Assembly (NCBI GenBank): GCA_009829735.1
Contig: CM020620.1
Location: 18,620,354 to 18,684,353 of the forward strand
Source of the DNA: Pyropia yezoensis
Taxonomy: Eukaryota > Rhodophyta > Bangiophyceae > Bangiales > Bangiaceae
Direction: 5' to 3'
Length of the DNA: 64,000 nucleotides
This document shows, piece by piece, positions 1 through 64,000 of this stretch (its first letter is position 1; every line of letters starts with the position of its first letter). Below the pieces are notes generated by a model. That model did not search any database and was not told the DNA's origin. It saw only the letters and a list, made by a program, of their open reading frames with translations. The position numbers and the translations under genes are program-made.

Positions 1-2
1 CT

Positions 3-1025
3 CCTGGCAGGATGGACAATGGTTATGGGGGCAATGGTGGCTATGCTGTGGGCAGCCGCACGCCTTCCCACGGGGGTATGGGTATGTCTAACGGGTATGG
101 CCAAGGTCCCCGGCCATTTACGCCCTCCCGAGGAGCGACACCCGGCCGCTTTGGCGACGGCTCCCGCACTCCGGCTCACCCTGGGATGGGCGGATCGGGC
201 TTCCTTGGGTCGGCAACGCCTGCACATCCATCGTCATATGGTGGTATTGGTTCCGCCACGCCGGCGCACCCAAGCTTTGGAGCTGAGTCGTACCGGCCAA
301 TGACACCATCTTCCCGACCGGGGGCGGCGTCGCCGTACAACCAGGCGCAGCCGGCACCCTCGTCGGCGCCGTACAATCCGTATGGGGTGGCGTCTGGGTC
401 GTCGGCGTACCCATCAGATGTTCCCACGCCTGGAGGAATGCCGCGTACGCCGGGCACTCCGATGGTCGAGCCTCGCACCCCAGGTGGTGGGGGTATGCTC
501 GCCGAGCCCCGTACGCCCGCCGTGGATGGCGGTTACGGCACCGAGGCGGGCACGCCTTACGAAGCGGTTGCTACACCGGGTACGTACGGTGATGTGCCTG
601 CCACACCAGGCGACGGCTTTGCAGGGGAGCAGGAGAGCGGCACTGCTGAGTTTGACGCCCTCGTGGACGTTGAGGTGACGGTTGTGCTCGGAAAGGATAC
701 AGACGCATCTAGCCAGCGGCCTGCTCGGGTGGTGTCGGTGCGCCCTGATGGCGCAATGTACACGGTGGCGTGGCTTGACGGTGCCGACGCGGGCACTGAG
801 GCTGAGATTGGCTACCAGGACCTGATGATTGTGAGCGCGCAGTGCGAGCCCGAGGGGGAAGGCCAGGCAGGGGAGCGCGTCAAGGTCATCCGGGGGGACC
901 ACCTGGGCAAGCGCGCGGCGGTGGTTTCGGCGGACGAGGGGGGCGAAACGGTATTGCGGCTGGAGGACAACCAGGACATCATTGTGGTGTCCAAGTTGAA
1001 CCTGGCCAAGCTTGCCGTGTACTGA
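3..1025 (+). CDS. SPT5: Transcription elongation factor SPT5, C-terminal part (5' end outside window)
   Basis: The frame is open from the left edge and ends at TGA 1023-1025, so this is the 3' end of a larger gene. The first ~190 visible residues are a Gly/Pro/Thr/Ser-rich repeat region with recurrent SRTPSH, SRTPAH, SATPAH and EPRTP motifs, which matches the SPT5 C-terminal repeat (CTR) that CDK9/BUR1-type kinases phosphorylate. The last ~120 residues contain two KOW-like modules, including a RVKVIRGDHLGKRA segment and a closing ILNLRFLGKL-like sequence, as in the final KOW of eukaryotic SPT5. SPT5 pairs with SPT4 (DSIF) on RNA polymerase II and acts in pausing and elongation in the nucleus. 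The NGN domain and inner KOWs must lie upstream. A splice acceptor just before base 12 cannot be excluded, because the sequence reads CTGGCAG there. Confidence 0.85.
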   Translation, partial: PGRMDNGYGGNGGYAVGSRTPSHGGMGMSNGYGQGPRPFTPSRGATPGRFGDGSRTPAHPGMGGSGFLGSATPAHPSSYGGIGSATPAHPSFGAESYRPMTPSSRPGAASPYNQAQPAPSSAPYNPYGVASGSSAYPSDVPTPGGMPRTPGTPMVEPRTPGGGGMLAEPRTPAVDGGYGTEAGTPYEAVATPGTYGDVPATPGDGFAGEQESGTAEFDALVDVEVTVVLGKDTDASSQRPARVVSVRPDGAMYTVAWLDGADAGTEAEIGYQDLMIVSAQCEPEGEGQAGERVKVIRGDHLGKRAAVVSADEGGETVLRLEDNQDIIVVSKLNLAKLAVY

Positions 1026-1478
1026 GTGGGGGCGTGCGTGGGCGGGCGTGCGTGTGTATGATTGGGGTTGCGTTGGTTACCTATGTGGAGGGTGTTACCA
1101 GGTAGAGACACACCGTCCCCGATGTGGGCTCTCGTCGATCGACGTTCGATCGAAGGCGCGTGGCTCGTCGTGGCTCGTCGCCGTGGTTGTCATGTGTGAC
1201 AGAGTGCTTGGCAAGATGCGTGCGGCGTGCCACACCGGGACAGGGACTATAACATGTCACAAGGAAGCCCCCTCTGGTTATTTCATTGGAGCGCAGTTGC
1301 CAAGCAGCAGAGCGTACCACCAGACAGATCAATGCGGGCCGTACGCGAGGCGGGCAGCATTTGAACCGCTTCGGTCTGCTTCTGCACTCAATGCAAAGGG
1401 CAGAGAAAACAGGGGGCCGGTTTCTTCTGTTGTTGTGTCCCATGTATGCGTGTGCATACGCGTGCCCACACCAGCGCG
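1026..1478. other. Intergenic spacer between convergent genes
   Basis: This stretch lies between the 3' ends of SPT5 (+) and the glutathione transferase gene (-). It holds GT/TG-rich sequence and no ORF with recognisable content. 3' UTRs and poly(A) sites of both genes should fall here, but no specific signal can be defended. Confidence 0.5.
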
Positions 1479-2683
1479 CTACGCGAACACGGCCAAGCCC
1501 CGTTTGACGCCCTCCCGCTCGCCCACGCGCTCCACCCACTTGGTCACTGCCGGGAAGGCGGCACCGTCCGCCATGCCCATGGAGAGCGCCGCGGAAATCC
1601 ACGGCCAACCCGCCAGGTCGGCCATCGAGAGATCGGCCCCAGCCATGAACGCGTCGGTGGCGGTCAGCTGGGTGTCGAGAACAGATAGCAGGCGGGCGCT
1701 CTCGTCCTTGTACCGCGCTGTGCCGTACTCCTTGGCGGGGTGGCCGTCGTCGAGGTTCATGAAGTGGCCCGCTTGGCCGAACATCGGGCCTAAGACCACC
1801 CCAATGGGCGGAGCCACCGAGCGCGACGACAGAGAAAAAAGAGATCAGCCAGGGGGCCAGAATGACACAGCAGTAGCTCAACAGGAGGGCGTCAGTACCT
1901 TAAAACAGGTAGCATCTAGAGAACCGAGCCCGTGACCAGCGGGGACCACACCCCACGCTTCCCCGACGGAGGCGCGAAGGCAGAGAGGGGCGCCACGAGA
2001 CAAACCAAAAGGCCAAGACAACGCACCAACACCTGCGTTCACCCAAAACAGCCACTGGTTCACCTTGGCCTCGGCAATTGGGTCCCCCTCCCCCATCAGC
2101 TTCCCCCCGGCAAGCTTCCCCAAGTACGCCATGATCGCGCCACTCTCCATGAGCGTCAGTTCGGGGGTGCCATCCTCCCCTTCGGCGGGCGCGTTGACGG
2201 CAATGGCGGGGATTTTGCCATTGGGGCTAATCTTGGTGAACCACGGGTCCTTGACATGGTCGAACGTGACTTTGTGGAAGGTGTAGGGGAGACCGAGCTC
2301 CTCCAGGGCAATCGTCAGCTTCTTGCCTGGAAACAAGGGGAGGCCGGCACGGCGCGAGAGAAAAAAACAGTCATTCAAAGCAGGAGCCTTCGCGTCAGAT
2401 GCTTGCAAGCTCTTGGTGCCCACTGTCGCCTCGGAGCGGGCACTGCCAGAAACCACCCGCCCGCAACTGAGTATCCCGGCCAGATATTGCCCGGTAGACC
2501 CAGCTCCCAAACCCAAACCCTGCTCCGTATCCTGGCAGACATTAAACGCTCTGCAGGAGGATAACAGGGGATCCTGTCTCCCTCGCCCCACCCACCCACT
2601 CGGCCCCCGCTCCTCCCAGCCAGCGTACCGTTGGGCGTGCCCAGGGCGTAGGCATCGATTTTAGGGAGCCCCGAAGCAGCCAT
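1479..2683 (-). CDS. Glutathione S-transferase, nu-class/URE2-like (3 exons)
   Basis: Three exons read on the minus strand: 2683-2629, 2326-2033 and 1789-1479 (stop TAG 1481-1479). Splicing uses GT-AG sites with matching phases and yields a 219-residue protein. The thioredoxin-fold half has GTPNGKKLTIALEELGLPY (tip of the glutathione site) and ISPNGKIPAI (cis-proline loop), followed by an ESGAI motif. Exon 3 carries the helical domain with GPMFGQAGHF, then SMADLAGWPW and a typical C-terminal helix. The phrase spanning the second junction, WLFWVNAGPMFGQ, matches the family across the join, which supports the intron call. The family (bacterial YghU/YfcG, fungal URE2) includes glutathione transferases and disulfide-bond oxidoreductases, and the protein is probably cytosolic. 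The start is the first ATG, and it gives the expected short N-terminus. Introns are 302 and 243 bp. Confidence 0.9.
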
Positions 2684-4281
2684 TGTGGTCACCCCCTGCC
2701 GGTGTATCCCCTCCCCCCCCAGCCGCAGCGGGCGGCGGCCGCGGCTGGCGCAAAAGGCGGCCGCCGGGCGGACGGCAGTGGCGGTAAAGGAGGCGGCGGC
2801 GGCACCGACCGAACCGCGGGCCAGCGTCGGGGCGGGGCACCAAGTCAGCACTGTCCGTCGGCCAGCAGTGACCCACATGAGCACAGGGGGTTGGAGCAGG
2901 AGCGGTCGCAGTGGCGGCGGCGCGTCGGGGGGATGGTCGTGCTTGAAGCTGTGGGACGGGGAGGCGCTGTACAGACCACGTCGGCGGCGGCCGTACTTGT
3001 ACTGTACAGACGCGAGTGACGGCTGCGGCGGCGGCCGCAGAAGATGGAAGGGGGGAGGGACCTGGCCCGCAAAGGGTCTGCGCAAAATCTGCTGCATGCA
3101 GTGGTGCAGCAACTGAACTGGCCCGTGGGCGGGTGCCGCTGATGGAAGGGAGGAGCATCTGCCGCCCGCATTGGTTTGACGAGGTCGCTCAGCGTGAATC
3201 CTGGCGCGAGACACGTCTTGCACGTGTGCAACCCGATCGACTGGAAGACCGTGTATCTATTGGCGAGCGAAATAGTTCCGAAGGCAAGAATTAATTTCGG
3301 TTCAATATCTCCCGAATATTGGAGGGCGTGTCGTAGGCGAGGGCCGGGGCAAGAGCCCATACAGGACGGCGGCAACAGCTGTGGCCGACGCCTACGCAAC
3401 AACGACGGCGAAGGTTGCGGCGGGATGACCTGCGCATGGCAGAGGGTGGTGGAGGGCGGCCACCGTGGCGGCGACGAGCGGCGGCGCCCGCGGCAAGACC
3501 TGCGGCGGCGTCGACGCAGTGGCCGGCGGCAGTCACGTCGACGCAGAGGACGTCGGCGGTGATGATGACGCTGGGGCGACGCCCTTCCGGCGCGCCCACC
3601 CAAGATTCCCGATAGTCTTTCGTTCATGATGCTTAGAAGCTGCTCCCCCCCGCGGTCGCGGCGGTCGGTGGCCGGCCTGTCCGCCGCTCCCCCCACCAGC
3701 AGCCCGGCGACCCAGCTGCATGGCATCTCTGCTGTCACGGGCTTGAAGACCCTGGACGGACTGCTCTTCCCATGCCTCATATCCCCCCACCACACGCCAC
3801 TGCATCCCTCAGCGCAGGCGCCGCCGCGACCGGCTGCCGTTGTCAACTGGGGCCAACACACCACGCTGTGGCGGTAGTCCGACGTGGCTGCAGAAGCTGA
3901 AGTCATAAAGGCGGCCGCCACATCCCTCTATCAGTGGGAGCGCCCTAGACTGACCCTACCTTCTCCCCCAGCTGGGACTGCTGTCGCCCGTAGCGCTATA
4001 GCGGCGCAGCTGGTGCGAGAGCGCCCCTTCTGTGCACACAGTGGTTTCCATACACTCCCAACCTGCGTTACGCAAAATGTGGAAACATGGGGGGCTACTC
4101 CATCGTCTGCTGGACTCTCGTGACTGCTTTCCACTGCGCCTGGGATGCTATCCGCTGTGGCCAAGCCCCGACTCGGTTCGTACGCCCACATCCCCCCTTG
4201 TCAGCGAGGGGCAACTCCTCGCATGCCTACCGCTGTTTCCTTGCCCGCCTGCGCCCCCCCCCCCTGGTACGCCACACACCA
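2684..4281. other. Divergent intergenic region, no gene recognised
   Basis: This 1.6-kb region lies between the starts of the glutathione transferase (-) and PEX10 (+) genes. It is rich in GGC/GCC trinucleotides that open spurious ORFs in all frames, none with recognisable domains. A GTAC-rich island sits at 2992-3009. Promoters for both flanking genes are expected here, but no TATA box can be assigned. Confidence 0.5.
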
Positions 4282-5636
4282 ATGGCGCCCGCGACATCCC
4301 CCCCTTCTCCCGCCCACCCCCCTCCCCCTCCCCCCGCCTCTACCGTCGACATCCTCCGCGCCACCGTCGCCGACGCCACCCACATCGCGTCGTTGGCGTC
4401 GCTGCTCACCCTCCCCCCTCACGCCCCCTTGGTGCACCTCTTGCCGTCCCTGCCACCGCCGCTGACGCCATCGGTCGTCGCCACCTTCCTCTACTACGCC
4501 GCCTCCCTCCTCGGCCACCCCTCCCGCTCCACGCCGGGCGACGAGCACGGGCGCGTCGCGCCGCGCCGCCGGGGGCGCCCGCTGTCGGCCGTCGCGGCGC
4601 TCGCCTACGCCACCGCCCAGGCGGTGGCGTGTCGCGAGGTGGCGGTGTGGGCAGTCTCCTCTGCCGCCGCCGCCGCCGCTGCCGCTGCTGCTGCACCACC
4701 GCCGCCGTCGCTGCTGCCGCCGCCACCACCCCGGCCACGGTGGTGGCGGCGGGGGGTGGGGTGGTGGAGTGGGGCGGGTGGCGGTAGCGGCGGCAATGGC
4801 GGCGACACGGGCGGTAGCGGCGGCGGCAGCGACGCCGGTGGCGGTAACGTCGGCGGCGGCGGCAGAGGCGGCGGGTCTGGCGGCAGGGGCTCCGCCCTTG
4901 TCGCGGCCGTCGCGGCCGCCCCGACGCTCGTTGCCCCCGCTGTGGACGCGCTCGCCGAGCGGCTTCGGGAGGCGGTGCTGGCAGCGCTCTTCCTCGGCGC
5001 CGCCCGTGGTGGCACCGCCGTGGACGTGGTCGGGCGGGTGGGGCGGGTGCGGGTGGCGCCGGGGGGGTACGCCGACCCGCCGGGGGGGGGCGGCGCCTGG
5101 GGCGGCGGGTACCGCCTGGTCGGCCTGGCCATGGCCGCGGCGCTCGCGCTGCGCGCCACCCGCACGGTGCGGGCGGTGCGGGCGCGCCTTCGGGCGGGCC
5201 GGGGGGGGGGGGACGGGGGAGACGACGGCGCCGGGGCGGGGGGTGGGGGGCCGATGCCCGTCGCTGCTGCGTGGTTCGAGGTGATGGGGGGGGGGGGGGG
5301 TGGGCGCCGCCGCCGGATGGCGGCAGCGACGCTGGCACGGACGCCGACGCCGGGGCAGACGCACACGCCGACGTCGGCGGCGGCAGCGCCGACGCGGCGG
5401 GCGCGGCGGCGGGCGCCTCCCCCCCCGCCGCCGCCGGTGTCGTCACCGCGCCCGGCGGGCGCCCCCCCCCCACCTGCGTCCTGTGCCTGGGCCCCCGTCG
5501 ACGGCCGACGGCGACCGCGTGCGGCCACGTCTTTTGCTGGACGTGTGTCGGCGGGTGGGTTGCCGCCCGGGGGGGGTGTCCGCTGTGCCGCGCGCCCGCC
5601 GACGTGGCTTCGCTGGTGGCGTTGCAAAACTGGTAA
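4282..5636 (+). CDS. PEX10: Peroxisome biogenesis RING protein PEX10 (frame change at a G-run)
   Basis: The N-terminal part starts at ATG 4282. It contains a DILRATVADATHI stretch, a helical segment ending in TPGDEHGR (compare TLGEE in PEX10) and hydrophobic segments near 5120-5160. The C-terminus, ending at TAA 5634-5636, carries a C3HC4 RING with CVLC, CGHVFCWTC and CPLC motifs, very close to known PEX10 RING fingers. PEX10 is an E3 ubiquitin ligase of the peroxisomal membrane (with PEX2 and PEX12) that ubiquitinates the import receptor PEX5. The two halves are in different frames, and the switch falls in a poly-G run around 5284-5300. A run-length error is the simplest reading. Gly/Ala/Pro-rich insertions sit between the conserved blocks. 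Total length would be about 450 residues, somewhat above the usual 300-400. Confidence 0.85.
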
Positions 5637-6333
5637 GGGGTGGGGGGGCGGGGGCAGGCAGGGAACAAGGCGGGGGTGGCGCCCGCGGGCCTTACAACGC
5701 CACCTCTTGCGGATGCAACGGCGTTTCGTCTTGTGGAGGGGAGGAGTGCGACGCGATGGTGCCCACCTCAGAGCCCCTCTGCGAGATTCCTGCCCGCCCG
5801 GCGGCCAACGCATGGCCGCCGGCGAGTGGCGGGAGTGGCGTCCCTACCCCACCGTCGACGCGTCGCTTGTGGCGAGAGAAGGGGCGTGGATGGGACGGGG
5901 AAGCGCACAGGGCGACAAGAGCCGTTAGCCTCAGCTCCTGGGAACCGCCATCACCGCCACCACCTCCTACAGCATAGTCATGTTGTACGCCGGCAACGCA
6001 TGGGAGCCTGCCACTGCTGTCCAGACCGCGTCCGCGCGTCGCGCCTCGTCGTAGATGCAAGATTCTTCGCGACAACGGCGCCCGATATGGCAAGCAGCGA
6101 ACCCTGAGCCCCGGTGGCAAACAGAGTTGCTGCATTGAGCAAGTCACCTTCTCCTTCTCGCGCCCCGCCAAGGAGCTCACGCGGTAAAACTTGGAGTCTC
6201 GAATGGTTCGCTGCAAAGTCGCCTGCCCCACCGCTCCCAGTGTCCGCAGCGGCGATGGCCTAAGGCAGCGGCCCCAGCCCCCCCCCCCCCACAGCCCCAC
6301 AACCCACCCTCCCACCTACCTGCGGCCACCCAA
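5637..6333. other. Intergenic spacer between convergent PEX10 and IMP4
   Basis: No gene is recognised. The spacer contains copy 1 of a short dispersed repeat (5809-5933) and a C-rich stretch next to the IMP4 stop codon. Confidence 0.5.
5809..5933 (+). repeat. Dispersed repeat, copy 1
   Basis: About 125 bp that match, in inverted orientation, the sequence at 10425-10548. Shared blocks include a CCGTCGAC segment followed by CGCTTGTGGCGAG, and a GCGCACAGGGCG segment followed by GCCGT-AGCCTC. The match survives insertions and deletions that change reading frame, so it behaves as a DNA repeat rather than conserved coding sequence. No terminal inverted repeats are visible. Confidence 0.55.
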
Positions 6334-7221
6334 TCACCCAAGTGCCCTCCTCTTCTTGGCCGTGTTCATATAAGGCCGCAACACCCACTCGTCGTCCGCT
6401 TCCTTCTGCTCCAGCGTGCCCAGGCGCAGCTGGTAGAGAGACATCTCCATACGGGGCCCCACTTCCTTGAGCGCCACGTCCTCCTCGCGGCCCTTGCCCG
6501 CCGCTCCCGCGTTGAACGTGTGGTGCCGCATACTTACCCCGTCCGCCCGGTTGACAAACGAGATGACCCGCGCCGCGTCCTCCTTGGGCACCGGGAACAG
6601 GTACTTGAGGACCGACGCGACGCGCCGGCCGAGCGGGGTGTCAAAGCCATCAAACACCAGGTGTGGGTAGGCGAGAGACATGGTCCCCACCGTCGCGTCG
6701 TGCACGTCATGGCGCAGCACCACCCCCGACAAGCTAAAGTAGGCCGTTGGGCCGTACGGCAGGTGACACACAATGAGCGCGTCGGGCTCCCCGCGGGTCT
6801 CGTGCAACACAATGACGTCGGTGACGCCGTTGCTGCGGCACGCGGCCATCAGGTCGGGCACAATGAGCCCCCCCCGGTTCAGCCGCTGCGCGTTGGGCAC
6901 CAGCAGCCGCACCTCCTTGGCAAACTGCGCCAGCCGGGACGACGGGTCACGGCTGGTGGTAACCACCACCTTGGGCGGCGTCGCCCCCGCGTCCGCGTAC
7001 TCATCGTCCACATGGCTGCGGGGCGCGTCGTGCGCCGCGTCTGCGTACGTGTCAGCGTCGCGGATGCGGGGCTCGGCGCCGCGGAGCTCGGTGGGGATGG
7101 GCTTCCCCGCTGCCAGGGCGTTGCGAATGGCCAGGCGGCGCTCGTAGTCAGCCTTGGCAGCTCCCTCCAACGACTTGCGATACAGGTACTCGCGGCGGAG
7201 CCGCACCTCTCTGCGTAGCAT
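6334..7221 (-). CDS. IMP4: U3 small nucleolar ribonucleoprotein IMP4 (Brix domain)
   Basis: This is an intronless 295-residue ORF from ATG 7221 to TGA 6334, the normal length for IMP4. The N-terminus is the typical charged helix (RREVRLRREYLYRKSLE). The Brix domain follows, with RDPSSRLAQFAKEVRLL, PNAQRLNRGG, VLHETRGEPDALIVCHLP and GPTAYFSL, and the protein ends with EWVLRPYMNTAKKRR, a near-perfect family C-terminus. IMP4 works with IMP3 and MPP10 in the U3 snoRNP of the small-subunit processome, promoting U3:pre-18S rRNA pairing in the nucleolus. It is divergently arranged with the downstream hydrolase gene (start 7937), leaving 715 bp for both promoters. Confidence 0.96.
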   Translation of the reverse strand: MLRREVRLRREYLYRKSLEGAAKADYERRLAIRNALAAGKPIPTELRGAEPRIRDADTYADAAHDAPRSHVDDEYADAGATPPKVVVTTSRDPSSRLAQFAKEVRLLVPNAQRLNRGGLIVPDLMAACRSNGVTDVIVLHETRGEPDALIVCHLPYGPTAYFSLSGVVLRHDVHDATVGTMSLAYPHLVFDGFDTPLGRRVASVLKYLFPVPKEDAARVISFVNRADGVSMRHHTFNAGAAGKGREEDVALKEVGPRMEMSLYQLRLGTLEQKEADDEWVLRPYMNTAKKRRALG

Positions 7222-7936
7222 GGTGGCGAAGTCGAAAGCGCGGGGCGTAGACGGAGGGGAGACGGGGGGAAAGATGGAAAGAGGGGAGGATGGAGAGATG
7301 GAACAGGGGTGGCGAGGGAATTGAGAAGAGGGCGAGAGCGGTCGAACGGGAGGACGAGAGCGGTCGAATGAGAGGGCGAACGTAGTGGGGAAGCGTCAGG
7401 AAGAAGTGGAAAACCCCTGCAGGTATGCGCACAAAGATGAGCGGGGACGCCGACGGGGTTCCGACGGTGACGATGCCCGTCGGGGCCTCGTTCGTCGGCA
7501 ACGTCGCGACGACGGGGACACGAAAACAAGAGCAAGCATTCGAAATTGACCAGCTTCTGGGCCATTGGACGAGCTTTTGGAACGTCGGATCAACGAGAGA
7601 CCGTTCCGCCGCCGTAGCTCTGGGCGGCGGTGGTGGTGGTGGAGTGTCTCGTCCAGCACCTCCTTGTCCGCGGCCACCCCGCTGTTCTTGGGGCCGTCGT
7701 TGACGACCGCCGTCACCTCCTGGAGGATCCTCCCTACTGAGGTACTCTCCCACCCCCGCCTCCTGCGACCATTTCACCGTCACCCTACCCTGTGACTATC
7801 GCACTGCTGCCCCTTTATTCCCTCCTGCCAGAGACCGACCACTCCCCGCCTCCCAAGCGGGCGACATTGCCCACCCCCCCACCCTCCGTCCACTTCCTTC
7901 TGCTGGTAGTGAACTAGCCCCCTACGACTGCTCATC
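7222..7936. other. Divergent promoter region of IMP4 and the hydrolase
   Basis: No gene is assigned. A minus-strand ORF (7716-7396) has a short protein-like acidic stretch near its start but degenerates into Arg/Ser-rich sequence and matches nothing I recognise. The G- and C-runs are shorter here than elsewhere. Confidence 0.4.
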
Positions 7937-9572
7937 ATGCTGGGATTCATCGTGGACAAGAGTACGCCCCCCTCCCCCTTGTCTTCTGCCCGCACCGCCC
8001 CCTGTGTGACATCATCCCCCCCCCCTGCAGCGGCGGCGACGGTGGCGTCGGCGACGGCGGTGTTGACAGTGGCGTCGACGGCGTCGGCTGCCTCCCCGGC
8101 GGCGGCGGCGGGGGCCTCTCCCGCTGCCACGGCCACCACCGCCACGGCGGCAGCGGCTCTGCTGCCGGCTGCGGCGAGGAAGGCGTACCCCCCCCCCCCT
8201 CCCCCGCCGGCGGTGGATGACTTCATCTTTCTCGGCACCGGCGTCAGCACCGCCCTCCCTCGGCTGTCGTGCCTCATTGCCGCCGCTCGCCTACCGCCGG
8301 GTTCCCCCGACGTGTGCGCCGTGTGCAACGGCACGCCCCCGCTGGGCGCACCCGCCGCGGCCGCCGCCGCCGCCGCCGCCGACGGCGGGCCGCACCCCCC
8401 CCCGGCACCCCCCGCGAACCCCAACGTGCGGTCCAATGTGGCGGCGCTCATCCGCCGGTCGGGCGGTGGCTCCCTCGTCGTGGACATGGGCAAGACCGCC
8501 CGCCCCGCCCTGTCGGCGGCCATCCGCACCCACCGGCTTGGCGCCGTGGACGCGATAGTTTTGACACACGGCCACGCCGACGCGATGCTTGGCCTGGATG
8601 ATGTGCGCGACCTGCAGTGGACGGGGGGGGTGATGCCCGTATACGCCAGCGACGCCACCCTCGAGGTCACGCGGCAGGCGTTTCCGTACCTGCACCCGCC
8701 GCCACAGGCGCCAGTGGCGGTGCCGGCGGCTGCTGAGGAGGGCGGCAGCGGCGACGGTGGAGGGGGGGGAGTGCAGGGCGTAACGCGCCAGCTGGCCTCT
8801 GCCGCGGTCAGCAATGGAGGCGACCCCGCCGGCGGCAGCAGAGCGGTGGGCGCGGCGCCCGGGGCGACTGGCGCCGCGCCCGCCGCCGCCGTCGCCGCCG
8901 CCGGGGGGGGTGTCGCCAATGGGGGCACGCCGGGGGCGCCCTCCCCCCCCGGCACCCATCAAGCGCCGCGTCTCGCGTATTGACTGGCGGCGGATTGAGC
9001 TCCCCCCTCCCGCCGCCCCCCCCGTCCCCGCGCCGCTCTCTGTGAGTGGGTATCCCCCCCCCGGGGCGGCGCTCCCCCCCCCCTACGTGGCGACGCCCTT
9101 CACCCCCTTTCCCGGCTTGGACGTTAGCCCCCTACCCGTTTACCACGGCGGCGCGTACGTCTGTACAGCCTTCCTCTTTGGCGGCTTTGCAGACGGCGCG
9201 GTGGTGGCGTACCTCTCCGACGTTTCTGCCGTCCCCGACGACGTGTACGCGGCGCTGCTGGCGGTGGCGGCGCCTCCCGGCCCGGGCCTGCGGCTGCTCA
9301 TCATCGACGCGCTCAGCCGCACGCCGCACGCGGCGCACTGGAGCCTTGGCCAGGCGGTCGCGTGGGTGGCCCGCTTCCGGCGGGATGGGGGGGTGGCCGC
9401 CGCGGTGCGGGCGGTGGGCATGAGCTGCGAGGTGGGCGACCACGCGGCGGTGAATGCAGAGCTGGCGGCGCTACCGGGGGAGGGCGGTCCCGGGGGGGTG
9501 CGCCTCGCCTATGACGGGGAGCGGTTCGTGTTTGACGGGGCGGGGGGGGAAGGGGGGGGGGCGCAACACTGA
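7937..9572 (+). CDS. PhnP-like metallo-beta-lactamase-fold hydrolase (frame change at a C-run)
   Basis: The ORF starts at ATG 7937. After an Ala/Pro-rich leader of ~90 residues, the conserved region opens with DDFIFLGTGVSTALPRL and continues through NVRSNVAALIRR, VVDMGKTARPA and the metal-binding signature THGHADAMLGLDDVRDLQ. This is the HxHxD...GLDD variant seen in the eukaryotic PhnP/LipB-associated MBL hydrolases (fission yeast C777.06c type). The C-terminal part is in another frame and ends at TGA 9570-9572. It includes KRRVSRIDWRRIE, YHGGAYVCTAFLFG and LRLLIIDALSRTPHAAHWSL, also typical of the family. The switch lies at the C-run 8941-8950 or the G-run near 8905. The substrate of these eukaryotic proteins is not established; a phosphodiesterase-like activity is plausible. 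The expected GM-x-H...DH motif near the end reads GMSCEVGDH, so one His may be replaced by Cys. Confidence 0.85.
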
Positions 9573-12212
9573 GACAGCCTCGGCCCACTGAGTGGTGGCG
9601 AGGGCTGGGGGGTCTCGCCACCGCGAGAGGGATGTATGTATTCTCTTTGACGCTCGTTTTGGGGGGGGGGGGGAGGGCTCCCGTAGAAGTTTTGACACCC
9701 ACCAACCCTCTTCCCTCGGATTGCTAAGCGGGGTGATGCCGCCGCCGCCGCCGCCGCCGTCGCCGCCGTCGCCGCCGCCGTCGTCGCCGTCCTGTTACTG
9801 GCAATGCGGTAGGTGCCAGCCTCGGTGGCCGTAGGGCGTGCCCGCGGTCGGTGGCGCGGCCGACCCGCCACCGACGCCGCTACCACCGCCGTCGGTGGCC
9901 GCCGCTGCCGCCCCCGTCGCCGGGGGGCACGACGCGCGGGGGACTCCTCGGGCGGTCCCTCCGCCCGCGGCGGTGGCGGCACGCGGCTGACACGGTCCCC
10001 GCTGGCCGTCGTGGCCGCTGTCGCGGCCGCGGTCGTCGTCGTCCTTGTCGTCGGGCTTCATCGCCCGTCTCCCGACGTGTAGATGCTGGGGGCTGCACCA
10101 GCGGCCGCCGCAGCGGCACGGCGGCGTCGACGGCGGCGGCGTCGGCGGCGGCGACGCGGGCGGCGGCGTCGGCGACGCGGGCGGCGGCGGCGTCGCGGCT
10201 GTTGTCGCAGCCGTCGTTGACCGCCGCGGCTGCCATTGACACCTGGTACATAGTGCCTGGGGGTGGGCAGGGAAGGGAGGAGCGGACCCTGTTGGTGGTG
10301 CTCCTCGTGACGAAGATAACGCCGCAGGCCCGTGGCCCGCAGGGGTGGCGGCGTCGGCTGGGCGGCAGTGACAGTGGGCAGCGGCTATGGCTGGGGCACC
10401 CTTACTGGCGCGCCATGCCGAGGCTGACGGCTTCGCCGCCCTGTGCGCCCAACCCCCCCTTCCCCCCCCCCCTTCCATCGACGCTCTCTCCCTCGCCACA
10501 AGCGGCGTGTCGACGGCGGGGTACGGGACCGTTGCCCCCGCCATGCGTCCGAGCCTCGCTGCCGCCGGGCCCGCCGCGTCGCCGCCCTTGCGCCCGCGTC
10601 GGTGCGCCCTGCGGGTGCGTCTCCCTGGATAAGGGAAGCGAAACGCACCCACTTTTTCCCCACACACCACCCCCCCCGCCCGAGGCCTGGTCGTCCCTGG
10701 AGGCGCGGGTGTGGCGCGCGGCGTCTGCCGCCTCTGCACCCAACGATGATCCACTGGTAGCCGCCACGGGCGCGCGGTGCCCGCTGAGGCGGGCCCGTCA
10801 GCCATCAGGTGACACTGGGGTCGGCGGCGCATCGGCGGTGGGGCGGCGGCCGCGCCAGAGGTTCGAGGCAACCTCGGCGAGCCGCCGCCGCCGCCGTGCC
10901 ACTGTGCGGAAGGGCAGCGGGGGACCTTTCCCCCCCCCACACGTTCTCTTCTCTTGCACATCCTTTCTTGCTCACATGAGGGGGCCGAGCGACGCCGCCT
11001 CTCCTCGCGGCCATGCTCAAACCCCATTCTGTTCCAGATGGAGCCACTACCTCACCCCCCTCTGCGGTCCCTCTCCACCATTGAAAATATGTTCCCATCA
11101 TAAGTGTACCTCTTGGAGGTCCGACGACTGCAGTCATGCGAGAGGACGCCGCTCTCTCCACTGCTCCTCCTACCTGGGCGAGGAGGAAACATTCAAACAT
11201 TTTGACAGTTTTCATGTTGTCCGCCATGCGCTAATCAGAAATTATAAGAACCCTTAACCAAGAAAAAAAACTCGTGTGCGCATCGTACCCGAGCAGTCAC
11301 TGGGGCCTGATCCCGGGCCGGGCCCATGCTGGGCGGACAGTCTCCGCCGGACACACCCACGTCGCTTGCACGTCAAGCCACTACAGCACATAAAAGCACA
11401 TCTATACAGGCACAGGGTTGCAGCCCCACTGCGCTGAGGTACAGCAATGCACGTGCCAGCTGTGCCGGGCAGTGACCGTCCAGACGCGTACGAGCGGCAT
11501 GCGTGCGTTGGAATACCTCAGTTGCGACAGAGGGTCCTCGGAGGTGGTGCGCACTCGACGCCGCGGAGCACGCCCCCGTTCCCTTCATTCACCCGCCTTT
11601 CCTGTGCCTCCCCCCTTTCGCCTCTCCGCCTCCGCCACTGAGGCTCTGGCCATGGCGGTCCAGGCTACGCCCTCTCGGGGTGGGGCTGGCTCGTCTTGCT
11701 GTCGCCGCCGCCGTCTCGTGCTGATCAAGAGACGGCTGACATGGTTGGCCGCTGTTGGGTACGTAGTGGCCATCCTCTAGGCGGCTTGCGTCTCGATCTC
11801 GGAGGAGGCCCGCCGCGCGGACGCCGCTGCTGAAGAGCGAGGCGGTGGGCGATAGCGACGTAATCGCCCTCTTCGTGCGCTTCCTCTCTCCTGGCTGACA
11901 ACGATGCTGGATTGCGTCAGATTTACGATGCTGATTTCCTGTGGAGCTACGTAGGCACCACCAGCGGAGTAAAGCGCACCTTGCCCTCTTTGCTGATCAC
12001 TCGTGCGTCGCAGTGAGTGCGGACGTCCGTTTCGGCGTTCAACGGCGAGAGCTTCTTGGTAGGTTCACACCGTCCCCCCCCTGAGGACCATGCGCGTATG
12101 AAGCGGAATATTCAAGGTCATAGTTCTCTGTACGCGCCAAAAGTCGCTACGAACAGAAGCGGCATGCTTGTGGCTGTTGCGAGCGTTGATGTTATCCCTG
12201 TGACTTCTTTAA
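9573..12212. other. Unassigned GC-rich region with a dispersed repeat
   Basis: About 2.6 kb without a recognisable gene. A plus-strand ORF at 9813-10082 ends in a hydrophobic Ala/Val stretch, and the opposite strand in the same place gives an Asp/Lys-rich protein; neither can be preferred. Copy 2 of the dispersed repeat is at 10425-10548. From about 11,200 the base composition becomes less extreme. A plus-strand ORF beginning at ATG 11652 encodes a basic then hydrophobic segment and could be an upstream exon of the membrane protein at 12213. Confidence 0.4.
10425..10548 (-). repeat. Dispersed repeat, copy 2 (inverted)
   Basis: Inverted partner of the repeat at 5809-5933. The shared core includes the CCGTCGAC block, CGCTTGTGGCGAG and GCGCACAGGGCG, separated by runs whose lengths differ between copies. 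Confidence 0.55.
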
Positions 12213-12977
12213 AGCTGGATTGCACCACCTTCAACCTTTCAAGATTTCCTATGTACGCCTCCTCCAAGCGAGCCTGCCGCCAATGGCTCGGTGCTTGTGG
12301 CGGTTATTGTCATCTTTCCAAAGCTGGTGGCCCTAATCGTGCTGTTAATTACCGCCCAGCCTTGGCGCCCACGAGACTCGTGGGTATTTTTTCTCGTGTT
12401 CATGGCAGGTCTTGCCTCCCTGGTTGACATTGTCTTTCTCGCTGTGTGGGAGACGCAAGGCTCAAGTTGGAAGGAGGCGGCGGCGTTGAGAGAGCATGCG
12501 TGGATGGAGGATGGGGCCAACGTACTCATCTATGTTGCCGATGGCTTACCGTTCGGGATGCTCGGTGTCTCCCGAGCGCGGTACAGGCCGCAGCTACTGT
12601 GGGGTATTGCTATTGGCTTGGTATGTGGCTACGTATCCATATCGGGGATCGTAATGGGAGCTGTGTGGGCACTGCGGCGGCGCAGCCAAGAGCAATTCGA
12701 CGGCTGCGGTGACGGCAGCGACAGCAGCGGCTCTGATAGCAGCGATGGCGTCAATGACCTCGGGCGTTCTTTCCCACCGCCACGGGCAGCCATCGGCCGC
12801 ACCCGTTGGTGTCAACGGGTTGGACCTTGGGTGCGGGGTCGCCGACTGTGGCAGCTGCAACGGGCTCTCCTCGCCCACCCCCCACTTTCGGTGACCACTT
12901 CCACAGACCTCGGGCACGTGACCGCAGCGCCGGCTGTGGGAGCTAGCCTCCCTACGGACGCCATCATCACGATCTGA
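12213..12977 (+). CDS. Unidentified multi-pass membrane protein, 3' exon(s)
   Basis: An open frame follows a stop at 12210 and has no ATG before its first hydrophobic segment, so it is probably a downstream exon. Plausible AG acceptors lie at 12214 (after TTCTTTAAAG) and 12243 (after CCTTTCAAG). Three strongly hydrophobic segments are encoded: one starting SVLVAVIVIF, one around FFLVFMAGLASLVDIVFLAV, and one around LLWGIAIGLVCGYVSISGI. A short Arg-rich loop and a Ser/Asp-rich tail follow. I do not recognise the family. The stop is TGA 12975-12977, but splicing could remove the low-complexity tail. An upstream ORF at 11652 with a basic-hydrophobic segment and a GTACGTAG donor may be its first exon. 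Confidence 0.35.
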   Translation, partial: SWIAPPSTFQDFLCTPPPSEPAANGSVLVAVIVIFPKLVALIVLLITAQPWRPRDSWVFFLVFMAGLASLVDIVFLAVWETQGSSWKEAAALREHAWMEDGANVLIYVADGLPFGMLGVSRARYRPQLLWGIAIGLVCGYVSISGIVMGAVWALRRRSQEQFDGCGDGSDSSGSDSSDGVNDLGRSFPPPRAAIGRTRWCQRVGPWVRGRRLWQLQRALLAHPPLSVTTSTDLGHVTAAPAVGASLPTDAIITI

Positions 12978-14284
12978 GATCCGCTGCCCGCCACGGATGC
13001 GAGCAGCTGGACCTCGTCGTGACGGTCCTGCTGGCGGGGCTCACGGAGGGGAGCGGGGGGTGGCTGGTGGGCCCCGCACCAGCACGTTCGTCTTGTGGGG
13101 AGCGCCGGATGCACAGGCCACGGTGTGTATGTGCGTGTGAGCTGAGAGTGGAGGGAGCGGGGCGACGGTGGTTGGGGTGCAACCACCGTTCACACGGTTG
13201 CCGGCGTGGGCGGTATGGGCGCGCGTCGCTGTCCTTTTTTCGCGCTCGACGACTGGGTGTACGCGGCGCGCGTGCACGCAGCGGCGGCCGAGCGGCCAAC
13301 ACCACCTGCCGCCACCACCACCGACACCACCCCCACCACCCCCACCACCCCCCCCACCGATACTGCCAGCCACGCATGGCCAGGCGTGCCGCACGTGCGG
13401 CTCGACGGCCGCGCGACGGTGGGGCTGCTGCGGGTGGTGTGCCCCGAGAGGGAGCGACGGCGTGCCCACCCCGGACATCGCCATCTGACGCCGTGTACGA
13501 CGCTGGTGGGGGAGGGTTGTGGGGTGGGATGCGTTGGGGTAGAGAATATCGGGAGACAAGAGGGGGAGAAAGGGGTGAAAGAAAAGGGGGCGGGTGGGTG
13601 AAGGTGGAGGTCCTCTGACGGTGTTTAGCCGAGCGGAGGCTTGCAGCAGAAGGCGGTCGTCGCTCCCTGCAAAGTCTGGTGCAACACGAGCGGTTGCGCC
13701 CGACCCCTCGCGACCGTGGTGCCTCGTTCTCCATGACGCCCTTTTTTCCTCTCCCCTCGCCCCAGCGTACTGCCCCCCTCAAGTCCCGGGAGAAGGGGTG
13801 GGGGTGGGGGTTGGCGGGTGGGGTGGAACCCAAAACCGGGGGGGGAGAACCGGGGGGTGGACCCGAGAACCGGTGCCGTTAACCAAGACGCTGACGCGTC
13901 CCCCTCCCCCCTCCCCCCCCCCCCCCGGCCCGCCCGCCGACCCGCGCCCCCTCAGCCCGCGCAGGCAGCGATGCCGGCGGTCACCCAGCGGCGGACGGGC
14001 CCCGCCCACACCGCCGCCCAGTGCCGGCCCCCCCGCCACGGACATGCTGCCGCGCGGCGCCCGGCGGCGTGTGGCGGCCGCCGCCGCCGCCGGCGACGCG
14101 GCGGCGGGGACGGGGACAGTCACGGGGCGGGGGAGGGGAAGCGGCCAGGGGGTGCCGCCGCCCAGGACGCCACGCTCCCTGCCGGCCTTGGCGGCCTTGC
14201 CGCCACCGCCGACGGGCGCGTCCCCGCGGGCCGGCGGTCGCGGGGGGCACGCCCGCCGCGCCGTCCGTCGTGCGAGCGGCCGCG

Positions 14285-14319
<35 letters not shown>

Positions 14320-15335
14320 GCGTCACCTCCCCGTCCCGACGGCGCGGCTGTGCAAGCGCTCGCGACCCCCTCCCCCCCCCCCGCGGGCCCGCTTGGTCGT
14401 GTGGCGACGAGGCCTTGGCTGATCCTGCCGCGTGCGCCCGCACGGCCCGTGAGCACACGGCCGGTCGCGGATTGGGACGACGCCCACCCCCGCGGCGCTC
14501 TCTTCGTCCCCCGCCAGCGCGTCCACCTTCTGCACGGGGCTGGAACCCTATGTATAGGGGCGCAGGGCCGATACATCCGCCCTGATCCTGCCTTCCCGGC
14601 GAGCGCGTGCTTTTCCAGCGTGGAGAGCGCTCACGCCCAGGTGTTGATGCGGGACCAGAAAAAGGACACCGTCTATGTCCATCTGCTGGTGGAAGGTTTC
14701 ATGTCCAGGTCATGTGTGCATCTCGTGCTCTGGCATGGATGAAGGTACATATCGCGGAGAGAAAAAAACCATTCGTCAAAGAGTCTGCCTTCTTGGCGCC
14801 ATCAGCCGGGTCGACCTGTCCGGCACTGGTCAACAGTTGGCCCCCGCAGCGCAGCTATGCGCTGGCGGGGGACCCACGCTGGCGGCACGCCCACCGCCCT
14901 TTGCCGATGGGCGGCTCTCGCCGGTTGGCCCGCCCCGATAGCTCACCTCACCCACCACCCACGAAACTTCCCTGCCCCTTCTGCGCTGCGTAGGGGGGGG
15001 GAGGGGGGTGGCGGCGCACGAACGCCTCTCCACGAGCCCGCAGCGTCTGGCCCCCACCGCCCCGATGTGGTCCACGACAGGTCGCCGCCCCCCGGGTGGC
15101 GTGGCACTTCCCATCGTCTTTGGCCCTCCGCCCTACCTTGCGCGGGTCTTTTTTGACGAGGGGGTCGAGCGAGGCACCCTGCCCTCGCTCGCCGGTAGCC
15201 ATCCCCCCTCGGCCGGCGCCCTGCTGCCCATCCCTCGCCCCCTCGTCCCCCCTCCCTCCCCCCGCGTGCGCCATACCCTGCCCACGCCCAACCCGTCTCG
15301 GCCACTCACGGTCTTCGGGTGCCCCCCTCGTGGCT
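12978..15335. other. Unassigned GC-rich region
   Basis: About 2.4 kb with overlapping low-complexity ORFs on both strands and no recognisable domain. A 30-base poly-C run lies at 14286-14315. The segment 13206-13490 (+) contains ALDDWVYAARVHAA and PGVPHVRLDGRATVGLLRV, which look more protein-like than their surroundings, but I cannot identify them. Confidence 0.4.
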
Positions 15336-17479
15336 ATGGGCTTCCCCGCCATCCCCCCTGGGGTCCCCCCCACGCCAACCGTCATTGTGGGGGGGGGGCC
15401 GGTCGGGCTGACGGTCGCCCTCGGCCTGGTCGCCCGCGGCTGGAAGGAGGTGGTTGTGGTGGAGCGGGCGGCGGCGCTGGTGGCCCCCGACAGCCACCGC
15501 ACGTACGCGATGGGTGTGAGCCACCGGGGGCAAGATGTTTTGGCGGGGGTGGAGGCGGCGGTCACCGCCGCCGCAGCCGCCGACGCTGCCGCCGCCGGCA
15601 GCGGGCACAGCAACGATGCCAGCGACGCGGGCGCCGCTGGTGGTGGCACCCCCGCAGGCAGCAGCAGCAGCAGCAGCAGCGACGGGGACCGCCCCAGAAA
15701 CGACGGCGGGTGTGCCGTCGGGGGGGGCGGCGACCGGCGGCGGCCGCCCCCCCCCCGCCGCGCGGGGCGACGGCCAGTGGATGTGGTCGAGGCGCTCCGC
15801 CGCCACGGGCGGACGGCGCCGACGGGGCTGCGGGTGTGGATCTACGCCGCCGGCGGGGGGGGCTCCCCCGCCGTCTACACGCGCCCCCCCCTGCCGGGCC
15901 GGCGGCCGTCGTGGCTGGTCCGCCGGCGGCGGCTGCAGCAGGTGCTGGCCACCGCCGCCGCCGCGGCGGGCGTCCGCGTGCAGCTGGGCACCACCGTGGT
16001 GGGCGTTACGTGGGGGCCCCAGCCGGGGGGGGGGGGGGACCTCCCCGTGGGCGTCCACCTGGCGCCGACCGACGGCGGCGACGAGGCGGAGACGCTCTGG
16101 GTGGGGCTCCTCCTCGGCTGTGATGGCTGCTCGTCGGCGGTGCGGGCGGCGGTGGGGGCCCTGCCCGCCGCGCCGGGGGCGGCCGTCGCGTCCGAGGCGG
16201 CTGCGCCACCAGGGGTCGGCCGGCGCGACGCAGCGGGGTGGCCCTTTTCCGCCGCCTGCCGCCCGGTGCCTGGCGGGGAGGCGCCGGTGGGGGGCGCCGC
16301 CGCCCGCGCGGGCGTGCGCGTCACGACGGGGGGGGTGCGGGTGGAGGTGCCGTCGGGGTTTGGCACCCGCCGCTACCCCTACCGCACGCAGGGGTGGCAC
16401 TACAAGGCCGTCCCCCTCCCCGTCGGCCACCCCTTCCTCGGCCACCCCCCCCACGCGGGGGTGGGGGCGGCCACCGTCCGCCCGGCGGCGGCTGACGCCG
16501 CGCAGCACGCCCCCCCAGCGCTGGCCACGCCCCTCCCCGATGTGGTCGTTGCGCCGGGCGCCACCTGGGTGGGGGGTGCCCCACGCAGCCGCCGCCGCCA
16601 GTTCCGCCTCACCGCTTTCCGAACCGGCGACGATGACGCCGGGCGGGTGCCGCTGGCCACCGTCGCGGCCCCGCCCGACCACGCACTCTGGGCGGTGCGG
16701 TCGGCGGCGGCGCTGCGCGCCCTCTTTGCGGAGAACTTCCCGACCATGCCGGGCGGCGGCGGCGCGGCGCTGCTGCCCGACGACAAGGTGGCCGCGGAGA
16801 TTGTGGCCGCCCCGGTGGGCACCCTCCCGCGTATGCTGGTGCCGCACTCGCTGGTGGCGGCGGTCGGGGGGACTCCCGGAGGGGGGGGGGGGGCGGGGCT
16901 GCCGTCGGGGGGGTCGCCCTCCTCGGCGACGCCGCCCACCCAGTGCCCCCGGACCTGGGGCAGGGCCTCAACGCGGGGCTCGAGGACGTGGGCGCCTTCC
17001 TTGCCGCCCTCGACGCGGCGCACCCCCCCGCCCCGCCGGCGGCTGCCAGCGGCGGCGGTGATGGCGGCGGCAGCAGCGGCAGCCCGCCGGCGATCCCCCC
17101 CCTCCACGCCGCCCTGGCCACCTACGCGGCCGCCCGATCGGCCGAGGCCGCCGCCCTGTGCACGCTGTCGGCCCAGGCGGGGGGCGGCGTTGGCCGCGCT
17201 GCCGTCGACGCGTGCGACGGGTTGGTGGGGTGGGCGGCGGGGGCGGTGTGGCAGGCGGCGGCGACCGCCCGCGGGCGGCTGCACATGGCCGCCTGGCGCC
17301 GCACCCGCGGCGCCTGGGGGCTCCTCCCGCCCCCGGTGAATGTGAGCGTCTACCGGGGGGACCCGTACGCCCGGATTGTGGCCGCCCAGCAGGCCGCCGC
17401 GAGGCGGATGTGGTGGGGGGGGGTGCTGGGGGGCGGGGCGGTGGCGGCGGCCCTGGCGGCCAGGTGGCTGCGGGGGTGA
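15336..17479 (+). CDS. FAD-dependent monooxygenase, kynurenine 3-monooxygenase-like (frame change at a G-run)
   Basis: The ORF starts at ATG 15336; no ATG precedes it in the open frame. The dinucleotide-binding fold is immediate: PTVIVGGGPVGLTVALGLVARG followed by VVVERA. Then come TYAMGVSHRGQDVL (compare INLALSxRG in KMO), a helix with LVRRRRLQQVL and the second FAD motif LLLGCDGCSSAVR. The third motif, GDAAHPVPPDLGQGLNAGLEDV, starts in the first frame's shadow and is read in a second frame, with the switch in the G-runs at 16879-16915. The C-terminus (stop TGA 17477-17479) ends in a hydrophobic segment WWGGVLGGGAVAAALAARWL, like the membrane anchor of KMO. KMO hydroxylates kynurenine at the mitochondrial outer membrane. 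Substrate here is inferred only at the family level, and a long Ala/Gly/Ser insertion follows the first motif. Confidence 0.8.
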
Positions 17480-18586
17480 CCACTAGCGGGGGGCGCCGGG
17501 CGAGGGGTTTTCCATGCAAGAGGGGCGGCGCGGGGGGGGGGGCGCCACACTACTCCGCGCCGCCGCGTAAGGCAGAGGGGGATAAAGGCGGGGGCGCCCG
17601 CCCAGCCGGCGGCGGCACGGGGGGAAACGCCGGCGGGGTCTCGCGGGCGGGTGCCGTAAAGAAAGGGATGTACTGTCGCCGACGCGGAGGGGGAGGGAGG
17701 GGTGAGCGGGGGAAGGGGCAGGCCGGTGAGCCCCGTTCAGGGGCGGCTGGGGCCGTTGGCGCCGACGGGGCTGGCGGTGGGCGTGCCGCCCCGGGGGGGG
17801 GGCGTGGGGGGCGTCACACGCACCACCGACGCTCATGGATCCCGCTCCCCATCCGCGCGCGCGTCTTGCGAGTGGACCATGGGACCTGTGTGCGTGTACG
17901 TACAGTACAGTACGTCAGCAGGCACCCAAACGATCACTCTCTGTACCTGCCCGCCCTGGCCGTCGCCGAGCGTTGCAAGAGGGGGGGGGAGGCGCTCCCT
18001 GGCAGGCGGATCCCCATGCCAAGGCCAGGGGCGGCAAGCAGCGGCCGCGACAGGGGTGGCGAGTGCGGCAGACCACCTGCGACCCGAGACGCCCCACTCA
18101 GTATGTACTGTATGTTTGTACATATGTATGTGTGTATGTACATACGCCCGCCAGAGGGCAAGGTCTCTCTGCTGTTATATGAGCATTGCAGCTGCAGTGC
18201 AGCAACAGTCGCTATCCTCGTAGCAACGGGCGCGCCCCGTGGAATCGCGTCGCGAAGGCAGGTGGTCACGAAACTGTCATAAGTGGTTTTCCCGCATGTG
18301 GCACCCCCCACCAGGTTCCACATCCCTGCTCACACTGCCCACTGGTCACACCGCACGAGACGCGCCCGCACCTCGGTCTCAGGCCGATCTGGGCGCCCCA
18401 CCCCCCGCCAGCGATGCACCAGGCGTGGCCCGTGGCCGAGCGGCGCCCCCCCCCCTCTCGCGTATGCGCGCGGTGCTGCCAGCAGCCACCGCAGCATTGG
18501 CGTCGCCGGACGAACACCCCCGCCCGCCCCTGTTGTTTGCCAGGAAGCGCCCGCGTGCCGGTGGTGTGGCGGGTGGCAGTGGTGTT

Positions 18587-18617
<31 letters not shown>

Positions 18618-18899
18618 CGGCGGCGGCGGCGGTGGTGGCGGCGGCGGTGGTGTTGGCGGCGGCGGTGGTGGTGGCGGCGGCTGCGGCGGTGGTTGACGGT
18701 TGTACTGAAGGCGGCCCTCCTGACGCGGTACCGCTGGGCGGCGGGACCCCGTTGGTGGTGGGTCTGCATGCGTCGGCGCCCCGGGCGTCGGGAGCAGCGC
18801 AACGCCAGGGGCGCCGCGGTGTTCCTGGGTGTGAGCTGGTCCCCCCGCGGGCGCGGCACCCCGTTCCCCCTCGCGCCGCCCACCAGCCCCCCCTACTCG
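17480..18899. other. Intergenic region with GTAC-rich islands and a GGC microsatellite
   Basis: No gene is recognised. GTAC-rich islands occur at 17895-17913 and 18101-18146. A (GGC/GGT)n tract spans about 18590-18690. Confidence 0.45.
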
Positions 18900-19210
18900 A
18901 TGGCCGTGGCCGGGTGCCCCGGCAGTGGTGGGTCGCCACCGCCGGCCTCCCCTCCGCCGCCGCCGGCCGCGTTTGTGGCGTCCCCCGCCTGTGTCGGCCG
19001 GGTGGCGGCGCCTCGGCGTGGCGGCGGCGTGGCGGCCGTGACGCGGCGACCCCGCGTGGGCTGCGCGGCCGGGACGGCGGGGGCGGGGGCGGCCGCAGCG
19101 GCAGCGGCGGCGGTGAGGTGCGCCCCGCACTTGGCGTCGACGGGCGGCGGCGCCATGCTGCCAAGCGGCCGCCGGGCACGCGCGACGGTGCGGGCGGCGG
19201 CGGGTGATGC

Positions 19211-19249
<39 letters not shown>

Positions 19250-19954
19250 CCGCCGCCGCCCACCGGCGGTGGGGATACGCCGCCGAGCTCGGCGGTGGGC
19301 CCCCTCCCCGACGCGGCCACCGCGGTGCCGTCCTACCTGCCCGACCTGTCGGCGATGGGCGCACCCGGCGGGGAGCCCGACTGTGGCCAGTGCGGCGGCG
19401 CCGGCACCATTGGGTGTGTGGTGTGTGGCGGGACGGGGAGTGTGACCATGACGCTCATGATGGACACCACGTCGTCGTCGCAGTGCCGCATGTGCCGGGG
19501 GCGCTCGCGCATTCCGTGCCCGTCATGTCGGGCGGTGGTGTATAAGAGCGTCGTCTGGTGGGATGTACGTTTCTTTCGGGAGGGGTGGAGGGGGGGGTGC
19601 GCGCGGGGGGGGCAGCGTGCTGGGGGAGAAAGGCTGCTTTGGGGGGTGGACGCAGGGTGGGGGTCGCATGTCCATGCACCCTGCCGTCTTCGCACTGGTA
19701 TCTTGCTGAAAGCGGTGCGGCCTTGCGTGGGGCCTTGGGGGAGCGGTCTGGACTCACATGGCGCCCCACTGTTGTGCGCCCGTCTGCCCTGCCTTGACTG
19801 TCCTCCCCCGCTCCTCGCCCTCCCCCTTCCGGGTGTTTGGATGGATGGCGCGATTGGGGCACGGCAGAAAATTCCCGACGATGACGAGGATGAGGAGTGG
19901 AGGAAAGGGGACGACGGCTCCCCGCGGATGCCATGGTCCCCGCCGCCGGCCTAG
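18900..19954 (+). CDS. DnaJ-type zinc-finger protein, probably plastid-targeted (BSD2/LQY1/PSA2-like)
   Basis: The core encodes four CxxC pairs in the DnaJ zinc-finger pattern: CGQCGGAG, CVVCGGTG, CRMCRGRS and CPSC, followed by YKSVVWWD. Translation from ATG 18900 gives a leader of ~100 residues rich in Ala, Arg, Ser and Thr, typical of a chloroplast transit peptide. Leader and core are separated by a 37-base C-run (19212-19248) and lie in different frames, so the run length or gene model is uncertain. An intron is likely from GTACGT at 19565 to the AG at 19867 (GGCACGGCAG). It is phase 0, and the second exon encodes KIPDDDEDEEWRKGDDG and ends at TAG 19954. J-domain-less proteins of this class (BSD2, LQY1, PSA2) assist assembly of Rubisco or the photosystems; which one this resembles most cannot be settled here. 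Confidence 0.72.
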
Positions 19955-20382
19955 GTGTTCCCCCCCGTCTTTTGTCCGAGGTCGGCGCCCGTGGAGGCGC
20001 GTCCCGCGCCCGGGCCGCGATCGGCGGCTGGATTGGCCGTGTCTCCCTGCGGGGTTCCTCGCGCCACGCAAGTGGGCGCGCGCTTCGGGTAGGGAGGGGA
20101 GGGAGAGGTGAGGGGAGGAAAGACAACCCCACCACAGTGGTGTTTGGGCGACGATGGCGGGGTGGGGCGGTGGTGGGGGGGTGGGCCTGACGGATGGGGC
20201 TGGCAGCGCGTGCCAGCGCTCGAGCGTCGTGCGCGTCGGTCCTTCTCCAGGGCTGATTGTTTCGCTTTGTCTCCCTGGGGTGCACTTTCTTTTTTTTTTT
20301 TTGTAGAGGAAACGCCCCCCATCCGTCCATGCGTTCGCCCGCGCCCCCTGTGTTTCGCTCGACGGCGAGCGTGCTCGTCCAG
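19955..20382. other. Spacer between convergent genes
   Basis: A 428-bp spacer between the zinc-finger gene (+) and the PDI-like gene (-). It contains an unusual poly-T run ending in TTGTAG near 20290-20304, which resembles a splice acceptor but has no convincing downstream exon. Confidence 0.45.
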
Positions 20383-22932
20383 CTAGGGGTACCAGCTGCT
20401 GCTGCGCACCGGGGACCCCCCCCGGAGGCGGTGGACCCCCCCCCGCCAGCCACCGCTACCGGCCATCCCCGCCCACCGCACGGCGGGGGCGAGCCCGACG
20501 CGGACCACCCGCGCTACCACCGCTCGCCCGCCCGCCACCTCCACGCCCAGCAAGCCCGCGGCAGCGGCAACGAGGAGCCACCCAAACAGCAGCCCCGCGG
20601 GGTGCACCCCCTGCCGCCCACCCCCGGCAGCTACGCCGCCGCTGTCAGCGGCCCGGGCGGTTGAACTGGGCGTGTCGCCGCCGACGCCGCCGCCGTCGGG
20701 GGCGGCGCCGCTGACGCCCAGCGGCCGCGGCTCCGCCGCCGCCAGCGCAAGATGCACCAGCGCCGCAGCCGTAGGCGCCGCGGCGACGAGGTCGGGCCCC
20801 CGCAGCACCACATCTGGCACCGCTGGGTCGGCCGACAGCAGCAGCAGCGCCGGCGCGTCTGCGGATGCGCGGCCGCCGCGGCCGCCCTCCAGCGCGCGCC
20901 GCAGCGGAGGTGGCACGTCGGCGGCCGCAGATGGGTCAGCGACGCCCACGGGCAGCCGTACCACCGCGACCGTGTCGGTGGTGGCGGCCAGGATCGCCGC
21001 AGCGGCGCGGACGACCGCGTCACGGGCGGCACAGGAGTCGCTGCAACCGGCTGCCGGGACTAGCCATACCACGACCAGGCCGTCGGCATTGTCCACCCAC
21101 GGCCGCCAGCCCGCGGGGCCACCCAGCTCCAGCACCCCCGCCGACAGGTTGGCCGCCGCCGCTGTGAGGCGGGCAAGGGTGGCAGGGGCGGCCGAGGGGG
21201 GGGGCGTGCCCGCTTTCAGCGTCACGTACGCTGCCCCAGACGGCGCCACCGCCTCGCCGTGGGCCACCCCAGCCATCGGGTCCACGTCGAGCGCACCCGC
21301 CGCGCACGCGGCGGACCAGGCGGTAAGCGTGGCCGCCAGCGACGCCGCCGCCACCTCTTCGTTGGTCCCTGCCGCGTGCACCGCCGAGGCCCAAGCGGCC
21401 ACGCCAAACACGCACCGCTCCACCCGACGCGCGCCACGGCGGTAGACGGCCCAGTCCACCGGCCCGCGGTCGCCGCTGACCGGCGGCCCATCGTCGCTGC
21501 CGGCAAGCACGTGGGCGTCGAGGTCTGGGAAAGCCCCGCGCTGCACGTACGCCACCCGCCCGACAGTGCGGCCGCCAGGGGTCGCGTCAGCGGCCGCCGC
21601 ACTGCCCGGCGGCGGGTGCAGCGCGGAGGGCAGGGTGCTCAGCACCGCCGCCAACGGGGACGGCGGCAGCGCGTCTGGCCCAAATGCGAGGAGCAGCGGG
21701 GCGACAGCGCCGGTGAGCAACGGTAAGTTGCCCGAGTCGACGAGGAATGCATCCACCGGATGCACCGACGCGTCGTATGCCCACGCAACGACCGCAGCGA
21801 CTGCGTCGTCGGTCGGGGGAGGCGGTGAGCGGCCCGCGGCTGCGTCACCGTCGACAACGGCTGCCAGGGAGCCCGCCGCCACGGCCGCCGCGTCGCGGAC
21901 GCGGAGGCGGCGGACGAGGCTCATCTCGGTCGAGCCGTACGCGAGCGACCGCCGCCACAGCAACGCCACGTCGTCGGGTGACGCCAGGGGCAGCGGCGGC
22001 ACACCCACACCACTGTCAGCGACCGTGAACGTGGGGGCGGCCGCCACAGCAGCCACCACAGCGGGCTCGTCCCCCAGGTGGGGGGTCGACGCAAAGCGGG
22101 CGAGGGGCAAGTCCAGCGGCGGCATGCGCAGCACCGTAACGGCAGCCTCAAACGCCGCTGCCAGGGCCGGCGACGCGGTGGAGCGGTCCAGCAGGACAAG
22201 GAGCGGAGGCCCCTCGGCGAGCAGGCCCTCGAGGGTGTCCCCCGCTTGCGCGTCAGCGCGACTGCCCTTGCGCTTCTTTCCCTTCTTCCCCGTATCCGCA
22301 GGGGACCCCCCCGCAGCCCGGCCACCGCCGCTCCCCGGCAGCGCCACCACCGGCGACCGCCCCGACGTGCGGACGACCTTGTCCACCCACGCCGTCAAGT
22401 GCGGCACGTCGCGGACGCCTCGGAACTCATCCACCAGCACCCCCGCCGAAAACGCTTTGATCGTCGGATACCCCACCGTCACGTGCGCCTTGTTGAGCGC
22501 CGCATTCTCTGCCGCCGACGCGTCGACGGCGGCAAGGCGGACCGTTGGCTGGGTGCCGCCCAGCGTCACCGCCGCCTCCGCGTACGGCGCAGTCAGCGCC
22601 TGGCAGTGGCCACACCAGGGCACCTTGAACGCAACAATGGCCAGCGCGGGGGGAGGGGGGGCGACCGCGGCGGTAAAGTTGGCGGCCGTCAGGATGGCCA
22701 CCTCCCCGGCAGGGAGTACCAGGGCGGGCGAGGGGGCGCCGCCGCCGTCGGGCGGAGGGGGCGGGGGGGGCGCCTCATCTGCAACCGCTGCGCTCACCGT
22801 TGCCGCCGCGGCGGGGCGGACCGTCACCACCGCCGCGGCGGCCGCAGCCGTGGCGGCCGCGGCGAGCAGCAGCGCGGGCGCCCGCCGCCACCGCCGCCGA
22901 GGCGGCGGCGAGGGGGGGGCGCAAGACCCCAT
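20383..22932 (-). CDS. Protein-disulfide-isomerase-like thioredoxin-domain membrane protein
   Basis: This is an intronless ORF of 849 residues, ATG 22932 to stop 20383. It has an Arg-rich n-region and a long Ala/Leu hydrophobic core (about residues 14-45), consistent with an ER signal peptide. A thioredoxin domain follows: VAILTAANFTAAV, VAFKVPWCGHCQALTAPYAEAA with the WCGHC active site at residues 106-110, and VGYPTIKAFSAG with the cis-proline. The long middle region lacks a second clear CxxC; a possible redox-dead thioredoxin-like unit has PAAGCSDSCAARDA. A hydrophobic segment GLLFGWLLVAAAAGLLG at about residues 780-800 predicts a single C-terminal membrane span, and there is no KDEL-type signal. 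The likely role is oxidation or isomerisation of disulfides in the secretory pathway, anchored like the TMX/PDI-related membrane oxidoreductases. It is unusually long for the family. Confidence 0.85.
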   Translation of the reverse strand: MGSCAPPSPPPRRRWRRAPALLLAAAATAAAAAAVVTVRPAAAATVSAAVADEAPPPPPPPDGGGAPSPALVLPAGEVAILTAANFTAAVAPPPPALAIVAFKVPWCGHCQALTAPYAEAAVTLGGTQPTVRLAAVDASAAENAALNKAHVTVGYPTIKAFSAGVLVDEFRGVRDVPHLTAWVDKVVRTSGRSPVVALPGSGGGRAAGGSPADTGKKGKKRKGSRADAQAGDTLEGLLAEGPPLLVLLDRSTASPALAAAFEAAVTVLRMPPLDLPLARFASTPHLGDEPAVVAAVAAAPTFTVADSGVGVPPLPLASPDDVALLWRRSLAYGSTEMSLVRRLRVRDAAAVAAGSLAAVVDGDAAAGRSPPPPTDDAVAAVVAWAYDASVHPVDAFLVDSGNLPLLTGAVAPLLLAFGPDALPPSPLAAVLSTLPSALHPPPGSAAAADATPGGRTVGRVAYVQRGAFPDLDAHVLAGSDDGPPVSGDRGPVDWAVYRRGARRVERCVFGVAAWASAVHAAGTNEEVAAASLAATLTAWSAACAAGALDVDPMAGVAHGEAVAPSGAAYVTLKAGTPPPSAAPATLARLTAAAANLSAGVLELGGPAGWRPWVDNADGLVVVWLVPAAGCSDSCAARDAVVRAAAAILAATTDTVAVVRLPVGVADPSAAADVPPPLRRALEGGRGGRASADAPALLLLSADPAVPDVVLRGPDLVAAAPTAAALVHLALAAAEPRPLGVSGAAPDGGGVGGDTPSSTARAADSGGVAAGGGRQGVHPAGLLFGWLLVAAAAGLLGVEVAGGRAVVARVVRVGLAPAVRWAGMAGSGGWRGGVHRLRGGSPVRSSSWYP

Positions 22933-24175
22933 GTAAGGGCGGGCCCAGGGGCCCGTCCGGCCCTAGGATGGCTGGGGCCCACCAGCTATGAGTGGGCACC
23001 GCGACGGCGACGCGAACAGACGGCGGCGGCGGCGTCGGCGACGACAGGCGCGACAGGCAGCAGCGACGGGCAGCGGCAACAGCCAGAGGCGGCGGGCAGC
23101 GGAAAAAAGCAGCAGCGAAGGGCGGCAGGTGGGGGTTGGGTGCCACGGGGGCGGGACGGCAGCTGCAGGGGGGGGGTCGGTCTGTCGGAAGCAGGAGGGC
23201 CACTCCCGACGAAGAGAATGGGGCTGAAAGCGCACTCCTCATCGCCCGGTTCGCTGACGGTGGGACGAGTGCAGCAGGTATCGGTACGGTTCTGCCCATT
23301 TTCATACACGTACGCAGACACAGACAGATATTGATATTTCCTTGGACAACACACTTGTGCATCGTCTGTTTTGGACTCAAGTCCCTCCTGCACGCAGTGT
23401 TTTTTTATCCGTGATTGTGACGAGTTGGGGCGGGGGGAGAGGGGCTGCCCCTCTCCCCCATGATGGCGGAGGTGGAGAGGGCCGCCGTCCGCAGCCGCAG
23501 GGGCGGAGGTGGCCGACGCTATGTGGACCCCGAGCGGCTGGATGGGGGACAGGAAAATACGAGAGCCGAGGCCGCGCCACAATAACACACCCTGTCGCGG
23601 CTGCCTTGCAACAGGGGACCGCGGGCGCCGCCCGTGGCGGAGAATTTGGCGGGCGGCGATGGCGGCCCAGAGCCGGGAAGACAGGGGCGGGGGGGGGGTG
23701 CGGCAGCCAGCCTCTTTCGCCGTCGAGCTTGCCATTGGCTGTGGCACATGGGGAGGCGGCGACGGAGGTTGAGACGGTGGCGGCGGCTACCGCGGGGGCG
23801 ACGACGACGTGGCCATTTGGGGGGGGGTGATCCCACCTGTCAGCTTGATACCCAGCGCCCGAGGCCAGCCTCGCCGCCGCTACCACAGGGGCTCCTGGCC
23901 TCGCCCGGTGTGGCCGCCGTCGGTGCGACCATGGCCGACCAACAGGACGACTGCGGCGGCAGCTGGCGAGCTGTGCCCCCGCCCCCCCCTCGTTCCTAAA
24001 AGGCAACACGCATGGGCGCAGAAGAGACATCCACACAAGGCCAGAAGAGCTAACCCCCACGGCCCCTCTCCCCCGCCACCGAGGCCAGGACGCGGCCATC
24101 CCCCCACTCTCACTTGCCCCCCTCTCCCCGTCCTCGCTCCGCCCAACCCCAGACGTGTGGGGCCGCCGCCCACCG
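22933..24175. other. Intergenic region, no gene recognised
   Basis: 1.2 kb upstream of the PDI-like gene and downstream of TBCA. The AT-richer patch at about 23,270-23,400 breaks the GC-rich pattern. ORFs here are low-complexity shadows. Confidence 0.45.
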
Positions 24176-24631
24176 CTACGGCATGCCCGTCCGCACTGCG
24201 GCCACCGTCTCGTGGCGAGCGTGCACCTCTCCCAGCAGCTGCCGCGCGGCAACCTCGAGGGCGGCCACGTCTGGCCCTCCCCCCGCCCCCCCCCCGTTGG
24301 CCACCCCCGCAGCGGCGACGGCGGGGGCGTCGGCGGCGGGCGGGTCGCCGCCCCCCTCGGGCTCCCACCCCACCATGCAGGCCAGCTCCTCCATCGCGGC
24401 GGCCAGCCGGCCGGCGGTGTGGGGCACCATCGCGCGCGTCTCGGCGGCCACGGCGGCGTGCTGGCGGAGGACCGCCGCCGCCTCGGCGCCGTCAGCGGCG
24501 GTGGGGGCGGCGGAGCGGGCGGCAGCCAGGGACACCTCGTTGGCCGCCAGCTCCGTCACGTACGAGTCGAGCTCCCGCGCCAGCCGACGGACGGTCGCGG
24601 TCTTGATGGTGAGCGCCCGGGCGGCGTCCAT
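24176..24631 (-). CDS. TBCA: Tubulin-binding cofactor A
   Basis: ATG 24631 to stop 24176 gives 151 residues. The start was chosen because it is the first ATG and the family motif follows at once: ALTIKTATVRRLARELDSY, matching the LKIKTGVVKRLxKE opening of TBCA. The rest is a three-helix coiled coil, with VLRQHAAVAAETRAMVPHTAGRL corresponding to the VLxESxMMIPDCxxRL helix, then LAAAMEELACMV. TBCA binds beta-tubulin released from prefoldin/CCT in the tubulin-folding pathway in the cytosol. The family usually stops near residue 110; here a Gly/Ala-rich linker and an extra predicted helix (VAALEVAARQLLGEVHARHE) extend it by about 50 residues. It is divergent from the SNF2 gene, 550 bp apart. Confidence 0.87.
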   Translation of the reverse strand: MDAARALTIKTATVRRLARELDSYVTELAANEVSLAAARSAAPTAADGAEAAAVLRQHAAVAAETRAMVPHTAGRLAAAMEELACMVGWEPEGGGDPPAADAPAVAAAGVANGGGAGGGPDVAALEVAARQLLGEVHARHETVAAVRTGMP

Positions 24632-25181
24632 CGGGAGGGGCGGGGCCAAAGGGGGGGGGGGGGGGGAGGCGGTGAAGGGAAAGCGCGACAGCCAAGGTCC
24701 AGAGACGGGGACAAGACGCCAATGGAAGAAGAGGCTGACGCAGACCGAAGGAACAGATCAGGGGTGGGATGGGGGAGCGAGGGAGGGGGCATGAGGGGGA
24801 GCACGACGAGCGTGGCAGCCGAAGTCCACCGATGGGTGTGACGCCACGCGACGTGGCGGCCCCACGATTGGATGACCAAGCAAGCTGCAAACTATTGTGG
24901 CCTCGGGGAGCCGTTTCGGAGTGAAGTGCATCGGCGAGTACCGGAAAGGGCCACCATGAAAAAGAACAACTGTCGCAACATTCCAAGTACGTACAAGTCT
25001 CACGTCAGAAGTGGTCATTTAACGGCAAGGCAACGGCAGAGATCCCGTTTGCGCGGGGACACATCACAGCATCGAGAGTGGCGCGCAGCCGGCCCGCGTC
25101 CTGACCGCGCCGCGGCAGCGGCCGCTCGACGCGGCCAAGCCGTTTGGGTGGGGGGGGGGGGGGGGGGGGGCGGAGGCCGTC
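24632..25181. other. Divergent promoter region of TBCA and the SNF2 gene
   Basis: 550 bp without a gene. The part 24,860-25,060 is AT-richer than its surroundings. A 21-base G-run (25150-25170) lies just upstream of the SNF2 start codon, presumably in its 5' UTR. Confidence 0.45.
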
Positions 25182-28100
25182 ATGGCCGCCCCACCAGCGG
25201 CGGCGGGCGGGCGGGCGGCTCTGGAGCGCCGTCTGCACGCGGCGCTGACACATCTCGCTACCCGTGCCGGCGACGCCCCCGCCTGTGCCTTCCTCCGCGA
25301 CTGCCTTGACGTCTATGAGCAGCGGTACGCGGCGGGCGCGGCGGCGGGCGCCGCCGCGCCGCCCGCACCGCCCGCCCCCGTCCCTGTCTATGACATTGAC
25401 GATGGGGCAGAGGTCGTTGGGGGTGGTGCAGGGCACACCGCCCCGTCGGCGGCCGCGGTGGTACCGCTACCGCCCCCCCCACCCCCACCGCCACCGCCGC
25501 CGCCACCACCGTCGCCTCCGTCGTCGTCACCGCCGCTGCCGCCGCCTCTGCCTACCGACGCCGCCGTCGCCGCCATTGACGCCGCCGCCGCCATGACGGA
25601 CAGCAGTGACGATGAGGTGACGGTGGTGGGGGTGACCCGCGTGCCGCGGCGCCCTGACGGCGCGCCCGCTGCTACTACTGCCGGAAGGGGTACCGCGAGA
25701 ATACGTAGCGCCCGCCGTGGCGGCGATAGTGGCGGTGGTGGCGGCGGTGGCGGCGGCGGCGGCGGTAGCGGTGGTGGTGGTGGTGGTGGTGGTGGTGGTG
25801 GTGGTGGTGGTGGTGGTGGCGGCGGCGGCGACAATAGCAGCGACGGCAGTGACGGCGGCACTGACGACGGGGATGGGCGGCGGCCGGTGGTCCCCCTGGA
25901 TGCGACGTTTCGTCTGCGTGAAAAAACTGCCGCCGCGATTGTGGCGGACCGCGTCGACGCGGCGGCAGCGCGGCGGGCAGCGGGCCGCCGCAGCGGGCGG
26001 CGGCCGCCGCCGTTTCCGTCGGCCGACGCAACCGGCCGGTACGTGGTCATGAACGACGACGCGCTCGACGGGGAGGCGCCGGCGCTGCTGCCCGCGCCCC
26101 TCGCCGCGGCGCTCAGCCCCCACCAGGTGGTGGGCGTGCGGTGGCTGTGGCACGCGCTCGTCGACGATGGGCGGGCGGGCGCGATCCTGGCAGACGGGAT
26201 GGGGCTGGGCAAGACCCTCCAGGCGCTCGCGTTTGCGACCGCCGTGCTGCTGCGCGACGCGCGGCGGGCGCCAGCTCCCGTGGAGGGGGGGGGAGGGGCG
26301 GGGGGGGGAGTTGCACCGGCCGTCGCCGTCGCTGCGCCGGCTGGGGGGGGCGCGCACCCGCCTGGCACAGCAGATACTGCGGCGGCGGCCGCCGCCGCCG
26401 CCGCGGCGGTGGGGGGGGAGGCACGGCCGCCGCGGTCCCGCATCCTCATTGTGGCCCCGCTATCGGTCGTTGCGACGTGGATGTCCGAGGCGCGCCGGTG
26501 GGCGGTCGCGCACCTACCCGTTGGCACCTTCAAGTCTGTGACCAGCAGCGGCAGCGGAGCCCAGGCGGCGGTCCTCCCCGCAGCGGGCGGTAGTGGTGGT
26601 GGCGGCGGCGGTGGCTCGGCTGCCACCGCGGCCGCGGCCGCGGCTGTGGCGGCTGCCGCCGCGGGTGCTCCCGTGGAAGCCGAAGATGAGGAGCGGCTGG
26701 CTGACCGCATCCTGGCGTGGCACGCGGCGGGAGGCGTGCTCGTCATGAACTACGAGGCGGTTACAAAGTTTGTTCGCCGCGCCCCGGCCGGCCGCCGCCG
26801 CGCGCTGCGGCGGGCGCTGCTCTCCCCCGGCCCCGACATTGTGGCGCTCGACGAGGCGCACCGAATACGCAACTTTGGGGCGGCCGTCACCCGCCTCGTG
26901 CACCGCATTGCCACGCCGCGGCGGCTGGCCCTGACCGGCTACCCGCTGCAGAACCGGCTGTCCGAGTACTTTGCAATGGTGTCGTGGGCGGTACCGGGGC
27001 TGCTCGGCTCTGCCGAACAGTTTGAGCGTCTCTACGAGGAGGTCATCGTGGCGGGCTCCCGCCGGGTCGCCGCCGCCACCGCGGCGTTTGACGGCCGCGG
27101 GGTGGTTGGTGGCACCGGCGGTGCCGTGTCGGTGGCCGACTCAAAGGCCCGTCGTCGGGCATGGTGCCTCCACCGCAAGCTCCAGCCCGTCGTCCTCCGG
27201 CGGCCGACGTCGGTGCTCGCCCCCATTTTGCCACCCAAGACGGACATCACCCTCCGGCTGGCGCTGTCCCCCGCCCAGCGCGCCTTTTACGGCGCCATGG
27301 TGGGCGTGTTTCGGCAGCTGGCCGAGAGCGGCCCGGGCTTTTTGCCCCTCTTTGCCGTTTACCTGCTCCAGCTGCTGGCCGCTCACCCAGCGGCGCTGCT
27401 CTGCTACGTGCGTGGGCGCGGGCGGGGGCTCCCTGCCGTCGCTGATGGTGCTGCTACGGCGGCTGCGGCCGCTGCCGAGGGGGGCGGGGGGGCGACGGAT
27501 TCCGCTGCGGTCTCGTTTCCGGGGTTTGAGGAGGGCGCCTCCGAGGCGAGCGGCGTGGCCGTCGCGGCCGTCCTCGATGCCCTCACCCCCGTCGTCAATG
27601 CGCTGGTGGGTGGCGGCGGCGGCGGCGGCGCGCCCGGTGGTGCGCCAGTGCTCCCCGCTGGTACCATTGCGGCTGTGAGCAGCGGCTGCAAGTTTGACGC
27701 CGTCTGCGAGCTGGTGGACCTGTGTGCCCGCACCGGCGAACGGATGCTCGTATTTACTCGCTCCCTCGTTGTCCTGCACACGCTGCACCATGTGCTGGCC
27801 GCACGCTACGGGCCGGCTGCGGTGCTGCGGTTTGACGGCACCACCCCCGCGGCGGAGCGGTACCGCATTATCGAGCGGTTTAATCGGGTCGACGGGGGCG
27901 GGGGGGGGGCGCCTGCCCGTGCGGAGACCGGGGGGGGGGCATCGGGGGAGGTCGCCGGTGGCGACGGCGGTGGGGGCGGCGGCAGCCCCGCTGCCGGCGC
28001 GGTGCCCCACGGCTTCCCCTTTTGCATGTCGCCCGATCAGCAGCCGGCGTCCCCGCCCCCCGCGGCGGCTGGCGCTGGTGCAGTCGGCTCGCGGCCGCCG

Positions 28101-29319
28101 ACGCTCTTTGAGCTTTTTCTCGACCCGAGTGCCGGGGCGGCGCAGCAGCCGCCTCCCCCCCCCCCCCCCCCCTCAGCCCCCCCACCCCGGCGGCCATGGC
28201 GGCTACAACCCCCCGGGTGCTGCTGCTGTCGACGGGCACGGGCGCCGAGGGCCTGACGCTCACCGCCGCCTCCCGTGTCGTCCTCCTGGACGTGTCGTGG
28301 AACCCGTCGGCCGACGCGCAGGCCGCCGCGCGCGTCTACCGGTACGGCCAGACCCGGCGGGTGCACATTTACCGGTTTGTGGCCGACGACACGGTGGACG
28401 CGCTGCTCGCCGTGCAGGCGGCGCGCAAGAGCCGCCTCGCCCGCTGGGTCATTGACGACGACCACGCGGCACCGGCGCTTGGCGCGTCAGCGTCGCTGGG
28501 GCGGGCGGCCATTGTGGGCGCCTGGACGGCCGCCGCCGCCCGGCACGCCGCAGACGCGGCCACGGACCTGGACGATGTCCGCGACGGCCTCCCCGACGAC
28601 GAGCCGGGGGCGGTGGCGGACCCAGACGGCCTCCTCCCCACCGACGCGTACCTGCGCGTGCTGGCTCGCCGCGTGGCGGGGGGAGGGGACCGGCCGGCGT
28701 CGCTGCCGCCGGGCACCCGCCCGCCGGCGGCGCTGCTCGCCGCCGTGGCCGCGTCGCCGCCAGAGGTGCCCCCGCCCGCCGACGCGGACTTTTTTGGGGG
28801 CCCGGGGGGGGGGCGGGCCGGCGGCGGCGGTGGCCTTCCCGACCGCCACGCGGAGCGGGCGGCGGCCGACGCGGAGCTGGCCGCCGACGCGGCGGTGCTG
28901 GCGACGGCCCTCCGGCTGGGCACCACTGGCCGCCCACCGCGGTCTGCGGCGGCGGCGGCGGCGGTGGCCGACGGTGGCGGCGGCGGTGGGGACGCCGCCA
29001 CCGCCACGACCCGTCGCCTGCCCGTTGCTCCGGGCACGGCAACAGCACTGGCGGCGGCGGCGTCGTCGTTGGCAGAGGGTGCGGCGGCTGGTGCGACTGC
29101 CGACGGTGGCGGCGGCAGTGGCTCGCCGGTTGCGGGGGGACCCGCCGCCGCTGCTCGCGACCGCTTTGACAACGGCGGTGGCCCCTTTTTTGGCGCCGAC
29201 GCGGGGTCGCCCGGCCCCCCCGCGGCGGCTGCCTCCGCCGCGACGGCAGCTGCCGCAGGAGCGCCGGTAGCCGATGGCGGCCCCGCGGGCGCCGCCACCG
29301 CCGGCGGCGACCCCACCGC

Positions 29320-29390
<71 letters not shown>

Positions 29391-30949
29391 CGGGCGGGCG
29401 CCGCGCCCCCCCCCAGCAACCGACGGTGCGGGGCCTCGTGTCGGCGACCGGCTCCGTGTCGGGGCGGTCGCTGGCGGCGGCGCTGGAGCTCCGCCGCTCC
29501 CTCGCCCGCCACCCGCCGCCGCCGGCGGTGGCGGCCGCCGGTACGGGTGCGGCAAAGGCGGGCGGCACCAAGCGCCCGCGCGTCGACGGGCCTGGCGGGG
29601 GGGGCGCGTCCGCGGGGGCGGTGGCGGCAGCGGCCGCGGCGGGGGGGATGGGAAAGGGAAAGCGCTCCGCAACGGGCGCAGACGCCCCTCGGGGGGCGCC
29701 CACCGCCGCCGCCGCCGCCGCTGCCGCCGCCGCCCCCTCAGCGCCGCCCGGCGTGGGGCGCGCCGCGCCTGTTGGGGGGTGGGGCCGGGGCACGCCAGCT
29801 GGCATCGGGCGGGAGGGGACCCCGCAGGGGGTGGGGCGCGGCGCGCCGGCCGGGCTGCCGCGGAGTGTTCCACCCGGGGTGGGGCGCCGCGCGCCACTCG
29901 GGGTGGGGCGCGGCGCGTCACCGGGGGTGGGGCGCGGCGCGCCACCCGGGGTGGGGCGCGGCACGCCACCTGGGGTGGGGCGCGGCGCGCCACCGGGGGT
30001 GGGGCGCGGCACGCCACCGGGGGTGGGGCGCGGCACGCCACCGGGGGTGGGGCGCGGCGCGGCGCCCGGGGTGGGGCGAGGCGCGGCGCCCGGGGTGGGG
30101 CAGGGCGCCTTGCCCGGGGTGGGGCGGGCCGCGCGCCCGCTGGGGGCTGGGCGGGGTGCGCCGCCTGGGGTGGGGCGCGTCGCGCCACCCGGGGTGGGGC
30201 GCGGTGCGCCGCCTGGGGTGGGGCGCGTCGCGCTACCTGGGGTGGGGCGCGGCGCGCCGCCCGGGGCGGGCCAGGGCGCCTTGCCCGGGGCGGGGCGGGC
30301 CGCGCGCCCGCTGGGGGCTGGGCGGGGTGCCCCCGCGTACGGGCGTGGCGGCCCGCCGCGCCCGCCGTGCGCCTTGCCGCCGCCGGCACCGCGGCCGTCG
30401 CCGTCGCCGTCGCCGTCGCCGCCGCCGCCGCCGTCGCCGCCGCCGCCGCCGTCGCCGCCGCCGCCGCCGTCGCCGCCGTCGCTGTCGTCGCCGTCCCCCC
30501 CGCCCAGCACCGTCCGTGGCCGCGGCGGCGGCGGCGGGAGCGTCACCAGCTCCGCCGCCGCTGCCGCCGCCGGCAACGCGTCGTGGTCGGCCTTCCTCGC
30601 CGCCTTTGACGCCGCCCCGCCGTCCCCTTACCTCGAGCTCCGCGCCGCGACGCTGGCCGCCCAGGCCGCCGCCGCCCGTCGCCCGCGGCCGCCGCCGCTG
30701 CCGCCGCCGCCGCCACCGCCGCCGCCGCTGGGACAGCAGCCACCTCACCCGCCGCCGCGGCCGCCGCCGCCGCTGTCGCCGCCGCCGCCGCCCCCACCGC
30801 TGCGGCAGCCGCCCCCAGGCAGGTGGCCGCCGCCGCCGCCGCAGCAGCAGCAACAGCCGCCGCCGGCTCTGTCGCTGCCGCCGCTGCCACCTGCCGCACC
30901 AGCGGCCGCGGCACCGCCGGTGGGGTGGCCCGCCCCGCGGTGGGCGTGA
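25182..30949 (+). CDS. SNF2-family chromatin-remodelling ATPase, ATRX/ARIP4-like (frame change near a C-run)
   Basis: ATG 25182 opens a frame running to about 28,170, and a second frame carries on to TGA 30947-30949. The ATPase core has [16 protein letters not shown], Walker [12 protein letters not shown] (about residue 335), [10 protein letters not shown], the DEAH box DEAHRIRN, and [23 protein letters not shown]. The helicase C-terminal lobe continues in the second frame with [41 protein letters not shown] and [13 protein letters not shown]. The LTGYPLQN...EYFAMVSW block and YRYGQT ending point to the ATRX/ARIP4 branch of the RAD54-like group, which remodels nucleosomes or displaces proteins from DNA. 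The switch is at an 18-base C-run (28155-28172) that ends in TCAG, so a splice acceptor is an alternative to a run-length error. A Gly/Ala-rich N-terminus and a long repetitive C-terminal tail (29,300-30,949) flank the core. Confidence 0.9.
29754..30350 (+). repeat. 24-bp coding minisatellite in the SNF2 tail
   Basis: About two dozen imperfect copies of a 24-bp unit encode the 8-residue repeat PPGVGRGA (variants [24 protein letters not shown]). The array keeps the reading frame, so it acts as a disordered Gly/Arg/Pro tail in the protein. It is followed by (CCG/TCG)n encoding a Pro/Ser stretch. Confidence 0.85.
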
Positions 30950-31644
30950 CCCCCCGCCGAAACAGGGAGTGGAGGGTGGGAGGGGGGGGGGGCTGGGGGG
31001 GGCGAAGGGAGGATCCCACACGGGGGTGCCCCCCTCCCGCTGCCTGGGCCCCTCTGATTCGGCTCTGGGGCGTGGGGGGCGGTGGCGCGTTGGGCGGGTG
31101 GGCGGGGGTGGCGCGTTGGGCGGGTGGGCGGGGGTGGCGCCGCGGCGGCAGCGCGGGCGCGCCTCCCGCACGGGGGGTGCTCGTGGGTACACCCCCACCG
31201 GCGGGGGGGTGGGCGGGCGGGCGTGCGTGGGCGGGACCGCCGCGCCACGCGCGGCACCGTCTGCTGCACGACGGGCGGCGGGCGGCCGGGCGGGCGGCCG
31301 GGGCGGGCGGCCATCCCCCCCGCGGCGCGGCCGTCGACGGCCCCCATTCCCCCCCCCCCCCAGGGCGGTCGTTGGCGGCGCAGCCGCGGCGCGCGTCCCG
31401 GGCGGGCACGGGATCGAGTACGCACGAGTTGTTTTTTTGTTGCTTGTATGTTCAAGAGGCACTACATGCCCCCCCCCCCCCCCCGCCACCCGACCCCCCC
31501 CCACCCCTGCTGCCGCCGCTGGTACGCGGCCCCGCCGGGGGGGGTGGCGTCGCGCACGCGGGGGGCGGCGGTCAGCCGTGTCGTCAGTCATAGTTATTCC
31601 CCTCCCCCTCGACTGCTCCCTCCCCCCCTCGCCCGCCCGGTTGC
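30950..31644. other. Spacer between convergent SNF2 and GH113 genes
   Basis: Low-complexity sequence with two direct copies of a GGGCGGGTGGGCGGGGGTGG-type block around 31,090-31,140, and C-runs near 31,470-31,500 and 31,660-31,685. No gene is seen. Confidence 0.5.
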
Positions 31645-32911
31645 TCAAGCCTTTCCCCCCCCCTGCCCCCCCCCCCCCCCTTCCCCTACTGACTTGTCGT
31701 CCTTCACGGCGGTGACCGGCGGCGCCGCGTGGGGCCCCCCCCGGAAGTGGTACTTGAGCACCTCCAGCGCGGGCTTGCGCCACACTGTGTACCCGCCGTC
31801 GGCGACCCCCCCCTGCTCCAGCTGCGCCTCCCAGTGCCACGGAAAGACGCCCTGGATAAAGTGGTGCCGCCGGACAATGGCAAACATGGCCTTGTAGTAG
31901 TTGACCTGCTCGACCATGTCCACCGGCCCCACCATCTCCGAGTCCCACGGCCGCGCGGCGGCGCCGCGGACGGAGCGGCAGCCCGACTCGAGAAACACAA
32001 TCGCCTTGCGGGGCCACCGGGTGGACCGCCACACGTCCATGTTCTTCATCACCCACTGCCACGCGAGGATCAGCTCGGGGATGGTGTGGGTGCGGTCGAC
32101 GGTCTCCGCCTTGGCCAGCGCAAAGTAGCTGTCGACGCCGATAAAGTCGAGGGCGTCCCACCAGGTGACCGTCTGGTACGAGTCCCAGTTGGCCGCGTAC
32201 GTGACCAGGCCGCCGTAGCGCTTGCGGGTGCCCACAATGACTTGACGCCAAAAGGCGCTGGCGTGCTCCAGGCCCTTGAGCTCCGCGCCCACCGAAAAGG
32301 CGTGCACCCGCTTGCGGGCGGCCAGCTCCGCCCACTTCCAGATAAACTTCTTGTAAGCGTGGAAGTAGGCGTCATTCGGGCGGATGATGCCCCGAAACTG
32401 ATTATTGTTGAGACCAATGTGTGGTTTGAGCAGCACCCGCAGGCCCGCCGCGTGGATCACGTCCACCGCGTGGGCCACCGCCACGGGGTCGGCGCTGTAG
32501 CGGGAGTAGTCGAGGTAGATGGTGGAGGAGTTCTCGTCGGCCTGGAACTCGTAAAAGACGAGCGCCACCGTGTCCACGTTCAGCGCCTTCATCCGCCGGA
32601 TGGTGACGGGGAGCTCGGGGCTCATCAGGTCCCACCGCGACAGCGGCGTCAGCGTCATGCCGCGGTAGCTCCCAAACCACCACTTGCAGTGCCACGTGCC
32701 GTTGGCGACAAACGTGTCCGACACACAAAAGCGGTCGCCGTTGCAGCACTGCTGCGCCGGCGAGCACCGCTCGCCGGGGCCCCGGCACTGGGCCGCCCGC
32801 CAGGCGGGCTCGGGGGTGCCCTCGGGGAGGGACGGCACGTCGGGCAGCAGCGCGGGGATGGTCCCCGACGCGGCCGCGGGGGTGGCGCTCCCGGCGGCGG
32901 CGAGGAGCATG

Positions 32912-32961
<50 letters not shown>

Positions 32962-33012
32962 GCCGGCCGCCGCTGCCGTCGACGAGCGGCGGCGGCGGTA
33001 CGCCACCCCCCA

Positions 33013-33045
<33 letters not shown>

Positions 33046-33195
33046 GGCATCCATCGGGGGGGGCTGGGGGGGGCCCACCCGCCGGCCGCCGCCGTCGTCG
33101 GCGCCGCGGCCGCCTCTGCCGCCGCCGCCACCATCACGACTGCCCACGGGGCGGGTGCCACCGGGACGACCCGGCTGTGCGCGACGCAACGCCAT
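31645..33195 (-). CDS. GH113-like glycoside hydrolase with cystine-knot-like module
   Basis: ATG 33195 to stop 31645 gives 516 residues without introns. The N-terminus is basic with a Ser10 tract (a CTG/AGC microsatellite), then an Ala/Val-rich hydrophobic segment (about residues 73-100) that should be a signal anchor or signal peptide. A six-cysteine module follows (C-x6-C-x5-CC-x5-C-x12-C, about residues 127-160). The catalytic barrel begins WWFGSYRGMTLTPLSRWD and continues with RMKALNVDTVALVFYEFQ, VLLKPHIGL, FSVGAELKGLEH (probable acid/base Glu), ALDFIGVDSYFAL, IVFLESGCRS (probable nucleophile Glu) and GVFPWHWEAQL. This order matches the clan GH-A family GH113, whose characterised members are beta-1,4-mannanases. 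A role in mannan-containing cell wall turnover is an inference. No closer ATG exists between 33195 and the domain except Met residues inside the anchor. Confidence 0.86.
33014..33044. repeat. (CTG)n microsatellite inside the GH113 gene
   Basis: Ten to eleven CTG units on the plus strand encode the Ser tract of the GH113-like protein on the minus strand. A second, longer (CTG)n tract lies at 33612-33646 upstream of the gene. Confidence 0.85.
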
Positions 33196-33610
33196 CACCG
33201 CCACCAGGGGTGAGAGCGCCAGCGGGCAGAGGGGGGGCAGGTGGTCCCGCAAGGAGCGCGGTGGGGGGGGTGGGAGGGTGGCCGACGGATGGCGGTGGTG
33301 GTGAGGAAGAGGCGGCGGGGGAAGCCGGGGGATGGGCGGGCGTGTGGCAGCCAGACCTTGGGGCGGCAAAAGAGGGGAATGACGGGAAGGCTTGGGGGGA
33401 GAGAGGGCGAGCGGCCCGCACTCGCGGGCGGCCCGCGCGACAGACGGCGGCCGGCCGGCGGGGGGAGGCGGCGGCGGAAGCGCGCGGGGCGGTGGGGTGG
33501 GGGACGGGGGGTCCCCGCCGCGGGGCGGCTCGGGGGTGGGGGCGGTCGGGAACAAGGGCGGGAGCAGCCACCGCGGGCGGCTGGGGCCCACCTACAGCTG
33601 TAGGTGCAGC

Positions 33611-33611
<1 letters not shown>

Positions 33612-33646
<35 letters not shown>
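33612..33646. repeat. (CTG)n microsatellite
   Basis: About eleven uninterrupted CTG units in non-coding sequence upstream of the GH113-like gene. Confidence 0.9.
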
Positions 33647-33647
<1 letters not shown>

Positions 33648-35304
33648 GGGTGGTGCTGCCGCCGCCGCGCGCAAGCGGCGGGGGCGTGGCTGGTTGGGAA
33701 GAAAACGTTGGTGGGGGAGGAGGGAGGGGGGAGGGGCGGTAGCTACAGGGACAGCTGCGCCACCACCGGCACCGGCGGGCGTTGGTGCCCAGAGCCGCGC
33801 GGGTGACAGCAGGCAGCGGCGGCAGTGGCAGTGGCAGGGGAGTGGAGGAGATTGGCAGACGGGGGGCGGGGGGGAGGAAGGCGGGCCGTGCCTGCCCGTC
33901 TGCGCCGGCCGGCCGGGCAGGAGCGTGGGGACGGCCTACCGCACCGGCCGTGTGTGGAGGGGGGGGTGAGGTGCGGTGCGGTGCGGTGCGGTGCGGCGCG
34001 GCGCGGAGGGGGACGAGGGGGGGTGTCGCCGGCCGGCTGTCTGTCGCCCTCTCCACCGCCCCGGTGCTCAACCGCCACCACCGGGCGCCCCTATATACCG
34101 CCCCCGCGGCCGCCCCCACCACCGACGCGGCCGTCGCCGTCGCGGCGCCGCCGCTGGCCGTCGCTGCCGTCGGCGCTGTCGCCGCTGACGGCACGCGCCG
34201 CCGCCGCCGTTGCGCGGGCGCACCCCCGCCGCGGGGACACAGACGGCCCGCCGCAGCGGGGGCCGGAGGTGGGCGGGGGTGGGGGTGGGCGTTGGGGGGG
34301 GGGGGGGGGGGGTGGGGCAGGAGCACCCGCGCCGGCGGGGGGCGGCGGTCCGCCTGGCCAAGGCGGTGGTGGCGGAGAAAATGGGAGGGGGCGGCTGCGC
34401 GGCCGACCGTGGCGGCCGTGGCCGTGGCCGTGGCCGTGGCCGTGGCGGTAGTAGCCGTGGCGGTGGCAGCGGCGGCGGGGGTGGCAGCGGCGGTGGCCGC
34501 GGCGCAGCTCCCCCACCCCCCCCCCCCCGCCTCGGCCGTACACGAGCCCACCACTGGCGCCGGCGCCGGCGCCGGCGGCGTGCACGGTACACAGGCCACA
34601 GGCCAGAAGCACCCCCAGCGCCATAGGCGTCACGCCAAGCCCGGGATGGAGGGGCACCCCGCCCCCCCCCCCCCCCCCCAACCGGCCGGGGTGGTGTGCA
34701 CGATTGGGCACCCCCTCCGCTCCCACCCTCCCCTCCCACCCTCCCACCCTCCCCTCCCACCCTCCCCACCCCCCCCCCCCACCGCCCCACCCCCTCGGCG
34801 ACTGTTGCCTGGCGCCCCCGCCCCCCCCCCTCCACCTCGCCCCTTTCCCCCCTCTTCTTTCCCCCTTCCCCCTTTTCCCTTCCCCCCCCCCCCCCCGACG
34901 CTCCCCACCCCCCACCCACCCCCTCTGCCACTCTGGCGACTCTTATTCCCTACATACCAACCTCCCCCCTCCCCCCCCCCCCCACCCGCCCCGCACACCC
35001 CCCCACCCCCCCACCGCCAGTCTACAGACTACACGTCCCCCCCCCAACCCCCAGATCTCTGTCTATTCATCGCCCCCTCATCCCCCCCCCCCCCCCCCCC
35101 CAAGCCCCCACCATCCCCCCCCATGGGGTGGGGGTGGGCCCACCCCCCACCCCCCCCCCTCCCCGGTCCACCCCCCGCTGCTGTATGTACCGCCGCCGAC
35201 GTGTGCGGCGGGCGCGGGCGCAGCGTGTTTGGTGCCGCGGGTTGAAAGCGCGCACGCGGGGATCCGTGGGGGGTTGCCGCCGGCGGGAGATGGGCTTGCA
35301 CCGT

Positions 35305-35358
35305 CCCCCTCCCTCCCTCCCTCCCTCCCTCCCTCCCTCCCTCCCTCCCTCCCTCCCT
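35305..35358. repeat. (CCCT)n microsatellite
   Basis: About thirteen uninterrupted CCCT tetranucleotides. It is followed by a related CCCCTCCCCTCTGTC minisatellite. Confidence 0.9.
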
Positions 35359-35427
35359 TCCGCCCTCGATCCATCCGTCCGGCCGTCTGCCCCGCCGTCC
35401 CTTCCGCCCCCCCCCCGCTCTCTGTCC

Positions 35428-35624
35428 ATCCCTCCCCTCCCCTCCCCTCCCCTCCCCTCTGTCCCCTCCCCTCCCCTCTGTCCCTGCCCTCCCCTCTGTC
35501 CCCTCCTCCCTGCCCTCTGTCCCCTCCCCCCTCCCCTCTGTCCCCTCCCCTCCCCTCTGTCCCCTGCCCTCCCCTCTGTCCCCTCCCCCTTCCCTCTGTC
35601 CCCTGCCCTCCCCTCCACGCCACT
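35428..35624. repeat. C-rich minisatellite with CTCTGTCCC units
   Basis: Tandem imperfect units of CCCCTCCCCTCTGTC and CCCTGCCCTCTGTC type, about a dozen copies, directly downstream of the (CCCT)n tract. Purine-free on the plus strand apart from single Gs. Confidence 0.85.
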
Positions 35625-36340
35625 CCAGATCAGACCCCCCCCCCCCCCCCCCCTGACACCCCCCCCCCCCCAACCCCCCCGGTGCGGTCACGCCAACGGC
35701 GGCCGGCCGAGGGCAGCGACGCCGCCGCCTTCCCCCGCCCGCCGGCCAGCCGGCGGCCGCCGCGACGGCCCCGTCGGCCGACGCTGCCGGCGGGCCGTCT
35801 GCGCGCGCGGCAGCGGCGGCGCGGCAACGGCGCCAGTGGCGGCCGCCGGGGCCCCCACACTGGCGAAAAAGCCGGGTCCCCCTTGATTCGAGGATGGGGG
35901 GGAGGGGGGGGGGGGTTCGCGGCGGGGGGTGGGGGGATCCTCCCCCCCACTGTGGGGGGCCGACCACCCGGCTGATCCTGTCGCCGTCGAGGGGGTGCCG
36001 CCCCCGCCGGGGAGGGGGGGGGTGCGCGGTGAGGTGTGCTGTGGGCACAGCCTGTGGCAAAGGGGCGTGCGTGTGCGTGCGCCAACCCTGTCACGTCTGG
36101 CGCCCTCCTCCTTCCCACTACAGTACATACCCCCCGCCCCCCCCCCCCCTCATCCCCACCTGACGTGCCCGCAACCCCCCCCCCCCCCTCCGCCCCTCTG
36201 CCTACATACCGGCGGCTGACATGACCACCCGGCGGCGCGGTGGGGCGCGGCGCGGCGCCAGACACCCCCGGGGCCCCACCCGGCGGTCCCCCTTGTTTTG
36301 CAGCCGGGGGCTGTCAACCAACCCCCTCCCCCCCCCCCCG

Positions 36341-36393
36341 TCCCACCCACCCACCCACCCCCACCCACCCACCCACCCACCCACCCACCCACC
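36341..36393. repeat. (CCCA)n microsatellite
   Basis: About thirteen CCCA tetranucleotides, bordered on the right by a C-run. Confidence 0.9.
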
Positions 36394-36672
36394 CCCCCCC
36401 CCCCCCCGCGGGATGGAGGATTGGGACACACGCTCCTACCGGTCGGTGGGGCACACGCGCGCGCACGCGCGCCCGCCGCCGCGCATGCGGCCGAGGCGAG
36501 CCGGCCGGCCGGCTGGCCGACGCTACTGGAATACCGAGGCCGCCGACGGCGCTTGCGCGTGCGCCCCTCTCCACCCCCGGCCCCCCCCCCCCCCCCCCCC
36601 CCAGCGGGGGGCTATGTACAGGGGGGGGGGGGGGGGGGGAGAGAGAGCCTTTGGCCTTGTGGGCGGGGCCGG

Positions 36673-36673
<1 letters not shown>

Positions 36674-36722
<49 letters not shown>
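36674..36722. repeat. 49-base poly-G run
   Basis: Uninterrupted G homopolymer as given. Its true length in the genome is uncertain because such runs are hard to sequence. A 41-base poly-C run lies at 37782-37822, a 25-base poly-G at 38831-38855 and a 34-base poly-G at 43636-43669. Confidence 0.8.
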
Positions 36723-36723
<1 letters not shown>

Positions 36724-37781
36724 AGGGGGCGTCCCTGCCATGCACCAAAGACACCCGAGACCGCCGTTTCTTTGCAGCCTCCAACTCGGACCCGAGTGTG
36801 TCCATGTATGTACAGTGCAGTACATAGATACAGTACCGTCTATCGACTCGACGGCTCCCCTGCCCTGCCCCCCTCCCCCAGCGTGCAGGCGCCACGCCCC
36901 CCAGAGTGAGTCGTTCCGTAGGAAGGTACAAACCTACCACCCCCCCCCCCCCCCACCCACTCCCCGCGTCTCGAGGACTGCACACGCGCGCGCCACGCCT
37001 CTGCCGCGCGCCGGCTACGCTGCGGCGGGTGGGAGAGAGCCAGAAAAACGGGACACGCCTCCAGTGTCCCACGCCCCACCCACCCACCCACACACGCCGC
37101 CACACCCCACCCGCGGCCGCGCCTCCCACGTGGGGTGGCCCCTACATACCTAGATACAACCCGCGGCACAGCCGACGCGGCCGCGCCTCCCACCATCCAA
37201 ACCCCCAATGGGGCCCCACCCACCCAGACAATTTACCACGCCCTATCCATACCTGCACACCTGCAACGCGCACGGAGAGGGGACACGTCCTTCCCTCTTC
37301 ACCCCTCACCACCAACGGCGCGTGGCGCGCGACGACGGCGGCGGCGTCATCCCCCACCCCCCCCCCCCCCCCCCCCCCCCGACAACGTCGGTTGTAAATA
37401 CCTATCTACACAGGGGTGTGAGGAAGAAGCCGTGCCGCCCCCCGTCTACCACTTTGTCGGCTGCCGCACGTGCCTAGGCCTCTGTTGCAGCCGGTTGGAA
37501 ATACTCGCCCTCCTCCCCCCGCCGTGACCGTTGGCGTTGAGGGGTGCGAGGGAGTAGGCCGGGGGGGCGCCCCCGGGGGCGGCCCAGGGGGAGTGCGGAG
37601 AGCGCGGCGGCCGACGGTCCGCGGGAGGGAGGCAGAGTCAGCAGCGGGTCGTGTGGGAGTTGGAGGCCTGTGCAGACGCGCATCGCGCGCCGCCCCCCCC
37701 CCAGACACCCCCCCCGACACGCCCTTCCCGAGGGGGCTGGGACGTCCACCGCGGCGGGGCAGCAGGCGCGACGGCCCGCCG

Positions 37782-37823
<42 letters not shown>

Positions 37824-40492
37824 CCTCGCGCGCCCACTGCGCTGTTCGGCCGCCCCTCCTCGTCAGCCCACACGCTGGGAAGAGAAAAAAAGGAGGAAAG
37901 ACCCCCGGTTGTGTGATGCGCGTTTCCTGTCGCCCCGTCGGCTGGGCAGGCGGTGGGGAGACGGAGGGGGGGCGTCTGTATCGAAAGGGAAGAGGGGGGG
38001 AGAGGAAAAGAGCGGGGGGGGGGAGAGAGAGAAGGGTGGGGAGAAGAGGAGGGGGGGGAGAGCGCCGAGAGCCCCAGCGTCACAACACTGGTGGTGGTGG
38101 GGGTGGTGGTGGTGGTGGTGCCGGTGGGGGAGGAAGGAGCGTCACGGCTGTGGCCGACAACACCCCGCGGATCAGGGCTGGCAGGGCCGGCAGGTGCCTC
38201 CTGCTCATGCTGCTCCCCGTGTCTATTTGGCCGTCATTCCCCCCCCACCTCTACGACGGGGGCGGCGGCCGTGGTGGTGGTGGTGGGGGGGGGGGGGTGG
38301 GGGCGGAGGTGGCGTCCACTGCCCCCGACGGCCCGGACGTCTTTTTTTTTGTTTTTTCTTTGCGCCCTGGCCGCCGCGTCGGCCCCCCCGGGGAGGGTGA
38401 CACGACTGTCAGGGGCCCCCCGCCGCCGCGGCGACGCTGTGACCGCCACGCCCGGCGACCGCCGCAAGCGTCTCTGACCTCCCGCCGCCCCCTTCCAGCA
38501 CGCCCGGGTGGCGCCCGCTGCGGCGGCGGAGGCGGCGGCGGCGCCCGCCGCCGGGAGCTCCTGCCCCTTTCAGCCCCCTCCATCGCACCCAGCACGGGCG
38601 GGGGGCGGGGCGATGATCACAGCCGCCGCACCTCCCCCCCTCTCCCCCCCCCCCTCTGGTACGGGCGGTGCGGGGGGGGAGGCCCGGCGGCCACGTCCGT
38701 GGGGGCGCGTGCGGCGGGTTCCCCACGCCGCGACGTGCGGGAGCCACGCTGCATGCACAGGGAGCGCGGCAGGGCCCATGGTCGGGGGCCCACCTTTTTG
38801 GGTTTGGGGGGAGGGAAGAAGAGTCATCGAGGGGGGGGGGGGGGGGGGGGGGGGGTGTCGTGTCGTGGCCCACAGATGCCACGGCTGGCGCCCCTGACGG
38901 CGGTGGCGGTGGCGGTGGTGGTGGCGGCGGTGGTGGCGGCGGTTGACGGACGAGGAGAGGGAGGCGGGTGTCGGCGGCGTGGCTGGGGGGGGCGGCGGCG
39001 GGGTCCCCCGAGAGCCTTCCCCCCCCTTCCCTCGACGAACCGTAGCCCGGCGGTGGCGAAAGTGAATCCATTCTCTGTCGGATCGGCGGGTCTGAGGAGG
39101 TGGAGGGGTGGGGTGGGGGGGGACGGAGGGGAGGACGTCGACGTGGCAGCCAGTGGACGGACAGCCCCCCCCCCCCGCCCCACCACCACCTCTGGGCTCG
39201 ACTGATGGCGCGGCACCCTCCCCGAGTGTTTTGTCCTTCGCAGAAAAAGTGGTTGTGTCCGCAGGAGCAACGGCATCTGAATCCGTAATAATTGCCTCAA
39301 TTGATCGACTTCAATCGTCATCAGACTCGCATCGCGATCATTGTTGGTCAAGATCACAACATTCCCAGAACGGTGCGGGCGGTTACGGCCGATGATTGGG
39401 CCTCACAATAAAACGGTTTGCTGGCTTGCAAGGCTTGTGACAGACCCCTGAAGCAACGGTCGCGATACGGTGGAGCTGGGTGCCTTGACCTTGGTTCGAG
39501 GGATGTATCATCACGAGAGTGGGGACTCGTTCTCGGATCGGGCCTGCATCCGACGGCCAGGCACTCAAGACATCAGCTCTATGCACTTGGCGGTGAGCCG
39601 GCGAGGGCCATTGCGGCTGCTGATTGGATGTGGGCATGTCTTCCGCAACAGCACCCCGCAAATTGACCATTGGACCCAGCAAACTTCGTGAGCTCTTGTG
39701 GAGAGCACTCTTCGTCGGACTGCGACCGATGTTGGCGCTTGTCGTGAGATCCGGGCCCGCATCGGCTGCCCGAGCGGGCGGCATTTGCATCAATCGACAG
39801 CCAGGCAGGCGGGGACAATCTTTGGCCCGCGCTCTCCCCACCGCACGCCCTTTCCACCAACCCCGACCCCCCTCCTTCACACCCGCCAGTGGCTGGCGCG
39901 GAGGCTCAGGGCCGGGGCACGGCCGAAGAAGATCTGTGGCCCTGCCAGCCGCTGCACCAGCCGCACGCTGCGGCACCGCGCGATCTGACGCCACAGATGA
40001 TTCCGCGGGGGCGACCGGGTCAACGGCAGGGGAGGGGGTGGACGCGCAGGCCCGGCGCCCTGGGGGCGGAGGCGGACGATGGCGTGGCGGACGAGGGAGG
40101 GCGCACAAGAAGCGGGGGGTGGCGTGGAGAGGGGGGGTGGAGGTGGGCGGGTAGGCCAGAGGGAGGGGGGACGCCGACGAGAGAATAACCGAGAGGGACG
40201 GCGCTGATCGCGGAAGCAGAAGCCAAAGCATCCTAAATTTGTGACGGGGAGTAGTCGGCGTTGCACGGTGGCCGCTGCTCCCTGCGAAGATCGCGATACT
40301 ATTTAGCGATTATTGTGACGCCGGCGCACGCGTGACGTGCTGGTCTCTCGATGGCTGGAGCGTCGGTCTGTGCAGGCTGTTCTCTCCTTCGATTTTAGCA
40401 GGGCCGCGTCTCTCTCGGGTGGATGCACTTCGCACGCAGCGACGCGACCGCACTTGAATCCACATCACACCCAGTCGGAGCCGCCCCAGTTG

Positions 40493-41772
40493 TCATGTTT
40501 CCCCTCGCTGTGCGGTGGCAGGTAATTCGCAACCGGCAGAAAGGACGCAGCTGGGCATCCATCGTCGATCACTGCGGTTGCAGTTTGGCTGCTGCCCAGG
40601 AGTGGTGGTCGAACTTCGAGCACCACGGGTCACCGTGGCGGGATCCGGTGTTGGAGAATCGGCACGCGGACGCCGCGCGCTTTCGCCCAGAATTTCGGCG
40701 TGCGCTCGAGGGTCTGGTGCGCTTGCATCCCGAGATGTCCGAGCAGACCGCTGCAGACGCGCGGCCGTCTGTGCCTCTGCCTCGGCTTGGCGGCCGCCGA
40801 TGAGGGCTAGAGCTGTCGACGCGGCGTCGTCTGAGACGACGCCACTCAGCTGTCCCGTCGTGCTCGTCACAGCGCCAGCCCACGCGCTGGCCAGAGCCGA
40901 CATGCCTGCACCTGCGCAGCGCGCTTGCACCCGCGACGCCGCCAGGTTCTCAGGGGCCATGGTAGTGGCCGCGGAGCCGATTTCCTGTAGAGTATTAACC
41001 ACCGTCGTTCTTGAGGCTGGAGCCCCAACCAGGTTTGCCACCAGTCCTCGACGGCGTCGGTCCTTCTCCTCCTTTTGGGCGTCCTCGGCGGCACACCTGG
41101 CGCGGGCGCGCTGCGCGGCCGCCTCGTAGAAAGCATCATTGGATGCTCTGCACACCAGGAAGCGGGAGGAGAGCTTGATGTGCGGCTTTTTGGTGAAAGT
41201 GACGCCGTTGTCAGTGATCTTTCGCTTGAACAGCCGCGTGTCCAGAGCCACTGTGTTGGGGTGGTGTCCCTTCACAGTGCATTTTGGGCACCTGAAAAAG
41301 TACACGTTCAGGGCAGCAGCAGTCAAAGGGGTACACGACCAGGAGGGATAATCGTGACATCGTCAAAGAGATAAATGGGATAGAGTCAGCGAGTGATCGA
41401 AGCGCCAAGCAACATACATGGAAACTCGCCAAGAGACGGAAGCAAGAGGTGAAGCAGCTACGTGACTGAAAAAACGTACGCTCTGTCACACCAGCACCGA
41501 TCGTTTGTACACGGCGTACTTGTGTACCAAGCGTGGTCCTTGTCCAGTCCATGGGAGCACTGAATGTTGTCCTTGACCAAGGAGCAGTCCTTGAAGTAGT
41601 GGGTGGACCCGGACGCAAACTCTTTGCGGTACTTGCATGCCCCACAGCTTCCGTACGCGGCCTGTGCGGGGGGTGCGACTGGTGATGCCGCACTGGCGGT
41701 GGTAGGCTCTCCTGTGGAAAAAACGCAGAACAGAAACAGCGCCACGCAAACGCGACGAAACAAATGACACAT
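40493..41772 (-). CDS. Cysteine-rich protein of unknown function (2 exons)
   Basis: Exon 1 runs 41772-41480 and exon 2 41291-40493. The 188-bp intron has a canonical donor (GC|GTACGT) and acceptor (CTTTTTCAG), and both sides agree in phase. The spliced frame joins CTNDRCWCDRA to CPKCTVKGHH, which fuses two cysteine pairs into one zinc-binding-like cluster. ATG 41772 begins a signal-peptide-like stretch (CHLFRRVCVALFLFCVFS). Upstream, however, TTTTTTCCACAG at about 41714 could also be an acceptor, so the true N-terminus is open. The cluster is CGACKYRKEF, KDC, IQCSHG, TPCTNDRCWC and CPKC. Downstream lies a Lys/Arg-rich helix (about QKEEKDRRRRG), and the last ~90 residues are low-complexity and overlap a transposase fragment on the other strand. 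I do not recognise the family; the setting suggests a mobile-element gene. Confidence 0.45.
40495..40803 (+). pseudogene. Helix-turn-helix transposase N-terminal fragment
   Basis: From ATG 40495 the frame encodes FPLAVRWQVIRNRQKG, RSWASIVDHCGCSLAAAQEWW, and RFRPEFRRALEGLVRLHPEM. This order is that of the paired helix-turn-helix region of Tc1/IS630-like transposases: a first helix with R(W/I)xI, then IVxxxxCSxxTVxRWxxRF, then a second helix ending in LxxHPE. The frame stops at 40803 and no DDE domain follows in any frame. It is therefore a truncated remnant, or its continuation has been lost. It overlaps the tail of the minus-strand cysteine-rich gene; both cannot be fully coding. Confidence 0.4.
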
Positions 41773-43632
41773 GGGGATGCGGAAGCGCTTCACAAAGAAC
41801 GTGTCAAAAACCGTGGTGGACACGAGCCGCGCGTGGCGCGTCAGGTCGACACTGTCTGCACCGTGCTGTCGTCATTGCCGGTAGACGTGCACAATCTCGA
41901 GTGGGGTAGGGAACGCACCCATGATAGAACGTCGCACGCTGTGTACACAAGCACGCAGCACTGGGAACTGGGGGACGTGATGGGGAACAGTGTAGCGCTG
42001 CGGGACGTGCATGGGTGTGGCGACGGACAGGGACGAGGGGCGGGAAAGGGATGGGCGCGACGACGCCACGCCCAGACGACCGGTGGAGAGGCCCGCTGGG
42101 GGCCATGAGTTCTCAACGTGGAAATGTGATTGCATTCACGTCTTCAGAGTGACAGGACCTCTGAACTGTGACCGCGTCTGATGACAACGAATTGGACGTA
42201 ATTGACCTTCATGTGTCAGTGATCGCTGTCACGATACGGACCTGTTGGATGCACTTCACCATCCACTTTTTCTGGGAAGGACAATAAAGGTGGGGACTCT
42301 CAACCGTCGCGTGAACAGGTGCAGTGCTACTAATCTTACAAAGGAAGCAGTGGCGATTTTGTGCCCGGATGAAGCCGTAGATCACAAACGGACTGACGTT
42401 TGCGTGGGGACTCGTGGGAGGATTCTAAGAGCTCAGATGTGGCCCCGGGGCAACTCAATTGACCCATTCAGCCCTGCGCCTCAGCTGCGCATCGCTTCAC
42501 TCCTCTCTCCCCTCCGGATCCCTCTCCCCCGCTCGCCTCTCCCATACATATACACCGACGCGATAGCTAGCACATCTCCTTCCTACACCACCTCCCCCTC
42601 TGCACTGGTCCACTCTCTGCCTACGTTGAAGGCGTGCGCGCCGACCACCCGGAGCACGCCGACCGATGATGCCGTCTCTGAAGACTTGGGCTCAGACCTG
42701 GGCGCGAGGGGGGGGGGGGGACATCGAGGGGTACGCCAGAGGTCTTTTGCTGAGGCAGGGGGCGCGTTGGGGACGGTTAAGACAGCCGAGAGGTCCATCA
42801 ACGCAAAGGGTTTCTCGACGCTTCGTCGCATCGCCGTGCTACCGCCGTCCCATTGCCGTCCCACCGCCTCCCCTCCGCCGACCACGTGGCCACGCCGGCC
42901 AAGCGCACCCCGGTAGTCCCTCGTCCACCTACGCCAGCCGCCGCGCCGCGGAGGCCAGTGCCGAAGAGGAGGCCGGTCGTCGGGGAAAGGGAGGCCCCAC
43001 ACCGCGGTGGCCACTCCCTATGGTAGGCGGGGAGGGGGTGGGGCGGGGGGGGACCGCGCCTCCCCGCTGTGGCGCATCCCTAGGGCCTGCGTGCGCCCGC
43101 TGCGGCGGCGACGGCGCAGCCCCCCCCACCCGTAGGCGTCTGGCAGCATGGCAGAAGCGGCCGACGGCGGCACCCCCCCTCCCCCCCCCCTGCCCCCGTT
43201 TCCGCCGCTACGGCCGCAGCCCCAGCACCTGGGCCGCCACCGCCTCCGCGGTTGCGCCGCCGCCACCGCCGCCGGGGGGGCCGGACGGCCGCGGCGCGAA
43301 AACCGGCACGAGGGCGGGTGGCGTACGCGGTGATGCTGGGACTCTGCCACTAGCCGCCCACGCGGGGGGATGGCCCGGGAGCGGGGGGGGGGGGAGGGGT
43401 CACCGCCGCTGGCGGTAGTGCCCGCGCTGGCGCCTCGACGGGTCGGGGCACCGCCGCGGGCAGTGGGCGCGGCGAGCTGCCGCCGCCGACGGCCGCCGAC
43501 GACGTCCTCGACCTGGTCCAGCCGCCCGTTTCGGCGGGCGCCGCCGCCGCCTGCAGGCCCGCCGAGCGGGGGGGAGGTGGTCGACGGGGGCGGTGTGGAC
43601 AAAAGATGGGCTGGCACAGTTGTGTGGGGCGG

Positions 43633-43671
<39 letters not shown>

Positions 43672-46600
43672 GGGCGGCGCGGCCGCCATCCGCTCTGTGC
43701 TCTTTGCCCTCACCGTCGGCGACGACTGCGCCCACGTAAGTTTAGAAGCCAGTCGACGGGGCACACTGCGGTGGCGGTGCCGCCGGCTGGGGGCTCCTGT
43801 GCGTCACGTCGGTTGCGATGACCAGCGGCGACGGCGGCGGCAGGTCCATCACAGTCCCCGACCGCCCGTCGGGCGCCTCGCCGGCGCTGCCGTCGGCGGG
43901 GGCAGCCCGCGGCGGTAGCCCGCGGCGGCACGCGCGACGGCGGTGGCGACGAAGGCGGTGGCGCCCGGGAGGGCGGGTCGGGGGGGGGGGGGGGGGGGGG
44001 GTGTCCCGCCGGCGTGGACGACGGGCGTGCTGCTTGCGGCTCTTACAAGACAGTGCTGGGACCGCCGTTGCCGCGGCCGTCGTGGGGGACCTGTGGACAC
44101 CGTGGGCGGCGGCAGCCGACGTGGCGGCCGCCTCGGCGGCTGCGTTAGCGGCTGCAGTGGCGGCTGGTCCGCCTCCCCCCCCCCTGAGACACCCTCCCCC
44201 CTCCCCCCTCCCCCGCGCAGTGGGTCTAAGACCGTGTTCCTTAGAATCCGGCAATGCCAATCGGCTGCGCGCATCCGTTTTCCATGTAATACTGTTCATC
44301 TGGACACTTTTTCCGCTCTGGCAAACGAGAAACGTACTGCCAGCTCGATACTGGCTGGTAAGGAACAGCCCAGTATGATGCGTGGTAGAACATGAAAAAG
44401 CAGAGAAGTTCTGCGCGACCGATGCTCAATACTAGCCACGGTCTTCCCCAGCGAAGCCACACATCGTAGCCGGGGACCAGCTCACACGCAGGAGGGACCA
44501 TTCCGAAGCATCACGTGAGGCGTCTCCTTGAGGTTGTCAAGAAAGACGATCTGTCAATCAATGCACAGCCACGCAAGGAGCTTGCTAACAATGGTTGTGA
44601 TCGCATCAAGAACGTTGTTCTGACAAACACGTTCTTTGTTACAAAGACAACGTCGAACGCTGTTAAGTTTTTTTTTTCCCTGGGGATAAAACCGCCCGCC
44701 AAACATTTTTGATGAGGAGAACGACCGTGACGTGCTCGTCGTGATGGTCCAAAGAAGCGACAAACAACTATATCCATAGCTCGTAGGCAACAAAGAGCAC
44801 GTTCTCTGCGACAAAATCGGCCTTCATGGGCCCCGGGGGAGGCCTTGAGCGGATGCACAACATCGATTCGCATCAAATAGCAGGTTTCTAAAGAACACGG
44901 TGTTGCACCCACTGTGCCGCGCGGTGGCCATGGCCAGGGTTGTTTTTTTGGAGCCACCTCGCCTATAAATGATTACGCGAGTGACCTCCGTTCCAGGACA
45001 CGGCCGAGTTCGCGGCACATCCACTGCACTTCCGCAAAGTCCGTAGCGATCTAAAAAACGTTCCAGATTCGGTCCCAGACGCTGAGAAGGGATTGGGACT
45101 CGTCAGCGGAAAAAAAAAGGACTCCTATCCTCTCCGCGAGACCCAGAGCGCTTGAGACTTCCCGACCACCAGTCTTTTCTCTCTCTGGACGAACGGGATT
45201 TCTTTTCCTTCTTATAGTGCCGCAATTCCCCATTCCTCTTGCGTAAGACGACCGATTCTGCCGCGCGCGGCTCACAATTCGGGACACCTATCCCAGGCAT
45301 GGAGGAGTTGCACGGCGGTTATCTCGTACCCATGCCGCGTGACCCGCCTTCCGACGCCGTCACATCGTTGGCCATCGACTTGACCGTATTGCGCGCTACC
45401 CCGCTAGCCCCGTCCGCCCCCGCCCACCTCCAACTCTACTACCACCATCGACTCGCCCGACCTGTCGCTGGCCGCCACGGCAGCGGCCGCCGCAGTCGCC
45501 GACCACCACGCTCTGTCCGTGGCAGTCTTCCACCGCTCAGCGTCTGAGCAGTGGGCGCCCGCGCCGGCGTGCCCGGGCGTTGACCGTCATCGTCGCTCCA
45601 GCCTCCGCTGGCCGCCGCTGACGCCCGCGCCCACCGTCGCCGAGGGGGAGGGGAAAGTTGGGGGGGTCGGCGGTGGGCCGCGCCGCGATCGCCCTCGCCG
45701 CCGCTGCCAATGCTGACCAGTTAGCCCTCCACGGTGCGCCGTCTTTACTTCGGCGGGCCACGGCGGTGGCCTGCTGGCGGGTGTGTGCGGTGGCCGCCAT
45801 GAATGTTGTCGCGTGGGCGATGGTGGTGCATGCGGCGTGGGAGCGGGCATTTGAGGAGGCGGGAGGGACGCCTATGCCTATCGTGCCCTTCCCCGCTCGA
45901 TGGGTCTTCTTTGATGTCTGTCTCGTTCCGACCTGCCCCCTTCTGCTGTCCATTTCTTCTCTGTGCCCTTTCCATGCGTTCCTTGTTCCCTTCGCCTATA
46001 TGCCCCCTCTCTTTTTGACGCGCCGACAGGGCGGGCTGCCAGCATCCCGATGGAAAATGATAAGGTAAGGGGCTGGGTGTCTGTTTCGTGCTCGTGAGTG
46101 TGGGGGGGGGGCATCGGTATGCAGGCGAGCGGTCAAGAAGTTAGTGGGAGTGGCCGATTGGTAGACAGGGAAGTGGTCAAGACCACTCTACGGCGCAAGA
46201 ACTGGGTGCGATATGGGGGACTCTTTTTTGACGCTCCTCCCTGTACTCGCTGCTTGCCATGATTGTTCCTTTCCATCCTGCTTCTTCTGCCTGCTGTCTG
46301 CCGCCTGTCTTCCACCACTCTGTTCACCATCATCTTGCCACCTTCTCCCCCCTTCCTAGTAGATCACTTCGGCCCCTTCTTCCCGTGGAGGCGGGTTGGG
46401 TGCTGCTGAGTCAGTGTACTGAGCACTGGGAATTAGACATGTAAGGAAAGTGGTGTCTGTCCATCAATGGCCAATCCCGGACAACAGCCCAGGAGGCTTC
46501 AGAAGACTCTTCTCAAGATTTCTTTCTCTCTCCGCTCCCTCATACCCTTTCGTGGGGTATCACTGAAGGCTGGTGGCAAGACGTTTTCAAATTCTCCCTC

Positions 46601-46783
46601 CACGGATATCTCATCTGTCCTTTTCGCGCTGTTCAGGAAGTGCGGTGTCGTGGTCGCAGCGCCGCAAACTCGGTGCTGTAGGGGTTGTCAGACCCCTATG
46701 TTCGGGGCTCCAAATGTGGGATGTCATAATGATTGGGATGTATAAAAAACCATAATCCCGCGTGGATGTCAACATTCAACCTG
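41773..46783. other. Mosaic region of lower GC, probable decayed mobile DNA
   Basis: 5 kb with abrupt changes in composition. It includes a GC-rich island at about 42,700-44,220 (with poly-G runs at 43636-43669 and about 43980-44001) between AT-richer flanks. A minus-strand ORF 44501-44241 (86 aa) and a plus-strand ORF 45658-46068 (136 aa, an Ala-rich helix followed by hydrophobic sequence) look somewhat protein-like but match nothing I know. No tRNA gene with a proper cloverleaf was found. Confidence 0.4.
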
Positions 46784-46910
46784 TAGCACAGTGGTCTTCA
46801 GCGCCTGGCTGACACATGTGTGTCGTGGCGCAGGTCTGAGTCGAGATCCGACATTCACATTTTCCGATTGCGGATTCGGTCATGCACTAGAGAACCACCA
46901 TCGTCGGGGG

Positions 46911-47258
46911 TGTCACCCGAGTGAACCCGCAACTGAGTTGGGTTGGCCTCTTGCCCGCCCGTACTCCCGGTCGAGCTGGCTGGAGGGACTTCAAGGCCCT
47001 CTGTGACCCAGGTATACCTACATGTGTCACACCAGTATTCAAAGACACTGGAATATGTGCGTCACCCGTGTACTCCCCGGACGACGGGTGGTCCGATCTA
47101 GCCCTGTTCGCTAACATTGCGCACGACGCAGACCAAGACCCTCACATCTCTGAGACGGAGAATCCCCTATCTCCCGGACCATCCGACACTAAAGTTTACC
47201 ACTGTCCCCTGCTGCTCCACCAAATGTGGCAAAAACCACTCGCACACACAGCACCCCA
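46911..47258 (-). mobile_element. Fragment of an element B-related retrotransposon (gag start, PBS, LTR tip)
   Basis: This piece aligns collinearly with 63378-63725 of element B. It holds the N-terminal gag coding region (SSGEYTGDA, then PVSLNTGVTHVG), the leader, the conserved PBS block CTGCTGCTCCACCA and the first ~30 bp of the LTR beginning TGTGGCAAAAACC. Similarity looks about three-quarters by eye. The gag start codon is lost (ATG to AGG at the equivalent site), and similarity stops abruptly at both ends. It is a dead relic of a related element. Confidence 0.8.
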
Positions 47259-47369
47259 GTAGAGGTGGTGTACAGTCAGGCGCCAATACCGTTTGTCCAC
47301 TTGGCACATAAAAATCCAAGAATTATACTGTCACGATCTGCACCCCTCTCAGACGAGCTGGGTTTGCAG

Positions 47370-48620
47370 CCACCGGCTGCGACTTGGTAGAATCCGACCT
47401 TGCCCCTCTCCCCCCCCCACCCCCCCCCTGCCACCATGGACCATTATTGAGACAGCCCGCCTCGCACACACTACCCAACAAGACAGCATGGCCCACCCAC
47501 TCTCAATACCCAATCCCGTTGCCCTTAGAGGCAATGACGGCCGCTACTCGACAGGGCATGGAGTCAATGAGGGTCATGAAGAAGGCGTCGAGTATGACCT
47601 TCCACTCCTCACAGAGTGCAACGTAGAGGTCCTCCTTAGTTTTTGAAGCGATCTCCCGCGCGCGCAAGCGGCGGTCCAGCTCATTCCGGACATTCTCGAT
47701 GGGATTAAGGTCGGGGCTTTGCCCCACCCAAGGAAGCACCTTGAACCCCGGCGCGGCCTTGGCCGCCTTGCTGCGCTTAGACGCGTGGCAGGGGGCCAAG
47801 TCCTCTTGCAGCCAGGCGCCCCCAGGGGACCCCAAGTCGGCTATCAGGTGGTGGTAGACCTCCTCCTCCAGGACGCGCTCGTACTGCGCAGAGTCCATGG
47901 ACTCCTGCACATGATACAACGGGGCGCGCCCGCGCGACGAGAAGCCGGCCCACACCATGACCGACTGCCTCCCGCTCTCGAAGGATGGCCGCAAGCAGGC
48001 GGGTAGGAAGCGCTCCCCCTCCTTACGCCACACCCGGGCGCGCGACGGCCGTTGGACCTCAAACGAGCTCTCCTCTGTGAAAAGCACAAACGTCCACCCA
48101 AGGTCCCAGGAGCGTCGCGCCGTTGCCCACCTAACCCGCTTGACCTTGTTAGCGTCGGCGACCCATGGCTTGACGGCGGGCGCCATGGAGTTGAACCCCT
48201 GCGCCTGCATGGCGCGGCGCACCGTGCGAGAGCTAAAAAGCTTTGTCCGGCCCACATTGACCAGCTCAGTGATGGTAGAGAGGGAGCTGACTCAGTTCGC
48301 CTTCATCAGCCGAGAGAATGCACGCAGGTCTCGCTCGCTCAGCGCGCGGGAGCGGCCACGGTTGTCACGTGCCGGGACGGTGGTGCCGCTACGCGTCTTC
48401 TTGGCCACGTGGGCAACCGTGCTATTCTTGATGTCGAGTGCGTGTAGCACAATAGGGATCCGTCGCACGTCCACTCTCAGGGAACACTCACCAAGGGGGA
48501 TCGGCACCAACGTCACCGGGAGGCCAAGGTTGCTGTCCTTGGAGCGCAAGCCACGGGACCAAGATGGGAGCCCAAATGGGAGGGGTTCGTTGTTCTACCT
48601 TGGCCGGCGGTGGATTCGCC
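47370..48620 (-). mobile_element. Decayed Tc1/mariner-like DNA transposon
   Basis: The transposase coding region occupies 48549-47503. Possible terminal inverted repeats are weak: CCACCGGCTG...GGTAGAA at about 47,372-47,393 and, inverted, CCACCGCCGG...GGTAGAA at about 48,593-48,613. Element boundaries are therefore approximate, and no clear TA target duplication can be defined. Confidence 0.6.
47503..48549 (-). pseudogene. Tc1/mariner-like transposase, broken
   Basis: The N-terminal half (48549-48292) has helix-turn-helix features: LDIKNSTVAHVAKKTRSG, then RALSERDLRAFSRLMKAN. It stops at an in-frame TGA at 48294-48292. The same frame then continues with STITELVNVG and SSRTVRRAMQAQGF, so only one codon interrupts the ORF. 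The catalytic half reads DLGWTFVLFTEESSFEV, VMVWAGFSSRG, AWLQEDLAPCHASK and WVGQSPDLNPIENVRNELDRRL, ending at TAG 47503. The second and third catalytic residues (D of QEDLAPCH, E of NPIEN) are present. The first Asp, expected in the (S/T)DES motif, is Glu here. Stop codon and lost Asp together predict an inactive element. Confidence 0.88.
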
Positions 48621-48804
48621 GCCGGCCCCCACGTTATAAACCCTCGGAGACACTACTAACTACCCTCCACCCCAAGATGCAAGTCCCTCTGGTCATACGT
48701 AACTTATAGATACCGTGACCAGTACGAACGATCAAATTGAAAGTTAAGGGTTAGAAGTAGCCCCCTAGTATTAGGGTTACAATACGGCCAACCCTATTGC
48801 TACA
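48621..48804 (-). repeat. Probable 3' LTR segment of element A (5' boundary visible)
   Basis: On the minus strand the sequence just left of a polypurine tract begins TGTAGCAATAGGG, as expected for the start of an LTR. Downstream it has a TTTATAACG TATA-like box at about 48,631-48,642 and a GC-rich hairpin at about 48,602-48,628. The other end of the LTR is not identifiable, because the mariner-like element lies directly beyond. Assignment rests on position only; the matching 5' LTR of element A would lie outside the window. Confidence 0.4.
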
Positions 48805-48817
48805 TATCCCCCCCTTA
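48805..48817 (-). other. Candidate polypurine tract of element A
   Basis: Minus-strand AAGGGGGGGATA immediately precedes the TGTAGCA start of the putative LTR. PPTs prime plus-strand DNA synthesis in LTR retrotransposons. Confidence 0.45.
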
Positions 48818-49395
48818 GATTCGGCCCGTCCTCGGGTCGAGTTGCATTCGGGTTACCGAATGTAAGTGGGTCGCGTGACCGTTTACCAGTCGGGTGGGGC
48901 TTTGCGCCCCGTCGCAACAGACACCCCTTTTCGAGGTTGTCTGAGGGGGGTGCCCCCCTTTGTGTGGTACACACACGATCCGTTTTCCGGACCGTTAAAT
49001 TCCCGATGCGGGTTCTGTTCACGACCCCCCTTTCCGAGGGGTGGTGCAAGCGGATCCGCCACCAGGTGTCTGGTGGTAGGGGAGCCCCTCTCGTGTTACC
49101 GAGTGAATGGGGGCGGCCGCTTCCGCTTTTCGCGGGGGCGGTTTCGGGGTGAACCCCTCTTGGTTGCCCCGTACGGGGGTGTGGCCCCGGCCCGCCCAGG
49201 TGCCTGGGTGGAGCCCGTTCGTAGCCTCGTGGGGCGCGGGTTGACCCGCGCGCCTGAGGCGCTTCTCGTGGCCGTTTGTGGTCATAAGCGCGGGCGCCCG
49301 CGCTTCCCTGGCTCGTCCGCGCGAGCGTTCCTCGTACCGGGTCGAGCCGGCCTCGGCTTTTCTGCAAGGGGTGCCCCTGCCACCCCGGTTGCACC

Positions 49396-51762
49396 ATGTC
49401 GGACCCCCAGGTACCCGGGGGCGAGGACGACCTCCTGCCTGAAGAGGGGGAAGAGGTGATGGTGGACGACGTTCCCGTCTCCGCCACCGCCGCCGAGTGC
49501 TTCCTAGCGAGCTCGTCGGAGGACGAGGACGACCGGGTGACCGTTCGTGTGGCCCCGGACGGCGCGCCGGGCGGGTTGTCGTCCGTTTTTAGCGGCACGA
49601 CGGCTCCGTCGGGTGGCGGACAACCGCGTGCAGCGGTGGCTTCTACCGCTTCTCCTCCGGCGGCCCGGATGGCTTCTGTCGCCGGTACCGGCGTGGCTGT
49701 ACCTCAAGACGGTGTCACCGGCGTGGCGGATGGTGGTGTTGGCACCCCGTCCAGTCCGGCGGGTCAAGACGGCGCGGGTGCCCGCCCGGTTGGTGTGTCC
49801 GCTGCGGCGGGTAGCGGGTCTACCCGTGCTGCCCCCGTGGTACCCACGTCGGGTCCGGGTGGCGGCGTTGCTCTGCCCGCGGTGCCGCGGGCGTCTGGTG
49901 GTCAAGGTGGGTCTACACCGATGGCTGTGGACTCCGGTAGTTACTCCGGGCGGGCGCCCGTCCTTCTTCTTCCTCCTCGGCCGCGTGCGACTCCGGCGCC
50001 GGCCCCTCTTCCGGTGGGGCATCCCCCGGCGCCCCCTATTCTTCCTGGTCCTGCCCGGGTTGCCTCGTTGGGTGGCGGCGTCGCCGTGGCGGCGGGTCAA
50101 CCCGCCATGTCGATGTTCGACTTGGTGGCTCGGGTTCAAGGCCTGACTGTGCAAGAGTCAATGGAGTCCGATGGGCGGATGCGGGTGGACTTCCACCTGC
50201 CCCATCCCCGTGGAGAGTCCTCCCGGCGCTTCAAGGTGGACCCGAGTTGGGAGCGGGAGTTGGTGCGGCTGGTCAACCAGCCGAACGCGGTGCGAGTGGA
50301 ACACCATTGGATCCTGAGTCAGCCGGACGACCGGCATGCGCAGCTCTGGCGTACTCGGGTGGGACGGGGTGAGGTCTACCTCGACCCCGCCTTCGGGGTA
50401 TGCGACCTGATTGCTCCCGCGTTGCCGCGGGAGATTGACTATCCGGCTAGTGCTCGGGGGATTGCGGCGGCGGCGGAGCCGGTTGCGTTTGGGGAGACGG
50501 TGGGCAGTACCGGTCGGTATCCCGACTTAGATTACTACCCGGGGGTATCCCCGTATCTGTCGTTGACGGCTCCCTACCCGCCTATGGCGGGGTTGAAGTC
50601 GGCGTCGAGCTGGCGACGTAACCATGGTGTCATGGCGGATGCGTTTCGCACGGATATAACGTGTGCGTTGCAGACCGGCAATGGTCGTGCGCCGGTATAC
50701 ACTCCCGTGCGCCCGCCGCTATGGCAGGAGGGGTGGGAACCCGCCCCTGCTTTCCGGTTTGACACCGGCTCCTGTCTCCGATACTTCGGGAGTGTGTTGG
50801 CCTCCCGGCCGGTCCACCCGTTGCAGGGTAGCTTCACCCTTGAGGTTACCCTCGGGCAGGCGACCTCCTTCTTGCTGTCCGTCCGCCGGCAGGGGCGCCT
50901 GTTTCATCTTCCGACGGGTGTCCGTCGGCACATCGCGCAGTTGGGCGTGGACCTGATAGCTGCCAAGACCGGGTTGGCCCGGGAGTTCGAGGCCCTGCTG
51001 GCTGTTCACGATGCCGTGAACTGGGCTGGGGTGTTGGCCCTTCCCCCGTACCGGGACCCGCAGGCTGGGGCTACCCCCTTGCCTCGTTACTCGTTGCGTA
51101 TCCGGCGTACTCAGCCGGGTGAGCCTAGTTGCCATGGGTGGGCGTCCACCGAGGCCGTTCCTGACCTGGGTATTCCCATGGTTATCCATGACCCTCTTCA
51201 GGTCCTTGCCCCGTGGTTCGGTAACCCGATACCGGCGGCGGTTGGCCGCCGTCCCGGAGAGTGGGGCTCTGCGGGTGGGGAGCGTGAGGTGTCCCGTCGT
51301 CGGGCGGAGCCCCGCCGGGGTTACGGTGGAGCCCCTTCGGTAGGGTCCTACCGAGCCTCGTATCAGGTGCCACCGGCTCCGGTGGTAGCCGTGTCGGCTC
51401 CTCTGGCTCCTCTGGCTGCGCCAGTGTCCGCTCCCGCCCCTGTCATACAACACGGGGGTCCCCGTCTCTGGTATGAGGGCGTCGACGCCCTTGTTGCCCG
51501 CGCAATGCGGGAGGGTCTCTTTGTTAGCTGGGGGGATATCCCCCCAGGTGCTGCGCTAGTTGGGTCAGCGCGTTGCTTCGGTGGCTTGCTGGACCGCCTT
51601 CAGAAAGCTCTGGAGGACGTGGAGGCTGGCCGCAGCACCCTCGTCCAGCTATGCACCGAGGTAACTCGGGTGATTGACCGTCGTGAGATTGCCGACCGGT
51701 GGAGCACGGAGGTATACGCGCTTACGCGTGAGTGGCCTCCCTCGAGTGGGTCTACCCACTGA
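49396..51762 (+). CDS. Antisense ORF of element A (unknown conserved protein)
   Basis: The ORF spans 788 codons from ATG 49396 (ACCATGT context) to TGA 51760-51762, on the strand opposite to gag-pol and between the PPT and the end of pol. The N-terminus is acidic and Ser-rich (EDDLLPEEGEEVMVDD, SSSEDEDD), followed by a long Gly/Ala/Pro/Val-rich linker to about residue 230. The folded part (about 235-620) has MFDLVARVQGLTVQESM, VRVEHHWILSQPDDRHAQLW and FRFDTGSCLRYFGSV. It continues with SFLLSVRRQGRLFHLP and VHDAVNW. From residue 464 (F of FGSV) through the HLP at 504-506 and the H-x4-W beyond, it parallels the antisense protein of element B with near-identical spacing. A basic Pro-rich linker and a helical C-terminus (RLQKALEDVEAGRSTLVQLC) follow. 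No known domain is recognised: it is neither env-like (no signal peptide or membrane span) nor part of gag-pol. Confidence 0.78.
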   Translation: MSDPQVPGGEDDLLPEEGEEVMVDDVPVSATAAECFLASSSEDEDDRVTVRVAPDGAPGGLSSVFSGTTAPSGGGQPRAAVASTASPPAARMASVAGTGVAVPQDGVTGVADGGVGTPSSPAGQDGAGARPVGVSAAAGSGSTRAAPVVPTSGPGGGVALPAVPRASGGQGGSTPMAVDSGSYSGRAPVLLLPPRPRATPAPAPLPVGHPPAPPILPGPARVASLGGGVAVAAGQPAMSMFDLVARVQGLTVQESMESDGRMRVDFHLPHPRGESSRRFKVDPSWERELVRLVNQPNAVRVEHHWILSQPDDRHAQLWRTRVGRGEVYLDPAFGVCDLIAPALPREIDYPASARGIAAAAEPVAFGETVGSTGRYPDLDYYPGVSPYLSLTAPYPPMAGLKSASSWRRNHGVMADAFRTDITCALQTGNGRAPVYTPVRPPLWQEGWEPAPAFRFDTGSCLRYFGSVLASRPVHPLQGSFTLEVTLGQATSFLLSVRRQGRLFHLPTGVRRHIAQLGVDLIAAKTGLAREFEALLAVHDAVNWAGVLALPPYRDPQAGATPLPRYSLRIRRTQPGEPSCHGWASTEAVPDLGIPMVIHDPLQVLAPWFGNPIPAAVGRRPGEWGSAGGEREVSRRRAEPRRGYGGAPSVGSYRASYQVPPAPVVAVSAPLAPLAAPVSAPAPVIQHGGPRLWYEGVDALVARAMREGLFVSWGDIPPGAALVGSARCFGGLLDRLQKALEDVEAGRSTLVQLCTEVTRVIDRREIADRWSTEVYALTREWPPSSGSTH

Positions 51763-51940
51763 GGAGTGCTATTGGTTGTGAGGGAGAGGGCCCCGGTGAC
51801 CCTTATGGTAGCCGGGTAGTAGTGAGTATAAACTCATCCCCTTTGGGGGCATTGCTTGCCTCTGTTTGCTGCCCTGGGGAGTACCCCTTCTGGCTTAGTG
51901 GTGCCGTGCCTCCCGCCCAACTTCTTCCGGTTGGTTCATG

Positions 51941-51996
51941 CTTGGGGAGGTCATCCTCCCTCACTTTGTGTCCTGGCTTGGGGAGGTCATCCTCCC
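51941..51996. repeat. Two direct copies of a 20-bp hairpin unit
   Basis: CTTGGGGAGGTCATCCTCCC occurs at 51941-51960 and 51977-51996. Each copy can fold (GGGAGG/CCTCCC around TCAT). They lie 3' of the antisense ORF in element A. Confidence 0.9.
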
Positions 51997-52041
51997 GTGT
52001 AAGCCTCCTAGTTACTTCGATATTATCGAAGTTAGCCTTTA

Positions 52042-52165
52042 CCTTTAAGTTAACTTATTAAGGTTCAGGTTTCACTTAGTTACCTAAGCTTGACTCTACT
52101 TAGTTGCCTAAGCTTGGTTCGACTTAGAAACCTAAGTCTGATTTGACTTAGAAACCTAAGTCTGC
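52042..52165. repeat. 24-bp hairpin array between convergent genes of element A
   Basis: Four units with inverted arms CTTAG...CTAAG start at 52075, 52099, 52123 and 52147, an exact 24-bp period. The loops (TTAC, TTGC, AAAC, AAAC) and spacers vary. A 12-bp perfect palindrome TAAGTTAACTTA precedes them at 52046-52057. The array sits between the stop of the antisense ORF (51762) and the stop of pol (52241), where transcripts from both strands must end. Confidence 0.9.
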
Positions 52166-52240
52166 CGTAACCATGTCACACCCTACTTAGTAGGTATAAG
52201 CCTCACCCCCCAACAGCCGAAGTCGGTGTCGGTTGGGTTG

Positions 52241-54780
52241 TTACAGTAGGCGTCGTCGCCTCATGTAAGGCATGAGGAGTTGGCGGGGTATATTCGCCGC
52301 CTGTTCCCAGGTGGGTGAGTCGTATCCGACCCACATAACCTTGACGTACCAGGGTCCTGGTAGGTTCGGGTCGGTGTGTCCGACCACGCTCTCTACTTGG
52401 TATGGAATCCCATCCGGTCCCACCGGGTCATCTGACCGGTGGGTTGTAAGAGCTTCATGTAGCAACCCAGCCGGTACCGGCTGAGCCTGTTCCGGCTTCG
52501 GAGCAGGTGTGACATCATTCACACTGATACGTTGGATCTCCGTATCGGAGTGTAAGATAACAGAGTGGTCATCTCTGTGGAGAATCTGGTACGGTCCCTT
52601 GACCGGTTGCATGAGCTTGTTCCCCCGGAACTTCTGGTGTCTGATGTAGACCCAGTCACCTGTCATCAGGGTTGCGTTGCGCACCCGTAACCGGGCGTCG
52701 AAGTTCTTCTTATATCGAAGTTGTGTTCTGTCAAGGGTACCCTTGAGCTTAGGAATCATCCACGATAGCTTGGCCAACCAAGCTAGGTGGATACGTTCGG
52801 CCGGTCGGCCTTTCGGTGTATCATACCGAGTGCACCTGCCTGGTGGCAGCGTCAGGTTACCGACGCCTAGTGGCATGACCCACTCCAGCGGAGCGATGTT
52901 CGTGCTCCGATGCGGGCTGGCATTGTATGCCAGGGTGAGTACGGACAGAAGCCTGTCCCAAGTGTTCGTGTGCTCTGCCACGTAGCACTGTAGCATCTTG
53001 ACGATGGTGCGGTTGAACCGCTCCACCTGCCCGTTGGTTTGCGGGTGGTAGTCGGATGCCCGACGTGGTTCGATACCGAACATGCCCAGGACCTTAGTGC
53101 AGAATGCTGACGTAAGGTTTGCTCCGTTGTCGGAGAGGAGTTGCTTCATGACTCCGTATGCACTGATCCAGTGGTCAACCACTGCGTTCTTGATGGTGTA
53201 TGCCGTATCATTCGGGATGGCTGCCGCTCGTGACAGCTTAGTGAAGCGGTCAGACATGACCAGGATGTACCTGTTCCCTTCTTCCGTTACCGGAAGTGGC
53301 CCGAGTATGTCGATAGCGACTTGCTCGTTGGGCCCATCGGGTGGGAATAGCTTCATGGCAGACGCCTGCCTATGTAGACTCATGCGGTTACGCGCACAGG
53401 GGTGGCATCCCCTTACGTGGTCGACCACGTCGACGGCCATTGCTGGCCAGTAGAAGAATCTTCGCATTGCTGCGAACATACGTGAGCCCCCCGGGTGATC
53501 GGCTGTGGGGTTCTCGTGTTCTCGTTCTATGACGGCTTGCCGTAAGGACACGGGAACCACGACTTGATGTCGTCCATCGGCGGGTGCCCGCCGGTATATG
53601 AGTCCGTCTTCGTTCTCGGAGAAGATGCCGGCCGTACCGGCCAGGAGGTTAGCGCGATGACGTCTACAGTCGTCGTCATTGGCTTGTGCCTCGCGGAAGT
53701 CCGCGAGGGTTAGTGGGCATGCTCGGTGTGCCATGGTATGGTCAACCATACCTTGGGTAGCGTTACCCACCATGCAGACCGGTACCACCGGGATGTCCTC
53801 GTCCACCGGGCGGGTATCCCCGCTCGGGGTGTCGAGTCGAGACAATGCGTCTCCGAGATGGTGGGTTGACCCAGCCTTATACAAGGTACGGTAGTCGTGC
53901 TCGGCCATTTTTAGCCTCCATCGGGCTAGCCTCCCATGGCTATCGGAATCCTTGTCACCAAGGTTGAGGAGCCATCGTAGGGGTTCGTGGTCGGACCTCA
54001 CGATGAACCTGGAGCCCTCCAGGTATGGACGGAGCAGTTGCACTGCCCATATAACTCCGAGGCATTCACGCTCGGTGGCACTATAGTTACGCTCAGCCGG
54101 GTTGAGTGTCCGGCTGAAGTATCCTACCGGACGTAGGTCCGGGATATCGTTATCGGTACCGATCAACGTCTCTCCCTGTAACAGGGTGCATCCCACTTGG
54201 GTGTCGCACGCATCGACATCGATGACGAAGGTACCCCGTCGGTGCGGTAACGCAAGGACGGGTGGGGATAGTAGGGCTCGCTTCAGCGACTCGAATGCCT
54301 CCTTTTCGCTAGGCAAAGGGGGTTGGAGTACCTTGGGCAGGGTACTGCTCGTAAGAACCGTTAACGGTTTAGCTATCCGAGCGAAGTCCTTGACGAACCG
54401 TCGGTATACATTGCACATTCCCAGGAAGCTCTTGAGCTGCGTCTGGGTGTTAGGGAACCGGGCATCCCGGAGTGCCCGGGTATTGGCTTCAAGTACCCCT
54501 AGTTTACCAGGGGTTATCTGGTGGCCCAGATACTCGACCGTCTGTTCGAAGAAGGCGCACTTCTTCAGACGCAGGGTTACCCCGGCGTTCCTCAAGAGGG
54601 TGAGTACCTCGTCAACATGTTGCACATGGTCATCCATGTTACGCGAGAAGACGATGACGTCATCGAGGTACACTAGGCAGTTACGCCACTTCACCCCCGA
54701 CAGTATAATGTCGATAGCCCGCTGGAATGTAGCGGGGGCGTTGGACAATCCGAAGGGCATCCTTAGGAACTCGTACACTC
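52241..54780 (-). CDS. pol: Element A pol, C-terminal part (RT-RNase H-integrase-chromodomain)
   Basis: The reading frame is open from the element B junction at 54780 down to TAG 52241. It starts inside RT at VYEFLRMPFGLSNAPATFQR, then CLVYLDDVIVFSR (the YLDD catalytic box) and GHQITPG. RNase H follows (FVIDVDACDTQVGC, YSATERECLGVIWA, RSDHEPLRWL). The integrase has an HHCC zinc finger (H-x...H, CHPCARN), the DDE residues in VAIDILGPLPV, LLSDNGANLTS and YHPQTNGQVERFNRTI, and a GPY/F module (VKGPYQIL). A C-terminal chromodomain (YQVESVVG, WYVKVMWVGYDSPTWEQA) marks it as a chromovirus; this domain steers integration to marked chromatin in characterised relatives. The ~77 codons to the right of 54780 in this frame are LTR sequence of element B and not part of the gene. 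Confidence 0.96.
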
Positions 54781-55248
54781 TGTGGCAAAAACCACTCGCA
54801 CACACAGTACCCAAGTTGGGGCGGTGTGCGAGGGCTGCCTCCCGTGTCGGGGGAACCGGAAGAAGTGCAAGTCGCACACACTCTATCCCTGTTGTGGGGC
54901 AATCCCCCCACGGACAAACAAGAAGATGGTGTGTGGTCCAACAGTTTCTTGGTCGGGACGGGGACGCAGGGCCAAGCCCCGCTGTCCCTCCCCTTATCCC
55001 CCCAGGGTCCACTCAGAATCTCGCCACTCAGAATCTCCCACCCCAGCACCTGCCCACCGGGCCACACGAAAATTCAAGACGATAAATGCAGAAAACCCTC
55101 AAATCCAAGTTGGATTTACTACTAAGCTAACTATCCCGAACTTAGGGAATATGGACCCAAATGCAGGGGGAGGAACGGACCAGGCTAGTGGCCTGCCGCC
55201 CCTTGCATGGCACGTGTTGCCCCCTACCTGGGGGTCAATACTGCCACA
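54781..55248 (-). repeat. 3' LTR of element B (468 bp)
   Basis: Bounded by TGTGGCA and TGCCACA on either strand, adjacent to element A pol on one side and to a polypurine tract on the other. It contains a CACGTG box near 55,211 and the palindrome CCCAAGTTGGG at 54810-54820. Besides providing the poly(A) region of element B, its plus strand lies directly upstream of the antisense ORF and could supply its promoter. Confidence 0.93.
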
Positions 55249-55261
55249 CTCCCCTCTCCTC
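55249..55261 (-). other. Polypurine tract of element B
   Basis: Minus-strand GAGGAGAGGGGAG directly abuts the TG start of the 3' LTR, the expected place and composition for the plus-strand primer. Confidence 0.85.
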
Positions 55262-55590
55262 AGTTCCGACCGACCCGGTCGGCCCTGTGAGGGGGTGCGT
55301 AAACGCACGTCTCGGCGTTGGGGGGGGACGCGACTTGCTGTCCCCCCTTGAGTACGTAACGCGGATGTGGAGGCGGTCACGTTGGCCGCCCCTCTCCTCA
55401 AGCTTGCCCACTTGGCAGCTTGCTCTCCCCGGTTCACACCTCACCACCACCACCACTTCTCCTTCACCTTACACGGGGCCACCCCACGCTGGGGAGGCCA
55501 CCCGTTTACCCACGATCCGAGTCCCCCTCAACTCGAGGCGGGTCTCGTGCCGTGATAGCCAGGACGTCTCTCCCCAACTTGGGGAGAGCC

Positions 55591-57534
55591 ATGGCGACTC
55601 CGGGAGTGGAGACGGACTCTCTCGATGAGCGTATGGAGGACACCTCCTACGGTGCAGCGCCTGCCGGGACTTCCGGCGGGGGCTCCGCGATCGCTCCGGG
55701 GGGTGGGACTCCCGCGTCACCCGGCTTTGGGTTGACGGCAGGATCTCCCCCGGAGGCGGGACAAGTTGTCCCGCGTGAGGCCTTGGGGCGGTGGTTTTAC
55801 CCCGCTTGGCCTCTGTATGAGGAGGGGTTGACTGTTCTTCGCTGTGGCCGACTCGGCGCAGCGATGGGTCGGGTATGGGACCGCCTACGGGAGAAGTATC
55901 CCCGTAGGGTCGGGTTCCCTGCCGGCTTCAGGACGGACCAGTTTGCCTTCCTGGACGACGAGGAGGTCGAAGACGTACAGCGGGCCAAGGCCATGGTGGA
56001 CCGCGGGGGAACTATCCCGGGTCCCGGCGACTTGCCGATCTTCACTTGGGACGCGGTGGCAACTCGCCCCCCGTACCTTCACGAGGCCGATCCGCACACT
56101 CATCACTTTGATGTGCGGATGGAGAAGGACTTCCGGCGAGGTCCCTACTTGGTGACCTCGGCTCAACTTGAGTTTCCTCAGCAGTCTGCTGCCAGTAAGG
56201 AGCAATACTACCCGAAGAAGCCCGAGTGGTGGCCTCAAGTTGAGGTCCCCTACGGGTTCCCGGCATTGTTGCCACGGTTGCTTGACCACTTCGGCTCCGT
56301 CATGTTGACGGCTGGCCCTGATCATCTGGTGTGGGCCATGTTGGCCACCCAGTGGCTCCTCGAGGTCATGTCGACCTGGGTGTCATGTGTTCAGCGGCGG
56401 GGGATGCTCTGGCATCTCCCCCTCCGGCTCATCCAGGGTTTGGAACAGCTCACCCCTCAGCTAGTTGCTGAGGGGTGCTCGTCAGGACAACTCACTCTAC
56501 TTGAGGAGATGCTCCGCCTCCACAAGTTTATCGAGTGGGAGAGCATTGAGCACAAGTTGCGCCGCCCCACTCGGGGGCCCAAGGACGATGGCGCACTTCG
56601 CCAGTTCGTGTGGGTCGCTCGTGAACTTCACGACGGCCGTGTGGTCCTACGAGAGGGGTTGGGCATCGGGGACTACCCGTATGCCCCGGGGGTGGATCGT
56701 CACACTGCGCCACCCCCGGACAAGCCCATAGTTATGGCTGTGCCCTCATATGATGACCATATGACTCAACCTACTGCGGGAGCCCCAAGTCGGGGTCGCA
56801 GTTACACCCGGGTACCGCCACCTCGGCGTGCCCCTCCGCTCCCTCCTGTTCCTTTCCAGCCTCACGGGAACATCCCGATCAGCGTGGCCGTGGAGTCATC
56901 CACACCGGTGTCTCCCAACTTGGGGGCCACCCTCCTGACGGTATACCCCAAGTTGGTGTTACCGCCCACGCCTCTAACCTCAGAGATGATGATCACCACG
57001 TTGGTGCGCACCATTTCCTGGTTGGCCGCGTCGACCGCAACCCTCCAAAGTTCCGAGACTCCTCAACTTGAGGAGCGCGTTCGTACTGCAGTGGCGACCG
57101 CGAGTTGCGAGTCGGTGGCGGAGTTTATGACGGCCGAGTTGGCTCGCATTGGGGCTATTATGCCCCAGCCAACCCCACTTGGGCGTGGCAAGCGTCGTGC
57201 GAGCCGGGCATACTCGCCTCCTCGCCGTCGTCGCCGTCACTCGCGGCGCTCTCCCTCCGTGTCGGAAGACGAGTTGTCTTACTCCGTCTCGGAGTCCTCT
57301 ACCCCATCGGAGACGGAGTCTGTCCAGCGTCTGCGTCGCAAACTTGCGCGCAAGACCAGGCAGAAGAGTAGCCACGGTCGGCGCCACTTGCGCGACCGTG
57401 AGGGGCGCGACGGTTCCGACTTGGAGCCGCCGCCCCTTCCAACGAGTGGAGACCGTTATCGGCGTGGGTCTCGCCGCTCGCCTCCACGTGAAGGCGAGGG
57501 CCGTGGAGTGGGAGAGTCTAGCATGCGTGCCTAG
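55591..57534 (+). CDS. Antisense ORF of element B (unknown conserved protein)
   Basis: ATG 55591 to TAG 57532-57534 gives 647 residues on the strand opposite to gag-pol. The frame is open further upstream but has no earlier ATG. The N-terminus is Gly/Ala-rich with an acidic patch. The folded middle has REALGRWFYPAWPLYEEGL, FRTDQFAFLDDEEVEDVQRA, HHFDVRMEKDFRRGPYLV and YGFPALLPRLLDHFGSV. Next come WVSCVQRRGMLWHLP and RLHKFIEWESIEH. F234 of FGSV, the HLP at 275-277 and the H-x4-W motif line up with the element A protein with a one-residue and a two-residue difference in spacing. The C-terminal ~170 residues are disordered: first Pro/Arg-rich, then Arg/Ser-rich with RRRRRHSRRSPSVSEDE, a nucleus- or RNA-binding-like tail. 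No known domain, signal peptide or membrane span is seen, so it is not an envelope gene. Confidence 0.78.
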   Translation: MATPGVETDSLDERMEDTSYGAAPAGTSGGGSAIAPGGGTPASPGFGLTAGSPPEAGQVVPREALGRWFYPAWPLYEEGLTVLRCGRLGAAMGRVWDRLREKYPRRVGFPAGFRTDQFAFLDDEEVEDVQRAKAMVDRGGTIPGPGDLPIFTWDAVATRPPYLHEADPHTHHFDVRMEKDFRRGPYLVTSAQLEFPQQSAASKEQYYPKKPEWWPQVEVPYGFPALLPRLLDHFGSVMLTAGPDHLVWAMLATQWLLEVMSTWVSCVQRRGMLWHLPLRLIQGLEQLTPQLVAEGCSSGQLTLLEEMLRLHKFIEWESIEHKLRRPTRGPKDDGALRQFVWVARELHDGRVVLREGLGIGDYPYAPGVDRHTAPPPDKPIVMAVPSYDDHMTQPTAGAPSRGRSYTRVPPPRRAPPLPPVPFQPHGNIPISVAVESSTPVSPNLGATLLTVYPKLVLPPTPLTSEMMITTLVRTISWLAASTATLQSSETPQLEERVRTAVATASCESVAEFMTAELARIGAIMPQPTPLGRGKRRASRAYSPPRRRRRHSRRSPSVSEDELSYSVSESSTPSETESVQRLRRKLARKTRQKSSHGRRHLRDREGRDGSDLEPPPLPTSGDRYRRGSRRSPPREGEGRGVGESSMRA

Positions 57535-57645
57535 TTGGCAGCTGCCTTTGTTGTGAGAGTGTGAGGGTTAGGGCTGTAGTTTAAAGCCACTCTGCGTACC
57601 ACTTCGACTTGAAGCACTCTCTTGGCACTGTTGCTCGGCCTTCCC
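57535..57645. terminator. Spacer between convergent antisense ORF and pol of element B
   Basis: Only 111 bp separate the two stop codons. An inverted repeat TCCCTCA-CGT-TGAGGGA (57642-57658) straddles the pol stop. Any transcript end of either gene must overlap the other gene or lie here. Confidence 0.4.
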
Positions 57646-60600
57646 TCACGTTGAGGGAGGGCTGTTAGGGTCTATCTCGTTCCGGGCACAGTACGCCCGG
57701 ACCTTCTCAGCAGGAAGGTCCTCCACATACTCCCACGTATCGTCCTTGGCTTTGTAGCCAAACCAACGCACCCTCAACATGAGGCGGTCAGTATCCTCAT
57801 CCCAGCCGTGGTCGATGAACTTGTCGAACACGTACTCCTGCGGGCCCTGTTTGGCTGCAGGCAGCGAGGGCAGGCGCCACGTTTTCAAGGCACGCGCCCA
57901 AGCTGGGTCGCCTGCAGGCGGTGGTGCAACTTTGACCACGTCCTGTCCGTTCACTGTGCGGACCCCATCGTCACTTTCGATGGTGAAGCGCCGCCCATCA
58001 GTACGAAGGACCTGGTACGGCCCCTTCGTCTGGAACACCAACTTACCCCCAGTTGGGGTGTGTGAGTGGACCAATACCCAGTCACCCTGCTCGGGGACAT
58101 GCTTGGCGTTGCGCACCTTTTTGTCAAAGGTACGCTTGTAGCGCTTTTGTGCTTTGTCCATCTCAGCCCTGACTTTAGGGATGAGGTTTTCAAGCCTAGC
58201 AGCGAACTCCGCCTTACTCTCAGTAGGAGTGGGCGTACTGCCACCATCCTCCCTAGTTGGGAGCGGCCGCCGCACGGCAATAGACCGCACGCGACGGGGG
58301 GTCACAAAAGCGAGGGGTACTTCCCCGGTAGATGAGTGAACCTGCGAATTGTAGGCAGTGGTCAGAATAGAAATGTATTGGTCCCACGTCTTCACGTGCT
58401 CACTCACATAATGGCGCAGCTGCCTAACAATAGTTTTGTTGAAGCGCTCCACCTGCCCATTAGTTTGTGGGTGGTAGGGGGTGGCATAGTTTGCCTTAAC
58501 CCCCAACATATCCAGCACTCCTTGAAACAGTACAGACGCAAATTGCGGTCCATTGTCCGATAGTGTACTATCCGGAATGCCATACGCGGCAACCCAGTGA
58601 TCTAGGAAGGCTGACACGACCGACATGGCCGTGATCTCTGCCAGTGGGATCGCTCGCGTAAGTTTCGTGAAGCGGTCACAGATGACCAGGAGGTACTGGT
58701 TGCCCTCCTCGGTCACTGGCAGTGGCCCAAGGATGTCCATCGCCAACGCGGCGAAGGGCTCCTTGGCCGGGAACAATAGCATAGCCGTAGTAGGCCGCCG
58801 TTCCATCAGACGGTTCTGTGCACAACTTGTGCAGGCAGCCACCCAACTGTAGATGTCCACCACCATGGACGGCCAGTAGTACCTGGTCCTCAGGGTCTGG
58901 TACAGTTTACTAGACCCCAGGTGTCCACCCGTGGGAGCGTTATGCTCCCTCTCAAGGATACTGTCCTTGAGGGATGCGGGGACGACAAGTTGTTCGGTCC
59001 CCTGGAATACCCCCCTCCTCATGAGGAGGCCATCGTCTCCCAGGAAGAACCGCGTCTCCGCCACTGTATCCAGGGTATCCCTCTGCGACTTGCAGAAGGG
59101 ATCCTCGGCCTGGGCCTTCACTACTTCGTCCAGGGACAGGGGCAAGTACTTCTTGTTCCCTGGCGCCTCGGGATTCAACGCCTGACCCGAGCGCGTGACT
59201 ACCCCCACGATGGGGATGTCCTCATCGACTGGGGTGGTGTCCAGTCCCTCGGTAGGTACCCGAGAGAGGCCGTCGGCAAGGGCATGTTGCCTGCCAGGTC
59301 GGTACTCAATATCAAAGTTGAAGGGTGCAAGTCGCACCCTCCACCGGTTGAGACGAGTGTTCGTACAGTCCGTCTTGAAGATGAACTGCAACGCGCGGTG
59401 GTCGCAGCGGATGAGGAACTTCTCACCCTCTAGGTAGTGACGAAGTGACGTCACCGCCCATACCACTGCGAGTCCTTCCAACTCGGTGACTCCGTAGTTC
59501 TTCTCGGCCGAGTTTAGCCCCTTGCTGAAGTATCCCACCGGCAAGTACTCCTTGTCCGGCTGTTGCTGAAGCAACACACAACCAAGTTGGTCGTAGCTAG
59601 CGTCCACATCCAGGATGTAGTGGCCTCCCAACCTGGGAATAGCCAGGATAGGGGGCTTCAGCAGAAGGTCCCGAAGAGTCTCAAAGGATTCCTGCTCCAC
59701 CCGACTTGGGGGAGGCAGGTTCTTCGGTAGCGTTGAGCTCACTAACTCATTCAACGGCTTCGCCACTTTGGCGAAGCCCTTAGTGAAACGTCGGTACACG
59801 TTACACATCCCGAGGAAGCTCCTCATCTGGGTCTGGGTCCGGGGGTACTGAGCCTTGCGGATGGCCCTCAAGTTTTTCTCGTTGACACTGAGACGCCCCG
59901 GACGGACAACATGTCCCAAGTACTCCACCTCTTGAGTGAAGAGGTGGCACTTACTCGCCTTCAGTGACTCTCCGGCGTCAGCAAGTAGCTTGAACACCTG
60001 GCCAAGATGGCCAATGTGTTCCTCCGGACTTCGGGAGAACACAATGATATCGTCTAGGTACACGAGACAGATCTGCCACCGTACTCCGGCCAGAATCATG
60101 TCCATAGCGCGCTGGAAAGTTGCCGGCGCGTTACACAGGCCAAACGGTAGGCGCTTGCACTGGTAGGTACCACAGTGACAGGTAAAGGTAGTTTTATGCC
60201 TGTCCTCCGGGGCAATGGGAATTTGCCAGTACCCCGCGTTACAGTCCAGGGTAGAGAACACGTTTGCCTCCCCCAGAGAGTCCAGACAGTCATCCATCCG
60301 AGGTAGGGGATAACTATCCTTCACCGTGCTCTCGTTGAGCTTACGGTAGTCGATACAGAACCGGGGGGTCCCATCAACTTTGGGGACGATCACCACCGGA
60401 CTCGCCCACTCGGCGTTGCTGGCCTCGATCACATCGAGGGCCTCCATGCGAGCAACTTGCTCCTTAACGAGGGCCCTTGAACGGGGTCCCCCCCTATACG
60501 GTTGTTGGCGTATAGGGGGCGCACCGGGTTTCAACTCGATCCGGTGTTGGGTAGCTCTCATGAGTCCCAATTGACCATCCCACAACTTGTGATATTGGTC

Positions 60601-61629
60601 CAAGAGGCGTTCAACTTGAACCCTCAACCTGGGTGGAACACCCTCCATGTTTACCTGGGGCCGAGGAGAGGCGGCCGACTTGGCTTGATGCTTCTCCTTT
60701 CCGGACTTCGGGTCGCTACTTGCGCCCGCGCTGAGGGTGACCGCTACTACCGGTCCCTCGTGTTGGTCGATATAGCCGAACTTGGCCCCCGACTTGAAGA
60801 ACTTGGGCGACGAGCTCAGGTTCATCACCTGGATCCTCCACGGGACTCCGGCTTTGGAGTCCATCGTGCCAAGGGCAACATGCACTTGGTGCTTGCGAGC
60901 AAGACGGGGGTTAGGGTGCACCAACCCGTTCCCCGCATAATCAGTTACAACATCCACGTGCGCCACCGAGTTGGGGGGCAACATGACTTTACGGGCTAAA
61001 CGCAGAGTAGCAGTAAACCCTTCCCTCACAGAACAAACAGGCTTCGACTGTGAAACTGTCACAGGAGCCACAGACTTTCCCTTACCAAGGATGGGGATAG
61101 TCTCCCCATTCATCAACTTGACCCAGTACTCAGGGCCACAAATCAAAGGCACTTGTGTTACGACATAAGGGGTACCCAGAAGCAGGGGTACCGATATATT
61201 CTCAACTACACCATAGGTCACGTCGACCTCATGGGTCCCCAACCGAGTTGGTAGGGTCACGGCACCAACGATGGGAAGTACCCCACCATTGATATCGATC
61301 AGATGGTCAGCTTTAGACTTCCAGCGTTGGAGCCTCATCCCCTTTGGTAATAGCGACTTGCGTATCAAGGAGGCTCCTGACCCGGTATCAAGTACGATAC
61401 GGGCACAACAGGCGCGGCCGGGGGCAAGTTGCACCCGTCCAGCCACCTGGAAGTTCTCACCCGTCAGCACCGCGATGACCCGACGTGGGTTTACGTTCTT
61501 GGGAAGTCCCACCCGAGGTGGGCGGACTCCCTTAGGTCGCCGCAGTATCCGACACGGTTGGTTCGTCCTCTTGGCCCACTTGGCCGAGGCTGCCGTTGTG
61601 AGCTTCGGACGACCAGCTCCAACGGTCAT
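57646..61629 (-). CDS. pol: Element B pol: protease-RT-RNase H-integrase-chromodomain polyprotein
   Basis: An unbroken ORF of 1327 residues, ATG 61629 to stop 57646. Protease: ARIVLDTGSGASLIRKSL with the DTG active site near residue 80. RT: a VDGTPRFCIDYRKLN motif, FSTLDCNAGYWQIP, LPFGLCNAPATFQRAMD and CLVYLDDIIVFSR. RNase H: YILDVDASYDQLGCVLLQ and YGVTELEGLAVVWA. Integrase: H-x...H with CTSCAQNR, then ALAMDILGPLPV, LSDNGPQFAS and HPQTNGQVERFNKTI, then the GPY/F module (TKGPYQVL). A chromodomain closes the protein (EYVFDKFIDHGWD, LRVRWFGYKAKDDTWEY). The order is that of Ty3/gypsy chromoviruses. The start codon overlaps the gag stop as ATGA, so translation by reinitiation rather than frameshifting is suggested. 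Confidence 0.97.
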   Translation of the reverse strand: MTVGAGRPKLTTAASAKWAKRTNQPCRILRRPKGVRPPRVGLPKNVNPRRVIAVLTGENFQVAGRVQLAPGRACCARIVLDTGSGASLIRKSLLPKGMRLQRWKSKADHLIDINGGVLPIVGAVTLPTRLGTHEVDVTYGVVENISVPLLLGTPYVVTQVPLICGPEYWVKLMNGETIPILGKGKSVAPVTVSQSKPVCSVREGFTATLRLARKVMLPPNSVAHVDVVTDYAGNGLVHPNPRLARKHQVHVALGTMDSKAGVPWRIQVMNLSSSPKFFKSGAKFGYIDQHEGPVVAVTLSAGASSDPKSGKEKHQAKSAASPRPQVNMEGVPPRLRVQVERLLDQYHKLWDGQLGLMRATQHRIELKPGAPPIRQQPYRGGPRSRALVKEQVARMEALDVIEASNAEWASPVVIVPKVDGTPRFCIDYRKLNESTVKDSYPLPRMDDCLDSLGEANVFSTLDCNAGYWQIPIAPEDRHKTTFTCHCGTYQCKRLPFGLCNAPATFQRAMDMILAGVRWQICLVYLDDIIVFSRSPEEHIGHLGQVFKLLADAGESLKASKCHLFTQEVEYLGHVVRPGRLSVNEKNLRAIRKAQYPRTQTQMRSFLGMCNVYRRFTKGFAKVAKPLNELVSSTLPKNLPPPSRVEQESFETLRDLLLKPPILAIPRLGGHYILDVDASYDQLGCVLLQQQPDKEYLPVGYFSKGLNSAEKNYGVTELEGLAVVWAVTSLRHYLEGEKFLIRCDHRALQFIFKTDCTNTRLNRWRVRLAPFNFDIEYRPGRQHALADGLSRVPTEGLDTTPVDEDIPIVGVVTRSGQALNPEAPGNKKYLPLSLDEVVKAQAEDPFCKSQRDTLDTVAETRFFLGDDGLLMRRGVFQGTEQLVVPASLKDSILEREHNAPTGGHLGSSKLYQTLRTRYYWPSMVVDIYSWVAACTSCAQNRLMERRPTTAMLLFPAKEPFAALAMDILGPLPVTEEGNQYLLVICDRFTKLTRAIPLAEITAMSVVSAFLDHWVAAYGIPDSTLSDNGPQFASVLFQGVLDMLGVKANYATPYHPQTNGQVERFNKTIVRQLRHYVSEHVKTWDQYISILTTAYNSQVHSSTGEVPLAFVTPRRVRSIAVRRPLPTREDGGSTPTPTESKAEFAARLENLIPKVRAEMDKAQKRYKRTFDKKVRNAKHVPEQGDWVLVHSHTPTGGKLVFQTKGPYQVLRTDGRRFTIESDDGVRTVNGQDVVKVAPPPAGDPAWARALKTWRLPSLPAAKQGPQEYVFDKFIDHGWDEDTDRLMLRVRWFGYKAKDDTWEYVEDLPAEKVRAYCARNEIDPNSPPST

Positions 61630-63572
61630 TCGTTTCCCGCCGACTTGGCGTCCGAATCTGAGGGCGAAGGGGACGACGACGAGTCCGAGGACGACGTGTC
61701 CGCCCCCTCCGTCGAGGGTGTGGCGACCGCCACCACTGGTCGAGACCCACCCTCGCGGCGTGAACGCACTTCGTTCGTAGCCGACTTCTTACTCGCATTC
61801 CTAACAAGCTGTTGGATGCGTTTACTCAACTTGGGGCAATCATATGCCCAGTGACCATCGGAGTTGCAGTTCCAACACCGATGATCAGTTCCCGGAGGGG
61901 TCTTCCTAACTGGGGAAGACGACGAGGTACCTTGGGAAGTTCCCACGGCAGCTACCACCCTCTCCTTGCGGATTCGGCGTGCCTCTCGCAACTCTCTGGC
62001 CTGGCGCGCCTCTTCCCGTTCCTTGGCCAACTCGGCCTGACGCTCCTGGCGTTGTTCCTCCCGCAACTTGCGGTAGGCCTCGCCTCTGCGGTAGGCGAAC
62101 CTAGCCAACTCGGCCAGGGTCGCCCGGGCAGTGTTATGCTCCCGGGTCTCCATCCGGACTGACCAGTGGAGTCCTTCCACAAACCGACTCTTCACCACAG
62201 CTTGTGGATGAAGAAACCCACAAAGATTGTTGAGCTTACGGACTCGCTCCGCAAAGGACAACTCGTCCTCCGCCTCTTCCTGATGGGCTTGCGTAAACTC
62301 CTCGACTTGAGAAGCCAACGCCGCTTCATCAACCATGGCCCTCAACAACCAGTTGACGAGCTCCAAATAGGACGTCACCTCCCCAGCGCCTCCACTTGAG
62401 GAGCTGGGCATGACGGACATAAGTTCTGTCCGCAGGTCTCCCTTCGTAAACTCCTGTAGCATGTAAAAAGCCATGCCTTCACTTATGGCATTGTCGTCAC
62501 AGGCTTTTGTGAAACGACGTAGGAACTCAAAGACACGGAGGGGGGGAGTTCCATCCCACTCCGCTTTGTGCCCAAAAGAGTGAAGTGCATTCTTCTTGGC
62601 ACGGCCCATGGCTCGGGCCTGGTCAGGACCATACGCCACCGACTTGTTGTGGAGGGCGTAGGTCTCACAGTCAAAGATCCGCTGGTAGACCGGGTTGGCT
62701 ACCTGAATCTTGGGCGGCACCTCACGTTGAGGGAACAGCCGCTGTGGCACTGGGGTAAGTCCACCCTCAGTGCCTGTAGTCTGGTACGGCGAGCTTGGTG
62801 TAGCCGCCGGCGTTTCCGAGGGGAACTCCCCCGTGAAGGGCGTACGCCCCACCGCGTATGGTGTGGCTCCCTCGTTGGGAGTCACAGGTGTCGCCCCCAG
62901 TTCGGGGCGACCCGAGATAGGCGTGGGGAGGGATTCCCCCTGCGCCTGTGGGCTCGAAAGCCCCAATCCGGTCTGGACATTCAGGCCATCTGGCAAACTC
63001 GCTACAATCTGATTCAGAATAGTATTCGTCATCGTGACCACCAGGTCCGGCAAAGTCTGCCGCAACACATTGGTCGCCTCCCGACGGACAGTTTCCGCGA
63101 GGAGTGGATTGACGACTCCAGTTGAGTCTCGGTCCGCCTCCGGGAGTCCACCTGAGGGGTAACCACGTTCCTCAGGGGTCTCAACCGGGGGCATGGGCGC
63201 GAGCCCATCGCCGACCAACGGAGGTCCGCCGTCCTCCGAAAGCCTAGTTGGCGATGGCTCCATGCCAAAGTTGGCTCCAACCCGAGTGGAACTCGCGGGG
63301 ACAGTCCTCACCCCTTGGGACGTTCCCGTTGAGTATACCACGCGGTGGCCAGACTTCGGCCCACCCACGTCAGAAGTGTCACCCGAGTGAACTCCCGACT
63401 GAGTCGGGGTGGCCTGTTGCCCGCCCGCACTTCCAGTCCTGCTGGCTTGAGGGACCTCTAGTCCCTCTGCGACCCCAGGTAAACCCACCTGTGTCTCACC
63501 AGTATTCAAAGGCACTGAAGTACGTGCGTCACCCGTGTACTCCCCGGACGACGGGGGGTCCGAGCTAGCCAT
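61626..63572 (-). CDS. gag: Element B gag
   Basis: First ATG at 63572 (MASSDPPSSGEYTGDA), stop TGA 61628-61626, 648 residues. The N-terminal half is Pro/Gly/Thr-rich. The capsid-like region follows, with KAEWDGTPPLRVFEFLRRF, EGMAFYMLQEFTKGDLR and ELVNWLLRAM. Next is an Arg/Glu-rich coiled coil (EEQRQERQAELAKEREEARQ). A CCHC zinc knuckle, CWNCNSDGHWAYDC (C-x2-C-x4-H-x4-C), marks the nucleocapsid part, and an acidic/Ser tail ends the protein. Gag forms the virus-like particle that packages the element RNA. The last four bases overlap the pol start. Confidence 0.95.
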   Translation of the reverse strand: MASSDPPSSGEYTGDARTSVPLNTGETQVGLPGVAEGLEVPQASRTGSAGGQQATPTQSGVHSGDTSDVGGPKSGHRVVYSTGTSQGVRTVPASSTRVGANFGMEPSPTRLSEDGGPPLVGDGLAPMPPVETPEERGYPSGGLPEADRDSTGVVNPLLAETVRREATNVLRQTLPDLVVTMTNTILNQIVASLPDGLNVQTGLGLSSPQAQGESLPTPISGRPELGATPVTPNEGATPYAVGRTPFTGEFPSETPAATPSSPYQTTGTEGGLTPVPQRLFPQREVPPKIQVANPVYQRIFDCETYALHNKSVAYGPDQARAMGRAKKNALHSFGHKAEWDGTPPLRVFEFLRRFTKACDDNAISEGMAFYMLQEFTKGDLRTELMSVMPSSSSGGAGEVTSYLELVNWLLRAMVDEAALASQVEEFTQAHQEEAEDELSFAERVRKLNNLCGFLHPQAVVKSRFVEGLHWSVRMETREHNTARATLAELARFAYRRGEAYRKLREEQRQERQAELAKEREEARQARELREARRIRKERVVAAVGTSQGTSSSSPVRKTPPGTDHRCWNCNSDGHWAYDCPKLSKRIQQLVRNASKKSATNEVRSRREGGSRPVVAVATPSTEGADTSSSDSSSSPSPSDSDAKSAGNE

Positions 63573-63671
63573 GTTGGCTAACGATCCGTATGACACGGTC
63601 CAAGTCCACCGTTCCTCTGAGACAGAGGGCCCCCTACACCCGGGTGCACCCGGAGGTAAAGTTTACCTCTG

Positions 63672-63689
63672 TCCCCTGCTGCTCCACCA
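63672..63689 (-). other. Primer-binding site of element B
   Basis: Two bases inside the 5' LTR, the minus strand reads TGGTGGAGCAGCAGGGGA. It begins with the TGG expected to pair with the CCA end of a tRNA primer. The same block is conserved in the fragment at 46911-47258. The tRNA identity was not determined; it is not the initiator-Met type. Confidence 0.75.
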
Positions 63690-63691
63690 AA

Positions 63692-64000
63692 TGTGGCAAA
63701 AACCACTCGCACACACAGTACCCAAGTTGGGGCGGTGTGCGAGGGCTGCCTCCCGTGTCGGGGGAACCGGAAGAAGTGCAAGTCGCACACACTCTATCCC
63801 TGTTGTGGGGCAATCCCCCCACGGACAAACAAGAAGATGGTGTGTGGTCCAACAGTTTCTTGGTCGGGACGGGGACGCAGGGCCAAGCCCCGCTGTCCCT
63901 CCCCTTATCCCCCCAGGGTCCACTCAGAATCTCGCCACTCAGAATCTCCCACCCCAGCACCTGCCCACCGGGCCACACGAAAATTCAAGACGATAAATGC
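63692..64000 (-). repeat. 5' LTR of element B (first 309 of an expected 468 bp)
   Basis: Repeats 54781-55089 without a visible difference. The window ends inside it; the LTR should end near position 64,159. Confidence 0.95.

Follow-up and report, generated by a model that had tools for sequence, protein, structure and literature searches.

An open reading frame (ORF) on the opposite strand between pol and the 3′ LTR is a described class of retrotransposon gene, termed aORF-3R by Vicient and Casacuberta and reported from plant Tat/Retand elements (as summarised in PMC7264820). Retand is presented in PMC11963269 as a non-chromovirus lineage of eudicots and Liliopsida, nearly all antisense ORFs of which have TRP28. 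In maize, gene23 of Grande is described as nuclear and as having its own promoter (PMC7264820). Outside plants, the Boty element of Botrytis has the antisense gene brtn at this place (PMC7264820; reference in PMC8365987), and the antisense gene of HTLV is said to have its promoter within the 3′ LTR (PMC7264820). The precedent named in the earlier note on this DNA, the plant Tat lineage, is therefore a known one but too narrow, as the account in PMC7264820 includes the fungal Boty. Why some LTR retrotransposons keep a large opposite-strand gene is an open question, to which the present case adds a host group distant from flowering plants and fungi, and a protein without known relatives.

Here we describe two such genes, carried by elements A and B in a 64,000-nucleotide stretch of Pyropia yezoensis DNA (the window). 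Compared to the Retand/Tat genes (Grande gene23, RIRE2 and Retand), the algal genes are alike in position, on the opposite strand between pol and the 3′ LTR; however, their proteins have no match to TRP28 (PF04195) in an hmmscan search of Pfam-A at E ≤ 1 for A and B or at E ≤ 10 for eight sequences, and their carriers possess a chromodomain, graded from sequence as fair in B and weak in A. Judged by TRP28, the algal elements do not belong to Retand, and their chromodomain-like tail speaks against membership as well. Boty differs in its fungal host, and brtn is known here by description, not by sequence. The antisense gene of HTLV is HBZ, which has a bZIP domain; the algal genes are likewise antisense genes of retroelements, but their proteins have no Pfam match above the cut-off. 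The algal genes join the aORF class by position, not by protein. A search of the open-licence literature, judged by title and abstract opening, found no report of an antisense gene in a red-algal retrotransposon among the papers listed (at most 20 per search). The case is new in its host group, its protein family and its carriers, which have a chromodomain (weak in A, fair in B), as well as in the evidence for selection and exchange.

Element B extends from 54781 to 64159 and is nested inside the pol of element A, an insertion absent from the earlier note. Its 3′ LTR (54781..55248, − strand, 468 bp) runs TGTGG...CCACA and is identical to the 5′ LTR, with 469 bases of the pair matching in register; the 5′ LTR occupies 63692..64000 (− strand) in the window and runs on to coordinate 64159. 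The target-site duplication CACTC lies at 54776..54780 (left copy) and, after the 5′ LTR, at 64160-64164 (right copy). Between the LTRs, gag (61626..63596, − strand, 656 codons) has a CCHC zinc knuckle, and its stop overlaps the start of pol in the tetranucleotide ATGA. The pol gene (57646..61629, − strand, 1327 codons) has domain matches to RT, RNase H, integrase and a chromodomain, in addition to a protease match below the cut-off (E 0.19). The order is thus gag, then RT-RNase H-integrase, between LTRs. Element A is covered in part: its 3′ LTR lies at 48443..48804 (− strand, edges approximate) and is 97.8% identical over 363 bp to its partner, which lies past the window end at L064:4262-4624 (window coordinate ~68209-68571). 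The 3′ part of A pol (52241..54780, − strand), interrupted by B, comprises the RT end, RNase H, integrase and a weak chromodomain; its listed ORF continues into the LTR of B, to 55012, and the rest of A pol and the A gag are found outside the window, in L064. The pol proteins of A and B share 43.7% identity across 860 aa of their overlapping part, and the gag proteins 25% across the matched part.

Both antisense ORFs exist at the coordinates first proposed, on the + strand; gag-pol is encoded by the − strand in both elements. The gene of A (49396..51762, +) has 788 codons and an ATG ~590 bp inside the LTR. The gene of B (55591..57534, +) has 647 codons from its ATG, lies 111 bp from the pol stop and ~340 bp from the 3′ LTR, and its frame stays open 5′ of ATG 55591, up to TTG 55420. 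The LTR-pair coordinates place each gene within the LTR pair of its own element, which bears out the claimed position between pol and 3′ LTR for both; the two genes are convergent with pol. As the window contains 149 ORFs of at least 150 aa, many of them surely spurious, a control for ORF length was needed. In 1000 order-1 Markov simulations per region, the longest ATG ORF to arise by chance was 397 aa for the A region and 444 aa for the B region, so that the lengths of both genes are beyond chance.

Sequence comparison revealed that the two antisense ORFs are homologous genes of two element families. BLASTP aligned the A and B proteins with 44.3 bits and E 1e-8, at 23% identity across 230 aa. 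Among 500 block-shuffled versions of B, 387 gave some match to A, with a top score of 28.1 bits, and in a 6 × 6 comparison of frames (36 pairs) E ≤ 0.1 was obtained for the annotated frame pair only. The profile-profile comparison that had been suggested as a check gave a significant alignment between A-type (7 sequences) and B-type (5 sequences) proteins, near-duplicates being filtered out by the program, with a probability of 78.6 and E 1.7e-5. The motifs on which the homology was originally proposed are all present in both proteins: FGSV at A464 and B234, VxRxGxLxHLP at A496 and B267, and HxxxxW at A538 and B311, the last being 31 (A) and 33 (B) residues past HLP. The spacing from FGSV had been given as 36-37 residues, whereas it is 32-33 from start to start, or 28-29 after the end of FGSV.

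Both elements had been labelled chromoviruses of an algal host. The host is indeed an alga, Pyropia, and the label suits B fairly and A weakly. When searched alone, the B pol tail scores 24.9 bits for a chromodomain against a Pfam cut-off of 25.1 (19.5 bits with the whole pol), and its matches to PDB chains include HP1 (E 2.1e-5) and Clr4 (4.7e-5). The A pol tail alone scores 16.2 bits (E 0.0099), the whole A pol piece gives no chromodomain match at E ≤ 10, and the best PDB chain is CDYL2 (E 0.15). Chromoviruses in red algae are not new in themselves: green and red algae are among the hosts named in PMC3605345, although a 2012 database survey gives the retrotransposon chromodomain as not found in Porphyra yezoensis (PMC3350952). 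The P. yezoensis genome is reported to consist of 48.0% repeats, with LTR retrotransposons predominating (PMC7423979).

When all 11 contigs of the genome (107.5 Mb) were searched at the protein level, at least 131 A-type places (from 2407 first-look candidates) and at least 136 B-type places (from 3297) were found, and at least 141 places with a Pyropia vietnamensis query. The copy statistics are drawn from the tops of ranked lists, which favours young, intact and conserved copies. In these lists the core is free of stops at 125 of 131 A-type places, all 136 B-type places and 132 of 141 places with the P. vietnamensis query; an open frame of at least 700 is kept by 124 of the 136 B-type copies and falls below 700 in 12. 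The at least 136 B copies are near-identical (99-100% in the core), and intact ones have an open frame of 724. The older B-like copies are mostly decayed: among the first 30 listed, six have a stop inside the match and six keep an open frame of at least 724. The earlier note would have been contradicted by an ORF absent or broken in most related elements; this did not hold for the top-ranked copies, nearly all of which have the ORF with an open core, the decay of the older B-like copies notwithstanding. The EukProt gene model P0011 proved to lie in this genome, which matches it at 100% identity along 188 of the 189 residues used as query.

The pol C-terminus lies on the opposite strand at all 30 A loci read and at 29 of the 30 B loci. 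Conversely, among the best 100 of 150 B pol copies, which as the best-scoring ones are young, 87 have the antisense gene where it is expected, one does not have it and 12 are undecided; this view from the pol side covers B. The antisense match lies at 1715-1878 bases in 75 of the 100 (at exactly 1878 in 72), leaving out a match at 5465 that is the gene of a neighbouring copy, and the gene was seen by eye in two further top copies. Of 11 extra places chosen by pol, one does not have the antisense gene and ten do, five of these ten with matches in two or more frames. At 28 of 29 B loci (L058, which is broken, was dropped) the same bases occur at the LTR start and the flanking DNA differs, which indicates independent insertions that took the gene along. 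Together with the identical LTRs and the 5-bp duplication of B, these are signs of mobility, and copies carrying the antisense gene have transposed recently.

That the gene family is kept under selection, as the earlier note proposed, was examined between subfamilies and within them. Comparison of A with three diverged relatives, L061, L062 and L063, gave dN/dS values of 0.30, 0.27 and 0.34 for the antisense gene, at dS of 0.76, 0.83 and 1.35, and of 0.08, 0.13 and 0.07 for pol. Between A and L061, identity by codon position is 0.77/0.83/0.58, so that the third position of the annotated frame is the most variable. Within families, pN/pS for the whole ORF is 0.45 in A (30 copies) and 0.11 in B (29 copies). 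The core values, 0.175 (A) and 0.035 (B), are biased because the core was used to rank the copies; at the two ends, outside the ranking part, the ratios are 0.56 and 0.58 in A (30 copies) and 0.17 and 0.18 in B (29/30 copies), which may be biased in part. The pol C-terminus of the same loci gave 0.42 in A (105 codons) and 0.08 in B (159 codons). Compared to pol, the constraint on the antisense gene is thus weaker between subfamilies and closer within A. In the opposite-strand frame with the same wobble position the ratio is low too (0.52 in A, 0.17 in B), as expected, but this frame is interrupted by 21 stops in the A gene and by 24 in that of B. Differences between copies amount to 0.034 in the ORF versus 0.087 in the 450 bp upstream for A, and to 0.0068 versus 0.0092 for B; the 111-bp spacer of B, at 0.0053, is no more variable than the ORF. 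Across copies the ratios lie below 1, and these sequence comparisons show that the antisense gene is under purifying selection.

Further comparison of A with its relatives revealed a sharp switch in similarity at ~51.8 kb. Against L061 or L062, identity is ~94% through pol and the 0.4-kb spacer, and ~72% from the end of the antisense gene onward. The synonymous difference between A and L061 is 0.48 in the antisense gene versus 0.20 in pol (Fisher p 5e-17, assuming independent sites). A spacer that differs less than the third positions of the adjoining gene cannot be put down to selection on pol. The pattern occurs in two of the three relatives read, L061 and L062; against L063 the synonymous distances of the gene (1.35) and pol (1.38) agree, and between L061 and L062 dS is 0.11 in the gene and higher, 0.18, in pol. 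Most simply, these distances reflect recombination of element lineages, with one junction located, near 51.8 kb; it might have proceeded, for example, by template switching. We tentatively propose, with rather less than even confidence, that these red-algal Ty3 elements have an old antisense regulatory gene of independent origin, that this gene is an exchangeable cassette which passes from one element lineage to another at its own boundary, pol remaining in place, and that its protein family is unrelated to any described. If so, antisense accessory genes would have had several separate origins, among the retroelements of plants, fungi, red algae and animal viruses, and such repeated origin would point to a common selective need. 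With at least 136 near-identical B copies, diverged sister families and a clean module swap, the question of why such genes are kept becomes testable. L063, at 85% identity in pol and 52% in the antisense gene, represents a third A-type lineage and is a useful outgroup.

The antisense proteins have few recognisable features. An hmmscan search of Pfam-A with 10 sequences from eight proteins found no family above the cut-off, P0003 having a sub-threshold match to DUF6214, and neither NCBIfam, a prokaryote library, nor the PDB sequences gave a match. Among the ~8000 candidates scored per search, relatives outside this genome were found only in Pyropia vietnamensis (33-60%), EukProt and other assemblies, and a profile protein search found seven proteins, five of them new and partial. 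No relative was confirmed in viral contigs (13 pattern matches for A, none for B) or prokaryote contigs (30 for B). One P. vietnamensis cluster has 19 members named hypothetical protein. The models P0004-P0008 of that species are a retroelement gene filed in a public protein set under this name, which is a warning for annotation; in some of them internal segments are missing, as though introns had been predicted within the ORF.

The A protein starts with an acidic run (net charge −15 per 40 residues near its start), and the B protein ends with a basic run rich in Arg and Ser (+13 per 40 residues in the tail), a tail that A does not have. Neither has a transmembrane stretch, the top 19-residue hydropathy means being 1.53 (A) and 1.23 (B), which speaks against an env-like protein. 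Profile comparison with the B gag showed no likeness (probability 0.1%), which speaks against a gag-derived origin, and Pfam gave no zinc-knuckle match; in these respects the first suggestion, that the product is neither env nor gag, is supported. The AlphaFold models of both proteins are poor, with a mean pLDDT of 37.2 (A) and 34.9 (B). The sole confident part of the A model is a group of C-terminal helices at residues ~717-777 (pLDDT block means 66-92), which aligns with P. vietnamensis P0004 and P0005 and has no clear counterpart in B. The shared core (residues ~330-550 of A and ~95-320 of B) is predicted to be helical, with low confidence. Overall, the proteins present a conserved core between fast-evolving low-complexity arms, a layout more in keeping with an adaptor in regulation than with an enzyme.

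By analogy, the most likely function would be that of a nuclear regulatory protein. The fuller reading, a genuine accessory gene of a Bangiales Ty3 lineage that makes such a protein, we regard as quite plausible, though just short of probable. On the model of maize Grande gene23 and HTLV, the promoter would lie within the 3′ LTR or just inward of it, in the 340-590 bp leader, and the non-membrane product would act in the nucleus, possibly on the element's own transcription, its genomic RNA or the pre-integration complex. The absence of a B-like basic tail in A counts against a nuclear role common to both. The main rival is a counter-defence or host-interaction protein, acting for instance against silencing, with exchange and fast evolution as marks of an arms race. 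It would account for amino-acid change faster than in pol (dN/dS ~0.3 versus 0.07-0.13), for arms that evolve fastest in A, and for the swapping of the gene between lineages; yet no dN/dS above 1 was found, and disordered arms under relaxed constraint would account for the rate equally well, so that we consider this role unlikely, if a serious contender.

A structural or particle protein, either a second capsid-like or an env-like one serving assembly or transfer, is less probable still. Retroviral env genes do sit at this position, and the low-confidence models place helices in the shared core, as in capsids, but gag likeness, a zinc knuckle and a transmembrane stretch are all absent from the searches described above, and the orientation requires a separate antisense mRNA. 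It might also be the antisense RNA that matters, tuning or triggering small-RNA silencing by base-pairing to the 3′ portion of the genomic RNA, with the ORF incidental. In every carrier copy the genomic RNA does include the complement of the gene, and the idea has been raised for other elements, as related in PMC7264820. RNA alone needs no reading frame, however, and the + frame is selected: its third positions vary most, with dN/dS ~0.3, and no stop interrupts it in A, B, L061 or L063, versus 7-24 stops in each of the other five frames. We therefore hold the RNA explanation to be very improbable. Chance long ORFs in a GC-rich repeat, with a likeness that is compositional, would be in keeping with the many surely spurious ORFs among the 149 of the window, but this explanation is contradicted by the shuffles, the Markov simulations, the six-frame control, the codon-position pattern and the relatives in P. 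vietnamensis, and we reject it as having practically no chance of being right.

Several other features of the window were observed. A remnant of the 5′ end of a third related element lies at 46895-47271; it is 82% identical to the gag start, leader and LTR edge of B in two gapless pieces, and has bases identical to those of B at the LTR junction. Adjoining the 3′ LTR of A is a Tc1/mariner-type transposase ORF (47503-48255, − strand) with matches to DDE_3 (E 2.8e-11) and HTH_Tnp_Tc3_2. At 25182-30949 (+ strand), SNF2-type helicase domains are divided between two listed ORFs, a split probably due to an intron or a frame change. An 849-aa ORF at 20383-22932 (− strand) has a thioredoxin domain close to its start.
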